From positions 54,011,676-54,075,675 of the forward strand of contig CM049316.1 of NCBI GenBank assembly GCA_026874595.1: a stretch of DNA of 64,000 nucleotides, read 5' to 3'. This document shows, piece by piece, positions 1 through 64,000 of the stretch. Source of the stretch: Sipunculus nudus. Its lineage: Eukaryota; Annelida; Sipuncula; Golfingiida; Sipunculidae. Position numbers and translations under genes: made by a program. The notes beneath the pieces are model-generated. The model had not been told where the DNA came from. It was given only the letters and a program-made list of their open reading frames with translations, and did no database searches. The first letter of the stretch is position 1; each line of letters opens with the position of its first letter.

Positions 1-666
1 AATATGAACATTATAGTTCACAGGCCTAAAGCCTTATACAGGACTGCCACCAAATGCAAGATATCTACCGGCATACCTCCGCTGTTAATGCGTCAATTCT
101 CTCTGGACAAATAATATCAGTTGTTGATGTTACAGGTGCTTCATGCTTTCCAGAATGGTTATTTTTTTAGTACAGTCCTTTCGACATACAACATTATGTG
201 AACTTTGGTTTGTTAAAACCATAGGAAATATTTTTAATCGATTTCCTTTCTAAGAGTAACAGATCGTATCGTGCTATAACCCCAGTTAGCCCTTTGGTGG
301 GCCGGCGACGCAACAAAAACCTGAAACCTGTTGCGTCGCCGTCGGCGGCTAGTCATCTGCCAGTGAAACCGTATAGTTTTGATCACCTGGTCGAGGTGTA
401 AATACATACACAATTGTTTATTTGGACATTTTTGGTTATCTTTAGAAAAATAACGAAAGAATTAATGAATGTCGCAAAAGGAATGACATACGAACGTTTA
501 AAAAGCCTCAGCCCTTTTTTCCAGTTCAGACACAAACGACAGACTCCCGGATATTTTATCTAACATGTTCTTCATATTGTTCTTATATTTTCTTAAGGCA
601 TTAAAAAATATAAAAAAGATGATATATATATTATAAAAAAAGCATATGTAATTTTTTTTGTTACAG
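1..666. other. Intron upstream of the CNGB S1 exon (partial)
   Basis: No coding exon is seen. It holds a strong hairpin at 303-341 and, before the acceptor at 666, an A/T-rich stretch with a weak polypyrimidine run. Its 5' end is outside the window. Confidence 0.6.
303..341. other. 13-bp perfect hairpin, GC-rich stem
   Basis: CGGCGACGCAACA at 303-315 is exactly the reverse complement of TGTTGCGTCGCCG at 329-341, with a 13-nt loop. It is markedly GC-rich against its surroundings and lies about 325 bases before the S1 exon. It may be the core of a small transposon or an RNA structural element. Confidence 0.75.
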
Positions 667-1154
667 GCCGCCTGTATCAGTTCTGGTTGTTCCTCGTTAC
701 CATGGCGTTTATGTATAACGCGGCAGCCATCCCACTCCGCGCTGCTTTCACTAAAGCTCCTTACTATCAACACCCTGAATACGCCTATAATGTCTGCACT
801 ATAGTGACTACCACAGCTCAATCTACTATTGTGAATAATTTAACTACTACTTTAAACCAAGGAACGACGTCACCAATGACCACAACAACGACGTCATCGT
901 TAAATCAGACGAACATTACGACATCCACTGTTGCCCCCACGACAACCGAGCCGGTTACCACCCAAGCCCTTGGCAACATAACACCAGAAGTGGTTTGTCA
1001 GGAAGTTAACCCCGTCAGATATAAAGAAGGAGTTGAAAATGATAACAACCGCTATTATTGGTGGATATTTGATTATTTCTCTGATCTACTGTATCTTCTT
1101 GACATAGTTTTGATAAAAACAAGAGTGAAGTTTGTGCGCAATGGATTATGGGAG
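667..1154 (+). CDS. CNGB: CNGB exon: S1, mucin-like S1-S2 loop, S2
   Basis: Acceptor TTACAG ends at 666 and donor GTAAGA begins at 1155. The exon opens [14 protein letters not shown] (S1) and ends in S2 ([16 protein letters not shown]) with KFVRNGLWE, the standard CNG S2-S3 region. Between them is a loop of about 100 residues. Its core lies between two cysteines (residues 43 and 110; bases 795-797 and 996-998). Of those 66 residues 30 are Thr or Ser, and there are four N-glycosylation sequons (N57, N79, N82, N103). Vertebrate CNG S1-S2 loops are much shorter. The exon starts with two bases completing a codon from an upstream exon outside the window. Confidence 0.93.
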
Positions 1155-3231
1155 GTAAGAATGTTGCTCTTAATTTGAATTTTTTTTACTTAATGGAACA
1201 AGCTTAGTCTGAATTTGGCGTGAGAAATTTAGGTCTATTTATGTGAATTTATGATACATTGGTGCTTTAAAGTTTTGCTCTTTCAATTGTGTTGCGATTC
1301 TAATGTTGATGCATGATAAATCATGATGTGACATTTATACCAGTACAGCGTCATTAACCTATAGTATATGATAATATATACATTAAATATTCTGTTCCCA
1401 GGAAGACCCAAGGGAGACAAAAAAACATTATATGCAGAAGGTAAACTTCAAGGTAAATTTATTTTTGTATTTTCTTTGGCAATTGGCTTCGCATAGTATT
1501 ATATTTATCTTAATTTTCAAACATTATAAATACGCTATGTTAAGATTTAGAAATAATATTTCATTCAATTCTATAATATCATGTTAAAAATTCCAGATAT
1601 GCTGGCAGGATTACGAAATAAACATAAAATTATTGCAACCTATCATATTCGTTGGAAGAAACTGTAATTTTGTAAGACTTGTTGCCCATTCATGTAGAGA
1701 ACACATTTTTATGAAAGTTTATCATTGTACAGTTAAAAGAGTGAAATATAAAAAATTCAGCATGTATAATAATAATGAAAGGTGTAAAAAAGCAACATTC
1801 CATTGCACTTTACATTCCAGCGCTGTTGCAAAGAAAAACCCTTTCATATGCCTTTGATGACCCTTGCATATAGTAAACTGCATTTTTCTTTTCCGTTAAG
1901 TATGTCGTTCTAGGCAAATATGTTTAGGTATACCCTTATGTGGTAATATGTTTAGGTATACCCTATGTGGTAATATGGCTTGGTATACCCTTATGTGGTA
2001 ATATGTTTAGGTACACCCTTATGTGGTATTATATTTAGGTATACCCTTACGTGGTAATTTGTTTAGGTATACCCTTATGTGGTAATATGTTTAGGTGTAC
2101 CCTTATGTGGTAATATGTTTAGGTGTACCCTTATGTGGTAATATGTTTAGGTATACGCTTATGTGGTTATATATGTTTAGGTATACGCTTATGTGGTAAT
2201 ATGTTTAGGTGTAGGCCTACCCTTATGTGGTAATATGTTTAGGTGTACCCTTATGTGGTAATATGTTTAGGTGTACCCTTATGTGGTAATATGTTTAGGT
2301 ATACGCTTATGTGGAAATATGTATAGGTATACTCTTATGTGGTAATATGTTTAGGTATACCCTTATGCTAAAACAGGTTTTTTTAAGCACCGAAAGTGAG
2401 ACCAGCTTACAAATTATGACTCAGAAGTAACTTGTTGACGATTACACTGAAATGATTTAGCTGGAGAGCTTAACAAACAGAAGAAATGAAGCTTATTATT
2501 CCCTTTTTTTTTGCCGGAAGAGATGAACGAAGAAAATTCTACCAAGTGGACAGTAAACAAACGGCTAAGATTAAAGTGGTGGTTTCCAGATTAAAGACGA
2601 AAGAGATAATTTCTTATGGGATATCATAAAATGTAGAGTAGCTATGGTTCAACTTAAACACAGGTTTAATTAGAACAGTTCTTATCATATGTTTATTTCC
2701 CTCTCACACACCGATTGTTCAGTATTTTCTGTTACCCATAGATACAGAAAACGATTATCCCCTGCTTCAATGCACTCTTCAGAATTTATCTTTGTTGTGA
2801 AGATTTAGCTTCAACACAAGAGCCCACTTTCTGCGCCGCGACCCAAAATGGGCTTAACGAGAAGACATGTACAGAGTACCAGACCTCTCAAAGCCGTTTA
2901 GCCCACCCAAGGGACCGACATTTGTTAAATTAATCCATTGATATTGATATATTAAAGGAAGACATCACGGATGCAGATAAGGTAACTAAAGACTAAATGC
3001 AGCACATTAAGTTGGCAAGTGTTGCTGGTTATTGTGATTGCAAGGATCTATTTCCGACTGTATAACGATTAGAAGTTAGTGATTAGTCGGGTGTTTTCTC
3101 AAATTCTGTTGATGTCCCGCGTCTGAATTGTGTACCCCCTACTGACATCTGTCGGGGATCTCTAGTATATACTTCAATTCATTGCCTCAGTGCTGATTGG
3201 ACTTCTCTCTTTCTCTAAAATAATGTATATC

Positions 3232-3283
<52 letters not shown>

Positions 3284-6200
3284 CATTAGCACTATAGGGA
3301 AGTTTGAATGACAGACATGAAAGGTATTAAATTCGCTTATTCAACCTTCTCGTTACAACCAAGTTGCGACCGGAAGCGACCGCTTTAGCTGAAAGCGTAT
3401 CTTTGTAGTATTATGAAATGGGATACTACTAAACCTGTATTCTGGCCGAAAGTGTATTTTCGGAGCCAGTTTCCATGGTCACTAATGTATATTTAGAGGC
3501 CAAGCAGAATTAAATATAAACGGCTTTTTAAACGGCTATAACATTAAACCTAAAAGGATAGAGAATGGTTTAGTATGTCAATTTGTAGGAACTTAAAACG
3601 CCGTTTCTGGCAAGTGATGACGTCAACATAAGTTGATTGCCGAAAATCTCCTCTACCATATTGTGATAACATAAATCATACTTGTACTTATTTTATTTTG
3701 TAGCTGGACATGGCCGCTCTCATCCCGTTTGATCTGCTGTATTTTATTCCTGCCGTTAAATTTAATACCCTTGTGAGGCTGCCTCGACTTCTAAAAGTAA
3801 GAACTCTTAACACACACAGGCGCACACACACTATGAGGTTATAGTCTGTTCTACAAGTGGGGGCTATTGGATTTTGCCGATTATTCCCTTAAATTTAAAT
3901 ATTATCATACAATTTTACACAGAAGCTTATAAAAGGAGCAAAGGTCTAACATGAGGTGTTAAACTACAAAACAAAACCAAACATTTATATTTTGCAACTT
4001 CTGATTTTTCTCTGCATTTTTTCTTCGAGTTAAATGGCCTCTGTCATAGGTTAGCAGCCTCACTTGACAGTTACATTTTTTAGAATATTTATGACACTCA
4101 ACAACAGTTCAGCAGCTTTTAAATGCAATTGTTTGGTCCTTATCAGTTTGGTTGAGAAAAATTTATATTTCTCATATATTGATAATATTTTAATGAATTA
4201 CTTAAATATTTTACAAGGTATGGTTTTTGGATTATTCTAGTTAATTAGGCTTATGCCTCATTCCTCCACTGCGACTTTCTTTCTGGATCTGATCTGTAAG
4301 TTTAAGAAAAGATAATAGATTTCATTAGGCACCCCACTGTTGAACACACTATAATAAGATAATTATGAAGTTTTTGAAGGACAAAAAAAATTACGTAACC
4401 TTTCCACAATAAACTGGGTTGAATCACGACTCTTGATGTTTCTTACAAAATCGTCTGTTCAGCTAAAATGCAACTGGAGATACGTTTTCCTCCCCCAAAA
4501 ATAAGAGAATTACAATAATAATATAAATATCAATCAGAAATCCGATCTTAAATTGTTAAAGCAGTATCCAAAAAACTCTTGCATCGACTCGAGCTGGCAG
4601 AAAAAAATATAGAAGTAACAAGTGAGAAAATAAAGGCATTTTGACTTGTAAATAGCACTTATCTCAAATATGTGATATTTATTTTTTAAATATGTGATTA
4701 GAGTATGTAATTAAATAAAATGAACAAGCCAGTAAATAATATAAATAATAACTGAAACTGTTACACTGCTCTCATATTATACAACATGTCATTATTCTCT
4801 ACATATTTAGTCTTGAACATCACTGTTCTTTACTGATCTTTCAGTTGTTCACATAATGTTTAATATGTATTAAATGTGTGAAATAACAGTTGAGCCTCCA
4901 TTAGAAAAAAAACCCTATATTATCCATCCAAACCTGTGTCAATATACAGATGAAGATTATAAGCTTTATAGCAACTAGATCACTAAGGAGGCAATCGAAA
5001 TTCTGCATAACACTCATTAATAGTAGTAAAAATAGTTCAAGCCCTTTAATATATTCACGCTGGAATAAAGAGCAGCAAAGAGTGAAGCGTCTATCAGTAG
5101 ATGTTAGTTTTTTTTATGTCGGTTGTTAGCTCAGCTGACCATAGGTCATCTGAGCTATAGTGATCACCCTTTGCCCGTCGTCAATCCATTCACAAGGCAC
5201 AAATCGTAACCGTTTGATGTAGAAAATTTTTACTTAAAATCCGAGTAGGTTCTTTGTCAATCTCCTCCATTACAAAACAACTAGGTCAATGTGAATTATA
5301 TTTTGAAAGTTACGCAGGTTTTTGTGAGTTTTCAGCACTTAGAAATCAGACTTGTGTTAGTGTTCTGCGTTTGAAAAAAAATTTTCACCCCAAAAAATAA
5401 ACATTGGGTGTATCAACTGCACATATAACATTGTTACCAAGCAAAAAATAAGGAAAATCGGCCCAGCCAGTTCTTCAGAGCTGTTGCAGACAAAATTGCA
5501 AAATGTTAACATTTCCAGCTGTTGATGTATTAAATTCATACTTTACATAAAATACCGTATTGTAATGATTGTATAGATCTTTCTGAAATTTTCACCCCAA
5601 AAAAATAAACATTGGGTTATCAACTGCACATATAGCATTGATACCAAGCAAAAAATAAGGAAAATCGGCCCAGCCAGTTCTTCAGAGCTGTTGCAGACAC
5701 AATTGCAAAATGTTAACATTTCCAGCTGTTTCCAGCTGGTGGTGCCATCTACATTTTCTTTGTGTTTGCGCATTTTAATATAATTTTTCAAACTTAGAAA
5801 TATGGATTGAGATGTCACAATTGTAGCCCGGCAAATAAATTCTTTACATTTAATGCACAATTTTACGAATGTGCATCATTTACACATGTCTGTATCACCA
5901 TGGAAATTTGAAGAAAATCTGGTGATCATTTTCCTTTCAGCTGCTGTGGACACTTTGCAAAATGCATACTTTAAATGAGATATCTCAGTAATGGTTACCT
6001 TGTACGTTTTGAAATTTGATAAGCTTGGCGATCATAGATAGCTCTTTCACCTGTGCATAACTGGTGGTGAAATCTACATTTTCCATGCATTTTTTTTTTA
6101 ATAATGCGCATTTTTGTGTGTTTTAGCTCATAGAAAATCAGACTTATATTAGCGTTCTTGGTTGGAAAAGAAGGCTTTTGCTCTCAAAATGGAAAATTTG

Positions 6201-8386
6201 AAGGATGTCCATTCATAGATTTTTCACAAGTATCACATTCATTGCATCAATACTAAAATGACAGCAGTCTAAGTTGATAGAACTTCTCAGTGTCAGAAAT
6301 CAGCTGAGCGTCATGACCCCTGGGTCACTTATGTAATTGGCAAAAACTAAAAATGATTACTTACTGAAGTTATCTTTGTACAGATCCAGACGTTCTGGGA
6401 GTTTTATGACCGGATCGACCAGGCATCAAGCTCTGCTCACATTGTAAGGTAATAAATCCTCTTTAAAGTCTGCAACAGTGCATGATTATTCTTCTATAGG
6501 CACCAGCACATTGTAAATAATTACCGTAGGCGAGCGTGTTATCGAGGCTATTTGTCCTATAAAGTTAATGAAAAACAACAATTCCTGCAATGATTCCATT
6601 TCATGTACTGTTGAACATATGATGACAAAGTATATTTTAATACGGGAAAAGATGAAATCCTGCTGCAGAACCTGGTTCTGAAATTGATTGTACAGAAAAG
6701 AAGTGGATAAAAACACTGGGGTTTATTATTACACTATTTCATTCAATTCTGCATGAAGCCTGTCACTTTCATTATTAAGTTCTACATCACCAATCATGAT
6801 GGCTTGTTTCATTGAGAGCTTTTTGTAAAATTGCAGTAAATTACGGAGATTCAGTCCATTAAAAAGTTTCACCTGTTCATATTTTGCGATTATCTTGTCA
6901 AACTTGGTGGAAATAAATCCCTACGAATTACAATATATTTGAATTACTGAAGTCATAATAGGCCATTGGCTACCAGGGACCGGTCCACCGTGCACCCAGA
7001 CCAAAACTCAACAAAATTGGTATTTTTAGTGAACTTAGGAAGCCAACATAAAGAATTCGAATGGTAACAATGAAAATATTGGGACTCAATAGAAATTACC
7101 AGCATGTTTATTGCGTACCGTATAAAATCATTTTTTCTCGGCTCGTAAAATCACATGAAGCACAGTGGCATTTATCATTCAGTAAATCATATAGTTTTCG
7201 GAGGATTTGTACTTATTATATACAAAATGAAAGCTTATAAATCAGAAATTATTGTAAGTTCATTTTAAACATGTACGTGTGATATATGTAGTGTTGTTTT
7301 CACATAACTCATATATATCCCTTGAGGAAGAAAATGTTAATGATATGTAATATTTGGTTTTCTGCTTTCTATTTTGTTACAGTTAAAGAACCCAACATAT
7401 AAGATACATACCAACAAAAAGATCTGATATCAGCTGATATCAGTATTGTCTCTATATATCCAATATTTCTAAAAATATTAAAGTTTGAAGAATACATACC
7501 ATTGACCAATATTAGTGGGCTAGCCAAAGTTGATTCTGTCACTTTTAACGGCATAGCTTGTTAATAGCAGGCATCCATGCTAGATCAATCAGCCATGAAG
7601 TGAAAAAAAACGTGTGTGTGGATGCCAACTAAAATTTTGAATTTCAAGGTCATTTTCAAGGTCAAACTGAAATATGGGCCTGTCAAGGTTGTTCTTTCAC
7701 TTTTGGAGTCATTGCTTGTTAATTATCAGGCATCAATGCCAGTCAACCAACAGTGATGGCAAAATTGTAGGTCTGTTTTTTGGGTTTTTGTGTTGTGTTG
7801 GTTTTGTGTTTATTTGAGTTAGATAATCCTCACATATGCTGTTAAAATCCTGAGATACAAACCTTGGTGCTCTTATTTATAGCTTTCATGACAGATCTAG
7901 AGGTGCTGTACAGATTCTTAACTCGGACATAAATGTTTTTAAAAGTCTATTATTTTATGTCATTTTAATTCTTTAATTCTTCTCTTTAGCTGTTCAAATA
8001 CCTGTTGAATAAGTTTTTGGCTAGGGCAAAAGGCCCTGTCAGATGAAAGTTTTTTTTCGATAATTGTATCCCCCAAAACAGAGTTTTGCGGATACTATGT
8101 TTACAGCCCACCGCCTCCGCCGCCGCGTAGGTGTCCGGAGAACTTCTCTGAAACCGCTTGGCGGAATTTTACGAAACCCGGGATTATTTTTGGGTCTGCT
8201 GCGCCCCGATTTTGTTTTGACCTCTGACCTCTCTTCTGCGCTCTGCGTCCATCTGTGTGTCTGTTTTGACACATTAACCAGTGGCGTATCCAGGATTTGA
8301 AAATAAAGTGCATAATTATTATGATTATTATATGTAATTTCTTAAGGTATCTAGTTCAAGTTGTTTATTATGTAAACCGTAGGACA

Positions 8387-8444
<58 letters not shown>

Positions 8445-11418
8445 GCATTATTTGAACAACCGAAAAATAGATGCATCAATAAGTGTAGTGGTGTAACTTA
8501 TTTGTAACTTTTAAGTAGAAGATGATGTGAAAAACTGAAATGGATTAACTATTATATGCCACTGCATCTGTCAAAGAATACTACATCTATTTTTCATGTA
8601 GAGCTTCTGATAATGAATTCCATAATATAGGTTTTCGTAGATAAATTATTTTTGCAGAAATTAAGTTCGAACTATATAGCCAGTTGGAGTTAAAAAGAAA
8701 TAAAGATAGTCTGACCTGAGGTAATTAAAGTACATAAACAAAAGAAATATTAGAAGTGAAAAAATACTCATTGACTGTTATTTGCATACCATTTTCAGGT
8801 TTATATTATTTTTCAAAATGCAGCTTTCTGACATAAATCCTGGCCATCTAGCTCCAGAGACAGTAGCTGGGCATTTAGAGGTGATTTTAATTACCCCAGA
8901 ATCAAGAAACCGGAAGCTTTCATATAGTCTTTTGGTGTATTCCAGGGTAAATTTAAAAAATGAGGCATAGCAAGCGTCTAGTGAAAGTACAAATAGCTTG
9001 CATGGATTGTTTAACATTTTTTGGTCATCCGCGATCATGTAACAGAACAATCAAATGGGGGTTGGGAGACTTCACTTCTGCACACAAACAAAATAGAAAA
9101 GAGAGATGGTAAAAAAATGAGAGAAATGTGTAAGTATATAATCCCTCTACTGTTTAGATTTATTTTAGAAATTTTTAAAGTCTGAAACTCTTTACATTTA
9201 CATTACGAACAATATCTTGCTAAGCTTTTATTCTTTCTTCACAAAATTTCAACAAATACAACAAAACTAAACTAGTTTCTCTTTAGGTCAATAGGAACCT
9301 TAAGAACTGATAAAAAATATAAATTATTATATAAGATATATATATATATATATTGTCGACTACCCGTATTCTAGTTTATATGTTGAAATATAATGACACA
9401 TAGGCCAGGTAAAGTACATTATAATCAGTTACATGAAAAGCTAAGACCTATCAGTTGCTTTAAACAATAAAATCCATTTGAAAGCAATATTGATGTTTTA
9501 ATTAGTTACAAACAGAGGTTGTTTATAGTCATATACGGTATATACATTCTGCCTCCTACATTATGTTTAAGTATTTTTTTCTGCAACCAAGAAATGTAAC
9601 TTTTTTTCAGCTAAATGTGTGACCTTTTGTACACAGTATTGTGTAGCTTTCATCTGGGATGTGTAACTTTGATGTACACCGTAATGAATTCTGTGAGGTT
9701 TTAAAGGACAATTTTATATGTGGTTTTCTACTTTGAAGTTCAACAAAATAAATGTTTTGTTACCATTCCTATTTTTTTTCGTTTGACCTTGAAAATTGCA
9801 TTGAGAAAGCTACTTGGACTCATCTCTAAGTTTTCAATGCCACAAAAGTGCTATATAAAATAAAGGGCACTCGTAAAAGCGTAATACAGGAGATAAAGGC
9901 TCTGTAGATACGATCACGAATATCCTGGTCCAACGGATTAAATACTAATAAGCTGAAGCGCATTCAACTGTGTACTTGCTTTGGACACATTTGCGCTGTG
10001 TGTATCTCAATTGAAGTCATTATCGAAAGATACCCCAAGTAATTTTACACATTGACCAAAACTTTGATTGCAATGTGTTGGTTGTCGAAATGCTTAATTA
10101 CATTAAAGCTATCCATTAGAAATTTCGGAAATTATTATGGATCAGCTTATCAATTCTACAAGTACAGCTCATTTAACAGTAGTAGATGATTCTGACAGAG
10201 TATGTAATTTTTAATACATACAGTTTCATAAGAATGATTATAAAGGCCAACACACACTGACATCAAGCGTCAAATCTGGTAAAAATCACTTCACTTTATT
10301 TAACAATACATCTTGAGCAAACCTAGCGACAGCTTGTCACCCCAAACGTCGATTTTAGATGAACTGGAGACGATGGGGTGACAGTACAAGCTATTGGGTT
10401 CGCATCAATTCTAGTATGTGCAGATGTGCACGCCATTTCTGACACTACTTTTTCATTTTCATCTACTTCTCGAACTGCCATTTTCCTGAGTTAAGACAAA
10501 AAGTAACGTTATTATGTTGGGGAAAATAATAATTATTACATCCACGGTTTACTTACGTGTATTCGTGCAGCAGTTTTTAATACCGAGGCTGGTTTTACTC
10601 GAAAAACTCGTCTCCACGTCTGTCAGCGGGAGAATCATAACTTCCGGTAGGGGATTTCCAAACGGCTGTGTGTAAAACTCGGAAGTCCGAAGTCGGAAGC
10701 AAGGATTTTTTTAATTAAAGCAATGTTCGAAGCATAATTAAAATGATACTACATCAATAGAAAGTACCATTTTATTTTTATTGATAGAATAAGGTATTTT
10801 CTATCATTATGTAAAAAATCAAAGTTATCCATCTGAAGTTATAGACTATTTCTTGCTCGGTAATGCCCGGTTATGGTCCAAATAACATGTGTAAAACTAG
10901 CCAGTAATAGCTAATGCACTGGTCATCATGTCGTCAGCAAACGTGTCAAGCATTTTCAGTTTCTTAAATAACACATATTTATCATAAACTCTGTTTTGTA
11001 ACATTAATTATGCTGTTTTTATAATATATTATATTGATATTTTATTTCATTTTGTAAAACAAGATTATATAATTACTCATCAATATTTTCGCTATTACCA
11101 TATTTTTTGTTTGTGGAAACATGAAAAAAAAATAAAAATTTGATAATATTTTAAAAATTACCCTGATAATATCATAGAGACTTAAACAGATAATTTGACA
11201 GAACCACAAAACGTCCAGTAAATGTTTTAACAAGGGTGTTTCGAACAAAATATTTTATTTATCATGTATCAATTGAAAAACCTTTTCCTCTTCCATTGAC
11301 CAAACAATTTAATCATGATTATGAATCTCTTAAACTCTTATCTATTATGTAATACTTTTTATGCCAAATTATATTTTACATTTCATGGTCAGGTTGCACA
11401 CATTTATATATATATATT

Positions 11419-11471
<53 letters not shown>

Positions 11472-13786
11472 TAATCACATTGCAATGTGATATTTTCCCC
11501 TATATATGTACCTGCTGTAAATGGAACCTGTTTCAATTCATGTTTTGAAATTTTGCCAAAATAGCATAATATACATGATGCTTTACAAAAATTTGTTTGC
11601 TACTGATTTCATCAGACGTATCCTGCAAAATTAAAAATAACCACAAACATTAACAAAACCTTGACAGAAAAAAATACACAATGCATGTGTAAATAGATAT
11701 GATCCCGATTGTAACATTTTACAATCATATAAAAAACAATAGTTTCTGTTTTTGCAGAACGATTCAATATATAATCGATATTTTTTATGCAGTTAGGCAC
11801 AATATTCATCAAATTAATGTTCTGAAAATTTGCAAAACCACAGGACACAAACATTTATATACTTTATATATATATATATTTGTAAAATACGTCAACTAAA
11901 AAATCAATAAAACATCAAACAAAACATTTTGCATAGCCAAAAAAAGTTCATTAAATGTTTAAAAATAAATTGTTACAGAGCAAATGTTATAGATATAAAA
12001 AATTATGTTTATTTATAGAACCTGATACCAGCAACTATTAAGTCCGGAGAGAAGGGGGTCCGAAAGCGCACGGTACTTCTGTATCGAGAATTCCGATTAT
12101 AGTCCGGTTAATTTTGTTTCTGAGCATAAAAATATAAGAATCAAATAAAAATAGTGAGTATACACCGAATATTCAGATGCATATATTTTTATATAAAGAT
12201 AAAAAATTACTATACAGCAAAAGTAGAATGGGAATAATTAATATTTGTAATTGAAATATTTATCTTAGCGGTAAATATCTAACTTGATTCATCAATCCGG
12301 TTTGGTTCCATTATTGCATGGTGTCATCATTTTTATGTGGAATTTAAAGGAATGAATCATAAAGATGAGCAACAGGTTCAGTAAAAATGCCTATATCCCG
12401 TAGCATCTTTAAGACACCAGGTCACCTCTAGACAGACTTTTACTTGAAGCCCCAGATGTCTTACGTGTCGATAAAGATTCTATATGGTTATTTATTAAAG
12501 ATTTTACATTCAAAATTGTAATTTCTTATCGAGATCCTTGTAATCGTATACAGTAATCCGAAGTTGAAGGGAGCACATTCTGTTTACATGCCCTTATCAT
12601 GCACATATTATAACGTATGAGAGTGAAATCAGTTGCAAATATACTTTAAAATATTATTAAATATCCATTTATTTGAAGTTGAAATGTGATGTTGAAACAT
12701 CAGGAGTGAATTTTAATATATAAATATCAAGATTGAAAAAGTTTGAAAGAAAGAGTTAAAACTTGAAAAAGAATTGATTTTAGTTTAAAAAAAAATGATT
12801 TGCTTAAATATACAAATCGATAAGATTTTATAATCACACATGTATTAGTATGTTATATATTACCTGGACTGTTGTATCCCTTTTCTAAGATATATTTTAC
12901 CTTTTTTTTAAATATCGTAGAACTCTAACATATTGAAGGACATTTCGTTTTGTATTTGATACATGTATGTTTTTTCCAGCGATGACCTACTGGGATATAT
13001 TGAATTTTCATATTTGTTCAACGTATGGAAAATATATTACTGTTTTTATTGAATGACATGGTAATTTATAACTATATTTTTAATGCCGTATTAGGGTTTA
13101 TTATACCATATTTATTATTCAGTGGTGCATCCATAGAGGGCGCAAGCATAACACCGAGGAATCCCCATCCCCCCCCCCCCCCCATCGCAGTACCGTGTGA
13201 GTCATACACGGTCTCCCCACAGAGCTCAGCTCGGGGTGGGATCGACCGTGAAAAATCTCACGGCTCCTCGGCTGATACTCAGACTCGCGCACTGTGCTGT
13301 CCGAGTCTGCATGTGCGCTCTCAGATCACAAAATTCGGTGAAATGCAAAGATTGTCATAAGACTTTAACATATCAATTATTTTACAACGATTACTACATT
13401 TAAATACTAGTAGTGACATTTTGCAAGTTATAAATGTATAGACGCGCATTTCATCATTGACATTAACATGTTACGAACTTTTGAATATTTGGACTTTCCA
13501 ATTTATACCGTTATGTTATAGAAATATAAATATTAAAGCCCAACAACCTGAAGTTTGAATACATTGTTCCAATACATGTAGGAGTATAGTTGTGGAACAG
13601 AAAATCTTCATAATCTTTCGTTTAAGGTGCCTCAATATATCCTCTTTACATTGCATATTTTAAAAATTTACCCCTTCCCATACCATCCCCATGTTAATAT
13701 AAATAATTTTCACAAAACATAGCTCTAGATAGGGTGAAATATATTACGTGAAAATACCATCACATATATGTTTATATATATATATA

Positions 13787-13839
<53 letters not shown>

Positions 13840-16800
13840 TTTACAAATAAAAAAATTAAGAACTTTTTCCGATTATGTATCATGTTTTGTGTTATTCACG
13901 CATTTAAAGCAGAATCATGCATAAGCAATTTTAATATATGCATGCAACTATAATTATAATGAAACTGCATTGGGCTGTGGCTCTTAACTGACCACAAGTT
14001 AACCAGTGCGTCTCTGTGACTTCCGAGTTATACACATTGGATAACATCCCAGCACTTCTGACTGACTTCCGAGATTGCTTCCGAGCACAAAATCGTCCAT
14101 AACGTTCAGATTGAAGAATGGATAACTATTATTCTTCACAGAATGATAATAAAGATCTTATTCTATCGGGGAAAAAAACAAAACGGTATTGAAGCGTTAG
14201 CATTTTGTATATGCTTTAAACTGCATTATTTATAAAACGATTCCTTGGTTTCCGGCGTCCGGCTTCCGACTTCCAACTTTACATATACGACCGCGCCATG
14301 ACACCTTCACTTTTGAATGCGAAGTACCGCTTCACGTGAATCGGTGCCACAGTGATGAAAGAAGGTAATAAATGTAATTATTTTTGTGTAACAACATTTT
14401 TTCTTCGATATTAAGCACATATAATACGACTATATAAGCCTGTGATGCCAAATAATACCAGACATGAAATATTTTGATCCGACCCTTAGAATGGGCGTTC
14501 TGTTGTGACTGCCATCATGACTCCAGGCCCTATCAGTTTATTTCAGAAGGCCTGAGTGTCATGTTGTCATGGCTAGAGCAAACCATGTGCGGATTTGACT
14601 GGCACACGTTCCAAGATGCCTGCTAATGATATGCATGGGTAAGGAAACAAAATTTGCATTACGAAAATGGAGGTGGTGTCCTCTATCACAAATTCCTTAA
14701 AAAAGATTATATAAGTAAATAAATGTACAATACATATTAAACAGGGATGTTAGGCGGTCCCCTGAACCCCACATTACATATATCGGTCTACCTTTTAACG
14801 TACCCCAAGTGCCTTTAATACATTTGGATATTAAGAAAATAAAGACAAGTTACCAAAATAAACAACAGTAGTGGTTTCTGATAATCACCCACGGATAATA
14901 GATCCTCTATACCTATAGTTATTTAAACACCTTTCAGCAAAAAAAATAATAGGAAAATTAACACTGTACCTTAAAAGAGCATCTATTTAAACCGTGTACA
15001 GGTGTCCATCAAAAGTTAATTAAAGAGTCTGCTTTTACCAAATATAATGGGTATATTAGCTCCCATCTTGGATTTAACAGAGCAATTATTATTTCTCAAA
15101 TTATTCTGGCGTCCAGTGACAGTGTAGTGAATCCTGAAAAATTATAAGTGGAAACTGATCCATGGACCAGTTACAATATTCGTGTGGGTGTCTGTAGAGC
15201 TTGTGTTGACGATAAATGCCACAGAATGATCCTATTTGAGCTAAAACATATTGGTCCAATAAATCATTTATATTGTATGACTTATATATAATGATAGAAA
15301 TCGTCTATTCCGTTATAGTGACAGCTATTTTTCGAACCATTCTGAATGCTTCAGTATCCGATTTAACTTAAAATTTGGAACTTCCATCCAGGTTCTTCTG
15401 CAGAAGTGGATCCAGAGGAGCTAGGGGTCCAGGGGGTTCGGAACCCCCCTCCCCCCGCCAAACGTTCAGCTGCCGCAACCTTTTTTAAGGGGTTCAGATC
15501 AATTATTGGGGCCTGGACTCCCCTTTCACGACTTTGGTACTTTTTTTAGGTTCTACCGTTAGTTCTCCTGACTTGGACCCCTCCTTTTCCTAAATCCTGG
15601 ATCCGCCCCAGTTCTGATACCCACAACTCTCTCCGAAAACAAAATTATTATAAGCAAATATTCGGTATTCATGGATCCTTTATCCTGCATATAACAAAAT
15701 ATGGCCATGTTTATTCTGTTATAATTTAAAGTGTGTTAAAGACACTTTGAGGAACACTTTACACCGCTGCCATATTTCTTGATTCAGAGTAGTAAAAACG
15801 TTACTGTCTAAACAAAAAACACACTTTTACGTTGTATTTTTCTTACTTTTCAGTGTTAATAATTAGGATCATTATTATAACGTGGCTTGGGTACAATATC
15901 CCTAAAGCTTAAGGTTACCGAATATACCTTGTTTTTTTATGGAGAATCACTTCACCCGTTTAGGTGCAATTTTCTTCGGTTTGACCTTGTAAATGACCTT
16001 AAAATGACCTTAAAGATTAAAATGTAGGATGCCATCCACCTAAACGTTTTCCGTCACTATTTGTTGGTTGATCTGGCATGGATGCCTGATAATTAACAAG
16101 CAATGTCTTCAAAAATGAAAAATCAACCTTGGCTGGCCCATTTTTTAGTTTGACTTTGAAAATGACCTTGAAATTCAAAATTCCAGTTGGCATCCACACA
16201 CACGTTCTTTCTTCACTTCATGGCTGATCGATCTAGCATGGATGCCTGCTATTAACAAGCAATGCAGTTAAAAGTGACAAAATCAACTTTGGCTGGCCCA
16301 CTAATATTGGTCAATGGTATGTATTCTTCAAACTTTAACAGCTTTAGAAATATTTGATACATAGAGACAATACTGATATCAGCTGAAAGAGATTTTGCTC
16401 TTTTTGTTGGTATGTATAAACATGTTACATGTTGGGTTCTTTAACTGTAACAAAATAGAAAACAGAAAACCAAATATTAACATTTTCTTCCTCAAGGGAT
16501 ATATTTATGTTAAAACAACACTACATATATCACACGTACATGTTTAAAGTGAACTTACACTGATTTCTGATTTAATAAGCTTTCATTTGGTGTATAATAA
16601 GTTCATATCCTCCAAAAACCATATGATTTACTGAATGATAATTGTGTTTTATGTGATACGTGCCGAGAAAAATGATTTTATTCGGTACGCAATAAACATG
16701 CTGGTAATTGCTATTGAGTCCCAATATTTTCACTGTTACCATTTAAATTTATATGTGGGCATCCTAAGCTTTCCAAAAATATCAATTTTGTTGAGTAGTG

Positions 16801-19800
16801 GTGGAGCTGCACGGTAGGCCCTGGTAGCCCATGGCCTATAACTCCTGTTGACTCACAACCTGTTTTATAACCAATCAGACAATATTATACACATGCAATG
16901 CTTTACATTATGAAAAAGACAAATGTTACTGTATATAACCAATCAAACAACATTATATACACACATTGCTTTACATTATGAAAATAAGTATATTAAAATT
17001 ACAAATAAGTTGTATTTAGTATCACTCCATATGAATCAATCTTGTACTGGTAAACCTGACGTAGAAACGTCCATAACATGAAGATTAAGTAAAAAAATCC
17101 TCTGTAGAAGTCTATTTCAGTTATGTTAGTCCATTAGGTTAACACTCCAATCGCACCTGCCAACATAAGAAATCCAAACGTGGGTATTTACTTGCAGAGC
17201 TTCGTCGACATGAGATACCGCTGTCAATAACTCACAGTCTTGTCTGTTCTCCATTATAGTGTGTGCCATTTTGATAGGAATTCAAGACAAGCAGTATAAA
17301 GGGCGTGATCGCTGACTTTGTAAGGTTCATCAATTATAAAAGTAAATAGGTGCACACTATAGAAAAGTCTACCGTATCGCTGCTCCGATGTTTGTCATAT
17401 TTTTAGTGGGCGCTGATGGAATGTTGAAATTTGATGCTCTTGTCTCGATTCCTTCAAAAAATGAAGTTTACTTGGAATTATAATTGTATGTTAGCAAATT
17501 CCAAATATCAGATTAGGAGTAGGCCTTTTTATAAAATCGCTCGCACATTTCCAGTACCCGAAAAAAAACAAAGCTTAAGTAAGAAACATTTTTTTTTCGA
17601 AAAGCAAATAAGAAAATGGATTTTTTCTTAATCACATTAAAAAAACGTGTATAGTGTGTATAGAGTACAACTTGGTGTATATTAAATATATGTTATTAAG
17701 ACAGAAATGGCCTGTGATACAATATACTTCTGTGCATTTTTTAAGTATAAGATATAATTGCCCACTAGCGAAACAGGATTCATTTTATTCATAGGAACGA
17801 AAGTATTTAAATATTAATAATGGATTATTTGCTTGTATTATTTCTGATATCGAAACGTTGGTTTCCATGAAGAATGAGTTATAAAGTAAAAGTAAAATTC
17901 CTTAGAAAAGTAACTCAAGACAAAAGAGTAGCAAAACGTAATCTGTGTATCAAATATCCTAATCCGGGTGATCACAGCCAGCTAGGGCATGATATTTTTA
18001 AATTCTGAAGATTAAACAATCAAATGAACAAAACAAAGATTTAATTGTTTTACTAAAGGGGAAACTGGATAAGTAAAATCTAAAGGGGTGAACCCACCAA
18101 AGCCGACACGCGTCCCGACACGTCTCTCGACACGCTTTACGACACAGATGACGTGCAGTGTGTCGCGACGTCCGCCTGTGTCGTGGCAATGGACCAGCTC
18201 ACACGACACATTGTGGAGAAGCACACGACACAAGAAGCGTGTCGGCTTTGCATCGCGGGCCTTACGACACGATCGAACATGTTCGATTTATCGTGCGATG
18301 AAAACGCGTGTCGGGTTGCGTCGGTTTCATCTCGACACAACTCGACACGGATCGTGCAGTGGAACTGGACGTGCGACGCACTTTTCACGGCACAAACCGA
18401 CACGCAGCAGAAAAATTTTCTTAAGCAAGATAACTTGAGAAGAGTTTAACTGATCCTTTTCAAATTGTGCAGCCATAGATTCAGGCTAGAGAATGAAGGT
18501 GTTTTAAATAGGATGATTATCTTTACTATGAGAGCGACTTTGACTTAGAATAGGTCCAATTTGCCCATGATGATATAGTCGCCCATATCTCAGGAGCGAA
18601 TCTACAGACTTGTACCATCTTTGTTTCTAGGGAAAGCTCTTGGACAACTTTATCATTCATTGAACCCTAGTGACACTATCTATATTTGATCCTCTGTTAT
18701 GGCTATCTACACACATTTATTTAAGGTAAATTGCAGACATTTTTGAGAAATGGTGTAATCTATTATCTTGAATTCATGCACAGCCATAGATCAAAAATAG
18801 ATTTATCACATATATTAGATAGGAAGCACCAATCATAATTGCTTGGCTGATACAAAAAAAACCCACTCATATTTCAGGAGTCATTCAGCAGAGATGTTTT
18901 TTTTATATTTTATTTATGCAAAGCTCTTAAATAACTTCATCATACACTTAACTCTAGAGGCGCCATCTATATTTGTTTTTGAGTCATGGGCATTTGCATA
19001 TTTATTTTATGTAAATATTGCACATATCTTGGAAACGGTGTAAGCTAATAGTCTGAAGCTTTGCTCAGTCATAGATCATGCATATTCTATTGCATATGTA
19101 AGACAGGTGGTGCCACTGACAATTTCGAATGACAATAGGTCCCGATTACCAAAACCAATCATCAATGTATGATTTTTTAAGTCCATAAGTATGGGCTGCT
19201 AACATCACCTAAAACTAACTGTTACTGTATTACAGTTTCACTCTGTATAACATGTCGATAGATAAGAATTGCAAACACATGTACTGATCCTTAAATTCCC
19301 TTTTATGTATAAAAAATTTGTTTGAACAATTATAATATTTTGAATGTCTACTCTTCTTGTTTAGTTACATTCATTAGACAAGACACTGTTGGATTATGAA
19401 TTATCCTATTTAAGACAATTTCAAGGCAAAGCATGTCACAGAAAATATTACACATTTGAGTTATGCATGGGGCAGTGGACTATTTGTGCTTCTGTGCCCT
19501 TGTATTAGAAAAAAACTATATCTATGCCAGCAGCACTCTTGTATTACGATATAACAGCATTACCTATTTACATATTTTTCCTGAGAATAAGAGCAATGGC
19601 ACACTGACATAATCTGTAAAGACATACATCTGCTTCGCTCCGCTGCCCAGATAGGTCCTGTCCGCAGTCATCATATTATCATTGGTACCGTCTATACTGT
19701 GTAATTCGTTGATACTGTAAGTTCTTGCTTTTTCGACACAAATGTGGGTCCATCAACCAGCAACTATGTAAGTTGAACACTATGTACTTTTAAGTTTTGC

Positions 19801-22800
19801 CTAATACTGTAAAATTCAGATTGAAACATATATTAGTGGGGATGTATTTTTATATTATTGTCAGATTACACTGGCTTAATCATCTTAAGATATATATTTA
19901 AGATATGATAATTCACTCTCCACCCTGTTGTTCTTTGATATGCACATTTTTTTAATATAAGTGGAATATTTTTAAAGTTATTTAACAGAGCCATGAATTT
20001 ATGTAACACAGCTTATGACTGTGACATAACTCATTTATAACATACCAACAGACAGGCACTCTTTCTGCTATATCCCATAATAGCAGAACCTACTGCTTGT
20101 CAGGACTAGGAAGTCTAATCTATTTCTTGTTTCCATGTATTTTCTATGTATGTTTCTATATCAATTGAAATATGTATTTAAACCTTCAGAATAGACAACC
20201 AGTATATTTATGTATGTATTTCATGCCATATGTGCCATGTATAAGATAAAAAGTATGAAAATCAATATCTTATTAGATGCAGGGAGTAACAAACTAAAGA
20301 TAATTACAATTAATTGTGACTGACATATGTAATATAGCTTCAATGAATGTAAGAGGTATGGGTTGTCATGGAAAAAGAAGAGAAATATTCTATTGGTTGA
20401 ATAGGAAACAATTTGATATCATCTCCTCCAAGAAACGCATAGTAGTACAGAAAATGAAATGAGAGGGAGATCATAGTGGGGGAACCAAATATTTTTTTGT
20501 CATGGAACTAATCAAGCAAAGGGAGTTAGTATACTTATTAAAAATAAAGCAGGAATCCATGTTAAAGATATACAGCGAGATAAATGTGGTAGATTTCTTA
20601 TTCTCAATATTATAGCAGGAATTCATAACATTAATCTAGTAAATGTATATGCTCCAAATAAGGATGAACCAGACTTTTTTTTAAATCTTATATCTATATT
20701 AAAAGATCTACATGTAGATAAATTAATAATTGTTGGTGATTTCAATGTGACTTTAAACCCTGAAATGGACAAAGAAGGTGGTAATAAATACACTCAGGAA
20801 AAATCTAGACAAATTATTTTACATTGGATGGAACTGTCACAGTTGACAGATGTTTGGAGGGCACAACACCCAGGAACCCTGAAGTACACATGGCATAGAT
20901 ACAACCCCCAACCTATATTTTGCCGTCTTGACTACTTTCTTATCAGTGATAGTCTTTGCAGGTACACAGTCACTACTAGATAGAAACTGGATATAAAACA
21001 GATCATGCACTTATTTTAATGAGTTTAATGTTTAGGAACATCCAAGAGGTCCGGGATATTGGAAATTTAATTGTTCATTACTTGAAGATGAAACATATAT
21101 TAAGCAGATTAAAGAATGTATAAGAAACACTGTAAAAGACAATAAAGAAGTTAATCCCTCACTTTTATGGGACACAATCAAGTGCCAAATTGGAGGTGAA
21201 AGCATAGCATTCTCAACGAAACAAAAAGAGAAGGTACACTAATAAACTAATAACATTAGAGAGAGAAATGTATAAGGCCCAGTGTCAATATGATAAAACT
21301 AAGAACTTTGAAGATAAATGTAAATGGGAGATTGCTGTGAACAATCATAAACTTTTAATTGAAAATGAGACAAAAGGAGCAGTAATCAGATGCAGATCCA
21401 GATGGTTTTCAGAAGGAGATAAACCTACTAAGTATTTTTTTCAAATTTGGAAAAAAGAAACTATGAACAAAAACAATCCTGAAATTAAAAGACAAAAATG
21501 GAAAAATGATTACTGACACAGAACAAATTTTGCAAGAACAATTAACATTTAATAAGAATTTGTATACATCTAATGAACTTAGAGATGATTACACAAACCA
21601 GTTTATTACAAAAGAGGAGTTAAATACACTTAGAGAGTAAGACGCACAAAATTGTGAAGCAGATTTTTCTCCATCTGAGCTATATAAAACTGTTAAATTT
21701 CTTAAAACAAATAAGACACCAGGGCCTGATGGATTTCCAGCTGAATTTTATCAGAAATTTTGGGATGATATTAAAGATTATTTTATTAATTCACTGAAAT
21801 ATTCATTTTCCAATAATATTTTACCACTTTCAATGCGACAAGGTATTATCTGTCTCATTCCCAAAAAAGGAAAATATTCTCTTCATTTGAAGAACTGGCG
21901 TCCTCTCTCTCTTTTAAACACGGACTATAAAATAATTGCTAAAACTTTAGCTAATAGACATAAGACAACCCTAGACTCTATTATTCATTCTGATCAGACT
22001 GGTTTCATGGAAAATAGGTATATTGGAGAAAATATTATAAAAATTACAGATATATTTGCATATTCATATAAACATAAAGTATAAAGTTACCTGGTATCAA
22101 TAGATTTTGAAAAAGCTTTTGATTTTTTAGAATGGACTCATATTCAGAATACTCTAAAAATGTTAAATTTTGGACCAAATTTTAGAAAATGGATTCACAT
22201 ACTTTACTCAGGTATTAACAGCTGTGTTATAAATAGGGGATGGGCTAATTCATACTTTTCTATAAATCGAGGTGTTAGGCAAGGCTGTCCATTGTCACCA
22301 TATCTGTTTATACTCGCTTCAGAAATACTAGCTGTTAAAATAAGGAATAAACCTAAAATTAAAGGTGTAAATATAGGAGGTACTGAACATAAATTAATTC
22401 AGTATGCAGATGACACAGCCGTTACCCTTACTGGAGGCACTAAATCTTTTAAAGAACTTCTAGGAACTTTTGACGAATTTAAAAAAAATATCGGGATTAA
22501 AAGTTAATGTAGAAAAAACTGTAGTTATTCCTATGACACCTTTTGCCAATGGAAAAGAAAACATAGAAAGACTAAGTTTAAAATGGAGCTCTGAACCAGT
22601 AAAAATATTGGGTATATCTATTTATCCAGACTGGAGAAAGATGAAAGATATCAACTATAAAGAAATACTGAGTAAAATAAAAACAATTATAAATATATGG
22701 TCAAATAGAGGTATGTCGCTTTCAGGAAAAATAAATATTATAAAAGCACATGTATTATCACAACTGATATATGCACTACAGGTATTACCCAATCCATCCC

Positions 22801-25800
22801 CAACTTATGTAAAAGATATTGAATCTTTACTTTGGAAATTCATATGGGACAAACAAGATAAGATTAAACGAACCACACTCATAGCACCTATTGAAAAAGG
22901 GGGACTAGACATGATACATTTAAATTCCAAAAATGATGCATTAAAAATTGCTTGGGTGAAGCGTTTATTTATCTGGCCCCTTAGACCGAGGCTGGAGACA
23001 GATAGTTGATATACAGTTTAAAGGAATGGGTTCTTATATATTTAAATGTAATCTTAGGTCATCTGACATAAAAAATCTTAATGATCATTTATATACCCCA
23101 TTCTGGAGAAAAGTTTTTGATGCATGTTGTAAATATAACTTTAAAAATGTGTACTCTCAAGAGGAAATCCTTAATCAGGAATTATTTTATAACTCCCACA
23201 TCAAAGTAGATCATAAAACTGTATATATCAAAGAAATGTACAATGCAGGTGTCACAAAAATAAATGATATCCTAAAAAATAAAAAACAATATACTTTTCT
23301 ATTACATGCAGAACTCATTAGTAGATATAAATTAAAAATAGGGCAAATGCAGTATATGAGTTTAATTGATGCTATTCCAGCATGTTGGAAAAAATAATAA
23401 AAGCATGCTCAGATAGTGATATACACATTAACAATCCATGTAAACCGAATATAGAAATTATAATGAATACTAAGAAAATCTCACAAAAAGTTTACAAAGA
23501 TTTAATAATGAACGTCTGCACAGAACCCTCCAAAGTAATTGATAAATGGAATAGAGACATGCAATGCGATTGCAAAGACCTGATATAATGAAGCCTTTAA
23601 CAATATAAAAAGCATAACAATATCAGAAATATTAAGAATATTTAAGTTTAAACTAATTCATAGAACCATAGCTCTAAACCCTCTGTTATTTACTATAGGG
23701 AAAGCAACCAGTCAACTTTGTTCACTTTGTAAAAAAGAGAAAGAAACTATTATGCATCTATTTTATAGCTGTAACGAAACACAAAACATTTTTACTCAAA
23801 TGAAAAACTGGCTGATTAGCCAAAAGATACTTCTTACAGAAAACTGCTTTAGCAAAACAACTATTATCTTCAACAATACAAATAATTCTCTGTTAGATAT
23901 ACTTATATTACTAGCTAAAAGATATATATATGTATGTAAATGCAAAAATATCATGCCAAACTTTATCAGTTATACACTATATATGGAACAGATATACGCC
24001 ATTGAAAGAAACATTGCCCACTGAAATGGAACTTTATCTGTACACTATAAGAAGTGGAGCTCACTTGTGTCTTAAAAATATTATTGTTTATACAATTTGA
24101 CATTGAGATATATCCATAGTTAAAATATAAGTTTTGTGTTTCTAGATACAGATATCGTTGTTGCTGAATATGCAAAGACTTTTGATTTTTTTTTCTGTGT
24201 ACTTAAGTATGCATTTGTCATTATAGTGTCAATATTTGATTTATACTCCCTGAAGAATATAAGCTAAAATTACCAGGTAAAACTATCATAGGCCATAATC
24301 AATCCTATACATAAAACTGTCTCTGAACTGTATAAGTATCGCCATACTGAATTTATCTCTGTGCATTGTCATTGTATCTGTTTTTGTGCAGTGTATTAGT
24401 ATGTGTATATATTGTTTTACATGTTCATTATTTGTACTGTCCATATGTTGTTACATGTGATGTATTCAAAAAGTAAAGGTAAAATGGTGAAATTATAAAC
24501 CCATATACATGCTCTACTATCATCACAAAATTAAAAAATAAATAAATATTCAATTGAATGGTAGCAACATTTAATATAATGTATCAATGTCATCGACGTC
24601 AGGAACACCAGTAATCATGGGCCTTGTGGTTTGGGGGGGGGGGGGGGGGGGCAGCATGTTCCCCTCCCTTTTTTAGGAAAATGGACAAAGTAAAACGGGG
24701 ACAAAGTTTCATGTGTCCCCTTCTGTTTTTAGGGGAATAAAACGCGTACTTTTGTACTTAACGATTTCGAGATCATATTTTCAGTTTCTTGTTTCTTAAT
24801 ATTTATTTAAATTTTCTTTCAATTGCGCATCTCATAACAAGAAATTAATGATATCGTGAATGTTCAACCAAATAATGAAAACTAAGCAAAAATAAGTTTT
24901 ATTCTCAAATTATACATACCGTATTATGTCTTGGAAAATGTTATTGAGAAAGTTTTTATATTCTGGCTGGTGGCTATACTGTCCTCATTATCATGAACGG
25001 GGCTTTTGCCCGAACTCGGTGGATTGCCCCCCCTCATATTTCCTGAAAAACAGGGCTTATGTGAGTATCGCTCAAACGCGCCCCATTGTCATCGGAGGCA
25101 TTTGTCTTGTTTAAGTCTTAAAATTCAAAATATAAAAGATATCGTGGCTATAGCTTTATTGCTAAACACTTGCAACAGATAATCTAAAAAGGTCAACTTT
25201 CGGCCAACACGCGATAATCTCCACGTCATGAACCCCGATGTGTGTCGCGGGTGTGTCGGTCAATTGGTTTGTTATTTTGGCTGCACGACACACTTCACGA
25301 CACGCTAAGCGACGCAAACCGACACAACCAAGTGTCGGTGTGTGTCGCCTGATTTCTGTGTCGGACTGCGTCGCGCTGTGTCGAGATGCGTGTCGGCCTT
25401 GGTGGGTTCACCCCTTAACACACATTTAAAGCGAAGGTATTAAAACCCTTTATTATTCCGTTAATAGTACAGCCCGGACCCATGGAAAATCACTTGGATG
25501 CATTTTTAGCCAAACTTTTCATCCCAAACTTTCCATCTTCCAGATAGTGCTTAAATGTCAATTGTGGAAGGAATTTAGGGATTTTAGGGCCCCAAGGTCA
25601 AAGGTCAAGGTCACAGGAGTGACTTTCCCCATAACTGTTTCAAGATGTTGCTACAAGTTGGACTGAAATATTGCTTACTAACTTGACTTAAATATGGCCC
25701 ACCACTTAAGTAACAACTCGATTGATTTTGGGGTCATGAAATCAGAGGTCAAGGTCACAGGACCTATTTCTGGAAAATGATTGCGGATGCATTTTAAGCC

Positions 25801-28800
25801 AAGCATTATATCTTCCACATGTGACCCTCTGCCTATAGGGGCAGATTCTGTTTAATTTTTGGTTCATAAGCTCAAAGGTCAAGGTCACAGGGCCCATCCA
25901 TTCACAAATTAGTTTGTTGATGATAACTCTAGTTTGGGTAGAAAGATTGGCTTCAAACTTGATCACAGGACCCACATTTGGAAAAAGCTCGAAAACATAT
26001 CATTTTAGACAAATTCAGCTGAGTGTTGGGACCCATGGACCCTTGTTATATCTCTAGATATTGTTACTATTATTAAATATATGTAAGAGCGGGGTTTGGT
26101 TGTGAGTAGGACATGAAGGATACTCCTTGGCGGTACATGAATATAAGAAACAAGCAAATAAAATTAAACTGCAAATAAATAAAGGGAAATTACCAGTACA
26201 CTTCGGTGACAGGACATGAGCATATATAAAAAAATTAATTATATAATAAGTTAGATATATTTTAACAAAATAAATCAAGATGAACAAAGATAATGTCAAA
26301 TTAACCGACAGAAGTGCGTTTCAAAATTACAAGCACAAGATTCAAAAGAAACAAAGCGGATATTTTGAAGTGAAATAAATCTGACGGAAGTGGTGTTTTT
26401 TATGTTTCGAGAATCACTGCCGGGCTTATATTTGTTACACGGTCATTCAAAAATACGTCATACTATGTAATTTTCGATTACACATGCAGGATCTCCAAGA
26501 CTACAAGGACACAGGAGTCTTACGGGGGAGTGAACATTAATATATCAAAAGCTGGAGCAATTCAGAGAAAACAATACATGCATCGTACGTATCAAATGTT
26601 TTTTAACAGTCAACACCTCTACGTCAAGGAAAATAAATGAGCAGTAAAAGCTGAAGATATTGTATTTGGACTACTTATCGAAAACCATCTAAATGTATTC
26701 CTCTTCAACAACCACTTGTACATGAAGGTCGGTGTTAAAAGGTGCCTTGTAAAGACAACAGTCCAAAGGCTATGTCAGTCTCTGTGGGTCGGGTATAACG
26801 CCGGGCAGAAAAGATAAATTGCAGGATGAAAGGATGTCTAGTCTGTTCACTAGCATACATTCAGCAATACAATATGTTCCTAGGCAACAATGACAAAGGA
26901 ATGAGACTTGGTCGAATAGGGGATATTCTCTGCCGAATCAGACACCGGTCACTGATTGTTGCTATGTCGAGGGAAAACATTTAAACATATGGTAATGAAG
27001 TCATGGATCAATTTATGTGCGCTCAGCTGCTGCCGCTGTTCGTTTGTTTGCATCCGCCACAGCGACAGGCCGCTTCTTCGGTTTTAGGCCATTGATAAGG
27101 TAAAACAACCGATCCTGAGACATTCTTTATCGCTATTCATGTTTTTTTTCTAGATTGCGATAAAACAGTCATCAGTCTGTAAAACAAATTTCTGAGTTAT
27201 TAGAATTGGACAAAAGCAGCACTTGCGCAATTTCATTAGAATGAGGTAATTATTAACAGAATATTACATCGATTGGTACATCATCATGTGTTTAATGGCG
27301 ATCCATTTTCACGGAAACGTGAGGCGACCTCCTACCTTGTTTCATATTCAGCTCGTGCATGTGACCACCATGTTTTTCTGGTGTCGTGTAAATTCATCAT
27401 TCAAAAAGCTCACTAACAAGTTATTTTAATCTCATTGAGACCGTTTTCCCCCTTAAAGTTCAACAATGAAAATAAAATGTCCTTTGTTGAATATTTATCC
27501 ACGCAAAAGTATCCATTATTTTAGATTTGTTATAATATAAACATATATTTATTTATTATATTTATTGCAGAATTCGTTTTATTCCAGTGAATTTCTCCTT
27601 TTCTTTAATTGTTTTTAATTCATTCATCATGTACACATTGTCACGAATTCTTTCAACGGTTTAAGTAGCGTGCATGTGCTGGTTTTGAGCGTGTATCACC
27701 TCTGACATTTATGATGATATTAATGATTTTCTTATCATGTTTATTGTGCCAGTAAAAAATTCTACTAATTACAAATTAACGAAAGACCTAATATCCGGAC
27801 TCAATCCTGTTATGTAGTGATCACTTTTTCACTTTTAATAAAATAGACATAATTAATAGTGAGCATACCAAATCAATACAACCTAAATTGGAAATTTCTT
27901 TGCGTTAGACGGCAAAAAACACGGATTTAATTGTTATTCCTTATCTTGCACAAGTTAACACAGCACTGTAATCTTGATTATGTGACTGTTATGTTCATAT
28001 ACGATGCTGGTGGTACCATCTATTTTGTTCCAATTTTTGGTAAACTCATATTGACGTTTCTTAAATTTTTGTTATGTCAGCTGTTGATGGGAATTTCCAC
28101 GCCCATGACCAGTACCCATTCACTCCGGAGTTGAGGAGACGTACTTTGTGATAAAGACTATGACCAGGAGTCTTAGTGCGGAAGACGATCTTCCGATTCT
28201 GACGGGAACATTACACCATCATGCTCCACGTATATATGTTATTAGTGTTCTACATCGAATCCTTTGGCCTTTGTTTTGATATATTACATAGTTGGTCATT
28301 TTTATTTTTTAGAATCGTGCGGACTATGACGTACATGTTGTTTCTGATCCATATTGAATCATGTGGGTATTTTGCGATGTCTGCCCTCGAAGGACTAAAG
28401 AAGAACGACTGGGTGTATGACGGCAGTGGAAACGCGTAAGTGTGTAACAATGTGACTCTGCCATGTACAATATTTTACGCACATTTATCGAGCCTATATT
28501 TAAACAATAAAACAGAATACAATGATATCGTTCTGTATCACGATTGATCTCAGACATTTGTGTCCTATCCATTCAAGATCATATTACGTTTCCAGTTTTT
28601 AAACAATTATGGAATTGTATATAATGCACACTATTACTATCATCATTGGTAAATATTGAACATTTCATTCTCACTACAATTCAATTTGAATGGACTCAAT
28701 ATGACATTTTTTGAAAGTAAAAGGAAAGTCAGCGATTATATAGATTTGAATGGTTTTTAAAATTCAGGTATATTCGGTGTATGTACCTTGCGACAAAGAC

Positions 28801-31800
28801 CGCCACCTCAATTGGTAACAACCCCCGTCCAACCAACCGTGACGAGTACATCTTCATGACGGCATACTGGCTGTCCGGGGTCTTTGTGTTCGCCCTTCTT
28901 ATTGGTCAGGTAGGAGGCTTACATTCACAAGGTGATATACTAACAAAGCCGGAATCATTTGATACAGAAACGCCCTACGTTATTCACTTTATCAACTACA
29001 ATGATCGTGGATTAGACCCTCTGTTGCCATTCATTAATTGAAAAACCATATCATTATATTTTTTACAAAGTTGTGTTTTTTTCTAAAGATGATTAATTAA
29101 CTCACACAGACACACATATATGTTGAACTGCACACTCAAATACACTCATTTAAAGGTTAAGAATATTTGGTGAAAGAATTAACTTTATGTGTATATCTGA
29201 AATACTACCGGCTCTTTGCCATCTGTGTATATTAATGTCAGGTGTTTAAGGCTCCAACGCAATCAGGATGCTTCATATTGTGGTTGTGTTTTTCAAATTG
29301 ATTTTATTTCAAACCCAGCTGAGTCTCTGAGTTTCTTTTACTGTTGGCCAGGGCAGACGCCCGGTAAACTCACATAATATTAAAAGTCCATTACTAGGCA
29401 CTTCAGGAAAATCGTATTCACAATTTGGTAACAAGGGTGTTTTCTGCTCTGTCTTTTTTTTTCATATGCCCGACTTTGATTGGACGTATCATGGCATACC
29501 CACGGTCCGTCCGTCGGGTCGTCTGTCCGTTGTCAGACCGTAAACGTTTAATGTCGGCGCGATAAATTACGAGCAATTTGATTGATTTTCACGAAACTAA
29601 CCACAACTTCTTATCAATAGATTACCTCGCCCGAGTTCGATTATAGGCAAAATCCACGCATATTTAATGAGATTAACGGGTCACCAAGTTACTTTGTGGT
29701 GTCGGCGTGTCGCTGCGATAACTTACCAGGAATATGATGGGTTTTCATGAAACTCAACAGAAATATTAACCAATATAATATCTCGCCTGATTTCGATTCC
29801 CAGTAAAATATATGCACTTTTAATGAAGTCAGAGGTCACGATACTTTATTATCTCATGACAACTTGCCAAAAATCTTACGGATTTTCATGAAACTTATAT
29901 CAACAGTAGAGTTTCTACGTTGTATTAAATTATCTGCAAACTTCACGCATATTTAATGAGGTCAGAGGTCAAAAGCAAAAAGACGGGCCTAATATGCACT
30001 CTTTGCGGTGCTCTTGTATTATCTGTTTTTATACCCCTGCTTAAATGTGATACATGACATCATATGTAGGTTGTAGAAACTTGTTCAAAATATATTCAAC
30101 ATAACTGATATATTTAGTATTTGTTAGCATTACATGTGCTACAGCTAAGTCTACAGTGAACCTTAGTGTTCACGTACGACCTCCTGAAATAAAATTCCTC
30201 TATAGTGACTAATGATGTTACAAACGTTTACTATTAACATGTTTTATTCGCTGCAGGGATGCTTTAAGACTACATTTATTTACTCACAGATCCGAGACAT
30301 AATAACATCTGCCAGTGTCGCCAAGACTCACTACCGTAAAACCATGGACCAGACGCTCCACTATATGCAGTCTCTAAATCTGCCGGCCGACCTTCAAAGC
30401 AGGGTCCGCATGTGGTTCAATTATAACTGGGAGCACCAGAAAACGTTAAGTGAGTATAGCAAGACCATCCACTTTACACGGTATCAGGGTTGTCACTGTC
30501 AGTGAGTATAGCAAGACCATCCACTTTACACGGTATCAGGGTTGTCACTGTCAGTGAGTACAGCAAGACCATCCACTTTACACGGTATCAGGGTTGTCAC
30601 TGTCAGTGAGTACAGCAAGACCATCCACTTTACACGGTATCAGGGTTGTCACTGTCAGTGAGTATAGCAAGACCATCCACTTTACAAGGTTTCAGGTTTG
30701 TCACTGTCAGTGAGTATAGCAAGACCATCCACTTTACACGGTTTCAGGTTTGTCACTGTCAGTGGGTATAGCAAGACCATCCACTTTACACGGTTTCAGG
30801 GTTGTCACTGTCAGTGAGTACAGCAAGACCATCCACTTTACACAGTTTCAGGGTTGTCACTGTCAGTGAGTACAGCAAGACCATCCATTTAAAACACGGT
30901 TTCAGGGTTGTCACTGTCAGTGAGTACAGCAAGACCATCCACTTAACACGGTTTCAAGGTTGTCACTGTCAGTGAGTACAACAAGACCATCCACTTAACA
31001 CGGTTTCAGGGTTGTCACTGTCAGTGAGTACAGCAAGACCATCCACTTTACACGGTATCAGGGTTGTCACTGTCAGTGAGTACAGCAAGACCATCCACTT
31101 TACACGGGTTCAGGGTTGTCACTGTCAGTGAGTACAGCAAGACCATCCACTTAACACGGTATCAGGGTTGTCACTGTCAGTGAGTACAGCAAAACCATCC
31201 ACTTTACACGGTTTCAGGGTTGTCACTGTCAGTGAGTACAGCAAGACCATCCACTTAACACGGTTTCAGGGTTGTCACTGTCAGTGAGTACAGCAAGACC
31301 ATCCACTTTACACGGTTTCAGGTTTGTCACTGTCAGTGAGTACAGCAAGACCATCCACTTTACACGGTATCAGGGTTGTCACTGTCAGTGAGTATAGCAA
31401 GACCATCCACTTTACAAGGTTTCAGGTTTGTCACTGTCAGTGAGTATAGCAAGACCATCCACTTTACACGGTTTCAGGTTTGTCACTGTCAGTGGGTATA
31501 GCAAGACCATCCACTTTACACGGTTTCAGGGTTGTCACTGTCAGTGAGTACAGCAAGACCATCCACTTTACACAGTTTCAGGGTTGTCACTGTCAGTGAG
31601 TACAGCAAGACCATCCATTTAAAACACGGTTTCAGGGTTGTCACTGTCAGTGAGTACAGCAAGACCATCCACTTAACACGGTTTCAAGGTTGTCACTGTC
31701 AGTGAGTACAACAAGACCATCCACTTAACACGGTTTCAGGGTTGTCACTGTCAGTGAGTACAGCAAGACCATCCACTTTACACGGTATCAGGGTTGTCAC

Positions 31801-34800
31801 TGTCAGTGAGTACAGCAAGACCATCCACTTTACACGGGTTCAGGGTTGTCACTGTCAGTGAGTACAGCAAGACCATCCACTTAACACGGTATCAGGGTTG
31901 TCACTGTCAGTGAGTACAGCAAAACCATCCACTTTACACGGTTTCAGGGTTGTCACTGTCAGTGAGTACAGCAAGACCATCCACTTAACACGGTTTCAGG
32001 GTTGTCACTGTCAGTCAGTACAGCAAGACCATCCACTTTACACGGTTTCAGGGTTGTCACTGTCAGTCAGTACAGCAAGACCATCCACTTTACACGGTTT
32101 CAGGGTTGTCACTGTCAGTCAGTACAGCAAGACCATCCACTTTACACGGTTTCAGGGTTGTCACTGTCAGTCAGTACAGCAAGACCATCCACTTTACACG
32201 GTATCAGGGTTGTCACTGTCAGTGAGTATAGCAAGACCATCCACTTTACATGGTATCAGGGTTGTCACTGTCAGTGAGTACAGCAAGACCATCCACTTTA
32301 CACGGTATCAGGGTTGTCACTGTCATTGAGTATAGCAAGACCATCCACTTTACATGGTTTCAGGTTTGTCACTGTCAGTGAGTAAAGCAAGACCATCCAC
32401 TTTACACGGTTTCAGGGTTGTCACTGTCAGTGGGTATAGCAAGACCATCCACTTTACACGGTTTCAGGTTTGTCACTGTCAGTGAGTACAGCAAGACCAT
32501 CAACTTTACACGGTTTCAGGTTTGACACTGTCAGTGAGTACAGCAAGACCATCCACTCTACACGGTTTCAGGGTTGTCACTGTCAGTGGGTATAGCAAGA
32601 CCATCCACTTTACACGGTTTCAGGTTTGTCACTGTCAGTGAGTACAGCAAGACCATCCGCTTTACACGGTTTCAGGGTTGTCACTGTCAGTGAGTACAGC
32701 AAGACCATCCACTTTACACGGTTTCAGGTTTGTCACTGTCAGTGAGTACAGCAAGACCATCCACTTTACATGGTTTCAGGGTTGTCACTGTCAGTGAGTA
32801 CAGCAAGACCATCCACTTTACACGGTTTCAGGTTTGTCACTGTCAGTGAGTAAAGCAAGACCATCCACTTTACACGGTTTAAGGGTTGTCACTGTCAGTG
32901 GGTATAGCAAGACCATCCACTTTACACGGTATCAGGTTTGTCACTGTCAGTGAGTATAGCAAGACCATCCACTTTACACGGTTTCAGGTTTGTCACTGTC
33001 AGTGGGTATAGCAAGACCATCCACTTTACACGGTTTCAGGGTTGTCACTGTCAGTGAGTACAGCAAGACCATCCACTTTACACAGTTTCAGGGTTGTCAC
33101 TGTCAGTGAGTATAGCAAGACCATCCATTTAAAACACGGTTTCAGGGTTGTCACTGTCAGTGAGTACAGCAAGACCATCCACTTAACATGGTTTCAGGGT
33201 TGTCACTGTCAGTGAGTACAGCAAGACCATCCACTTAACACAGTTTCAGGGTTGTCACTGTCAGTGAGTACAGCAAGACCATCCACTTTACACGGTATCA
33301 GGGTTGTCACTGTCAGTGAGTACAGCAAGACCATCCACTTTACACGGTTTCAGGGTTGTCACTGTCAGTGAGTACAGCAAGACCATCCACTTAACACGGT
33401 ATCAGGGTTGTCACTGTCAGTGAGTACAGCAAGACCATCCACTTTACACGGTTTCAGGGTTGTCACTGTCAGTGAGTACAGCAAGACCATCCACTTTACA
33501 CGGTTTCAGGGTTGTCACTGTCAGTGAGTATAGCAAGACCATCCACTTAACACGGTTTCAGGGTTGTCACTGTCAGTCAGTACAGCAAGACCATCCACTT
33601 TACACGGTTTCAGGGTTGTCACTGTCAGTCAGTACAGCAAGACCATCCACTTTACAAGGTTTCAGGGTTGTCACTGTCAGTCAGTACAGCAAGACCATCC
33701 ACTTTACACGGTATCAGGGTTGTCACTGTCAGTGAGTATAGCAAGACCATCCACTTTACACGGTATCAGGGTTGTCACTGTCAGTGAGTACAGCAAGACC
33801 ATCCACTTTACACGGTATCAGGGTTGTCACTGTCATTGAGTATAGCAAGACCATCCACTTAACATGGTTTCAGGTTTGTCACTGTCAGTGAGTAAAGCAA
33901 GACCATCCACTTTACACGGTTTCAGGGTTGTCACTGTCAGTGGGTATAGCAAGACCATCCACTTTACACGGTTTCAGGTTTGTCACTGTCAGTGAGTACA
34001 GCAAGACCATCCACTTTACATGGTTTCAGGGTTGTCACTGTCAGTGAGTACAGCAAGACCATCCACTTTACACGGTTTCAGGTTTGTCACTGTCAGTGAG
34101 TAAAGCAAGACCATCCACTTTACACGGTTTAAGGGTTGTCACTGTCAGTGGGTATAGCAAGACCATCCACTTTACACGGTTTCAGGTTTGTCACTGTCAG
34201 TGAGTACAGCAAGACCATCCACTTTACACGGTTTCAGGGTTGTCACTGTCAGTGAGTACAGCAAGACCTTCCACTTTACACAGTTTCAGGGTTGTCACTG
34301 TCAGTGGGTATAGCAAGACCATCCACTTTACACGGTATCAGGGTTGTCACTGTCAGTGAGTACAGCAAGACCTTCCACTTTACACAGTTTCAGGGTTGTC
34401 ACTGTCAGTGGGTATAGCAAGACCATCCACTTTACACGGTATCAGGGTTGTCACTGTCAGTGGGTATAGCAAGACCATCCACTTTACACGGTTTCAGGGT
34501 TGTCACTGTCAGTCAGTACAGCAAGACCATCCACTTTACACGGTATCAGGGTTGTCACTGTCAGTGAGTATAGCAAGACCATCCACTTTACATGGTATCA
34601 GGGTTGTCACTGTCAGTGAGTACAGCAAGACCATCCACTTTACACGGTATCAGGGTTGTCACTGTCATTGAGTATAGCAAGACCATCCACTTTACATGGT
34701 TTCAGGTTTGTCACTGTCAGTGAGTAAAGCAAGACCATCCACTTTACACGGTTTCAGGGTTGTCACTGTCAGTGGGTATAGCAAGACCATCCACTTTACA

Positions 34801-37800
34801 CGGTTTCAGGTTTGTCACTGTCAGTGAGTACAGCAAGACCATCAACTTTACACGGTTTCAGGTTTGACACTGTCAGTGAGTACAGCAAGACCATCCACTC
34901 TACACGGTTTCAGGGTTGTCACTGTCAGTGGGTATAGCAAGACCATCCACTTTACACGGTTTCAGGTTTGTCACTGTCAGTGAGTACAGCAAGACCATCC
35001 GCTTTACACGGTTTCAGGGTTGTCACTGTCAGTGAGTACAGCAAGACCATCCACTTTACACGGTTTCAGGTTTGTCACTGTCAGTGAGTACAGCAAGACC
35101 ATCCACTTTACATGGTTTCAGGGTTGTCACTGTCAGTGAGTACAGCAAGACCATCCACTTTACACGGTTTCAGGTTTGTCACTGTCAGTGAGTAAAGCAA
35201 GACCATCCACTTTACACGGTTTAAGGGTTGTCACTGTCAGTGGGTATAGCAAGACCATCCACTTTACACGGTATCAGGTTTGTCACTGTCAGTGAGTATA
35301 GCAAGACCATCCACTTTACACGGTTTCAGGTTTGTCACTGTCAGTGGGTATAGCAAGACCATCCACTTTACACGGTTTCAGGGTTGTCACTGTCAGTGAG
35401 TACAGCAAGACCATCCACTTTACACAGTTTCAGGGTTGTCACTGTCAGTGAGTATAGCAAGACCATCCATTTAAAACACGGTTTCAGGGTTGTCACTGTC
35501 AGTGAGTACAGCAAGACCATCCACTTAACATGGTTTCAGGGTTGTCACTGTCAGTGAGTACAGCAAGACCATCCACTTAACACAGTTTCAGGGTTGTCAC
35601 TGTCAGTGAGTACAGCAAGACCATCCACTTTACACGGTATCAGGGTTGTCACTGTCAGTGAGTACAGCAAGACCATCCACTTTACACGGTTTCAGGGTTG
35701 TCACTGTCAGTGAGTACAGCAAGACCATCCACTTAACACGGTATCAGGGTTGTCACTGTCAGTGAGTACAGCAAGACCATCCACTTTACACGGTTTCAGG
35801 GTTGTCACTGTCAGTGAGTACAGCAAGACCATCCACTTTACACGGTTTCAGGGTTGTCACTGTCAGTGAGTATAGCAAGACCATCCACTTAACACGGTTT
35901 CAGGGTTGTCACTGTCAGTCAGTACAGCAAGACCATCCACTTTACACGGTTTCAGGGTTGTCACTGTCAGTCAGTACAGCAAGACCATCCACTTTACAAG
36001 GTTTCAGGGTTGTCACTGTCAGTCAGTACAGCAAGACCATCCACTTTACACGGTATCAGGGTTGTCACTGTCAGTGAGTATAGCAAGACCATCCACTTTA
36101 CACGGTATCAGGGTTGTCACTGTCAGTGAGTACAGCAAGACCATCCACTTTACACGGTATCAGGGTTGTCACTGTCATTGAGTATAGCAAGACCATCCAC
36201 TTAACATGGTTTCAGGTTTGTCACTGTCAGTGAGTAAAGCAAGACCATCCACTTTACACGGTTTCAGGGTTGTCACTGTCAGTGGGTATAGCAAGACCAT
36301 CCACTTTACACGGTTTCAGGTTTGTCACTGTCAGTGAGTACAGCAAGACCATCCACTTTACATGGTTTCAGGGTTGTCATTGTCAGTGAGTACAGCAAGA
36401 CCATCCACTTTACACGGTTTCAGGTTTGTCACTGTCAGTGAGTAAAGCAAGACCATCCACTTTACACGGTTTAAGGGTTGTCACTGTCAGTGGGTATAGC
36501 AAGACCATCCACTTTACACGGTTTCAGGTTTGTCACTGTCAGTGAGTACAGCAAGACCATCCACTTTACACGGTTTCAGGGTTGTCACTGTCAGTGAGTA
36601 CAGCAAGACCTTCCACTTTACACAGTTTCAGGGTTGTCACTGTCAGTGGGTATAGCAAGACCATCCACTTTACACGGTATCAGGGTTGTCACTGTCAGTG
36701 GGTATAGCAAGACCATCCACTTTACACGGTTTCAGGTTTGTCACTGTCAGTGAGTACAGCAAGACCATCCACTTTACACGGTTTCAGGGTTGTCACTGTA
36801 AGTGAGTACAGCAAGACCATCCACTTTACACGGTTTCAGGGTTGTCACTGTCAGTGGGTATAGCAAGACCATCCACTTTACACGGTTTCAGGGTTGTCAT
36901 GTTCACTCTTCAGGGGCGGACTGACTTAAGAGACACCGGGAAGTTCCAGTATGACCGATAGTATAACCATTAATAACCTCGTTGGTTATATATTCTCTTT
37001 TTTCTCAGAGTGACCCATCCTAGAATACCTCAATGTTTCATTGGATGCGGATGTCAGTCTATCAATATGATTGCTCTTTGAGTGACCGCGCATAGAGCCC
37101 TCGTGTCAGGTAGGAACCACACGTTGACCATGCTGCGATCTCACAAGTGCGAGGCTGCAATCAGGTCGCTCTGCTCTCCGCGTGATACACGAATCTCTGT
37201 CAGGGCCTGTGATTGAAAAAAATCCCTGTTTATAACACAAACAGAGACGCATCTTAGTCTAGTAAAATCAACATATTTTTGTCCTTTGGTGATAGAGCAG
37301 GGTTTGCTGGTTTTTAGCTCAGCTGACTGAAAGTCATCTGAGCTATAGCGATCACTCTTTGTCCGTCGTCCGTCTGTCCGTCTGTCGGTCTGTCCGTCCG
37401 TTAACCAGGCACAAATCGTAACCGCTGAACCTAGAACCTTGTAACTTGGGATTCTGAGAGGTCCATGAAAAATCTCCTTGGAAACCAGAAATTAGGTCTC
37501 TGTTACCCATATCCTTTGAGCTATGGGGCCCCAAAGTACCCCCCAGAAAAGTCAAAAATTTCATACAAAAACTTCAATATCTCATTAACTACTTGACTGA
37601 TGGTCATGATTTTTGGCATACGTATTGATCATGAGATGTTCCATCACTTCTTGCAGACTGGTGGCGCCACCTGTATTTTTCGATTTTTTACAAATTTTTT
37701 TCTCTATTTTTGAGACCTTTAAAAATGTGAACATCTGTTAACAAGGCACAAATCGTAAAGCCTAGACCTAGAATCTTAATTCTTGATACACTGAGAGGTC

Positions 37801-40800
37801 CATGAAAAATCTCCTTGGAAACCAGAAATTAGGTCTCTGTTTCCCATATCCTTCGAGCTATGGGGCCCCAAAGTACCCCCAGAATAGTAAATTTCATACA
37901 AAAACTTCAATATCTCAATAACTACAACACTGATGGTCATGATTTTTGGCATACATATTGATCATGAGATGTTCCATAAGTTCCTGCAGACTGGTGGCGC
38001 CACCTGTATTTTTCGATTTTTTTACAATTTTTTCCTCTATTTTTGAGACGTTTTAAGATGCTGACATCTGTTAATGTGGCACAAATCGTAACCGCTGGAC
38101 CTAGAATCTTCTTTCTCGACACACTGAGAAACCTATTAAAAGTCTCCGTGGAAACCATAAATTAGATCTCTGTTACCCATATCCTTCGAGCTATGGGGCC
38201 CCAAAGTACCCCCCAGAAAAGTCAAAAATTTCATACAAAAACTTCAATATCTCATTAACTACTTGACTGATGGTCATGATTTTTGGCATACGTATTGATC
38301 ATGAGATGTTCCATCACTTCCTGCAGACTGGTGATGCCACCTGAATTTTTCGATTTTTTACGAATTTAAAAATGTGAACAGCTGTTAACAGGGCACAAAT
38401 CATAAAGACTGGACCTAGAATCTTCATTCTTGACACACTGAGAGGTCCATAAAAAGTCTGCATGGAAACCTGAAATAAGGTCTCTGTTACCCATATCCTT
38501 TGAGCTATGGGGGGCTCCCAATAACCCCCCAGAATAATGGAAAATTTGATAAAAACAAACTGCAACATCTCAATAACTACAACACTGATGGTCATGATTT
38601 TTGGCATACATATTGATCAAGAGGTGTTTCATCAGTACCTGCAGACTGGTGGTGCCACCTGTATTTTTTCAAAATTTCACAATTTTTTTTTTCTCTATTT
38701 TCGAGACCTTTCAGGATGTAGTTATCTGTCAACAGGGTACAAATCGTAAGGACTGGACCTAGAACCTTCATTGTTGACACACAGGGAGACCCATGATAAG
38801 TCTAATTGGACACCTGAAATTAGGTCTCTGTTACCCATATCCTTTGAGCTATGGCACTCCAAAGTACAGCTCAGAATAATGGAAAATTTGATACAAAAGC
38901 TGAAGTATCTGAACAACTAATGCAGAGATCACCATAATTGTTTTCATGGATATTGATCATGGAGTGTTTCATCAGTTTCTGCAGACTGGTGGCACCACCT
39001 GTATTTGTTCGGGTTTTTTTAACGATTTTTTTCTCTATTTTTGAGACCTTTAAAGTTATGAACATCTGTTAACAGGGCACAAATCATTAAAACTGGACCT
39101 AGAATCTTCATTCTTGACACACAGGGAGACCCATGAAAAGTCTCCATGGAAACCTGAAATTAGGTCTCTGTTACCCATATTCTTTAAGCTGTATGGCTCC
39201 AAATTACCCCCCAGAATAATGGAAAATTTGATACAAAAACTGCAGTATCTCAATAACTACAACACTGATGGTCATGATTTTCGGCATACATATTGATCAT
39301 GACCTGTTCCATCAGTTTCTGCAGACTGGGTGCGCCACCTCTATTTTTTTTCAAATTTTTACGATTTTTTTTCTCTTTTTTTGATACCTTTAAAGATGTG
39401 GTTATCTGTCAACAAGGTACAAATCGTAACAACTGGACCTAGAATCTTCATTCTTGTCATGCAAGAAGGCCCATGAAAAATGCCTGTGGAAACTTAAAAT
39501 TAGGTCTCTGTTACCCATATCCTTCAAGCTATAGGACTCCGAAGTATCCCTCAGAATAATGGACAATTTGATACAAAAGCTGAAGTATCTGAACAACTAA
39601 TGGGGAGATCACCATGATTCTTTGCATGGATATTGATGTTTGTAAGTGTTTTTTTTAGTTTCTGCAGACTGGTGGAGCCACCTGTACTTTTGTACCCGCC
39701 AAAACGAAGTTTTGTGGATACTATGTTTTTGACCGGGTTCCTGCGCCGTTGCCGCGTTCGTTTCAGAGAGCTCCTCTGAGACTTGATTTTATCAGCTTTC
39801 CAAGCTCATATCTCGGGAACCGTTTGACTGATCAGGAAATAAAATTTATACTAATGTAGCCCTTGGATAGCTCTATAACATACACAAAAAATGGTGGCGC
39901 CACCTGCAACCATTTTTGCACAGCGTCTGTCTGTGTGTCTGCCGTGCAATAATGTCACTCAAATCTCGGCAGTGGTTTGACATATCTGCCTAAAATTTTG
40001 CAGTTTTATACATCCTGGATAGCTTTCTTGATTTTATGACAGGTGGCACCACCTACATTCACGTTCACGCTGATGACATCCAAGCTCATATCTCGGGAAC
40101 CGTTTGACCGATCGGGCCAAAATTTTGCATGTATATAGATTTAACATAGCTCTTTATCATACGCTTAACTGGTGGCGCCACCTGCAACCATTTTTGCACA
40201 GCGTCTGTCTGTTTAGCTGCCGTGCAATAATGTCACTCATATCTCGGCAGTGGTTTGACATATCTGCCTAAAATTTTGCAGGTTTATACATCCTGGATAG
40301 CTTTCTTGATTTTATGACAGGTGGCGCCACCTACATTCTAGTTAACGCTGCACACATCCAAGCTAATATCTCAGGAACCATTTGACCGATTGGGCCAAAA
40401 TTGTGCTTGTGTTTAGATCTCACATAGGTCTTTATCATACACAAAACTGCAACCATTTTTGCACAGCGTCTGTCTGTTTGTCTGCCGTGGGCTAAAATCA
40501 CTCATATCCATGTAGTGGTTTGACTTTTCTGCCTAAAATTTTGCATATGTATACAACTTGGACAGCTTTCTGGATTTGTGGTTGGTTGCACAACCTACAT
40601 ACACATTTAGGCTGCAGACATCCATGCTAATATGCAACATACCTAACTCTGTTTCCCCTTGCCACTCAATCCATGCCTCACTTCACTCTGATTTTGGCAG
40701 ATACACGTAGTCACTTGTCGGCTACCCATATTCTAGTTTTTAAAGTTTACACATTTTTTCTCTATTTTTCAGATATATAAATACAGAATAAATCTTGGCC

Positions 40801-43800
40801 TGTTGGTTAATCTGTTTGATGCTTCAGTTGAATGGGTATCTACCATTCTGATGATAAAATTTCCTTTTGTGAATCTCTTCCCAGTCAGCTGAGCGTCATG
40901 ACCCATGGGTCACTTGTTAGAGAGTGTTTGGTATATTTGGTATATGATACTGGCCTCGGTGAAATGGGTGTATAGTCTATTATGCATACACATTTTGCAA
41001 CTAGATTAAAAAGGTTATATTCCCGTTTTAATTTCTGTATTACATAAGAGAACATGTGAATGTACTTAAAACTAATTTTGTAATGGTACCATGCTTTATC
41101 ACAATGTACTTATCATGAAAAATCGGTTCTTGAGTTAGCATCTAATTTTTTTTTATGAATTTCGCTCATACAAAGTATTCTACCAGAAGAGAAAGACCTT
41201 GTGTAATAAAAATTTCATTTATACTCATAACTGTTTTAAAAAGAGAAAAAGTCATCTTGTGTAATTCTAGTAAATTTAAATTGTGAAATGTATGTGCGAA
41301 GTTTCATTTTTCAAAGTAACTGTTACGGGCAACTTTCACTTCGATTTTCACGTTATTTTTACGCCCCGGTCCGCCCCTGTTATCCCTATAGAACTGTTTG
41401 TTATGATGGATGCCAGCTTTACTTGTTTCCAGATTATAAAATTAAATGGAGTATTTGATGAAACCTTTGTAGAAACTTAGGATTTAATCTGTTTTATGTG
41501 CCTATCATTTTATATCCATAATGGACCCACTAATTTTACTGATAGTGCATAGCACTAAAATAGGGCATAACAGATAAGGAAAAATAAAGTATTAGAAAGC
41601 TGCTAATTGAAAACCCTCTGATATTGTTCAGAACAAAACATATATAGCGATTAACTTATGTGAAGCCTATGTATGTGTGGTCAGCAATAGTCTTGTTAAT
41701 TTACAGACAATATTATAAAAAAATTATACACTTAATATCAAGAATATTTTATATAGGGAGGCCTGCTGTATAATTTAATAGATACCATGCATATACTGAT
41801 AACATACAAATAGAAATATTGATTTCGTAGGGGCATGTACTTGAGACCGTCTGACAAGTCTATCTTGATAACGCCAAATTTGGTCGTGTTGCATCATGTA
41901 TAACATACAGCAGTTATGTTTGTAAATTTAGGCACGGTTCTGGCACGAATGATTAATTTTAACAAGTCTGACAGGTAAATGATAACTTCACTGGAAAAAT
42001 TCACTGTCATGCCAACCCACCCGTCTCGACAGATTTTCAAGTTTCCCTCATACTATAAAATGTTCTCTGCCTCCATGAGTCCTCTACATTGACGCATCTC
42101 AACATATAATCCGTGAGTGCACCACTGTTTTTACATGTCCTTTTATATCTCTAAACTTCACAACAATTCTTCAAGAATATTTTATAAAGAATAAGTGTGA
42201 CTAAGAATTCAAAGCATATTAATATGCAGACTCCTACATTTGCATAGCTATGTCTAAAATGTATATTATTCACCTTTTTTATGGAGAAAATACCGTCAAG
42301 TATCCAGGTGTAGGTATATTTTGAGTTCAGTCAGTCATTGTGACGTCACCAAAACACTCAGCAATCATTACTCTTCATTGCAATTATTCTATCATTGATG
42401 TAAATAATTTTATGATATATAAATATAATACAGAGAAACTCGTCCATGCACAGTAACTGAAAGCCGGAGACTGTACGCAAAGAAATTTTATTCTTAACAT
42501 AGTTTCTATATACTGGCAATTGAAACAGAAATCTACATGAAATTGACACACTTTGGCACCCGACAGGTGCATGGAAGACAGCAGATGGCGTGATATAGTT
42601 CCAGGGAAAGATAAAGACTGTTTTAACTGGTAGTCTTTTCTACGGTTGCTGCTTTATATCTCGTGCTAAAAATACACATCGAATTTTTTTTTATTCTCAA
42701 CTCGTGATAAGTTTAACGCGGGAATACTTAACAATAATTACTTATTGGTTTCTGTCCATATTTCGTTCTTAACCGTTTGCTTACTGATTACAGAGATAGA
42801 CAAATATCTTGCTTCGAGCGCGATCAGTGGCGCAAAACATGAACATGGCCAGCTGGTAGCCGCCCTGTCCCGCCAAGATTATACAAGCTCACAATCAATG
42901 TTTCTTCTGTGTTTCTTCTTTTCTCTCCTTGTTTGGCTATTATCACACTTGCAAAAAACCATAACAACGTATAAAACAGGTGAATTTTAGATAATAAGCC
43001 CAACAACTTTCCTGGGAAACTTTAATATTCAGCCAAAATAAGCTATTAAAATGAGATAAAACAATAAAGAGGAGGCGTACTGAATGATGAAACTACGCTT
43101 GGCACTGGTTGTCCCTCTCAGTATGGAAATTTATTGACTTTTCCATTTCAGATGAGAACTCTTTGCTCGAGTCTCTGCCGAAGAAGATGAAAGCAGATCT
43201 AGCGATCAATGTTCATTTTCAGACTCTGTCTAAAGTTCGGCTGTTTGCGGTAAGTTTATATACCATGAAGCTTGTAATAGACTGGGTGGTGCTTAAGGAA
43301 GTTGTTATTCCTCACCAAATCGCGACGAATGCTTCGTTCGGTATTTTTGTTTTGTATGATATTCCTTAAAAAATACAGAGAGCTAAAAAACCTGCATTAA
43401 AATTAGTTATACGTGTATATGTGTATTTTTTAATGTGTCATTCATGGATAAATCGAAAGTCTGATGCATAAGTTACCATCTAGCAGTAAAGATCAGTTAT
43501 ACCATATAAAACTTTTCTGTACTAAAATGTATGCATAGTTTCGCCCGTTTTCCACGTGCTGTCAATCTTGTGTATACAACTGAAAATTAGGTATAAAAAC
43601 AAACTGTTCTTTTAAAGGTAAACAGGTTATACACGTATTACATTTCTTTGACACTTGATGCAAGTCAGCATGTTACAAATATTACTATTTTGCAGGATTG
43701 TGATAAAAACTTGTTATACGACTTGGTACTGAAGCTCAAACCTTGTCTTTATTTACCAGGAGATTATATCTGTAGAAAGGTAAGTCGTAAAAAATACATC

Positions 43801-46800
43801 GCTGCACTCACATTTTATGTGTTTAAATCCTGCTCCGATATCTGCATTTAGAGTCCATCTGTTTATAATTTTAAGGCCACTGAAAGGCACCTATCAGCTG
43901 TGAAAATATATATGTTGGTTTTAGTTATATACTTTAATACATCTCATATTAGGCCTTTTCTCCCTCATCAGCTCCAGTGTCGAAAATATTTAAGTTCAAG
44001 AATATAATCGCCAAATTTCAATGGGCACCTCCTGGAGGAACAGACTTAAATACTCCCTTCGAACAAAATATAATATTCAAATATAAATTGAAAAACATAT
44101 AAATGTAATTAGTTCTTGGTTTTTGTAATTATATGGAATCAGATTCAGACCGGATGGCCTATATTCTCCAGCCTGTATTTAGGAGTAAATATGAATTATT
44201 TTGTGCATAGAGTAACAATTTATTACAATTACAGGGGGAGGTTGGTACAGAGATGTACATCGTCATGATGGGCCAGGTGGAGGTCGTGGGAGGACCAAAC
44301 AACAGTCTGGTATTTGCTACACTTCACCAGGGCAGCGTGTTTGGGGAGATCAGGTAATTAATGTACATCTGTCGTCGTATTTTAATGATACACGTCTTTA
44401 AAGCTTTCCCAAGTCATGAGAGGCGCCATCATGTGTTCAAGCATACGCTGAAAACGTATCCACTATATTTACACTGAAACATATCTTCTTGGTTTAAACA
44501 TTAGTATACTTGCAGTTTGTAACATACTCTTGTTGTTTTAATATAGAGGAGGTGCCACACATGCACCGCGGTGCTCCACTGCGCAACTCTTTCAATTACA
44601 GCAGATTAATACCACACTGTTCTTTGTCTACATTCATACCTGCATACAAGAATCACAATTAAGAAACTCAAAAGCTGGTTTTTTTTAAAATATATTTTGA
44701 TAATCAAAATTATATCTGCACAGTCACTTCTATAGGACTCATCATCTTAGCAAAATGACATATACATGGGGTGCACATGGCGTGTATACAATTGGAGTAG
44801 TTTCTTAGCTCTGCGAATTGAAAGTTTAAAAAAGCAATACTGGATTTTTGACATCGCTTATCAAGTTACGTATAGCTATCATGTTACTCCAAATTAACGA
44901 GTACAGCCATTAGGTATAATTAATGAGGTTCTAGCACGTGTTCATTAGTTTTCTGTTTTCTGTGGAATATTAATATTACCGCATGTATGTGTTGAAGTAA
45001 AGCCTGCCGTTGCAGTGTAGCTCTTGGGATGGCTGACTTTATGGTCTTAAGTACACCAGTCAGCTCTCAGTCTACCGTAAGTCTACTATTTCGGAAAATA
45101 ACGGTCAGAAAAAGACCACCGTCATGCATTTAAAGTAAATATATTAATTTTATCGCTGCATATAAAGAAATGACCTCAGCTGAGAAATATGCACAGGAAG
45201 GATTATCTATATATTGCTTTGTTTTATTTTCAAATACTTCAGTGTTGCATGCAGACAACATTGGTCATTTTTATCTGTTTTAGTTTGCTTGCCCTGGTGG
45301 GCGGCAACAGGAGAACTGCCGACGTGAGGTCAAAAGGTTACACTCAGATCTTCATTCTATCAAAAATGGACTTTGAGGAGGCCATGACAGATTACCCGGA
45401 CGCTCAGGCACTGCTGAAGAAGCGAGCCAAGTAAGTACCCGTTCAGTGGTCCCTTAATGACATGCGCTGGTTAAACTGCGTAAAACACTGGTTGGAGAAA
45501 ACGGCAACCAATGTCAAGCAACCAAGTGTGACACTGTGACAGATGACGTCATATATACTGAAGACTTATTCATTATTCAAATATCATATATATATTGTTA
45601 CAGGTGCTCTTTTTATTATGTGACACGGGCGTAACTCCTGTTGTGGCACTCGTTTCTGGCCGCGTATTACATTCTGTGTTTAATCCGTGCTGGTTGAACT
45701 CTTGTTGTCGTGCTGGCTTGGGGCGAGATCACGTGTACACAATGGTGTGTAGAGGCACGGCGATGTTTTCTAGAGAATTCCTGAAACGCGTGTTTACTGT
45801 TGAGTAGGGTCCTTAGAGACTGTTCGAGAAGTGGAAAATTCTCGGCTTGGGGTGTGAAGGTATATAAAGGGGCTGTTATTTAGAACCAGGAAGAGACAGC
45901 AGAGAAGATTCCAGCGGACGCAGAAGCGTGTGTCAGATTATAGGACCTTATCCGACGAATGCGGCAATAATAGATGTTCTAAGACTTCTCCTGGATTTTA
46001 TGCATTTAGACTTCAGTTTACTTTCTGAATTGTTGTAAGAGCTTTACACTGGACTGTCATTCTCCGAGAGTTTACATTTAAATGACGTATCGTTGTGATG
46101 GTGTTGGTATACAGGTACTGTGCACATTATTTTTCTATGTGATTGACTTGTTGCTATACCGCTGTTTTACTGTATAATTGTATTGATTTAGTGTATTGTA
46201 TTGTTAGGGTTGTTTTAAGAATAAATAATAGTTATTTGTTAACAAAAAACCGCTGACTTCTCTATTCATTCTCCTAGGCATTTCACGTTGCCTAGTGTTG
46301 CAGGATCTGATTTTTTTATCTCCATTACAGAATTTGTGTTCATCACGCATACGTGATCTTTTATATTAGGTTCCGAACAATATGTATGCATGTATGTATA
46401 TGTATGTATGTTGTTCAGTATGTGTTCTGGTTGAAGACTGAACAGGGAGTGCCCCCTCGTGGAATAATCTGTAAACATTTATGGTAACGGGAGCATTCTT
46501 TGGCACCCGTGTTAGGAATTTCTGCTTTGTGAATCGCTTTTGTTACGAAACCTAATATCAACAGATCACGTATGTGTGATCTACATAAATTTTATCAAGG
46601 AGATATAAAAAAATCAAATTCTGTAACACCAGGCAGCGTGATATGCCTAGGGGAATAAACAAAGAAGTCAGCCTAGGGGAATGAACAAAAAAGTCAGTGG
46701 TTTTCTGTCAACAAATAACTATAAATTATTCCCAAAACAACCCCAACACTACAATACACCAAATCAATACAATTACACAGTATAACAACAAATCAATACA

Positions 46801-49800
46801 ATCACACAGTAAAATAAACAAAGTGCACAGTACCTGGATACCACCACTGTCACAACGATAAGTCTTTTAAACGTATATGCCAGATGAAAAGTCCTCACAA
46901 TCCTCTCGGAGAATAACAGTCCAATGTAAAGCTCTTGTAACAATCCAGAAAGTAAACTTAAGGCAGGCAGCATTAAATTGTATAGAGTTAGTAATAGTAG
47001 AATCCCTGAAATTACTGGATAATCGGATAGGTCCCACACGTCTGTGTCCGCTGGTACATTCTCTCACCTCTCTCTCGGCTCTAAAACACATCCCCCTATT
47101 TTTAACCTCTCGCCCCAAGCCGAGAATTTCCCACTTCTCGAACAGTCGAAGGATCTAACATAATTCACAGTAAACACGCGTTACAGGAATCATCCAGAAA
47201 AACATCGCTGTGTCTCTACATACCAGGGTCCACACGTGAGCCCGACTTGGCTCGGCCAGGCGAGAAAGCCCCAAGCTAGCATGACAACGAGAGTTCAACC
47301 AGTACGGATTAAACCGAGAGCGCAACCACAACACGAGCTACGCCCGTGTCACACAATAAAAAGAGCACCTGTAACACTTGACAACCGCGATCAGTGATAT
47401 TTCATATATAAAGCTGTGTTTCCGTGTGCGCGTATATAGCGAATATGCAGATATGCGTAAAAAATGGTTCATATGATTTTGTAGTTGAAGTGTTCCATTG
47501 TATCCGTCAGCGTATAAGAGTATGTGCGTGTATGCGTAAAAATCGCTACAGAGGTGATTTTCACGCATAGGGTCTGCGTGAACTCAGCGATTCAGGGTAA
47601 AATGACGTCACTCTACCACCTTTTTGTGGAACTTGAAGACCTGCCAGATCTACAGTACAACTATATCCGTCTACAGGAAATACAGCTGAACCTGTTGTGG
47701 CGAAGAAATATGAAAATCAATTATGTGTTCTAATTGTTTGGTTATTATCTTTCCTCCATGCTTCAGAAAACTACTAAAACAAAACGCAAAACACGAGAAG
47801 CAGAGCAAGAAAATGGAAGCTGAAGAAATCATCCAGAGCCGGCATGGGACGCCCAAACTACTCAAGACAGTGGTCCAGGTAGGCTAAGTTAAATAACACT
47901 GTAAGAATATATAGAAGTAATGTTATCCATCAAAGCACAAGTACATGTATATACGACATTATGTGTGGTGCTATACTAGAGAGCCCCCGAGAAACGAGCT
48001 GCTTTATTTCTGTACATCATTGAATATAGGCCTCTGGCCCTAATGATACAAATTATGTTATTTTCAGTTATAGGAATGTGTATGTGACTTCAGGATTAAG
48101 TATATCGGCACAATCAACTTATTAAGGTCCATTACCTTCCGGGTCCTGACAGCTTACGGATTATGTTAAATTATAATAATAAACAAAATGACAAATTAGT
48201 ATTAATATTAATACTCAGTTAATAAAAAAATAATGTAAATAAGTATAGACACGGAACTTAAAATAGCCAAAGTGGCTTGACACGGACAGTGATATAAGAC
48301 TTCATTGAAAGATCAAGCATATTACTGCATAAATTTTGTAGCACCTTCACGACATGTTTCGTTTTTAGATTGTGGCGCCCGAGTCTGATGTCAACGAGTA
48401 CATGAGGAACAAGATTAAGCAGGGATCCAGTCATGGGGAAATACAGGTTTGCTTTATTGAATCGTTTTGGGATTTAGATGTTTTCAAGTAAAATATAAAA
48501 TCCTAATAAAGCCTTATAAAACTTATATTAATTCATTTTTTTAAACAACAAACACACGTGTTTATGCACAGATCTTATTCTGCTTTATTTGCATGAGATC
48601 AAAGGCGTATATAAATTTAATTGGAGAAAAAAATGGTATTAAAGTTTTGACTCCAGGTTTCTCGAAACTTAAAATATATAGGATAGGAAGCTTTCGTGGA
48701 AGGTAACCTCGCCTTTTCTTGCGTTTGTTGCATCTCTTCTAGTATATTACCTTCATTGCATGCATCCCATTAAAGATTTTTTTTATTTACAGGATGACTG
48801 CCTCTCTCAGTCCTCTGATGAAATTTTGGTTATTGAAAAGACAGAGACACCTGTCGTCGCTCATGAGAACCCAGTCGCCACAGAAAAAGGTCAGAATTCG
48901 AGATGATTTATTTAACTTTGCTTTATATAAATTGATTTTCTGGGCACCGTTTTCTAGTTTTACGGAACTCAATAGATGTCCATTGGCATCAAGATTTTTA
49001 CAGCTACTATTTAGCCCTTCATTGTCTCGCAGACAGATAATCGACGGCAAGATATGCCATGAGTTTCTTACAGTTCCCCTTGTATGCATGCAACCACGAA
49101 TTTCCACACACATAATTATATAATTCATTTATATTTAACGTAATACAAGATAAAGCTGTATTTTTCTACTACCACTACCTTGTGTACATTCTATTTTGTT
49201 ATTTAATAAAGATACTGTTATATTTTGAAATGCTGATTGAGATATAGGTATCTTAACAGATTAAGAGACAATTCGCGGACTTTTCACAACCGTTAAAGGA
49301 TTCAAAAGGCCACTGTATTTAGTCGAGTTTTATGGATTCTGCTGTATGTTATGGTCCCAGTTTTCTGCGTTTTTTACAGACACACAACCCCAGATAGAAA
49401 CAATACAACCGCAACCAGAAACGCTGCAACCGCAGACGGAGGAACCGCAGGAACAGGCCATGTCTTCGTGTGACAGCAGTGTTGTAGCATCTATATTGGA
49501 TTCTCCGGTCAGAAAACAAAAAACACCAATTTTTATACGGAAGCGAAATCTTTCTGAAACAGATCAAGAAGATGACGTGGCAGAAATCCTCCAATCACCG
49601 ACGATCAGTCGTCCGTCATCCGGCAGGCCCAAAAGTAGAATCCGAGTGAATAAGGTCGGCGTGGCGCCATCTGTCGAGGATGAGCTTGACCAGGCCAACA
49701 CGGAGCTGGCTGATGTAATGGTTCACCGCGCCAAAAGCCGCCCGTCGTCGGGGTCGTCTGTCGGGACTATAAAAAAAGTCCCTCCGGGCGCTGTTACGTC

Positions 49801-49843
49801 ACTCTCAGATGATGAGGAAAGCAAAGATGAAACGTTTTGTTGA
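667..49843 (+). CDS. CNGB: Cyclic nucleotide-gated channel beta-type subunit (CNGB/TAX-2-like), 15 exons, 5' part outside window
   Basis: Plasma-membrane cation channel subunit that opens when cGMP or cAMP binds, normally acting in sensory transduction together with CNG alpha subunits. Exons lie at 667-1154, 1402-1452, 3704-3796, 6384-6448, 28313-28435, 28768-28909, 30290-30449, 43152-43249, 43696-43779, 44235-44353, 45284-45430, 47767-47878, 48369-48446, 48793-48889 and 49380-49843. They total 2321 nt: two bases completing an upstream codon, then 772 residues and a TGA stop. All introns are GT-AG and all phases close, so no exon seems to be missing inside this span. Residues (counted from base 669): S1 about 3-27, S2 131-149, S3/S4 about 180-215, S5 235-255, pore 275-300, S6 301-320, C-linker 321-406, binding domain 407-523, conserved TPKLLKT 553-559, tail to 772. 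The beta assignment rests on the pore lacking the filter glutamate, the Asn at the C-helix position that is Asp in alpha subunits, and the TPKLLKT motif. Upstream exons and promoter are not in the window. Confidence 0.93.
1402..1452 (+). CDS. CNGB: CNGB exon: S2-S3 linker
   Basis: Small 51-nt exon, 17 codons, phase 0 on both sides, between acceptor TTCCCAG and donor GTAAAT. It encodes [17 protein letters not shown], which corresponds to the vertebrate CNGB stretch reading roughly DSNELRKHYRTSTKFQ before S3. Confidence 0.88.
1917..2367. repeat. 28-bp minisatellite, about 16 copies
   Basis: The unit is close to ATGTTTAGGTATACCCTTAT followed by GTGGTAAT. Every unit carries GGTATACC or the variant GGTGTACC. 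Most copies are 28 bp; a few differ by small indels and one carries a short GGCC insertion. It lies in the intron between the exons ending at 1452 and starting at 3704. Confidence 0.93.
2368..3233. other. Intron sequence, nothing recognised
   Basis: AT-rich intron with no coding exon and no repeat matched elsewhere in the window. Confidence 0.5.
3234..3282. repeat. (TA)n microsatellite
   Basis: An almost uninterrupted TA dinucleotide run of roughly 50 bases in intron. Confidence 0.95.
3704..3796 (+). CDS. CNGB: CNGB exon: S3 and start of S4
   Basis: 93-nt, 31-codon exon (phase 0-0) between TTTTGTAG and GTAAGA. It encodes [17 protein letters not shown] (S3; compare the CNG LDVASIIPFDICYLFFG pattern) followed by [11 protein letters not shown], the basic S4 start. 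Basic residues sit at intervals, as in the weakly voltage-sensitive S4 of CNG channels. Confidence 0.92.
3797..5127. other. CNGB intron, nothing recognised
   Basis: AT-rich intron. No exon, RNA gene or clear repeat is seen before the hairpin-ended element that starts at 5128. Confidence 0.5.
5128..6330 (+). mobile_element. Hairpin-ended non-autonomous element, short copy
   Basis: It begins AGCTCAGCTGACC, followed at once by GGTCATCTGAGCT, a 12-of-13 hairpin. It ends with CAGCTGAGCG and the near-palindrome TGACCCCTGGGTCA. The same two ends bound 37316-40915. Inside are degenerate repeats with ACAAATCGTAACC near the start and two close copies of a segment containing GGAAAATCGGCCCAGCCAG (near 5453 and 5659). 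No protein is encoded. The last 50 bases end just upstream of the exon at 6384. Confidence 0.7.
6384..6448 (+). CDS. CNGB: CNGB exon: S4 end and S4-S5 linker
   Basis: 65-nt exon after TTTGTACAG, donor GTAATA at 6449. It encodes [21 protein letters not shown] plus the first two bases of an Arg codon. This matches the S4-S5 stretch of CNG subunits (FFEFNHHLES...YRVIR). The next exon lies 21.9 kb away. Confidence 0.9.
6958..7770 (+). repeat. Interspersed repeat, left partner of an inverted pair
   Basis: About 0.8 kb that recurs in reverse complement at 16052-16839. Shared landmarks include TAGGCCATTGGCTACCAGGG, ATTGGGACTCAATAG, CCATTGACCAATATTAGTGG and GTTAATAGCAGGCATCCATG. No protein is encoded. 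It is most likely a copy of a non-autonomous element. Confidence 0.8.
8039..8300. repeat. Fragment of dispersed repeat (AAAACRGAGTTTTGYGGATACTATG type)
   Basis: CCCCCAAAACAGAGTTTTG and GGATACTATGTTT at the start match 39694-39730, and both continue with a GC-rich stretch and a TTCTCTGA or CTCCTCTGAGA segment. GAGTTTTG with CAAAAC also forms a short hairpin. At 8280 an end-like CAGTGGCGTATCCAGGATTT follows, a hAT-style terminus. Confidence 0.55.
8391..8442. repeat. (TA)n microsatellite
   Basis: Continuous TA dinucleotides, about 50 bases. Confidence 0.95.
10655..10925 (-). repeat. Inner inverted repeat, left partner
   Basis: Reverse complement of a diverged copy at 13995-14290. Landmarks shared in opposite orientation are CTTCCGACTT, ACTTCCGAG, TTCAGAT...GGATAAC and CTTATTCTATC. 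It lies inside the larger 6958/16839 inverted pair. Confidence 0.6.
11403..11466. repeat. (TA)n microsatellite
   Basis: TA run of about 60 bases with one TTTATG interruption. Confidence 0.95.
13169..13183. repeat. Poly-C tract
   Basis: Uninterrupted run of C, preceded by hAT-like CAGTGGTGCATCC at about 13122. The GC-rich stretch to about 13340 contrasts with its AT-rich flanks and may be an inserted element; no protein is recognised. Confidence 0.6.
13768..13836. repeat. (TA)n microsatellite
   Basis: TA run of about 65 bases with one TTCA interruption. Confidence 0.95.
13995..14290 (+). repeat. Inner inverted repeat, right partner
   Basis: Matches the reverse complement of 10655-10925 with many substitutions and small indels. 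It ends with CCGGCTTCCGACTTCC, and an ACTTCCGAG block lies near its start. Confidence 0.6.
15404..15612. mobile_element. Small foldback element with GGATCC-containing ends
   Basis: The left end reads GTGGATCCAGAGGAGC then GGGGTCCAGG. The right end reads TTGGACCCCTCC then TTTCCTAAATCCTGGATCCGCC. These ends are inverted relative to each other (GGATCCAG and GGGGTCCA on both arms). It is about 200 bp, non-coding, with CCCCTCCCCCC inside. Probably a MITE of hAT-like type. Confidence 0.55.
16052..16839 (-). repeat. Interspersed repeat, right partner of inverted pair
   Basis: Reverse-complement copy of 6958-7770, spanning CAGCAT-type GGCATGGATGCCTG, CTAATATTGGTCAATGG, ATTGAGTCCCAATAT and CCTGGTAGCCCATGGCC. 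An extra partial copy of the GGCATGGATGCCTG...TTAACAAGCAATG block occurs at about 16070-16110 and again at 16230-16265. Confidence 0.8.
18570..19115. repeat. Degenerate tandem repeat, about 290-bp period
   Basis: Landmarks recur about every 285-300 bases: CCATATCTCAGGAGCG / CATATTTCAGGAGTC, AAAGCTCTTGGACAACTT / AAAGCTCTTAAATAACTT and CAGCCATAGAT / CAGTCATAGAT. The pattern resembles the ATCTCGGGAACCGTTTGACC repeats at 39786-40640, so it is probably a remnant of the same family. Confidence 0.5.
20270..24550 (+). mobile_element. L1/Tx1-like LINE, decayed copy
   Basis: Non-LTR retrotransposon with an APE-type endonuclease, reverse transcriptase and C-terminal cysteine/histidine motif, followed by an A-rich tail (AAAAAATAAATAAATA near 24533). 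No first ORF is recognised upstream of the endonuclease, so the 5' part is lost or truncated. The exact ends and target-site duplication were not determined. It sits inside the AGGGGTGAACC-ended element and is younger than it. Confidence 0.85.
20330..24024 (+). pseudogene. LINE ORF2 relic: APE endonuclease, RT, C-terminal zinc motif
   Basis: Endonuclease start [20 protein letters not shown] (20340s), [20 protein letters not shown] (about 20737), RLDYFLIS and TDHAL. The active-site Glu segment usually reading LQETH is replaced by KKRIVVQ. RT begins [20 protein letters not shown] (21690s), then [42 protein letters not shown] and the catalytic QYADDT (about 22400). [10 protein letters not shown]...HLFYSC motif lies at 23720-23772. 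Frame changes occur between 20343 and 20747 and at about 22480, and in-frame stops occur, e.g. at 20981 and 22082. It is inactive, but the protein-level match is good. Confidence 0.88.
24633..24651. repeat. Poly-G tract
   Basis: A G run of nearly 20 bases, followed by GCAGCATGTTCCCCTCCC. The poly-G/poly-C tracts in this window sit in GC-rich islands and may mark small inserted elements. Confidence 0.8.
25468..26045. repeat. Degenerate AAGGTCAAGGTCACAGG tandem repeat
   Basis: TCAAGGTCACAGG recurs at about 25603, 25747 and 25877, and TTGATCACAGGACCC near 25960, with long similar spacers (GGATGCATTTT...AGCCAA). It begins with GGACCCATGG (25477) and ends with GGACCCATGGACCC (26028), so the ends are alike. 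It looks like a non-coding mollusc dispersed repeat. Confidence 0.6.
28313..28435 (+). CDS. CNGB: CNGB exon: S5 and pore turret
   Basis: Acceptor TTTTTTAG ends at 28312, donor GTAAGT begins at 28436. The first base completes AGA (Arg) from the preceding exon, then [20 protein letters not shown] (S5) and [17 protein letters not shown], matching vertebrate CNGB (HINACVYY...TRWVYDGEGNEY). The exon ends with two bases of an Ala codon. Confidence 0.94.
28768..28909 (+). CDS. CNGB: CNGB exon: pore helix, selectivity filter, S6
   Basis: 142-nt exon between AAATTCAG and GTAGGA. It encodes [20 protein letters not shown] as pore and filter, then [22 protein letters not shown] as S6. The filter position that is Glu in CNG alpha subunits (TIGE) is Asn here (SIGNN, residues 287-291). 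Loss of this acidic residue is typical of modulatory beta subunits, which do not make good homomeric channels. The S6 end FALLIGQ is a CNG hallmark. Confidence 0.95.
28910..30289. other. CNGB intron with a dispersed repeat copy
   Basis: The intron between the pore/S6 and C-linker exons. No exon is seen. Its central part is the repeat listed at 29470-30015. Confidence 0.7.
29470..30015 (+). repeat. Dispersed non-coding repeat (GAGGTCAGAGGTC / GGTGCTCTTGT type)
   Basis: Contains three or four degenerate internal repeats with GATTTTCAYGAAACT, ATATTTAATGAGGTCAGAGG and GGATTTTCATGAAACT, and ends TTTGCGGTGCTCTTGTATTATCT. A second copy on the same strand lies at 61985-62605. The 5' end carries a CCGTCCGTCGGGTCGTCTG stretch. 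Confidence 0.75.
30290..30449 (+). CDS. CNGB: CNGB exon: C-linker A'-C' helices
   Basis: 160-nt exon after TTACTCACAG, donor GTGAGT at 30450. It encodes [40 protein letters not shown] and NWEHQKTL, the C-linker that couples nucleotide binding to the gate. It ends one base into an Asn codon that closes in the exon at 43152. The donor is also the first base of a 6.45-kb 52-bp satellite whose units repeat GTGAGTAYAGC. Frame and homology place the real exon end at 30449, with the open frame beyond it being satellite. Confidence 0.93.
32125..34340 (+). repeat. Higher-order block A in the 52-bp array
   Basis: Recurs at 34467-36682 with a constant offset of 2342 bp (45 units), including rare variants: CATCAACTTT (32499/34841), TGTCATTGAG (32321/34663 and 33831/36173) and TTTAAGGGTTG. 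I saw one difference (about 36379, CAT for CAC). Confidence 0.85.
34467..36682 (+). repeat. Higher-order block B in the 52-bp array
   Basis: Near-identical duplicate of 32125-34340. A smaller block of about 730 bp (14 units) is likewise duplicated at the array start: TTTACAAGGTTTCAGG at 30681 and 31411. Confidence 0.85.
37390..39690 (+). repeat. Seven-copy tandem repeat, about 335-bp unit
   Basis: Each unit contains CAGGGCACAAATCGTAA, GACCTAGAATCTTCATTCTT, AATTAGGTCTCTGTTACCCA, GATGGTCATGATTTTTGGCA and CAGACTGGTGGCGCCACCTG. The last motif falls at about 37661, 37994, 38331, 38649, 38989, 39329 and 39672, spacing 318-343 bp. Confidence 0.92.
39786..40640 (+). repeat. Three-copy tandem repeat, about 240-300-bp unit
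   Basis: Units contain CATATCTCGGGAACCGTTTG, CAACCATTTTTGCACAGCGT, GTCACTCATATCTCGGCAGT and GGTGGCGCCACCT. The same GGTGGCGCCACC palindrome links this array to the preceding 335-bp units. Confidence 0.85.
40916..43151. other. CNGB intron, mostly nothing recognised
   Basis: AT-rich intron up to the acceptor at 43151. Apart from the CGGTCCGCCCCTG end at 41367-41379 no repeat, exon or RNA gene is recognised. Confidence 0.5.
43152..43249 (+). CDS. CNGB: CNGB exon: C-linker D'-F' helices
   Basis: 98-nt exon after CCATTTCAG, donor GTAAGT at 43250. The first two bases complete Asn, then [20 protein letters not shown] and [12 protein letters not shown], aligning with CNGB DESDLLKTLP...LAIDVNFSIISKVDLF. 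It ends at a codon boundary, joining directly to [10 protein letters not shown]. Confidence 0.95.
43696..43779 (+). CDS. CNGB: CNGB exon: start of cyclic-nucleotide-binding domain
   Basis: 84-nt, 28-codon exon (phase 0-0), acceptor ATTTTGCAG, donor GTAAGT. It encodes [20 protein letters not shown] and PGDYICRK, the A-helix and first beta strands of the binding domain. The PGDYIC motif is nearly invariant in CNG and HCN channels. Confidence 0.95.
43780..44234. other. CNGB intron, nothing recognised
   Basis: 455-bp intron between two binding-domain exons; AT-rich, without repeats. The 446-bp intron at 43250-43695 is likewise plain. Confidence 0.55.
44235..44353 (+). CDS. CNGB: CNGB exon: binding-domain beta-roll
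   Basis: 119-nt exon after AATTACAG, donor GTAATT. It encodes [20 protein letters not shown] then [15 protein letters not shown]. The GEVGTEMYI and VFGEI motifs are the core of the beta-roll. FGEI opens the phosphate-binding cassette, completed by the next exon. Confidence 0.95.
44354..45283. other. CNGB intron, nothing recognised
   Basis: Intron between the beta-roll and phosphate-cassette exons. No coding or repeat feature is recognised. Confidence 0.5.
45284..45430 (+). CDS. CNGB: CNGB exon: phosphate-binding cassette and C-helix
   Basis: 147-nt exon after TGTTTTAG, donor GTAAGT. It encodes (S)[18 protein letters not shown], then [20 protein letters not shown] and LKKRA. The NRRTA motif holds the Arg that contacts the cyclic phosphate and the Thr that favours cGMP. 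The last exon base pair is split with a Lys codon. Confidence 0.96.
45596..46302 (+). mobile_element. Fossil LTR, forward copy
   Basis: About 0.7 kb starting TGTTACAGGTGCTC and ending in CA, with a TATATAAAGG promoter-like box near 45859 and AATAAATAATAG near 46221, the layout of a retrotransposon LTR. A related copy lies in reverse orientation at 46622-47376. No gag or pol coding sequence is present beside it. The two copies differ at many positions, so the insertion is old. The exact family was not determined (Gypsy-like is a guess). Confidence 0.5.
46622..47376 (-). mobile_element. Fossil LTR, reverse copy
   Basis: Reverse-complement relative of 45596-46302, about 0.75 kb. About 80-100 bases just inside each copy (46303 onward, and just left of 46622) also match each other, so the two copies point towards one another across a short central stretch. 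Broken and non-coding. The 420 bases from 47377 to the exon at 47767 show nothing recognised. Confidence 0.5.
47767..47878 (+). CDS. CNGB: CNGB exon: C-helix end and TPKLLKT motif
   Basis: 112-nt exon after ATGCTTCAG, donor GTAGGC. It encodes [20 protein letters not shown] then [17 protein letters not shown]. Asn (residue 528) aligns with the C-helix position that is Asp in cGMP-selective alpha subunits, a beta-like feature. TPKLLKT matches TPKLFKTLL that follows the binding domain in vertebrate CNGB1 and CNGB3. Confidence 0.92.
47879..48368. other. CNGB intron, nothing recognised
   Basis: Plain AT-rich intron of 490 bp. The next two introns (48447-48792 and 48890-49379) are also without recognised features. 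Confidence 0.55.
48369..48446 (+). CDS. CNGB: CNGB exon: C-terminal tail, basic segment
   Basis: 78-nt, 26-codon exon (phase 0-0) after GTTTTTAG, donor GTTTGC. It encodes [20 protein letters not shown] and SHGEIQ. No family motif is recognised; it is included because phase and splice sites continue the reading frame. Confidence 0.82.
48793..48889 (+). CDS. CNGB: CNGB exon: C-terminal tail, acidic segment
   Basis: 97-nt exon after TATTTACAG. It encodes [20 protein letters not shown] then [12 protein letters not shown] plus one base of an Asp codon. The donor GTCAGA at 48890 is weak (C at +3). An in-frame reading into the intron would stop soon, so alternative 3' processing here is possible. 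The join to 49380 restores the frame. Confidence 0.8.
49380..49843 (+). CDS. CNGB: CNGB last coding exon: Gln/Pro and Ser-rich tail, stop
   Basis: Terminal exon after TTTTTTACAG; it encodes 153 residues and stops at TGA 49841-49843. It begins with a short Gln/Pro/Glu repeat ([19 protein letters not shown]), then Ser- and Arg-rich low-complexity segments ([33 protein letters not shown]) and an acidic end [19 protein letters not shown] occurs twice and looks like a basic/Ser phosphorylation type motif. The tail is probably disordered. No known domain is recognised. Confidence 0.88.
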
Positions 49844-51750
49844 CACATAAAAAAAACCTTTTCTTTTAGATCGGATTTGAATCATTTTTGTTTGACAATT
49901 GTATAATTCAGCCATAGCTGGCAGAAGTCATACGTTATATACTGAACCCAATCGAGACGATTTCATTCGGTTTCACAAAATTCAAAACTTGCGATCGTCC
50001 TAGATATTAATGTCGCCGATATTTAAAAGCTCGAGTGGTATCAAAATGGTGGTATAAACAGAGGTGTCGTCAGTCCGGTGTTAAATGTACATAACAAATA
50101 AACGTACGGTATCGTTACTGAATATCCCAGAGGGTATTTTAGGTGTATACACTCAAAATCCCTTTGCCAAACAGCCTCAGTGAAGGCTCCATATAACCTC
50201 AACCAAACACCTATATTTTCAAAACCAACCATGTTTTTTTTTTTTTACATTATTGTTAAGGAATCATAAGAAGATATCAGATTCATGGATACCATAAAAT
50301 TAAACAGTCGCACAGTAATAATACCTGCTGCACACATGTATTTGCTAAATGAAGAATTAGATCCAAAATTGATCTTTGAAAATATTCGGTTATTTTGGGA
50401 AAAGATGCTTAATACACATGCATATAGTGGTAAACACGCATGTATCATCTGATAACACCTGTGTAACATTTATTTTCCTTCAGTTTATCAACAAGCTGTC
50501 TGTGAAATAAATGCGTGTACATGCACTTGTTATTCTTAACAGGATGTACTTCATCATTCACAATGACTATCTGCAATTATATTACTTGTGTCATGTCAAG
50601 AGATGCCATATGAGGCAAGTATTAAGTCACAGAGGTAGCATTGACTCTTAGAATACACCGGCCATCTTTGCTGAGAAGATATAAGGGAACATTCCAAAGA
50701 AGCCCCCCCCCCCCCCCCCTCCTCCGGAAAAAGCCCTACTTAAGCTCCCTCCCAGAATATCGTAATGTCCTTCACTCCCAGCACATATTCGGGAATTTAA
50801 GTTTTGGTTATAACAAGGTATCTTCTGCTCAGTATTCAACATTATTCGTATATTTTACATTTGATTCGAACATTTACCCACATACTATAGGTAACAGTTA
50901 TGACGATTCAATAAGGAATGAAAAACAAGACATATCTAACTTTTTCTCAATATGAAAAGCATAATTGAAAGATTAATTAGACAAAGTTGAAGAAACAATC
51001 AACTTGATAACAGAATTATATAGTAAACGTTAAGTTAATATTATGCGTTTCCCCTGAATAAAGTGTTTTGAACTAAGCTTTTGTTCCTCACCCCTCAAAC
51101 GTGACGGGAACAAACCCCCTGACCCCCTGACCCCCTGAAACAGGTTAGATATATTTTATTACATATAACAAGATTACGGTCTATGTATGGTTATATATTC
51201 GCATAAATATGTAAATGTTTATTTCTAGAACCGTTTTTAAGAAGTCGCAAACCTTTAATTGGTGGCCCAGAAAAGTCCATGGAGCCGACAACAGCCAATG
51301 ACATCCCAATAAATAACAATATATAAGTAAAGTTGATTCATGCCAAATTTTATAGTCGATCGGATTTGGTGAAATATGTTGTTTGATTTTAAATACATCA
51401 ATGCTGATATAGAAAAAAATCTGTTAAGTTTGCTGTTTTTAGGTTGTTTTCGCCAAAAGTCATTTGTCATATAACATATAATGCATTGTGCATCATGTAT
51501 ACATATTTAAAAGGTATCCACAGTAAATGCTTACATCAGTACTTTTGTCAATTATATTTGTTGCCTGTGCCTTTAGAGCTGATGCACATAGAAGCCTGTG
51601 ATGTCATATTTGTACATGTATATTATATATTTATATATACAGATGTCAGGTGGAAAAAAATAAACCAGTTCTACCCTGCATTGAACCGCGTTCTTCATTA
51701 AATATCACTTGCTATGTTGCTGTCATCGGGACGTGTGAGAGCTTATCTTT
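49844..51750. other. CNGB 3' UTR and intergenic DNA
   Basis: Contains three AATAAA signals (50097, 50506, 51057), a poly-C tract of about 17 bases at 50703-50719 and a short GACCCCCT triplication at 51117-51138. No gene is recognised. Confidence 0.6.
50097..50102 (+). terminator. First AATAAA polyadenylation signal after CNGB stop
   Basis: AATAAA lies 254 bases after the stop codon. Further AATAAA hexamers occur at 50506-50511 and 51057-51062, so the 3' UTR could be about 0.28, 0.69 or 1.2 kb long. Which is used cannot be told from sequence. Confidence 0.5.
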
Positions 51751-52034
51751 ATTAGTTGGTTTAAACAATATTTATTGCAAAATAGCAAGAGGATAAGAAA
51801 ACGGGGCAGGGCCTATATTAATTCTTCTCCTCACATACAATGATCAATTCACAAGATATAATGAGACAAGAATAGAAAAATATATAATACATGCAAATTA
51901 CACCTGTGCATATGTACAACAGTAATATCGTATAAAACAGAATCCAACAGAATACAATATGGATGTGAGTTGATAGTAATATTTAAAAGTACATACATAT
52001 ACATATTTTGTGTTTTGTATTTTAGCGCCTATCG

Positions 52035-55000
52035 AGCCATCTGGGTGTCCTTAAACAGTTCAGAATCGATTTGTTGATTTTATAAACTCTTGGACATGCA
52101 TAAATAGGTCAGAGTTATTCTCATAGGATAGGTATTCGCGCTTCCATATAATAAAATGTCTATAATTCTTAGTTCCGGACTAATTTTTCTGAAAAGGTCA
52201 AATCTTTCCTGGTTATAAAGACTACACATCAAAAAGAAATGCTCGGGTGTCTCGATGCCATTGCCGCGTGGACATAAAGGATTTTCAATACAGTGGTTTT
52301 TGAACAGAGGCGTATTCAGCGAGCTACAAACCTAGCCTCATCCTAGTGTGGTAGATCTGAGCTGGCCTGCTACCCTCAGAATGTCTGAAATATAATGATG
52401 GCCTCTGTATATTCGATTCTAACTTTTTCTTAAAACTGAGGACTGTGGGACTGTTTCTTGTTTGTTCATTTTAAGAATTCCACAGTGACATTGTAGATAA
52501 TAAGAAGGAATTTTGTCTCTGAGTTGTACGAACTGCTGGAGGTCTCAGATTATTTCTGTTTCGCAAATTATAACCAGTGCTACCAACTTCATCTGGAATG
52601 AAGTCACACATGTATTTTGGTGCTAGTCCATTTATCATTTAAAAAAAAAGAGTATCAACTGTCGGATCTTACGCCTCTCAGATAATGTTTGCCACCCTGT
52701 TTCTCTATAGATTAATTCACGGCTGGTCCCTCTTGTGGCAGCATTTAGCTGGATTTCTTCTATTTGACATGCCTGGGCCTCACTGCACCCATCCCAAAGC
52801 TCACAGGCATACTCTACAACTGGTCTTATGAATGACATATACAATGTTTCTAAAGCTTTCTTGCTTAACCTATACATGAGCGATCTTAATGCGTCAGTTC
52901 TCTTACAGGCTTTGTCACAGACGTAAATCCAGTGACCACATTCCTTAAGTATCACCTCCAAGTGTTTGTGTTGGCCAACTGACTACAGTGGTTGACCAAA
53001 CATAGCAAGAGGTGGAGCCGTTACATTTCTCCTACTAAATATCATACTCTCTGTTTTATCTTGATTAAATTTGACTTGCCATTCTACAGCTCATCTTTCA
53101 ATAGGATTTAAATCATTATTTAGATTTACGGATATACAGTTTAAGTCGCTTCTCACTACAAATAGTCACACATCATCAGCAAACAATCTTATATTTGTGT
53201 TTACACAATTAACCAAGTCATTTATATATACTAGAAAAAGCAAGGGCCCTAGTAACGATCCCTGTGGCACTCCCGCCGCTACAGACAAGAACGATGAAGA
53301 TTTTCCATTTATTACCACTCGTTGTTTACGGTTTGACAAGTAATCAGAAAACCAGTTGAGTAATGCACCTTTAACACCCATGTTATTTAATTTGTATAGT
53401 AGACCTTTGTGCCATACCCTGTCAAATGCGTTTGAGGCATCCAAAGAAACAGAGTGTTTCCTTTCCCATATCAATGGCCTTGGAAATTATATCATACATT
53501 TCACGGAGTTGGTAAGTGCATGAATTATCTGGCATAAAAGCTGCTTGAAGAGAGGTAAACCTCTGATTTTTACGCATATAATTAAATACATATTTGAACA
53601 CACATTTTTCAAACACTTTGCTCAAGCAATTTAGCAGCGAGACCGGTCGATAGTCACCACTTTTTTGCTTACTCCCCTTCTTCTATATCGGTATAACATT
53701 TGCATGTTTCCATACTTCGGGAAAGCTCATGCTTTGGAGCGACCAGTTGAATATTATGGTTAAGCTCTTGGTTATAGAATTTGCACAGAGTTTTAACATA
53801 CGTTGAGTGATTCCGTCTGGACCACAAGCCTTATTAACATTGAGAGTAATTAAAGTATCCAATACGTCCTGTTCCAGTATTACAATATCTTCCAGAACCT
53901 CACCCACCGTGTTTATTTGAATGGACTATGTCACATTATTTGTTTCAAGTGAAGCTTTTTCAAAGAAATAGGTGTTAAATTGTTCAGCTTTTTCGCGGTC
54001 GTCATCAACAACATTAGCCCCAACAATAATGGTTGAAATAGTATTGCCAGAAGCTACTTGTTTTAAATTACTCAATTATTTTCCACCACAATGTTGGAGA
54101 CATTAAACCCGGAGAGTTTATTTTAGTATCTAGCTTTCTATAGTAATCACTCTTAGCTTTCCTTATTTGATCAATAACGGCGTTTTGAATCCGTCTGAAT
54201 AGTGCCCAGTGTTCCGCGCTATTTGTCCGTTTCGCTCTGGCATGATATCGGTTACGTTTCCTAATGTGACATCTTAAGTCACAGGTGAACCATGGTTTAT
54301 CCGATGGTCGAATAGTAACATCCTTACATGGAATATTCTTACTTATTGCATTGAGGAAGCCATTGGTCCATTTGTTTACTGCGCAGTTCAGTTCGACTGT
54401 TTCGTCTACTATTAGATTGGTCAGGTCTTGTCTTAAACCTACTGTATCTGCCCTGTCATAGTTGTAAATTTTCCTTACAAACGCTTGATCTTTGTTTAAT
54501 TGTTCTGACTTCAATTTGACCCACACAGGATTGTGGTCACTGCAGAAAGGTGCACACACTCCTGCCTCTTGAACGAGGTAAAGAGAGGTTGTAGCTATTA
54601 GATCAATACATGTTGAACTATTTTCTGTTATAGTCGTAGGCTCATTTATCAAATTTTCAAAATTATATGCTGAGAAAATATGTCTAAGGACATTTCCGTT
54701 TCCAGAGCCTGAAATATCAACTTTAAAGTCTCCCTCAATAAAAATTCGTCCATTTTTTATTCCTTTAGCGAGTTCCAGCGATGTTTTTAGTCTTGACCAA
54801 TAATCCACACGCGCATTTGGCGGTCGATAAAAGACCCCTAGTAATATATGCGGAGAACATTTAATCTCTACCCATATGCTCTCAACATCTGTCACCTCAA
54901 GATCCCTTCTGCGTATAATTGGTATCTTAGAAGCAGCATATACTGCAACTCCCCACTGATAAGAGGTTCATGAAAGCCATCAAACAATATTTGTTCGCTT

Positions 55001-55128
55001 ACAGTTTTACTGCTTAACCAGGTTTCTGTCAGAGCAATTATATCATATTTTCTCAACTCCACTAATACTGAATCAATTTTAGGTGCAAGACTTCTCACAT
55101 TTACATGAACAATGGATAATGTACTCAA
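52035..55128 (-). pseudogene. LINE ORF2 relic: APE endonuclease and reverse transcriptase
   Basis: Endonuclease: VHVNVRSLAPKIDSVL, ALTETWLS, GVFYRPPNA, EGDFKVD, CIDLIATTS, SDHNPVWVKL. RT: LNVNKACGPDGITQRMLK, SLDASNAFDRVWHKG, GVPQGSLLGPLLF and the catalytic box FADD (about 53170). After the RT come SFIRPVVEYACELWDG and a C-terminal segment with CPRGNGIETPEHFFLMC, a Cys/His motif (52230-52280). This order and the IRPVVEYA motif fit the CR1/Jockey group. At least several frame breaks and stops separate the pieces (e.g. near 54890, 53640, 53470 and 52970). Confidence 0.88.
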
Positions 55129-55921
55129 TGCTTTAAAGTGACAACATGCACGTGTATTTGCCCCTCAGTATCATTTCCATTGTCACTTCGTTTACTATTC
55201 ATGTTTACATTCATCACCTTTACAGCATTAATACTGCTCTGTACAGATTAGGAATATGCATGCATTTCAGCGCCTTATCATCTGTTATACTTTACATTTT
55301 TACTATTCCTCTCTAATGAGGCACTATGTATACATTTGAAACCTATACACCCCTGTCATGCATCATATCTAGTGTACAATTTACAGTTTACTCATTGCAT
55401 TTATATTTGTCCACTAATTTTACTGCATTTTAGTATTTTTTACACATCTACAGGACAGATCACGACTACATCATTATGTAATTTACAGCGTACTCATGTT
55501 TCATTTTAGTCATTTTATTTTCATTCCAGTATTCAATGCAGTTGATTTAACCTTTACAAAAATGCCTTACCACGTTACCATTTACCTCCTCATATTTCAT
55601 GATTTTTCATTCATATCAACCTAATAGCGTATTATATGTAAACACTATACAGTATACACATTCATTTTGCATTGTAGTGTCTACTAGTCATAGAAAGTGC
55701 AATACTCAAATTGTTTCTTTTTTAATATTTGTTTACAAAACATTTAATTGTGATGACTTACACATCTTTTTACAGCATTATATTTTTACCTCTTCATAAT
55801 GGCAGTAGTTTCGTCTATACCTTTAGCCTCTACATTGTCTTAATTTCTGAGCATTCAATTAGTTACAAGTGTCATGTGTTTACAGACTTCATAATAACTT
55901 TACAGATTTTGCAGGTCATTT

Positions 55922-56767
55922 TCACAACAAATTTCTCTGGTCTGATTGTCCCTGGTTCTTACCCGTACCCGTCCATCGTACGTCCAGTAGTCTTGGATAG
56001 GCGAGCTTCGCCCTCCTGTCTGTCAGGTCTTCAGTTATAAAGATTCTTGAACCTTTCAGCTTTTTCTTAGCAATGTAGATGGCCGCTCTTGACCTGTAAC
56101 TGGCCATTTTGATTAAGATAGGTCGTGAACCTCTTCCCGTGGGAGCACCTACCCTGTGGCAGCGCTGGGTATCACCGATATTAATGTCTCTCAGATCCAG
56201 CTTTTCATGGATAAAGTCTAGAATGACCTTAACATCAACTTCTTCTGGTCCTTTAGCTAAACCACATACACGGAGGTTCCCCATATTGTTCCAAGGCATC
56301 CAGTTTTTTTTTCTCTAGTTCATTAATTTCTGCTTGTCTTTTAGTCAGTTCATTTTCCTTTAATTGGAGCTTTGTATTAATGTCATTCAGGGTTTGTGAC
56401 AATGTATCCTGAATGCCCATGACTTTTCTTGGAATGACTTCTTCAAGTTTTTTGTTAATAACCGGCATCAGAGCTTCAATAAACACCTCAATAACTGACG
56501 GAGAAGATAGAACAGTCTGTAACGCATAAGCCAGCTGTATTTTGAGTGTGGGCATACCTGTTGCCGTCGGACTTGCAATGTCAGAGTTCGGGGTTTTTCT
56601 TGCCTGCACCGTTTTGCCTCTGGTTTTGAAGTATCACTGGACACAAAGTCACTCAGCAAACTTGGCGTTGCAAGTTCACCGGCTACTGTGGGTTCGCTTG
56701 AATAAACTGAGTCGAGAGACCTCCTGATCTCCTCAGCCAACGTTCCTGCCATTGTTGGATAAAACAA
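55922..56767 (-). pseudogene. LINE ORF1 relic: coiled coil plus L1-ORF1p-like RNA-binding domain
   Basis: The N-terminal part is Ser-rich (SSEPTVAGELATPSLLSDF). The middle is a coiled coil (LNDINTKLQLKENELTKRQA, EINELEKKKLDALEQ). The C-terminal part (NNMGNLRVCGLAKGPEEVDV ... HRVG ... RPILIKMASYRSRAAIY ... RIFITEDLTDRRAKL) resembles the RRM and C-terminal domain of L1 ORF1p. The three parts lie in shifted frames around 56500 and 56280, so the ORF is broken. The product would be an RNA-binding chaperone that forms the retrotransposition particle. Confidence 0.75.
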
Positions 56768-56770
56768 AGG

Positions 56771-57446
56771 TCTTTTGTGGCCTTATGCCATTAATGGCTT
56801 GTATTCACACTACGCTGGCCCCTGTTTCTCCCCACTTGACTGACCTTGAACTATTCGTACTTATTTTTCCCAGGATTCAGGCCCCATTTGTCTTCACATT
56901 TCATATTGCATAAACATTCTCAAAACGAAAAATCTATATTTCCTGTCATCCAGTTTCCTTTAGGCATCCCTGATTTACTATGTTCCCTGCTTCTAATCGT
57001 GTACAACCCAGATGTCAACTTAAAACTTCAAAATTTCAGATCTTGGTTGTCTCGCGTGGCACACTTGGCGACCATTTTATATCATATGATATGTTTTTCA
57101 ATTGGACTCGAGATTGACTCGGTCAGATATTTTTTTTTCAGAGTCCTTCCCTCTAAGTCCGAGTACAACCCGAGTCCAGGACCCAAGAGTCCAAGTCCAA
57201 GTCCCCAAAAACATTGAACTTTACTTGATTAAACTCAAATTAAACCCTAATATCTTAATTATTTTCCTTTTTTGTTGTTTTAAATGATAAGGGGTGTTAA
57301 ATTATTAACTTTTATGGCCTAGTGACTAGTGACCATGGTTTATCACAAACGTAATGAGTACATCATAAAGCAAATCATAACCTTGATCAGAAACACTATA
57401 CTAAGTAGCTGTCAATACTCGTAAGGCACATTGTAAGTCTTAGGCA
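56771..57446. other. Intergenic DNA, possibly LINE 5' UTR
   Basis: No gene is recognised. A short AGTCCRAGTCC-type direct repeat occurs at 57150-57205. The part nearest 56770 could be the 5' UTR of the adjacent LINE. Confidence 0.4.
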
Positions 57447-57702
57447 CCGCCCGCGTCAATTTACCCCCCCCCCCCCCCGAATCAAACATTTTATTTTTAT
57501 TTTCATCTTTTAGGAGTATAATTTTTAAGATTTCCTACATTATGTAGTGAGGTTATGTGTTTAAAATATAGAAAAATTATTCTGAAATTATCTTTCTTTT
57601 CCCTGATCATGTGACATTTTTATCGATACATACAAAAAAGGTAATACAAAAACGTCCACCAGACTAATTTCTAAAAAAAGTGCCTGAGAACCATACCTTT
57701 TT
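57447..57702 (+). mobile_element. Small TIR element (TTAGGCACC ... GTGCCTGAGAAC)
   Basis: Shares AGGCACCGCCCGCGTCAATTT, TGATCATGTGACATTTTTATCGA-like and AAAAAGTGCCTGAGAACC landmarks with 63617-63933. It contains a poly-C tract (57464-57478). Non-coding, about 255 bp. The 5' end is worn. Confidence 0.65.
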
Positions 57703-58024
57703 TTGCCTTTCTTAGATTATTTCTAACAAAGTGTTAAAGCACGTCGCCTTAAAAAGTTGTTAAACAAATTTGTTAAAATCACTGATTACTGTAATGTATT
57801 TTAGCGTGGAAGTGGTCTTTAGTCCATAAAGTGCGTTTAACTGTGCTCCAGTTTTTCTCAATATTTGTTGAACATAATACCAATAATTTAAATTAGCGTC
57901 AATATTTACCGCTTAAAGCTTAACACCCGGTTATGCACAGATTTTAATGTACCGTGGACTTCAACACTAATATTATCTCAAGATTGCTGAATGTGTCAAA
58001 AAAGTATTTGAAATTTATAAGGAT

Positions 58025-58290
58025 TTGCTTAAATTATCTTCAATCCAACTGATAGTATTCGCTGGTTCTCTCAATAAAATTACATCAATGAATTTTACAT
58101 CTTTTGTAGAGTCACCATTGAATGAAATGATGTTACCATCTAAGTATTTAACAACTTCGACTCTTCAGTTATTACAACAAAAAAATTATTTAAATTTAAG
58201 GATGATAGTCTAAGTCACCATTGAATGAAATGATGTTACCATCTAAGTATTTAACAACTTCGACCCTTCAGTTATTAATACAAAAATTAT
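58025..58290. repeat. Two-copy tandem duplication, about 122-bp period
   Basis: GAGTCACCATTGAATGAAAT at about 58110 recurs as TAAGTCACCATTGAATGAAA at about 58212, followed in both by GATGTTACCATCTAAGTATT and TTCAGTTATTA. The offset is about 103 bp and only a few bases differ. Confidence 0.75.
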
Positions 58291-58309
58291 GTTTAGATTA
58301 AAGGGTGAT

Positions 58310-59130
58310 ATCCCTTAGACTGAGCCCTGTGGGCACCCGGGCTTGTGAAGTTAACTCACTCACTTAGACTACTCTGAACCACTGCTTCCTATCACTCAAA
58401 GAACGAGCTAAGAGTTTTAGACGTGCATACCACAGACATGGAGCTTACATAAGTGCAAAAAGGGCGGAATGCAATCATATGCTTTGGTGAGGTCCATTAG
58501 GACCACACCAGTTACCTTATTATTATCCAAGCCTAATTGCCATTGCTCTACCGGATCTAAAAAAGCACTTCGATTGACAACTAGAGATATGTCTAAAAGC
58601 AGACATACAAAATGAGGAAACCACCAAGCTGAGTATTTATGATCTTTTCTTACACCTATAATGTCTAAAACACTGATTGATCTGTAATTTTTCCTTTGAA
58701 GTTTTTCTAAATTTTGGTAAGCTTGACTTACACATTGACTTAGAAAGGTAGAGTTGTCAACACATGTATTAAATCAGGACATAAATGGTCTATGAACAAC
58801 AGAAGAAACGATTCTCAGCAATTCAGCTGAAAACCCATCATGGCTGGTACCCTTCTTCATTTTTTAAGCATTTAAAGCTTTGAAAATAGTGTCCATAGAA
58901 AACACGTGAGAATAAAAAAAAATACATTTAAGCAATTATTTATTAATTTTGATAACACTGGGATGTTTTGCATGGAAATTGATAACAGTGTCAACAAAGT
59001 CCCTAGGTGTGGTGGCCAATGATAAAGGCGCCAATTTACCAGCTCCGATGTATGCAGCAATGTCAACATAAAACATATTCATAATATTGACCACTTGATG
59101 TGAAATTCCATCATCGTCAATCATAATGTT
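58310..59130 (-). pseudogene. Decayed reverse transcriptase fragment of a LINE
   Basis: On the minus strand 58440-58510 reads VTGVVLMDLTKAYDCIPPFL then HLCKLHVCGM, the RT motif usually written DLSKAFDC.PH..LL.KL. KMKKGTSHDGFS near 58850 resembles the PGPDG block, and the CCCGGGTGCCCACAGGG stretch near 58335 resembles GVPQGS. It is a third RT relic in this window, distinct from the other two and too worn to classify. Confidence 0.6.
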
Positions 59131-59357
59131 ACATTGGTGGTCAGATCGTTTATTGGTAAAAATGGTTAACAGCGTCCACTTTTTGTTTTTTCACTGAAGT
59201 AATTTTTTTGTCTCTTGCCTGTACAGCCGGAGCCTTGTTCCGCTGCTTTAGGGGAGGACTCCCACGTAAAGCGTCGGTACTTGCGCCACGGGCAATTTTT
59301 GTCAATGATGTGGTTGCGTAACTGTACGAATAAGATTTTAATATGTGCACATAGTAA

Positions 59358-59361
<4 letters not shown>

Positions 59362-59436
<75 letters not shown>
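59362..59436. repeat. Compound (CA)n(TA)n microsatellite
   Basis: About 15 CA units followed directly by about 22 TA units. Confidence 0.95.
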
Positions 59437-59439
<3 letters not shown>

Positions 59440-59449
59440 TTGAAGCTAC

Positions 59450-60444
59450 ATAAAATGGTTGGATACTCAACATTTAAGATATACAATGAAGTGTAACGAT
59501 TAGAAAATCCATAATATGGTTAATGAGTATTTTAGAGGGCTTATTTCAATGGCCTATTTAACAATCTTTAACGCAAATTATAATCAAGATAATAAAAGGT
59601 GGTGTTGTTTGAGAGTCAATGTGTCTCCCAAGTTGAATATATCGGCTCAGATTTTAACTCGCCATAAAATTATGGATGACGTCGCCAAAAAGAGATGCAT
59701 TGTACCATGTACATTTGAGCATATGTAGTTATTACATATCAAATTGTTTGGTTATCAAACGCTATAACCCTTATTATTATAAGAGTATACATTTCTCCTT
59801 ATTATAGAAAAACATTTTTTTAAAGAATGCATTAAACATAATAAAATAAGCCCTTTTAAAACCTTTAAAATACACAATTACCTATAATATGATATCAAAT
59901 TATCAATCAATCATTTAGTGCTACAAGTACCTGCTCGCCTCCGGTCCGAGTGAACAGCCGTGCAGCAGCTATCATTAATTTAAAATACCTTTACATATGA
60001 ACTCATTGTGAGCTCAGCTTCGTATGACACCACGATAAGTCGCCTCACTCATTGTATTTCCAAGAATATTATAAACCATGTCCAGCCATTGGCAGGGCAA
60101 GCTATTAATTGTTATAAGGGAATAGGTAATTATTCTTCACGTTCCTGTAAATCTAACACAGATCTGTTTACATGTAACGGTCATGTACAAAGAATACCTG
60201 TTTTACCGGTGGTGAAGTTTTCAGTTGCGCCCTACCCATCCGCTGCTAGCTGCTGCCATCTATTAGCAGAGTTTGAAATGACTGTTAATCGGGCCGAATA
60301 TTACGGTGTTTTAGCAGGGGCCCCGTGCACGTTTACTTCCGGGTCAGAGGTGAGGTGTTGCCAGGCACGCTGAAGGTTACTTGCAACCGATCAGAATTTT
60401 CACAAAACTAAAAGTAGAACCAAAGACAACACGCGACACCCGAA
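59450..60444. other. Intergenic DNA and probable 5' region of the DUF4476 gene
   Basis: 59450-60000 is AT-rich with nothing recognised. From about 60200 to 60444 the GC content rises and CG dinucleotides become more frequent, as expected near a promoter and 5' UTR. No clear TATA box is seen. Confidence 0.45.
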
Positions 60445-60504
60445 ATGGCCAAGTTAGCGATGGACGATATGAAATTTGAGCAGCTGCTCAGCACGATACA
60501 TCAG
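60445..60504 (+). CDS. DUF4476 gene exon 1 coding part, GC donor
   Basis: 20 codons, MAKLAMDDMKFEQLLSTIHQ. The 5' splice site reads CAG|GCAAGT at 60505, a GC-type donor with otherwise perfect consensus. No GT donor near it preserves the frame and homology. Confidence 0.65.
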
Positions 60505-63277
60505 GCAAGTTGAAACTTTTCGTTCCATGAGCCACTGACAGTACTAGGTTGCTAAGGAGTGTGGGAAAACTTAGCCTAGGGGTAGTAGGGCCATGACTGG
60601 CAAAATCAAAAGTCACATATTCGGTTTTATCAGCAGGTTATTGACACGGACAGGATTTCATAATTAAACCTAGGTGAATGAACCGTTGGTTGACGGACAT
60701 GTTATCACATTAATACATTATAACACAGTAATCTGTCTCTCCACATGACAAATGTGTAATTGATAATATATATGTATACAATAATACATTTTTTTTGTAT
60801 TAAATATATATATATATATATAAAGGAATTATGGAGTGACTATAGAACACCTCGTGTATCATCAAAGACAGAGGCATCATGATTTTATTGAGTTTTAAAT
60901 TTGGTAATATATGGATCGATATACCATGAAACTTGTAAGGTAAACACTGTCTTGTGTCATATTTGTACTGAAATTTAACTTTGGCATTAGATACCTAGTC
61001 TTTATTGGTGTGATTTATAATCATGCCAGTATGGTGTTATTATTTTTCATTGTGTTGCAAAAATGTATATTATAAATGCTAAGACAGACAAAATGAAAAA
61101 ACTGGGTCAGTAGAACCCCTATTTATCTTTAAATTATTGATATTAATCTAGATATTCCATCATGCCCATGTAAATAATACAATTTTATTGTCACATACTT
61201 GGTTATATTTTCATTACATGTGCAGTGTATGCAAAGAATGTGAGCTCAATGTCTAATCAGCTTATGGTCCTGCTAATAATATCAAAAAACATGTTACAAT
61301 GGCTAAAAAGTACAATTAAAAATAGCAATATATGAACAATAGTTTTTATCCTGATAATTTGAATCAGCCCTTATGATCTGGTTGTGTGAGCTGAATAAAC
61401 ATGAAAGTTATTTGACAAATTGGACTTTGTTGTCTGTCTTAATTGATTTTAAAATTACAAGTTTAGAATACAGAAACATTAAATCAAATTGAACTTATAA
61501 GGTGTTCATATATTTTCAACAGTAGAGAAATAATGCATGTACTGGTATGTAAACTTTGGAGAATGTATAATGTTTAGTTGTATGAGCAAATAGCTGATAA
61601 CTGTGGTCAGAACATACTAGAATTATAAAGAGAAATATAATTACTGTTTCAGGAGACAGGATCAAGTGAGAAAAAGTTAAATATTCTGTCAAGGTCTCGT
61701 GGATACTTCAATGGAAACCAGGTACAATTTTTTTTACATTAATGAATTATATATATTAAAATATTTGTAGTGTGCTAAATAATCAATTGTATCGCTGGTT
61801 GTTTTTCTTTTCTAATTGATTAAACAAATTTTTGCATAATCAACCACAAACATTTAAATATGTACATCCAAAGAAGTCATATTATTGTATGGAATTATAA
61901 GATTATTCTATCAGAGATATCAGGAGACATGGCATAAAACAGCAGAAAGCATTAAAACTTAACATTGTGCATCCAATAAATGTCAACAACCCAGCCATTA
62001 CCTTAACTTTTAGTGTTGCCTTGATAACTTACTAGGGCTTTAATGGATTTTCACGAAACTGACAATAACTACTTTCCTATAGGTTATCTTACCCGAATAC
62101 TGTTATGGGCAAAATCCAGGCATATTAAATACAGTCAGAGGTTACTAGGCTACTTTGTGGTGTCTGTGCAATAACTTACAAGAATTATGATGGATTTTGA
62201 TAAAAAACAACAGAAATGTTAATCAATGAAATATCTGGCCCAAGTCTGATTTCAAGCAAAATCCACACATATTTAATGAGGTCAGAGGTCACCCCACTTT
62301 AGAGGCACTGTGGTGACTGACCAAAAATCCTATGGATTTTCAAGAAATTCATTATACATATTTTTTTCACCTCAGTTAAATTCTCAGCAAGATTTCACAA
62401 ATTTAATGAGGTCAGAGGTCACCAGGCTACTTTTACAGGCCAATTCGTGGTGGTGCCATGATATTGTACAAGGAATATAATGGATTTTGATAAAACTCAA
62501 GAGAAATATTTATCAATATAATATCTCGACTAAGTTCTCTTTCCAGGAAATTCCATGCAAATTTATTGAGGCAGAGGTCACCACACTTTGTGGTGCTCTT
62601 GTTTATCTTTCAATCATCTAATATGATTTTACAAATGATTCCTAACACAAATTTATATATAATCTGTATTATTAATTTAGTATGAATTCAGTATGTGCTG
62701 GTTGCATAATCATAAAATGATCAAAATCGATTATGTATGCATATCCAAAGTGGTCATATACTGAATCCTGATAAAATTTTCTAATTCTGGCAGATATAAA
62801 AAAGACAGGGCACAAAACAGTGAACAGCATAAAAATCATAATCTTGAGCAACGAATTAGTATGATGTACAAGTTATACTGAATTAACTTGGTCAATAATT
62901 TAGTTTTAATTCCAGATAGCATAATTAATGGTGTATAGATGGTACATAAAATAGTCAGTTAATAATTGATCATCAATTGTTGTTTTTTTTAATCATTTAA
63001 TTTCTTTCACAATCAATTCCTACCACTAATATATATATATACGTATGTATTCCTGTTCTTGAACAAGCCAGCTTTAGATGGAATGAACAACAAAATTGTT
63101 AACCACATTCTGTTGATATCTTAAAAACATTTAATATCCGACCTGAAACATGTCAGTAAATATGTATTTTTGGTGTATTTGCATGTATTTTTGTGTTTGT
63201 TATTTTAGACAGCCAGATTGCTCTACTCGTTAAAGATCCCCTCGGACAAAGTACGGGCCATGAGAATGCTGGAACCG
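60445..63277 (+). CDS. DUF4476-type domain protein, possibly PROSER1-like (first three exons; 3' end outside window)
   Basis: Three exons (60445-60504, 61653-61721, 63209-63277) encode 66 in-phase residues: MAKLAMDDMKFEQLLSTIHQ, ETGSSEKKLNILSRSRGYFN, GNQTARLLYSLKIPSDKVRA, MRMLEP. The pattern (F..LL..I......KL.IL......YF...Q...LL......DKV.AM.ML) matches my memory of the DUF4476 repeat at the N-terminus of vertebrate PROSER1, a protein linked to chromatin TET2/UTX complexes. All exons are in phase 0 and the second and third are both 69 nt. The ATG at 60445 is preceded by CCCGAA and is the first Met; M450 and others follow in frame. The gene continues beyond 64000. The family assignment is from pattern memory only, and other DUF4476 proteins are possible. 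Confidence 0.65.
60802..60822. repeat. Short (TA)n microsatellite
   Basis: TA run of about 20 bases in intron 1 of the DUF4476-type gene. The rest of that intron (60505-61652) shows nothing recognised. Confidence 0.9.
61653..61721 (+). CDS. DUF4476 gene exon 2
   Basis: 23 codons after ACTGTTTCAG, donor GTACAA. It encodes ETGSSEKKLNILSRSRGYFN then GNQ, the middle of the helical domain. Confidence 0.68.
61985..62605 (+). repeat. Second copy of the GGTGCTCTTGT-ended dispersed repeat
   Basis: Same family and strand as 29470-30015: GATTTTCACGAAACT, GGGCAAAATCCAGGCATATT, GAGGTCAGAGGTCACC (twice) and the end CTTTGTGGTGCTCTTGTTTATC. It lies in intron 2 of the DUF4476-type gene. Intron sequence either side (61722-61984 and 62606-63208) shows nothing else. 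Confidence 0.75.
63209..63277 (+). CDS. DUF4476 gene exon 3
   Basis: 23 codons after TATTTTAG, donor GTACGT. It encodes TARLLYSLKIPSDKVRAMRM then LEP. This is the last exon of the gene in the window. Confidence 0.68.
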
Positions 63278-63616
63278 GTACGTCAGTCTACCATTTTTCT
63301 CTTCTGTAATTGCCATAGCACTGTGCAATTCTGACAGCTGTTTCATATGAGTTAGCATGTTTTCTTGGCACTTGTAGTACAGATTCTCATAAAATTTTGT
63401 ACATGTACCTGTGTTGACAGAGTGTGCCACAGAAACTTTGGAAATACTAAATGTATTTTTATAAGAAAAAAACCTTTGAGTACATATTTGTATGATTTTG
63501 GCATTTGAGAAAAAAATGTACATTTTTTAACATTGTGAGGTACTGTGTGACCATAAAGTACCCAGCTGAAATGGTAAAAAAACTATACCACAAGGCCAGA
63601 AAAAACAAAAGGTAGG

Positions 63617-63933
63617 GTTCTCGGGGTTCTCGGGCACCACCAGCGTCAATTTTTTATATAACCCCCTGCATCAAAAATTTTTAATTTTCAATAGAAACTC
63701 CCCAATTTAGAGTTCCAGCAGCTCGGACATTTCTTTTAAGAAGATAAAATAATTCAATTATGATAAGATTTCCTCTGTTATGCAGTGCTTTGACCTGTTT
63801 AGCAAAAAAAAATTCTGTTATTATCATGCTTTTCTCTGATCATATGACATTTTTATCGAAACATCCAAAAAAAAGGTTAAACATCGCCAGCAAGCACAGA
63901 TTTCTGTAAAAAGTGCCTGAGAACTTGACCTTT
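63617..63933 (+). mobile_element. Small TIR element, better-preserved copy
   Basis: The left end GGTTCTCGGGCACCACC and right end GTGCCTGAGAACTTGACC are inverted repeats (GTTCTCRGGCAC). It is about 317 bp, non-coding, and homologous to 57447-57702. Directly after it, CCCTATGATTGTCACATGACGTTTG is duplicated in tandem (63941-63985). It lies in intron 3 of the DUF4476-type gene. Confidence 0.7.
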
Positions 63934-64000
63934 TTTTGCCCTATGATTGTCACATGACGTTTGCCCTATGATTGTCACATGACGTTACCAAGCATTTCTG

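What the first reader, a model, noticed from the sequence alone, without database searches (positions are those of the whole stretch)
30450..36899. An intron that begins as a 124-copy array of decoy splice donors
The authentic donor of the C-linker exon (TTAA|GTGAGTATAGC) is also the first base of a 52-bp satellite, and nearly every unit reads TCA|GTGAGTAYAGC. The intron thus offers about 100 further near-consensus donors identical to the real one over the intronic bases; they differ on the exon side (C instead of A at -2). Using the first decoy would add 52 nt and bring TGA into frame within about 20 codons, removing the rest of the C-linker and the nucleotide-binding domain. The array may have grown by copying the donor region, and could act as a U1 snRNP sink, slow splicing or control channel level. 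The sequence facts are direct; any function is inference.
Basis: partly seen in the sequence, partly recalled or inferred. Interest (0 to 1): 0.82.

Follow-up and report, generated by a model that had tools for sequence, protein, structure and literature searches.

The report
Splice-donor tandem array, mirage-like
An ion-channel gene has an intron that opens with about 124 copies of its own first 52 bases, so the start-of-intron signal is repeated down the intron; similar arrays seem to occur at other exon ends in the same genome and resemble the 'mirages' known in amphioxus, so it is probably a tolerated by-product of DNA duplication rather than a switch.

Summary
The array is real: 124 head-to-tail units at 30450-36899, starting within 1 nt of the donor of a CNG-channel C-linker exon (phase-1 intron 30450-43151). 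Use of any decoy puts a stop 18 codons on. U1 pairing of those 88 is within 0.5 kcal/mol of the authentic site; an additive donor score is about 2 bits lower. The unit was found nowhere else in the 1.43-Gb genome above chance, so the array grew locally. Donor bases are neither spared nor purged, against a maintained U1 sink. It is not alone: of 16 other arrays whose units carry CAGGTAAGT, about 10 (by eye) lie on apparent coding exon ends with the exon tail inside the unit; two (ABCC transporter, TXNDC5-like) are firmly homology-backed. This matches amphioxus 'mirages', reported not to disturb splicing, and the donor minisatellite of human IFI6. Best reading: a donor-side, mirage-like array, nearly neutral, first donor used. 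Left open: donors preferentially seed arrays in this genome; one comparison supports it, another (GTGAGT) does not. No RNA data were available.

The parts
30290..30449 (+). C-linker exon of a CNG-channel (beta-type) gene, ends ...TTAA
   Evidence: reading frame, acceptor TTTACTCACAG; 85 of 85 residues align to CNG beta-1, E 3.7e-19
30450..30455 (+). authentic splice donor GTGAGT (context TAA|GTGAGTAT)
   Evidence: U1 pairing -7.6 kcal/mol, recalled-matrix score 7.5; inferred from homology, no cDNA
30450..36899 (+). 52-bp tandem array, 124 units, first 6.45 kb of the intron
36802..36807 (+). the one decoy with the same exon-side TAA context as the authentic donor
30450..43151 (+). whole phase-1 intron, 12,702 bp, holding two further tandem arrays (340-bp and 278-bp periods)
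43152..43249 (+). next coding exon ([33 protein letters not shown]), acceptor TTTCCATTTCAG

Best explanation
The array is a donor-side, mirage-like minisatellite. The first ~52 bp of this intron, beginning at the exon border, was duplicated in tandem and then expanded and homogenised by unequal exchange or slippage to about 124 copies. Each event adds copies downstream of the first donor, so the exon and its donor stay intact and the expansion is nearly neutral. The spliceosome most likely keeps using the first donor, because that donor alone sits next to the exon body (exon definition over a 160-nt exon) and, unlike all but one of the copies, has A at -2. Extra U1 particles on the copies would be discarded during assembly. 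Shown: the array, its edge, its confinement to one locus within the limits of the searches, the nearly equal U1 pairing of most copies, and comparable arrays at other exon ends. Inferred: use of the first donor, near-neutrality, and the order of events.
For: Edge within 1 nt of the exon border and no similarity of the unit to the exon (15 of 52 identical). Unit 1 is identical to units 2, 64 and 109, so there is no decayed edge. A genome search finds 54 hits, 54 of them in this array. With up to 3 mismatches there are 141 genome hits; all 124 units match the pattern with 0 or 1 mismatch, leaving 17, against 21 for the backward control (only the first 100 places were listed, so that the 17 lie elsewhere is by subtraction). 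Exact internal duplications (35 units = 1,822 bp; 13 units = 678 bp) show growth by block copying. Other arrays carry exon tail plus donor in each unit: an ABCC exon (L068, PDB E 1.3e-9) and a TXNDC5-like exon (L077, PDB 1.6e-36). Mirages are reported as harmless to splicing.
Against: The exonic part of the unit is at most 1 nt here, whereas the ten arrays I class as exon ends carry 4-38 nt of exon; so a chance edge at the donor cannot be excluded. No orthologous intron from a relative was available to show the pre-array state. No transcript data. U1 pairing energies do not by themselves favour the first donor (-7.6 against -7.1 to -7.6). The genome search skips very common words and scores only the best candidates.
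Confidence: 0.7

Rival explanations
1. IFI6-like: some downstream units are really used as alternative donors, giving transcripts with an 18-codon tail and a stop (truncated channel or nonsense-mediated decay), so array length tunes channel output.
For: Human IFI6 uses two downstream repeat units of a donor minisatellite (PMC4526556, passage and reference title). Here 88 of 123 decoys keep GTGAGT and pair with U1 within 0.5 kcal/mol of the authentic site; all 123 lead to a stop at codon 18.
Against: The common decoy scores 2.2 bits lower for lack of A at -2 (recalled matrix). Mirages in amphioxus are reported not to disturb splicing. No excess conservation of donor bases.
Confidence: 0.15
2. 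Selected U1 platform: the array is kept because bound U1 delays splicing, holds the RNA in the nucleus, or suppresses premature polyadenylation in the long intron.
For: U1 is reported to act on splicing through deep intronic sequence, and its inhibition is associated with premature termination (PMC11289892, abstract and passages). The array has no AATAAA or ATTAAA, while the other 6.25 kb of the intron has ten.
Against: 35 of 124 donor cores are altered and donor columns are no more conserved than the rest. Arrays with GTGAGT in successive units are common in this genome without enrichment over the backward control (13,727 against 20,505 matches).
Confidence: 0.06
3. Chance abutment: an ordinary intronic minisatellite whose left edge happens to fall at the donor, with GTGAGT in the unit only because it starts there.
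For: Minisatellites are dense: 2 arrays of more than 10 copies in a 60-kb sample, one of 159 copies. Taking that as about 48,000 arrays and assuming 200,000 introns, about seven would start exactly at a donor by chance (rough inference from a very small sample). GTGAGT-bearing arrays show no excess.
Against: Arrays carrying the full donor 9-mer CAGGTAAGT are over-represented against one control word (18 against 4 over the same span) and about 10 of 16 lie on apparent exon ends. This rival differs from the best explanation only in the cause of the edge position, not in the mechanism of duplication.
Confidence: 0.2
4. The intron itself is young and was made by the tandem duplication, a part of a former exon array having become intronic (the intron-gain model proposed for mirages).
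For: The three CNG paralogues found in this genome are continuous across this position (L010, L011, L013). Intron gain from mirages has been proposed (PMC3087553, passages).
Against: The paralogues are only 33-38% identical and may simply differ in intron set. The exons join without gap against CNG beta-1, and the unit does not resemble the exon.
Confidence: 0.05

Closest known systems
Mirages: minisatellite-like tandem duplications of exon-intron boundaries in amphioxus (Adh3, globin BflGb6 and BflGb9, troponin C)
   Same: Tandem copies of a splice-site region inside an intron next to the authentic site; splice signals in many but not all units; internal homogenisation of units; authentic exon intact.
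   Different: Here at most 1 nt of exon is in the unit, there are 124 copies (the BflGb6 haplotypes have 6 and 3), and the genome is 1.43 Gb and looks molluscan (recalled repeat style; no tool named the taxon). Known from PMC3087553 (passages) and PMC3902484 (one passage); the original Adh paper was not held.
[quoted passage not shown] 1995)
   Same: Tandem repeat at an exon end with donor signals in its units (position at the exon end recalled).
   Different: Two downstream repeat units of IFI6 are used as donors (PMC4526556, passage); 12-bp unit and 26 copies are recalled. Here no use is shown and the unit is 52 bp. The 1995 paper was not held; only its title and a citing sentence were seen.
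Pseudo-5' splice site that traps U1 (ER-alpha exon 1 with HMGA1a)
   Same: Near-equal donor-like site close to an authentic one, competing for U1.
   Different: Single upstream site held by a protein; PMC6002489, abstract and passages.

Membership tests
Mirage (amphioxus-type exon-intron boundary minisatellite) | Tandem repeats next to the authentic boundary, inside the gene | tested here: met
   Array 30449-36899, authentic exon 30290-30449
Mirage (amphioxus-type exon-intron boundary minisatellite) | Units span the boundary (exon part plus intron part) | tested here: inconclusive
   Only one exonic base (A at -1) can belong to the unit; 15 of 52 identity to the exon. Met clearly by L068 and L077
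Mirage (amphioxus-type exon-intron boundary minisatellite) | Splice signals present in many but not all units | tested here: met
   89 of 124 units with GTGAGT
Mirage (amphioxus-type exon-intron boundary minisatellite) | Regular splicing undisturbed | not testable with these tools
   no RNA data
Mirage (amphioxus-type exon-intron boundary minisatellite) | Length polymorphism or somatic instability | not testable with these tools
   one assembly only; an exact 1,822-bp internal duplication suggests recent turnover
IFI6-type donor minisatellite | Downstream repeat units used as donors in mRNA | not testable with these tools
   no RNA data
Dispersed satellite or transposon-borne repeat | Copies elsewhere in the genome | tested here: not met
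   54 of 54 hits in this array; 141 hits at up to 3 mismatches, of which the 124 units account for 124, leaving 17 against a control of 21. The search skips very common words
Known structured RNA | Rfam match in 28000-46000 | tested here: not met
   0 matches at gathering threshold

The most novel reading that the evidence does not exclude
In this animal's genome, working splice donors are preferred birthplaces of minisatellites: DNA at exon ends duplicates in tandem more often than matched sequence (through U1- or transcription-linked R-loops, for example), giving a genome-wide class of introns that open with arrays of competing donors. In some of them (ABCC unit of 42 nt, TXNDC5-like unit of 48 nt, the L070 gene with 42 nt) the first units are in frame and open, so alternative donors could add tandem peptide repeats.
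Probability: 0.25. Interest if true: 0.8.

Novelty: new variant of a known kind. Interest (0 to 1): 0.55.

Why it matters
In the papers seen here, mirages are described from a handful of amphioxus genes. A genome with many such arrays, some of 40 to 124 copies, would be a natural experiment on a long-standing question: how the spliceosome picks one 5' splice site when dozens of near-identical ones follow at fixed spacing. It also gives a testable route by which introns lengthen, alternative donors arise and perhaps introns are gained.

Tried and rejected
RNA masking of decoys: a quasi-palindrome (TCACTGTCAGTGA) at unit junctions lets neighbouring units pair. For segments from -60 or -100 to +15 or +25, median opening cost is 6-7 kcal/mol for the 88 GTGAGT decoys against 1.5-1.8 for the authentic donor (0 to 6 of 88 decoys as open as it). 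With -40..+11, however, 34 of 88 are as open; by sliding windows the authentic site ranks 45th, 1st or 29th of 124 depending on window. Shuffled units are as masked or more in 85% of cases, though one single-decoy shuffle gave 4.6%. Not claimed.

Selection on donors: donor columns have 3 minor alleles in 6 columns against 18 in 42 other columns; no signal either way.

Ratchet or recursive splicing: 30 of 124 units have CAG|GT; judged by eye to lack a good pyrimidine tract and not pursued.

Global U1 sink: rejected on abundance grounds (recalled) and 42 scored U1 gene copies; the U1 5' end ATACTTACCTG is present in the 4 of 42 copies read.

Viral-collection scan for part of the unit: 0 matches. 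Rfam over 28000-46000: 0. GTGAGT triples: no enrichment over the backward control, a result against a general donor bias; the CAGGTAAGT excess rests on one control 9-mer. Of five GTGAGT arrays read, the left edge was visible in three (L022, L027, L047) and none was shown to be coding. A replication with AAGGTAAGT did not complete, nor its control.

Exon calling: the codon model is weak. It passes 5 of 16 arrays at p<0.05 and 3 of 18 single sites. Of my ten by-eye exon ends it passes four (L068, L076, L080, L081), gives 0.056-0.072 for three (L067, L070, L078) and fails three (L074, L075, L077); it picked a wrong frame for the TXNDC5-like and PH-like exons, and it passes L071, which I class as unclear. 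The by-eye count was not blinded. Pfam on ten exon peptides: Thioredoxin above its cut-off (L077), three relevant hits below cut-off (L068, L080, L067), an irrelevant weak hit for L078, none for L066, L070, L074, L075 and L081. PDB searches with the L076 and L080 exons found nothing. Pfam found nothing for ten more peptides, eight from single sites plus L076 and L064.
Full report
Observation. The window holds a 52-bp tandem array at 30449-36899. Cut at a conserved anchor it has 124 units; of 123 steps 119 are 52 nt and 4 are 54 nt, and the last unit is truncated. The exon before it, 30290-30449, and the next, from 43152, join in frame as ...[17 protein letters not shown]... and align without gap to CNG beta-1 over 85 of 85 residues (E 3.7e-19). 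A hand-joined fragment of seven exons matches the ion-transport and cyclic-nucleotide-binding Pfam models. The donor TAA|GTGAGTAT at 30450 is therefore well supported by homology, though not by RNA. The intron is phase 1 and 12,702 bp long.

Decoys. Of 124 units, 89 begin GTGAGT, 20 GTGGGT, 11 GTCAGT and 4 TTGAGT. Among the 123 decoys 78 match GTGAGTAYAGC and 15 the authentic GTGAGTATAGC exactly. Pairing with the U1 5' end is -7.6 kcal/mol for the authentic site, -7.1 to -7.6 for GTGAGT decoys, -6.8 for GTGGGT and -2.9 for GTCAGT. The U1 5' end used was recalled, and was then found in the four of 42 U1 gene copies that I read. With donor frequencies from memory the authentic site scores 7.5 and the common decoy 5.3; the difference is C for A at -2. 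Six other donors placed in the gene score 6.0 to 12.4. All 123 decoys lead to a stop after 18 codons.

Origin. The unit shares 15 of 52 bases with the exon, so the duplicated segment lies in the intron, with at most the last exon base. Unit 1 is identical to units 2, 64 and 109, and a block of 35 units (1,822 bp) is duplicated exactly, as is one of 13 units. In the 1.43-Gb genome the dimer search finds the unit only here: 54 of 54 hits. At up to three mismatches there are 141 hits; all 124 units match with 0 or 1 mismatch, leaving 17 against 21 for the backward pattern (the list shows only the first 100 places, so the 17 are by subtraction). A dispersed satellite is thus not met, within the limits of a search that skips very common words. 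Copy number in the assembly may be off, as for any array of this kind.

Selection. Columns 1-6 of the unit have 35 minor cells of 744 and three minor alleles; the other 42 columns counted have 156 of 5,202 and 18 (the four columns at the indel were left out). Donors are neither kept nor purged more than the rest. That speaks against a maintained function of the copies and against strong harm.

Is it unique? Arrays whose successive units contain GTGAGT are common in this genome, with no excess over the backward control (13,727 against 20,505 matches). A 60-kb sample (six 10-kb stretches at positions I chose) had four minisatellites of three or more copies, two of them with more than ten. For the full donor 9-mer CAGGTAAGT in three successive units there were 329 matches against 132 for the backward word. 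Over the span that both lists cover (C1 to C7:75.04 Mb) I counted 18 distinct arrays against 4; with single-word totals of 15,332 and 12,946 the binomial p is 0.007. This is one control word, and the arrays were counted by hand from the lists.

What those arrays are. I read 17 of the 18 arrays (the one at C7:75.04 Mb was not fetched). One of the 17 (L079) does not include the left edge, leaving 16. In about 10 of 16 the array begins inside what reads to me as a coding exon, and each unit holds the exon tail, the donor and the intron start: L067, L068, L070, L074, L075, L076, L077, L078, L080, L081. L066 is possible; L062, L064, L071, L072 and L073 are unclear or non-coding. Homology by tool: L068 to ABCC2/MRP1, the match running to the last residue before the donor (PDB E 1.3e-9; Pfam ABC_membrane 3.4e-5, below cut-off); L077 to TXNDC5 (PDB 1.6e-36; Pfam Thioredoxin above cut-off); L080 to a permease family and L067 to PH, both below Pfam's cut-off (1.4e-4 and 0.018). 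So two are firm and two weak; the other six rest on open frames and acceptor-like sequence read by eye. Likenesses of L076 to DNA-PKcs and of L078 to ABHD proteins are recalled; a PDB search for L076 found nothing and Pfam gave nothing relevant for L078.

Base rate. I took the first 18 CAGGTAAGT sites of C1. Three of 18 pass a weak codon test at p<0.05, against five of 16 arrays; array scores are higher (Mann-Whitney p 0.001 on rounded scores). The test passes only four of my ten by-eye exon ends, and passes L071, which I had left out. With 10 of 16 by eye against 3 to 6 of 18 the Fisher p would be 0.008 to 0.09. Three of the 18 sites (L092-L094, one strand, 16.5 kb) share an exon-tail sequence and seem to be another such array, so they are not independent singles. 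The by-eye classification was not blind.

In-frame cases. In L068 (42-nt unit) the frame stays open for 125 codons into the array (VSRRTIVILYFFIQ repeated); L070 (42 nt) and L077 (48 nt) are open in the exon's frame over the 40 codons looked at; L067 and L081 stop at once, and L074, L075 and L078 within 16 codons. L076 and L080 were not looked at. Alternative donors in the open cases could add peptide repeats; none is shown.

What is known. Tandem duplications of exon-intron boundaries were described in amphioxus as 'mirages': Adh3 units of 10-72 bp, globin BflGb6 with 6 and 3 units in two haplotypes, regular splicing not disturbed, somatic instability at Adh3, and a proposed role in intron gain (PMC3087553, passages; PMC3902484, one passage). 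The human IFI6 minisatellite provides several donors, two downstream units being used (PMC4526556, passage). The two original papers were not held. So the kind is known. The window's array is a donor-side variant with almost no exon in the unit, many more copies, and apparently a different kind of animal. Ten full-text searches were made; in their listings I saw no report of such arrays in molluscs or genome-wide, but only (0 papers) asked for bivalves and for molluscs.

How it most likely works. Tandem copies added after the first donor leave exon and donor intact, so growth is nearly free. Exon definition across the 160-nt exon and the better -2 base favour the first donor; surplus U1 is expected to leave during spliceosome assembly (title of Hodson et al. 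2012, seen in reference lists only; the paper was not held). RNA masking of decoys by pairing between neighbouring units was tested and depends on the folding window, so it is not part of the claim.

Verdict. The origin by donor copying is likely. A U1 sink or regulator is not supported. The array appears to be one of a recurring class in this genome; whether donors seed arrays preferentially is open (probability about 0.25) and testable with an annotated genome and cDNA.

Noticed in passing
37400-39599 and 39799-40633: Two more tandem arrays (340-bp period x 6.6, 278-bp x 3.0) in the same intron; with the 52-bp array about 9.5 of 12.7 kb of this intron is tandem repeat.
   Followed up: no
1917-2367: 28-bp minisatellite, 15.9 copies.
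   Followed up: no
20477-24024: Broken LINE-like reverse-transcriptase frames upstream of the channel exons (ORF list; family recalled).
   Followed up: no
L068 1466-3093: ABCC-transporter exon followed by about 40 copies (to the end of the locus) of a 42-bp unit of exon tail plus donor, in frame and open for 125 codons.
   Followed up: partly
L077 (minus strand): TXNDC5-like exon end amplified in a 48-bp unit that is open in the exon's frame over the 40 codons read.
   Followed up: partly
L092-L094 (G000 C1:1777139-1793640, minus): Exon tail like SNDYIPISYEQMY plus donor recurs 9 and 16 kb downstream of itself; looks like a very long donor array (CACUL1 likeness recalled; Pfam no hit).
   Followed up: partly
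G000 C6 50.26-50.37 Mb and 88.24-88.30 Mb: The 42 scored U1 snRNA matches all lie on C6 in two regions, mostly about 2.8-2.9 kb apart.
   Followed up: no
L010 and L011 (G000 C10): Two CNG alpha-like matches about 14 kb apart in long single open frames of 530 and 494 aa.
   Followed up: no
30450-36899: Exact 35-unit (1,822 bp) and 13-unit (678 bp) internal duplications; at an offset of 45 units, 41 of 79 unit pairs are identical.
   Followed up: partly
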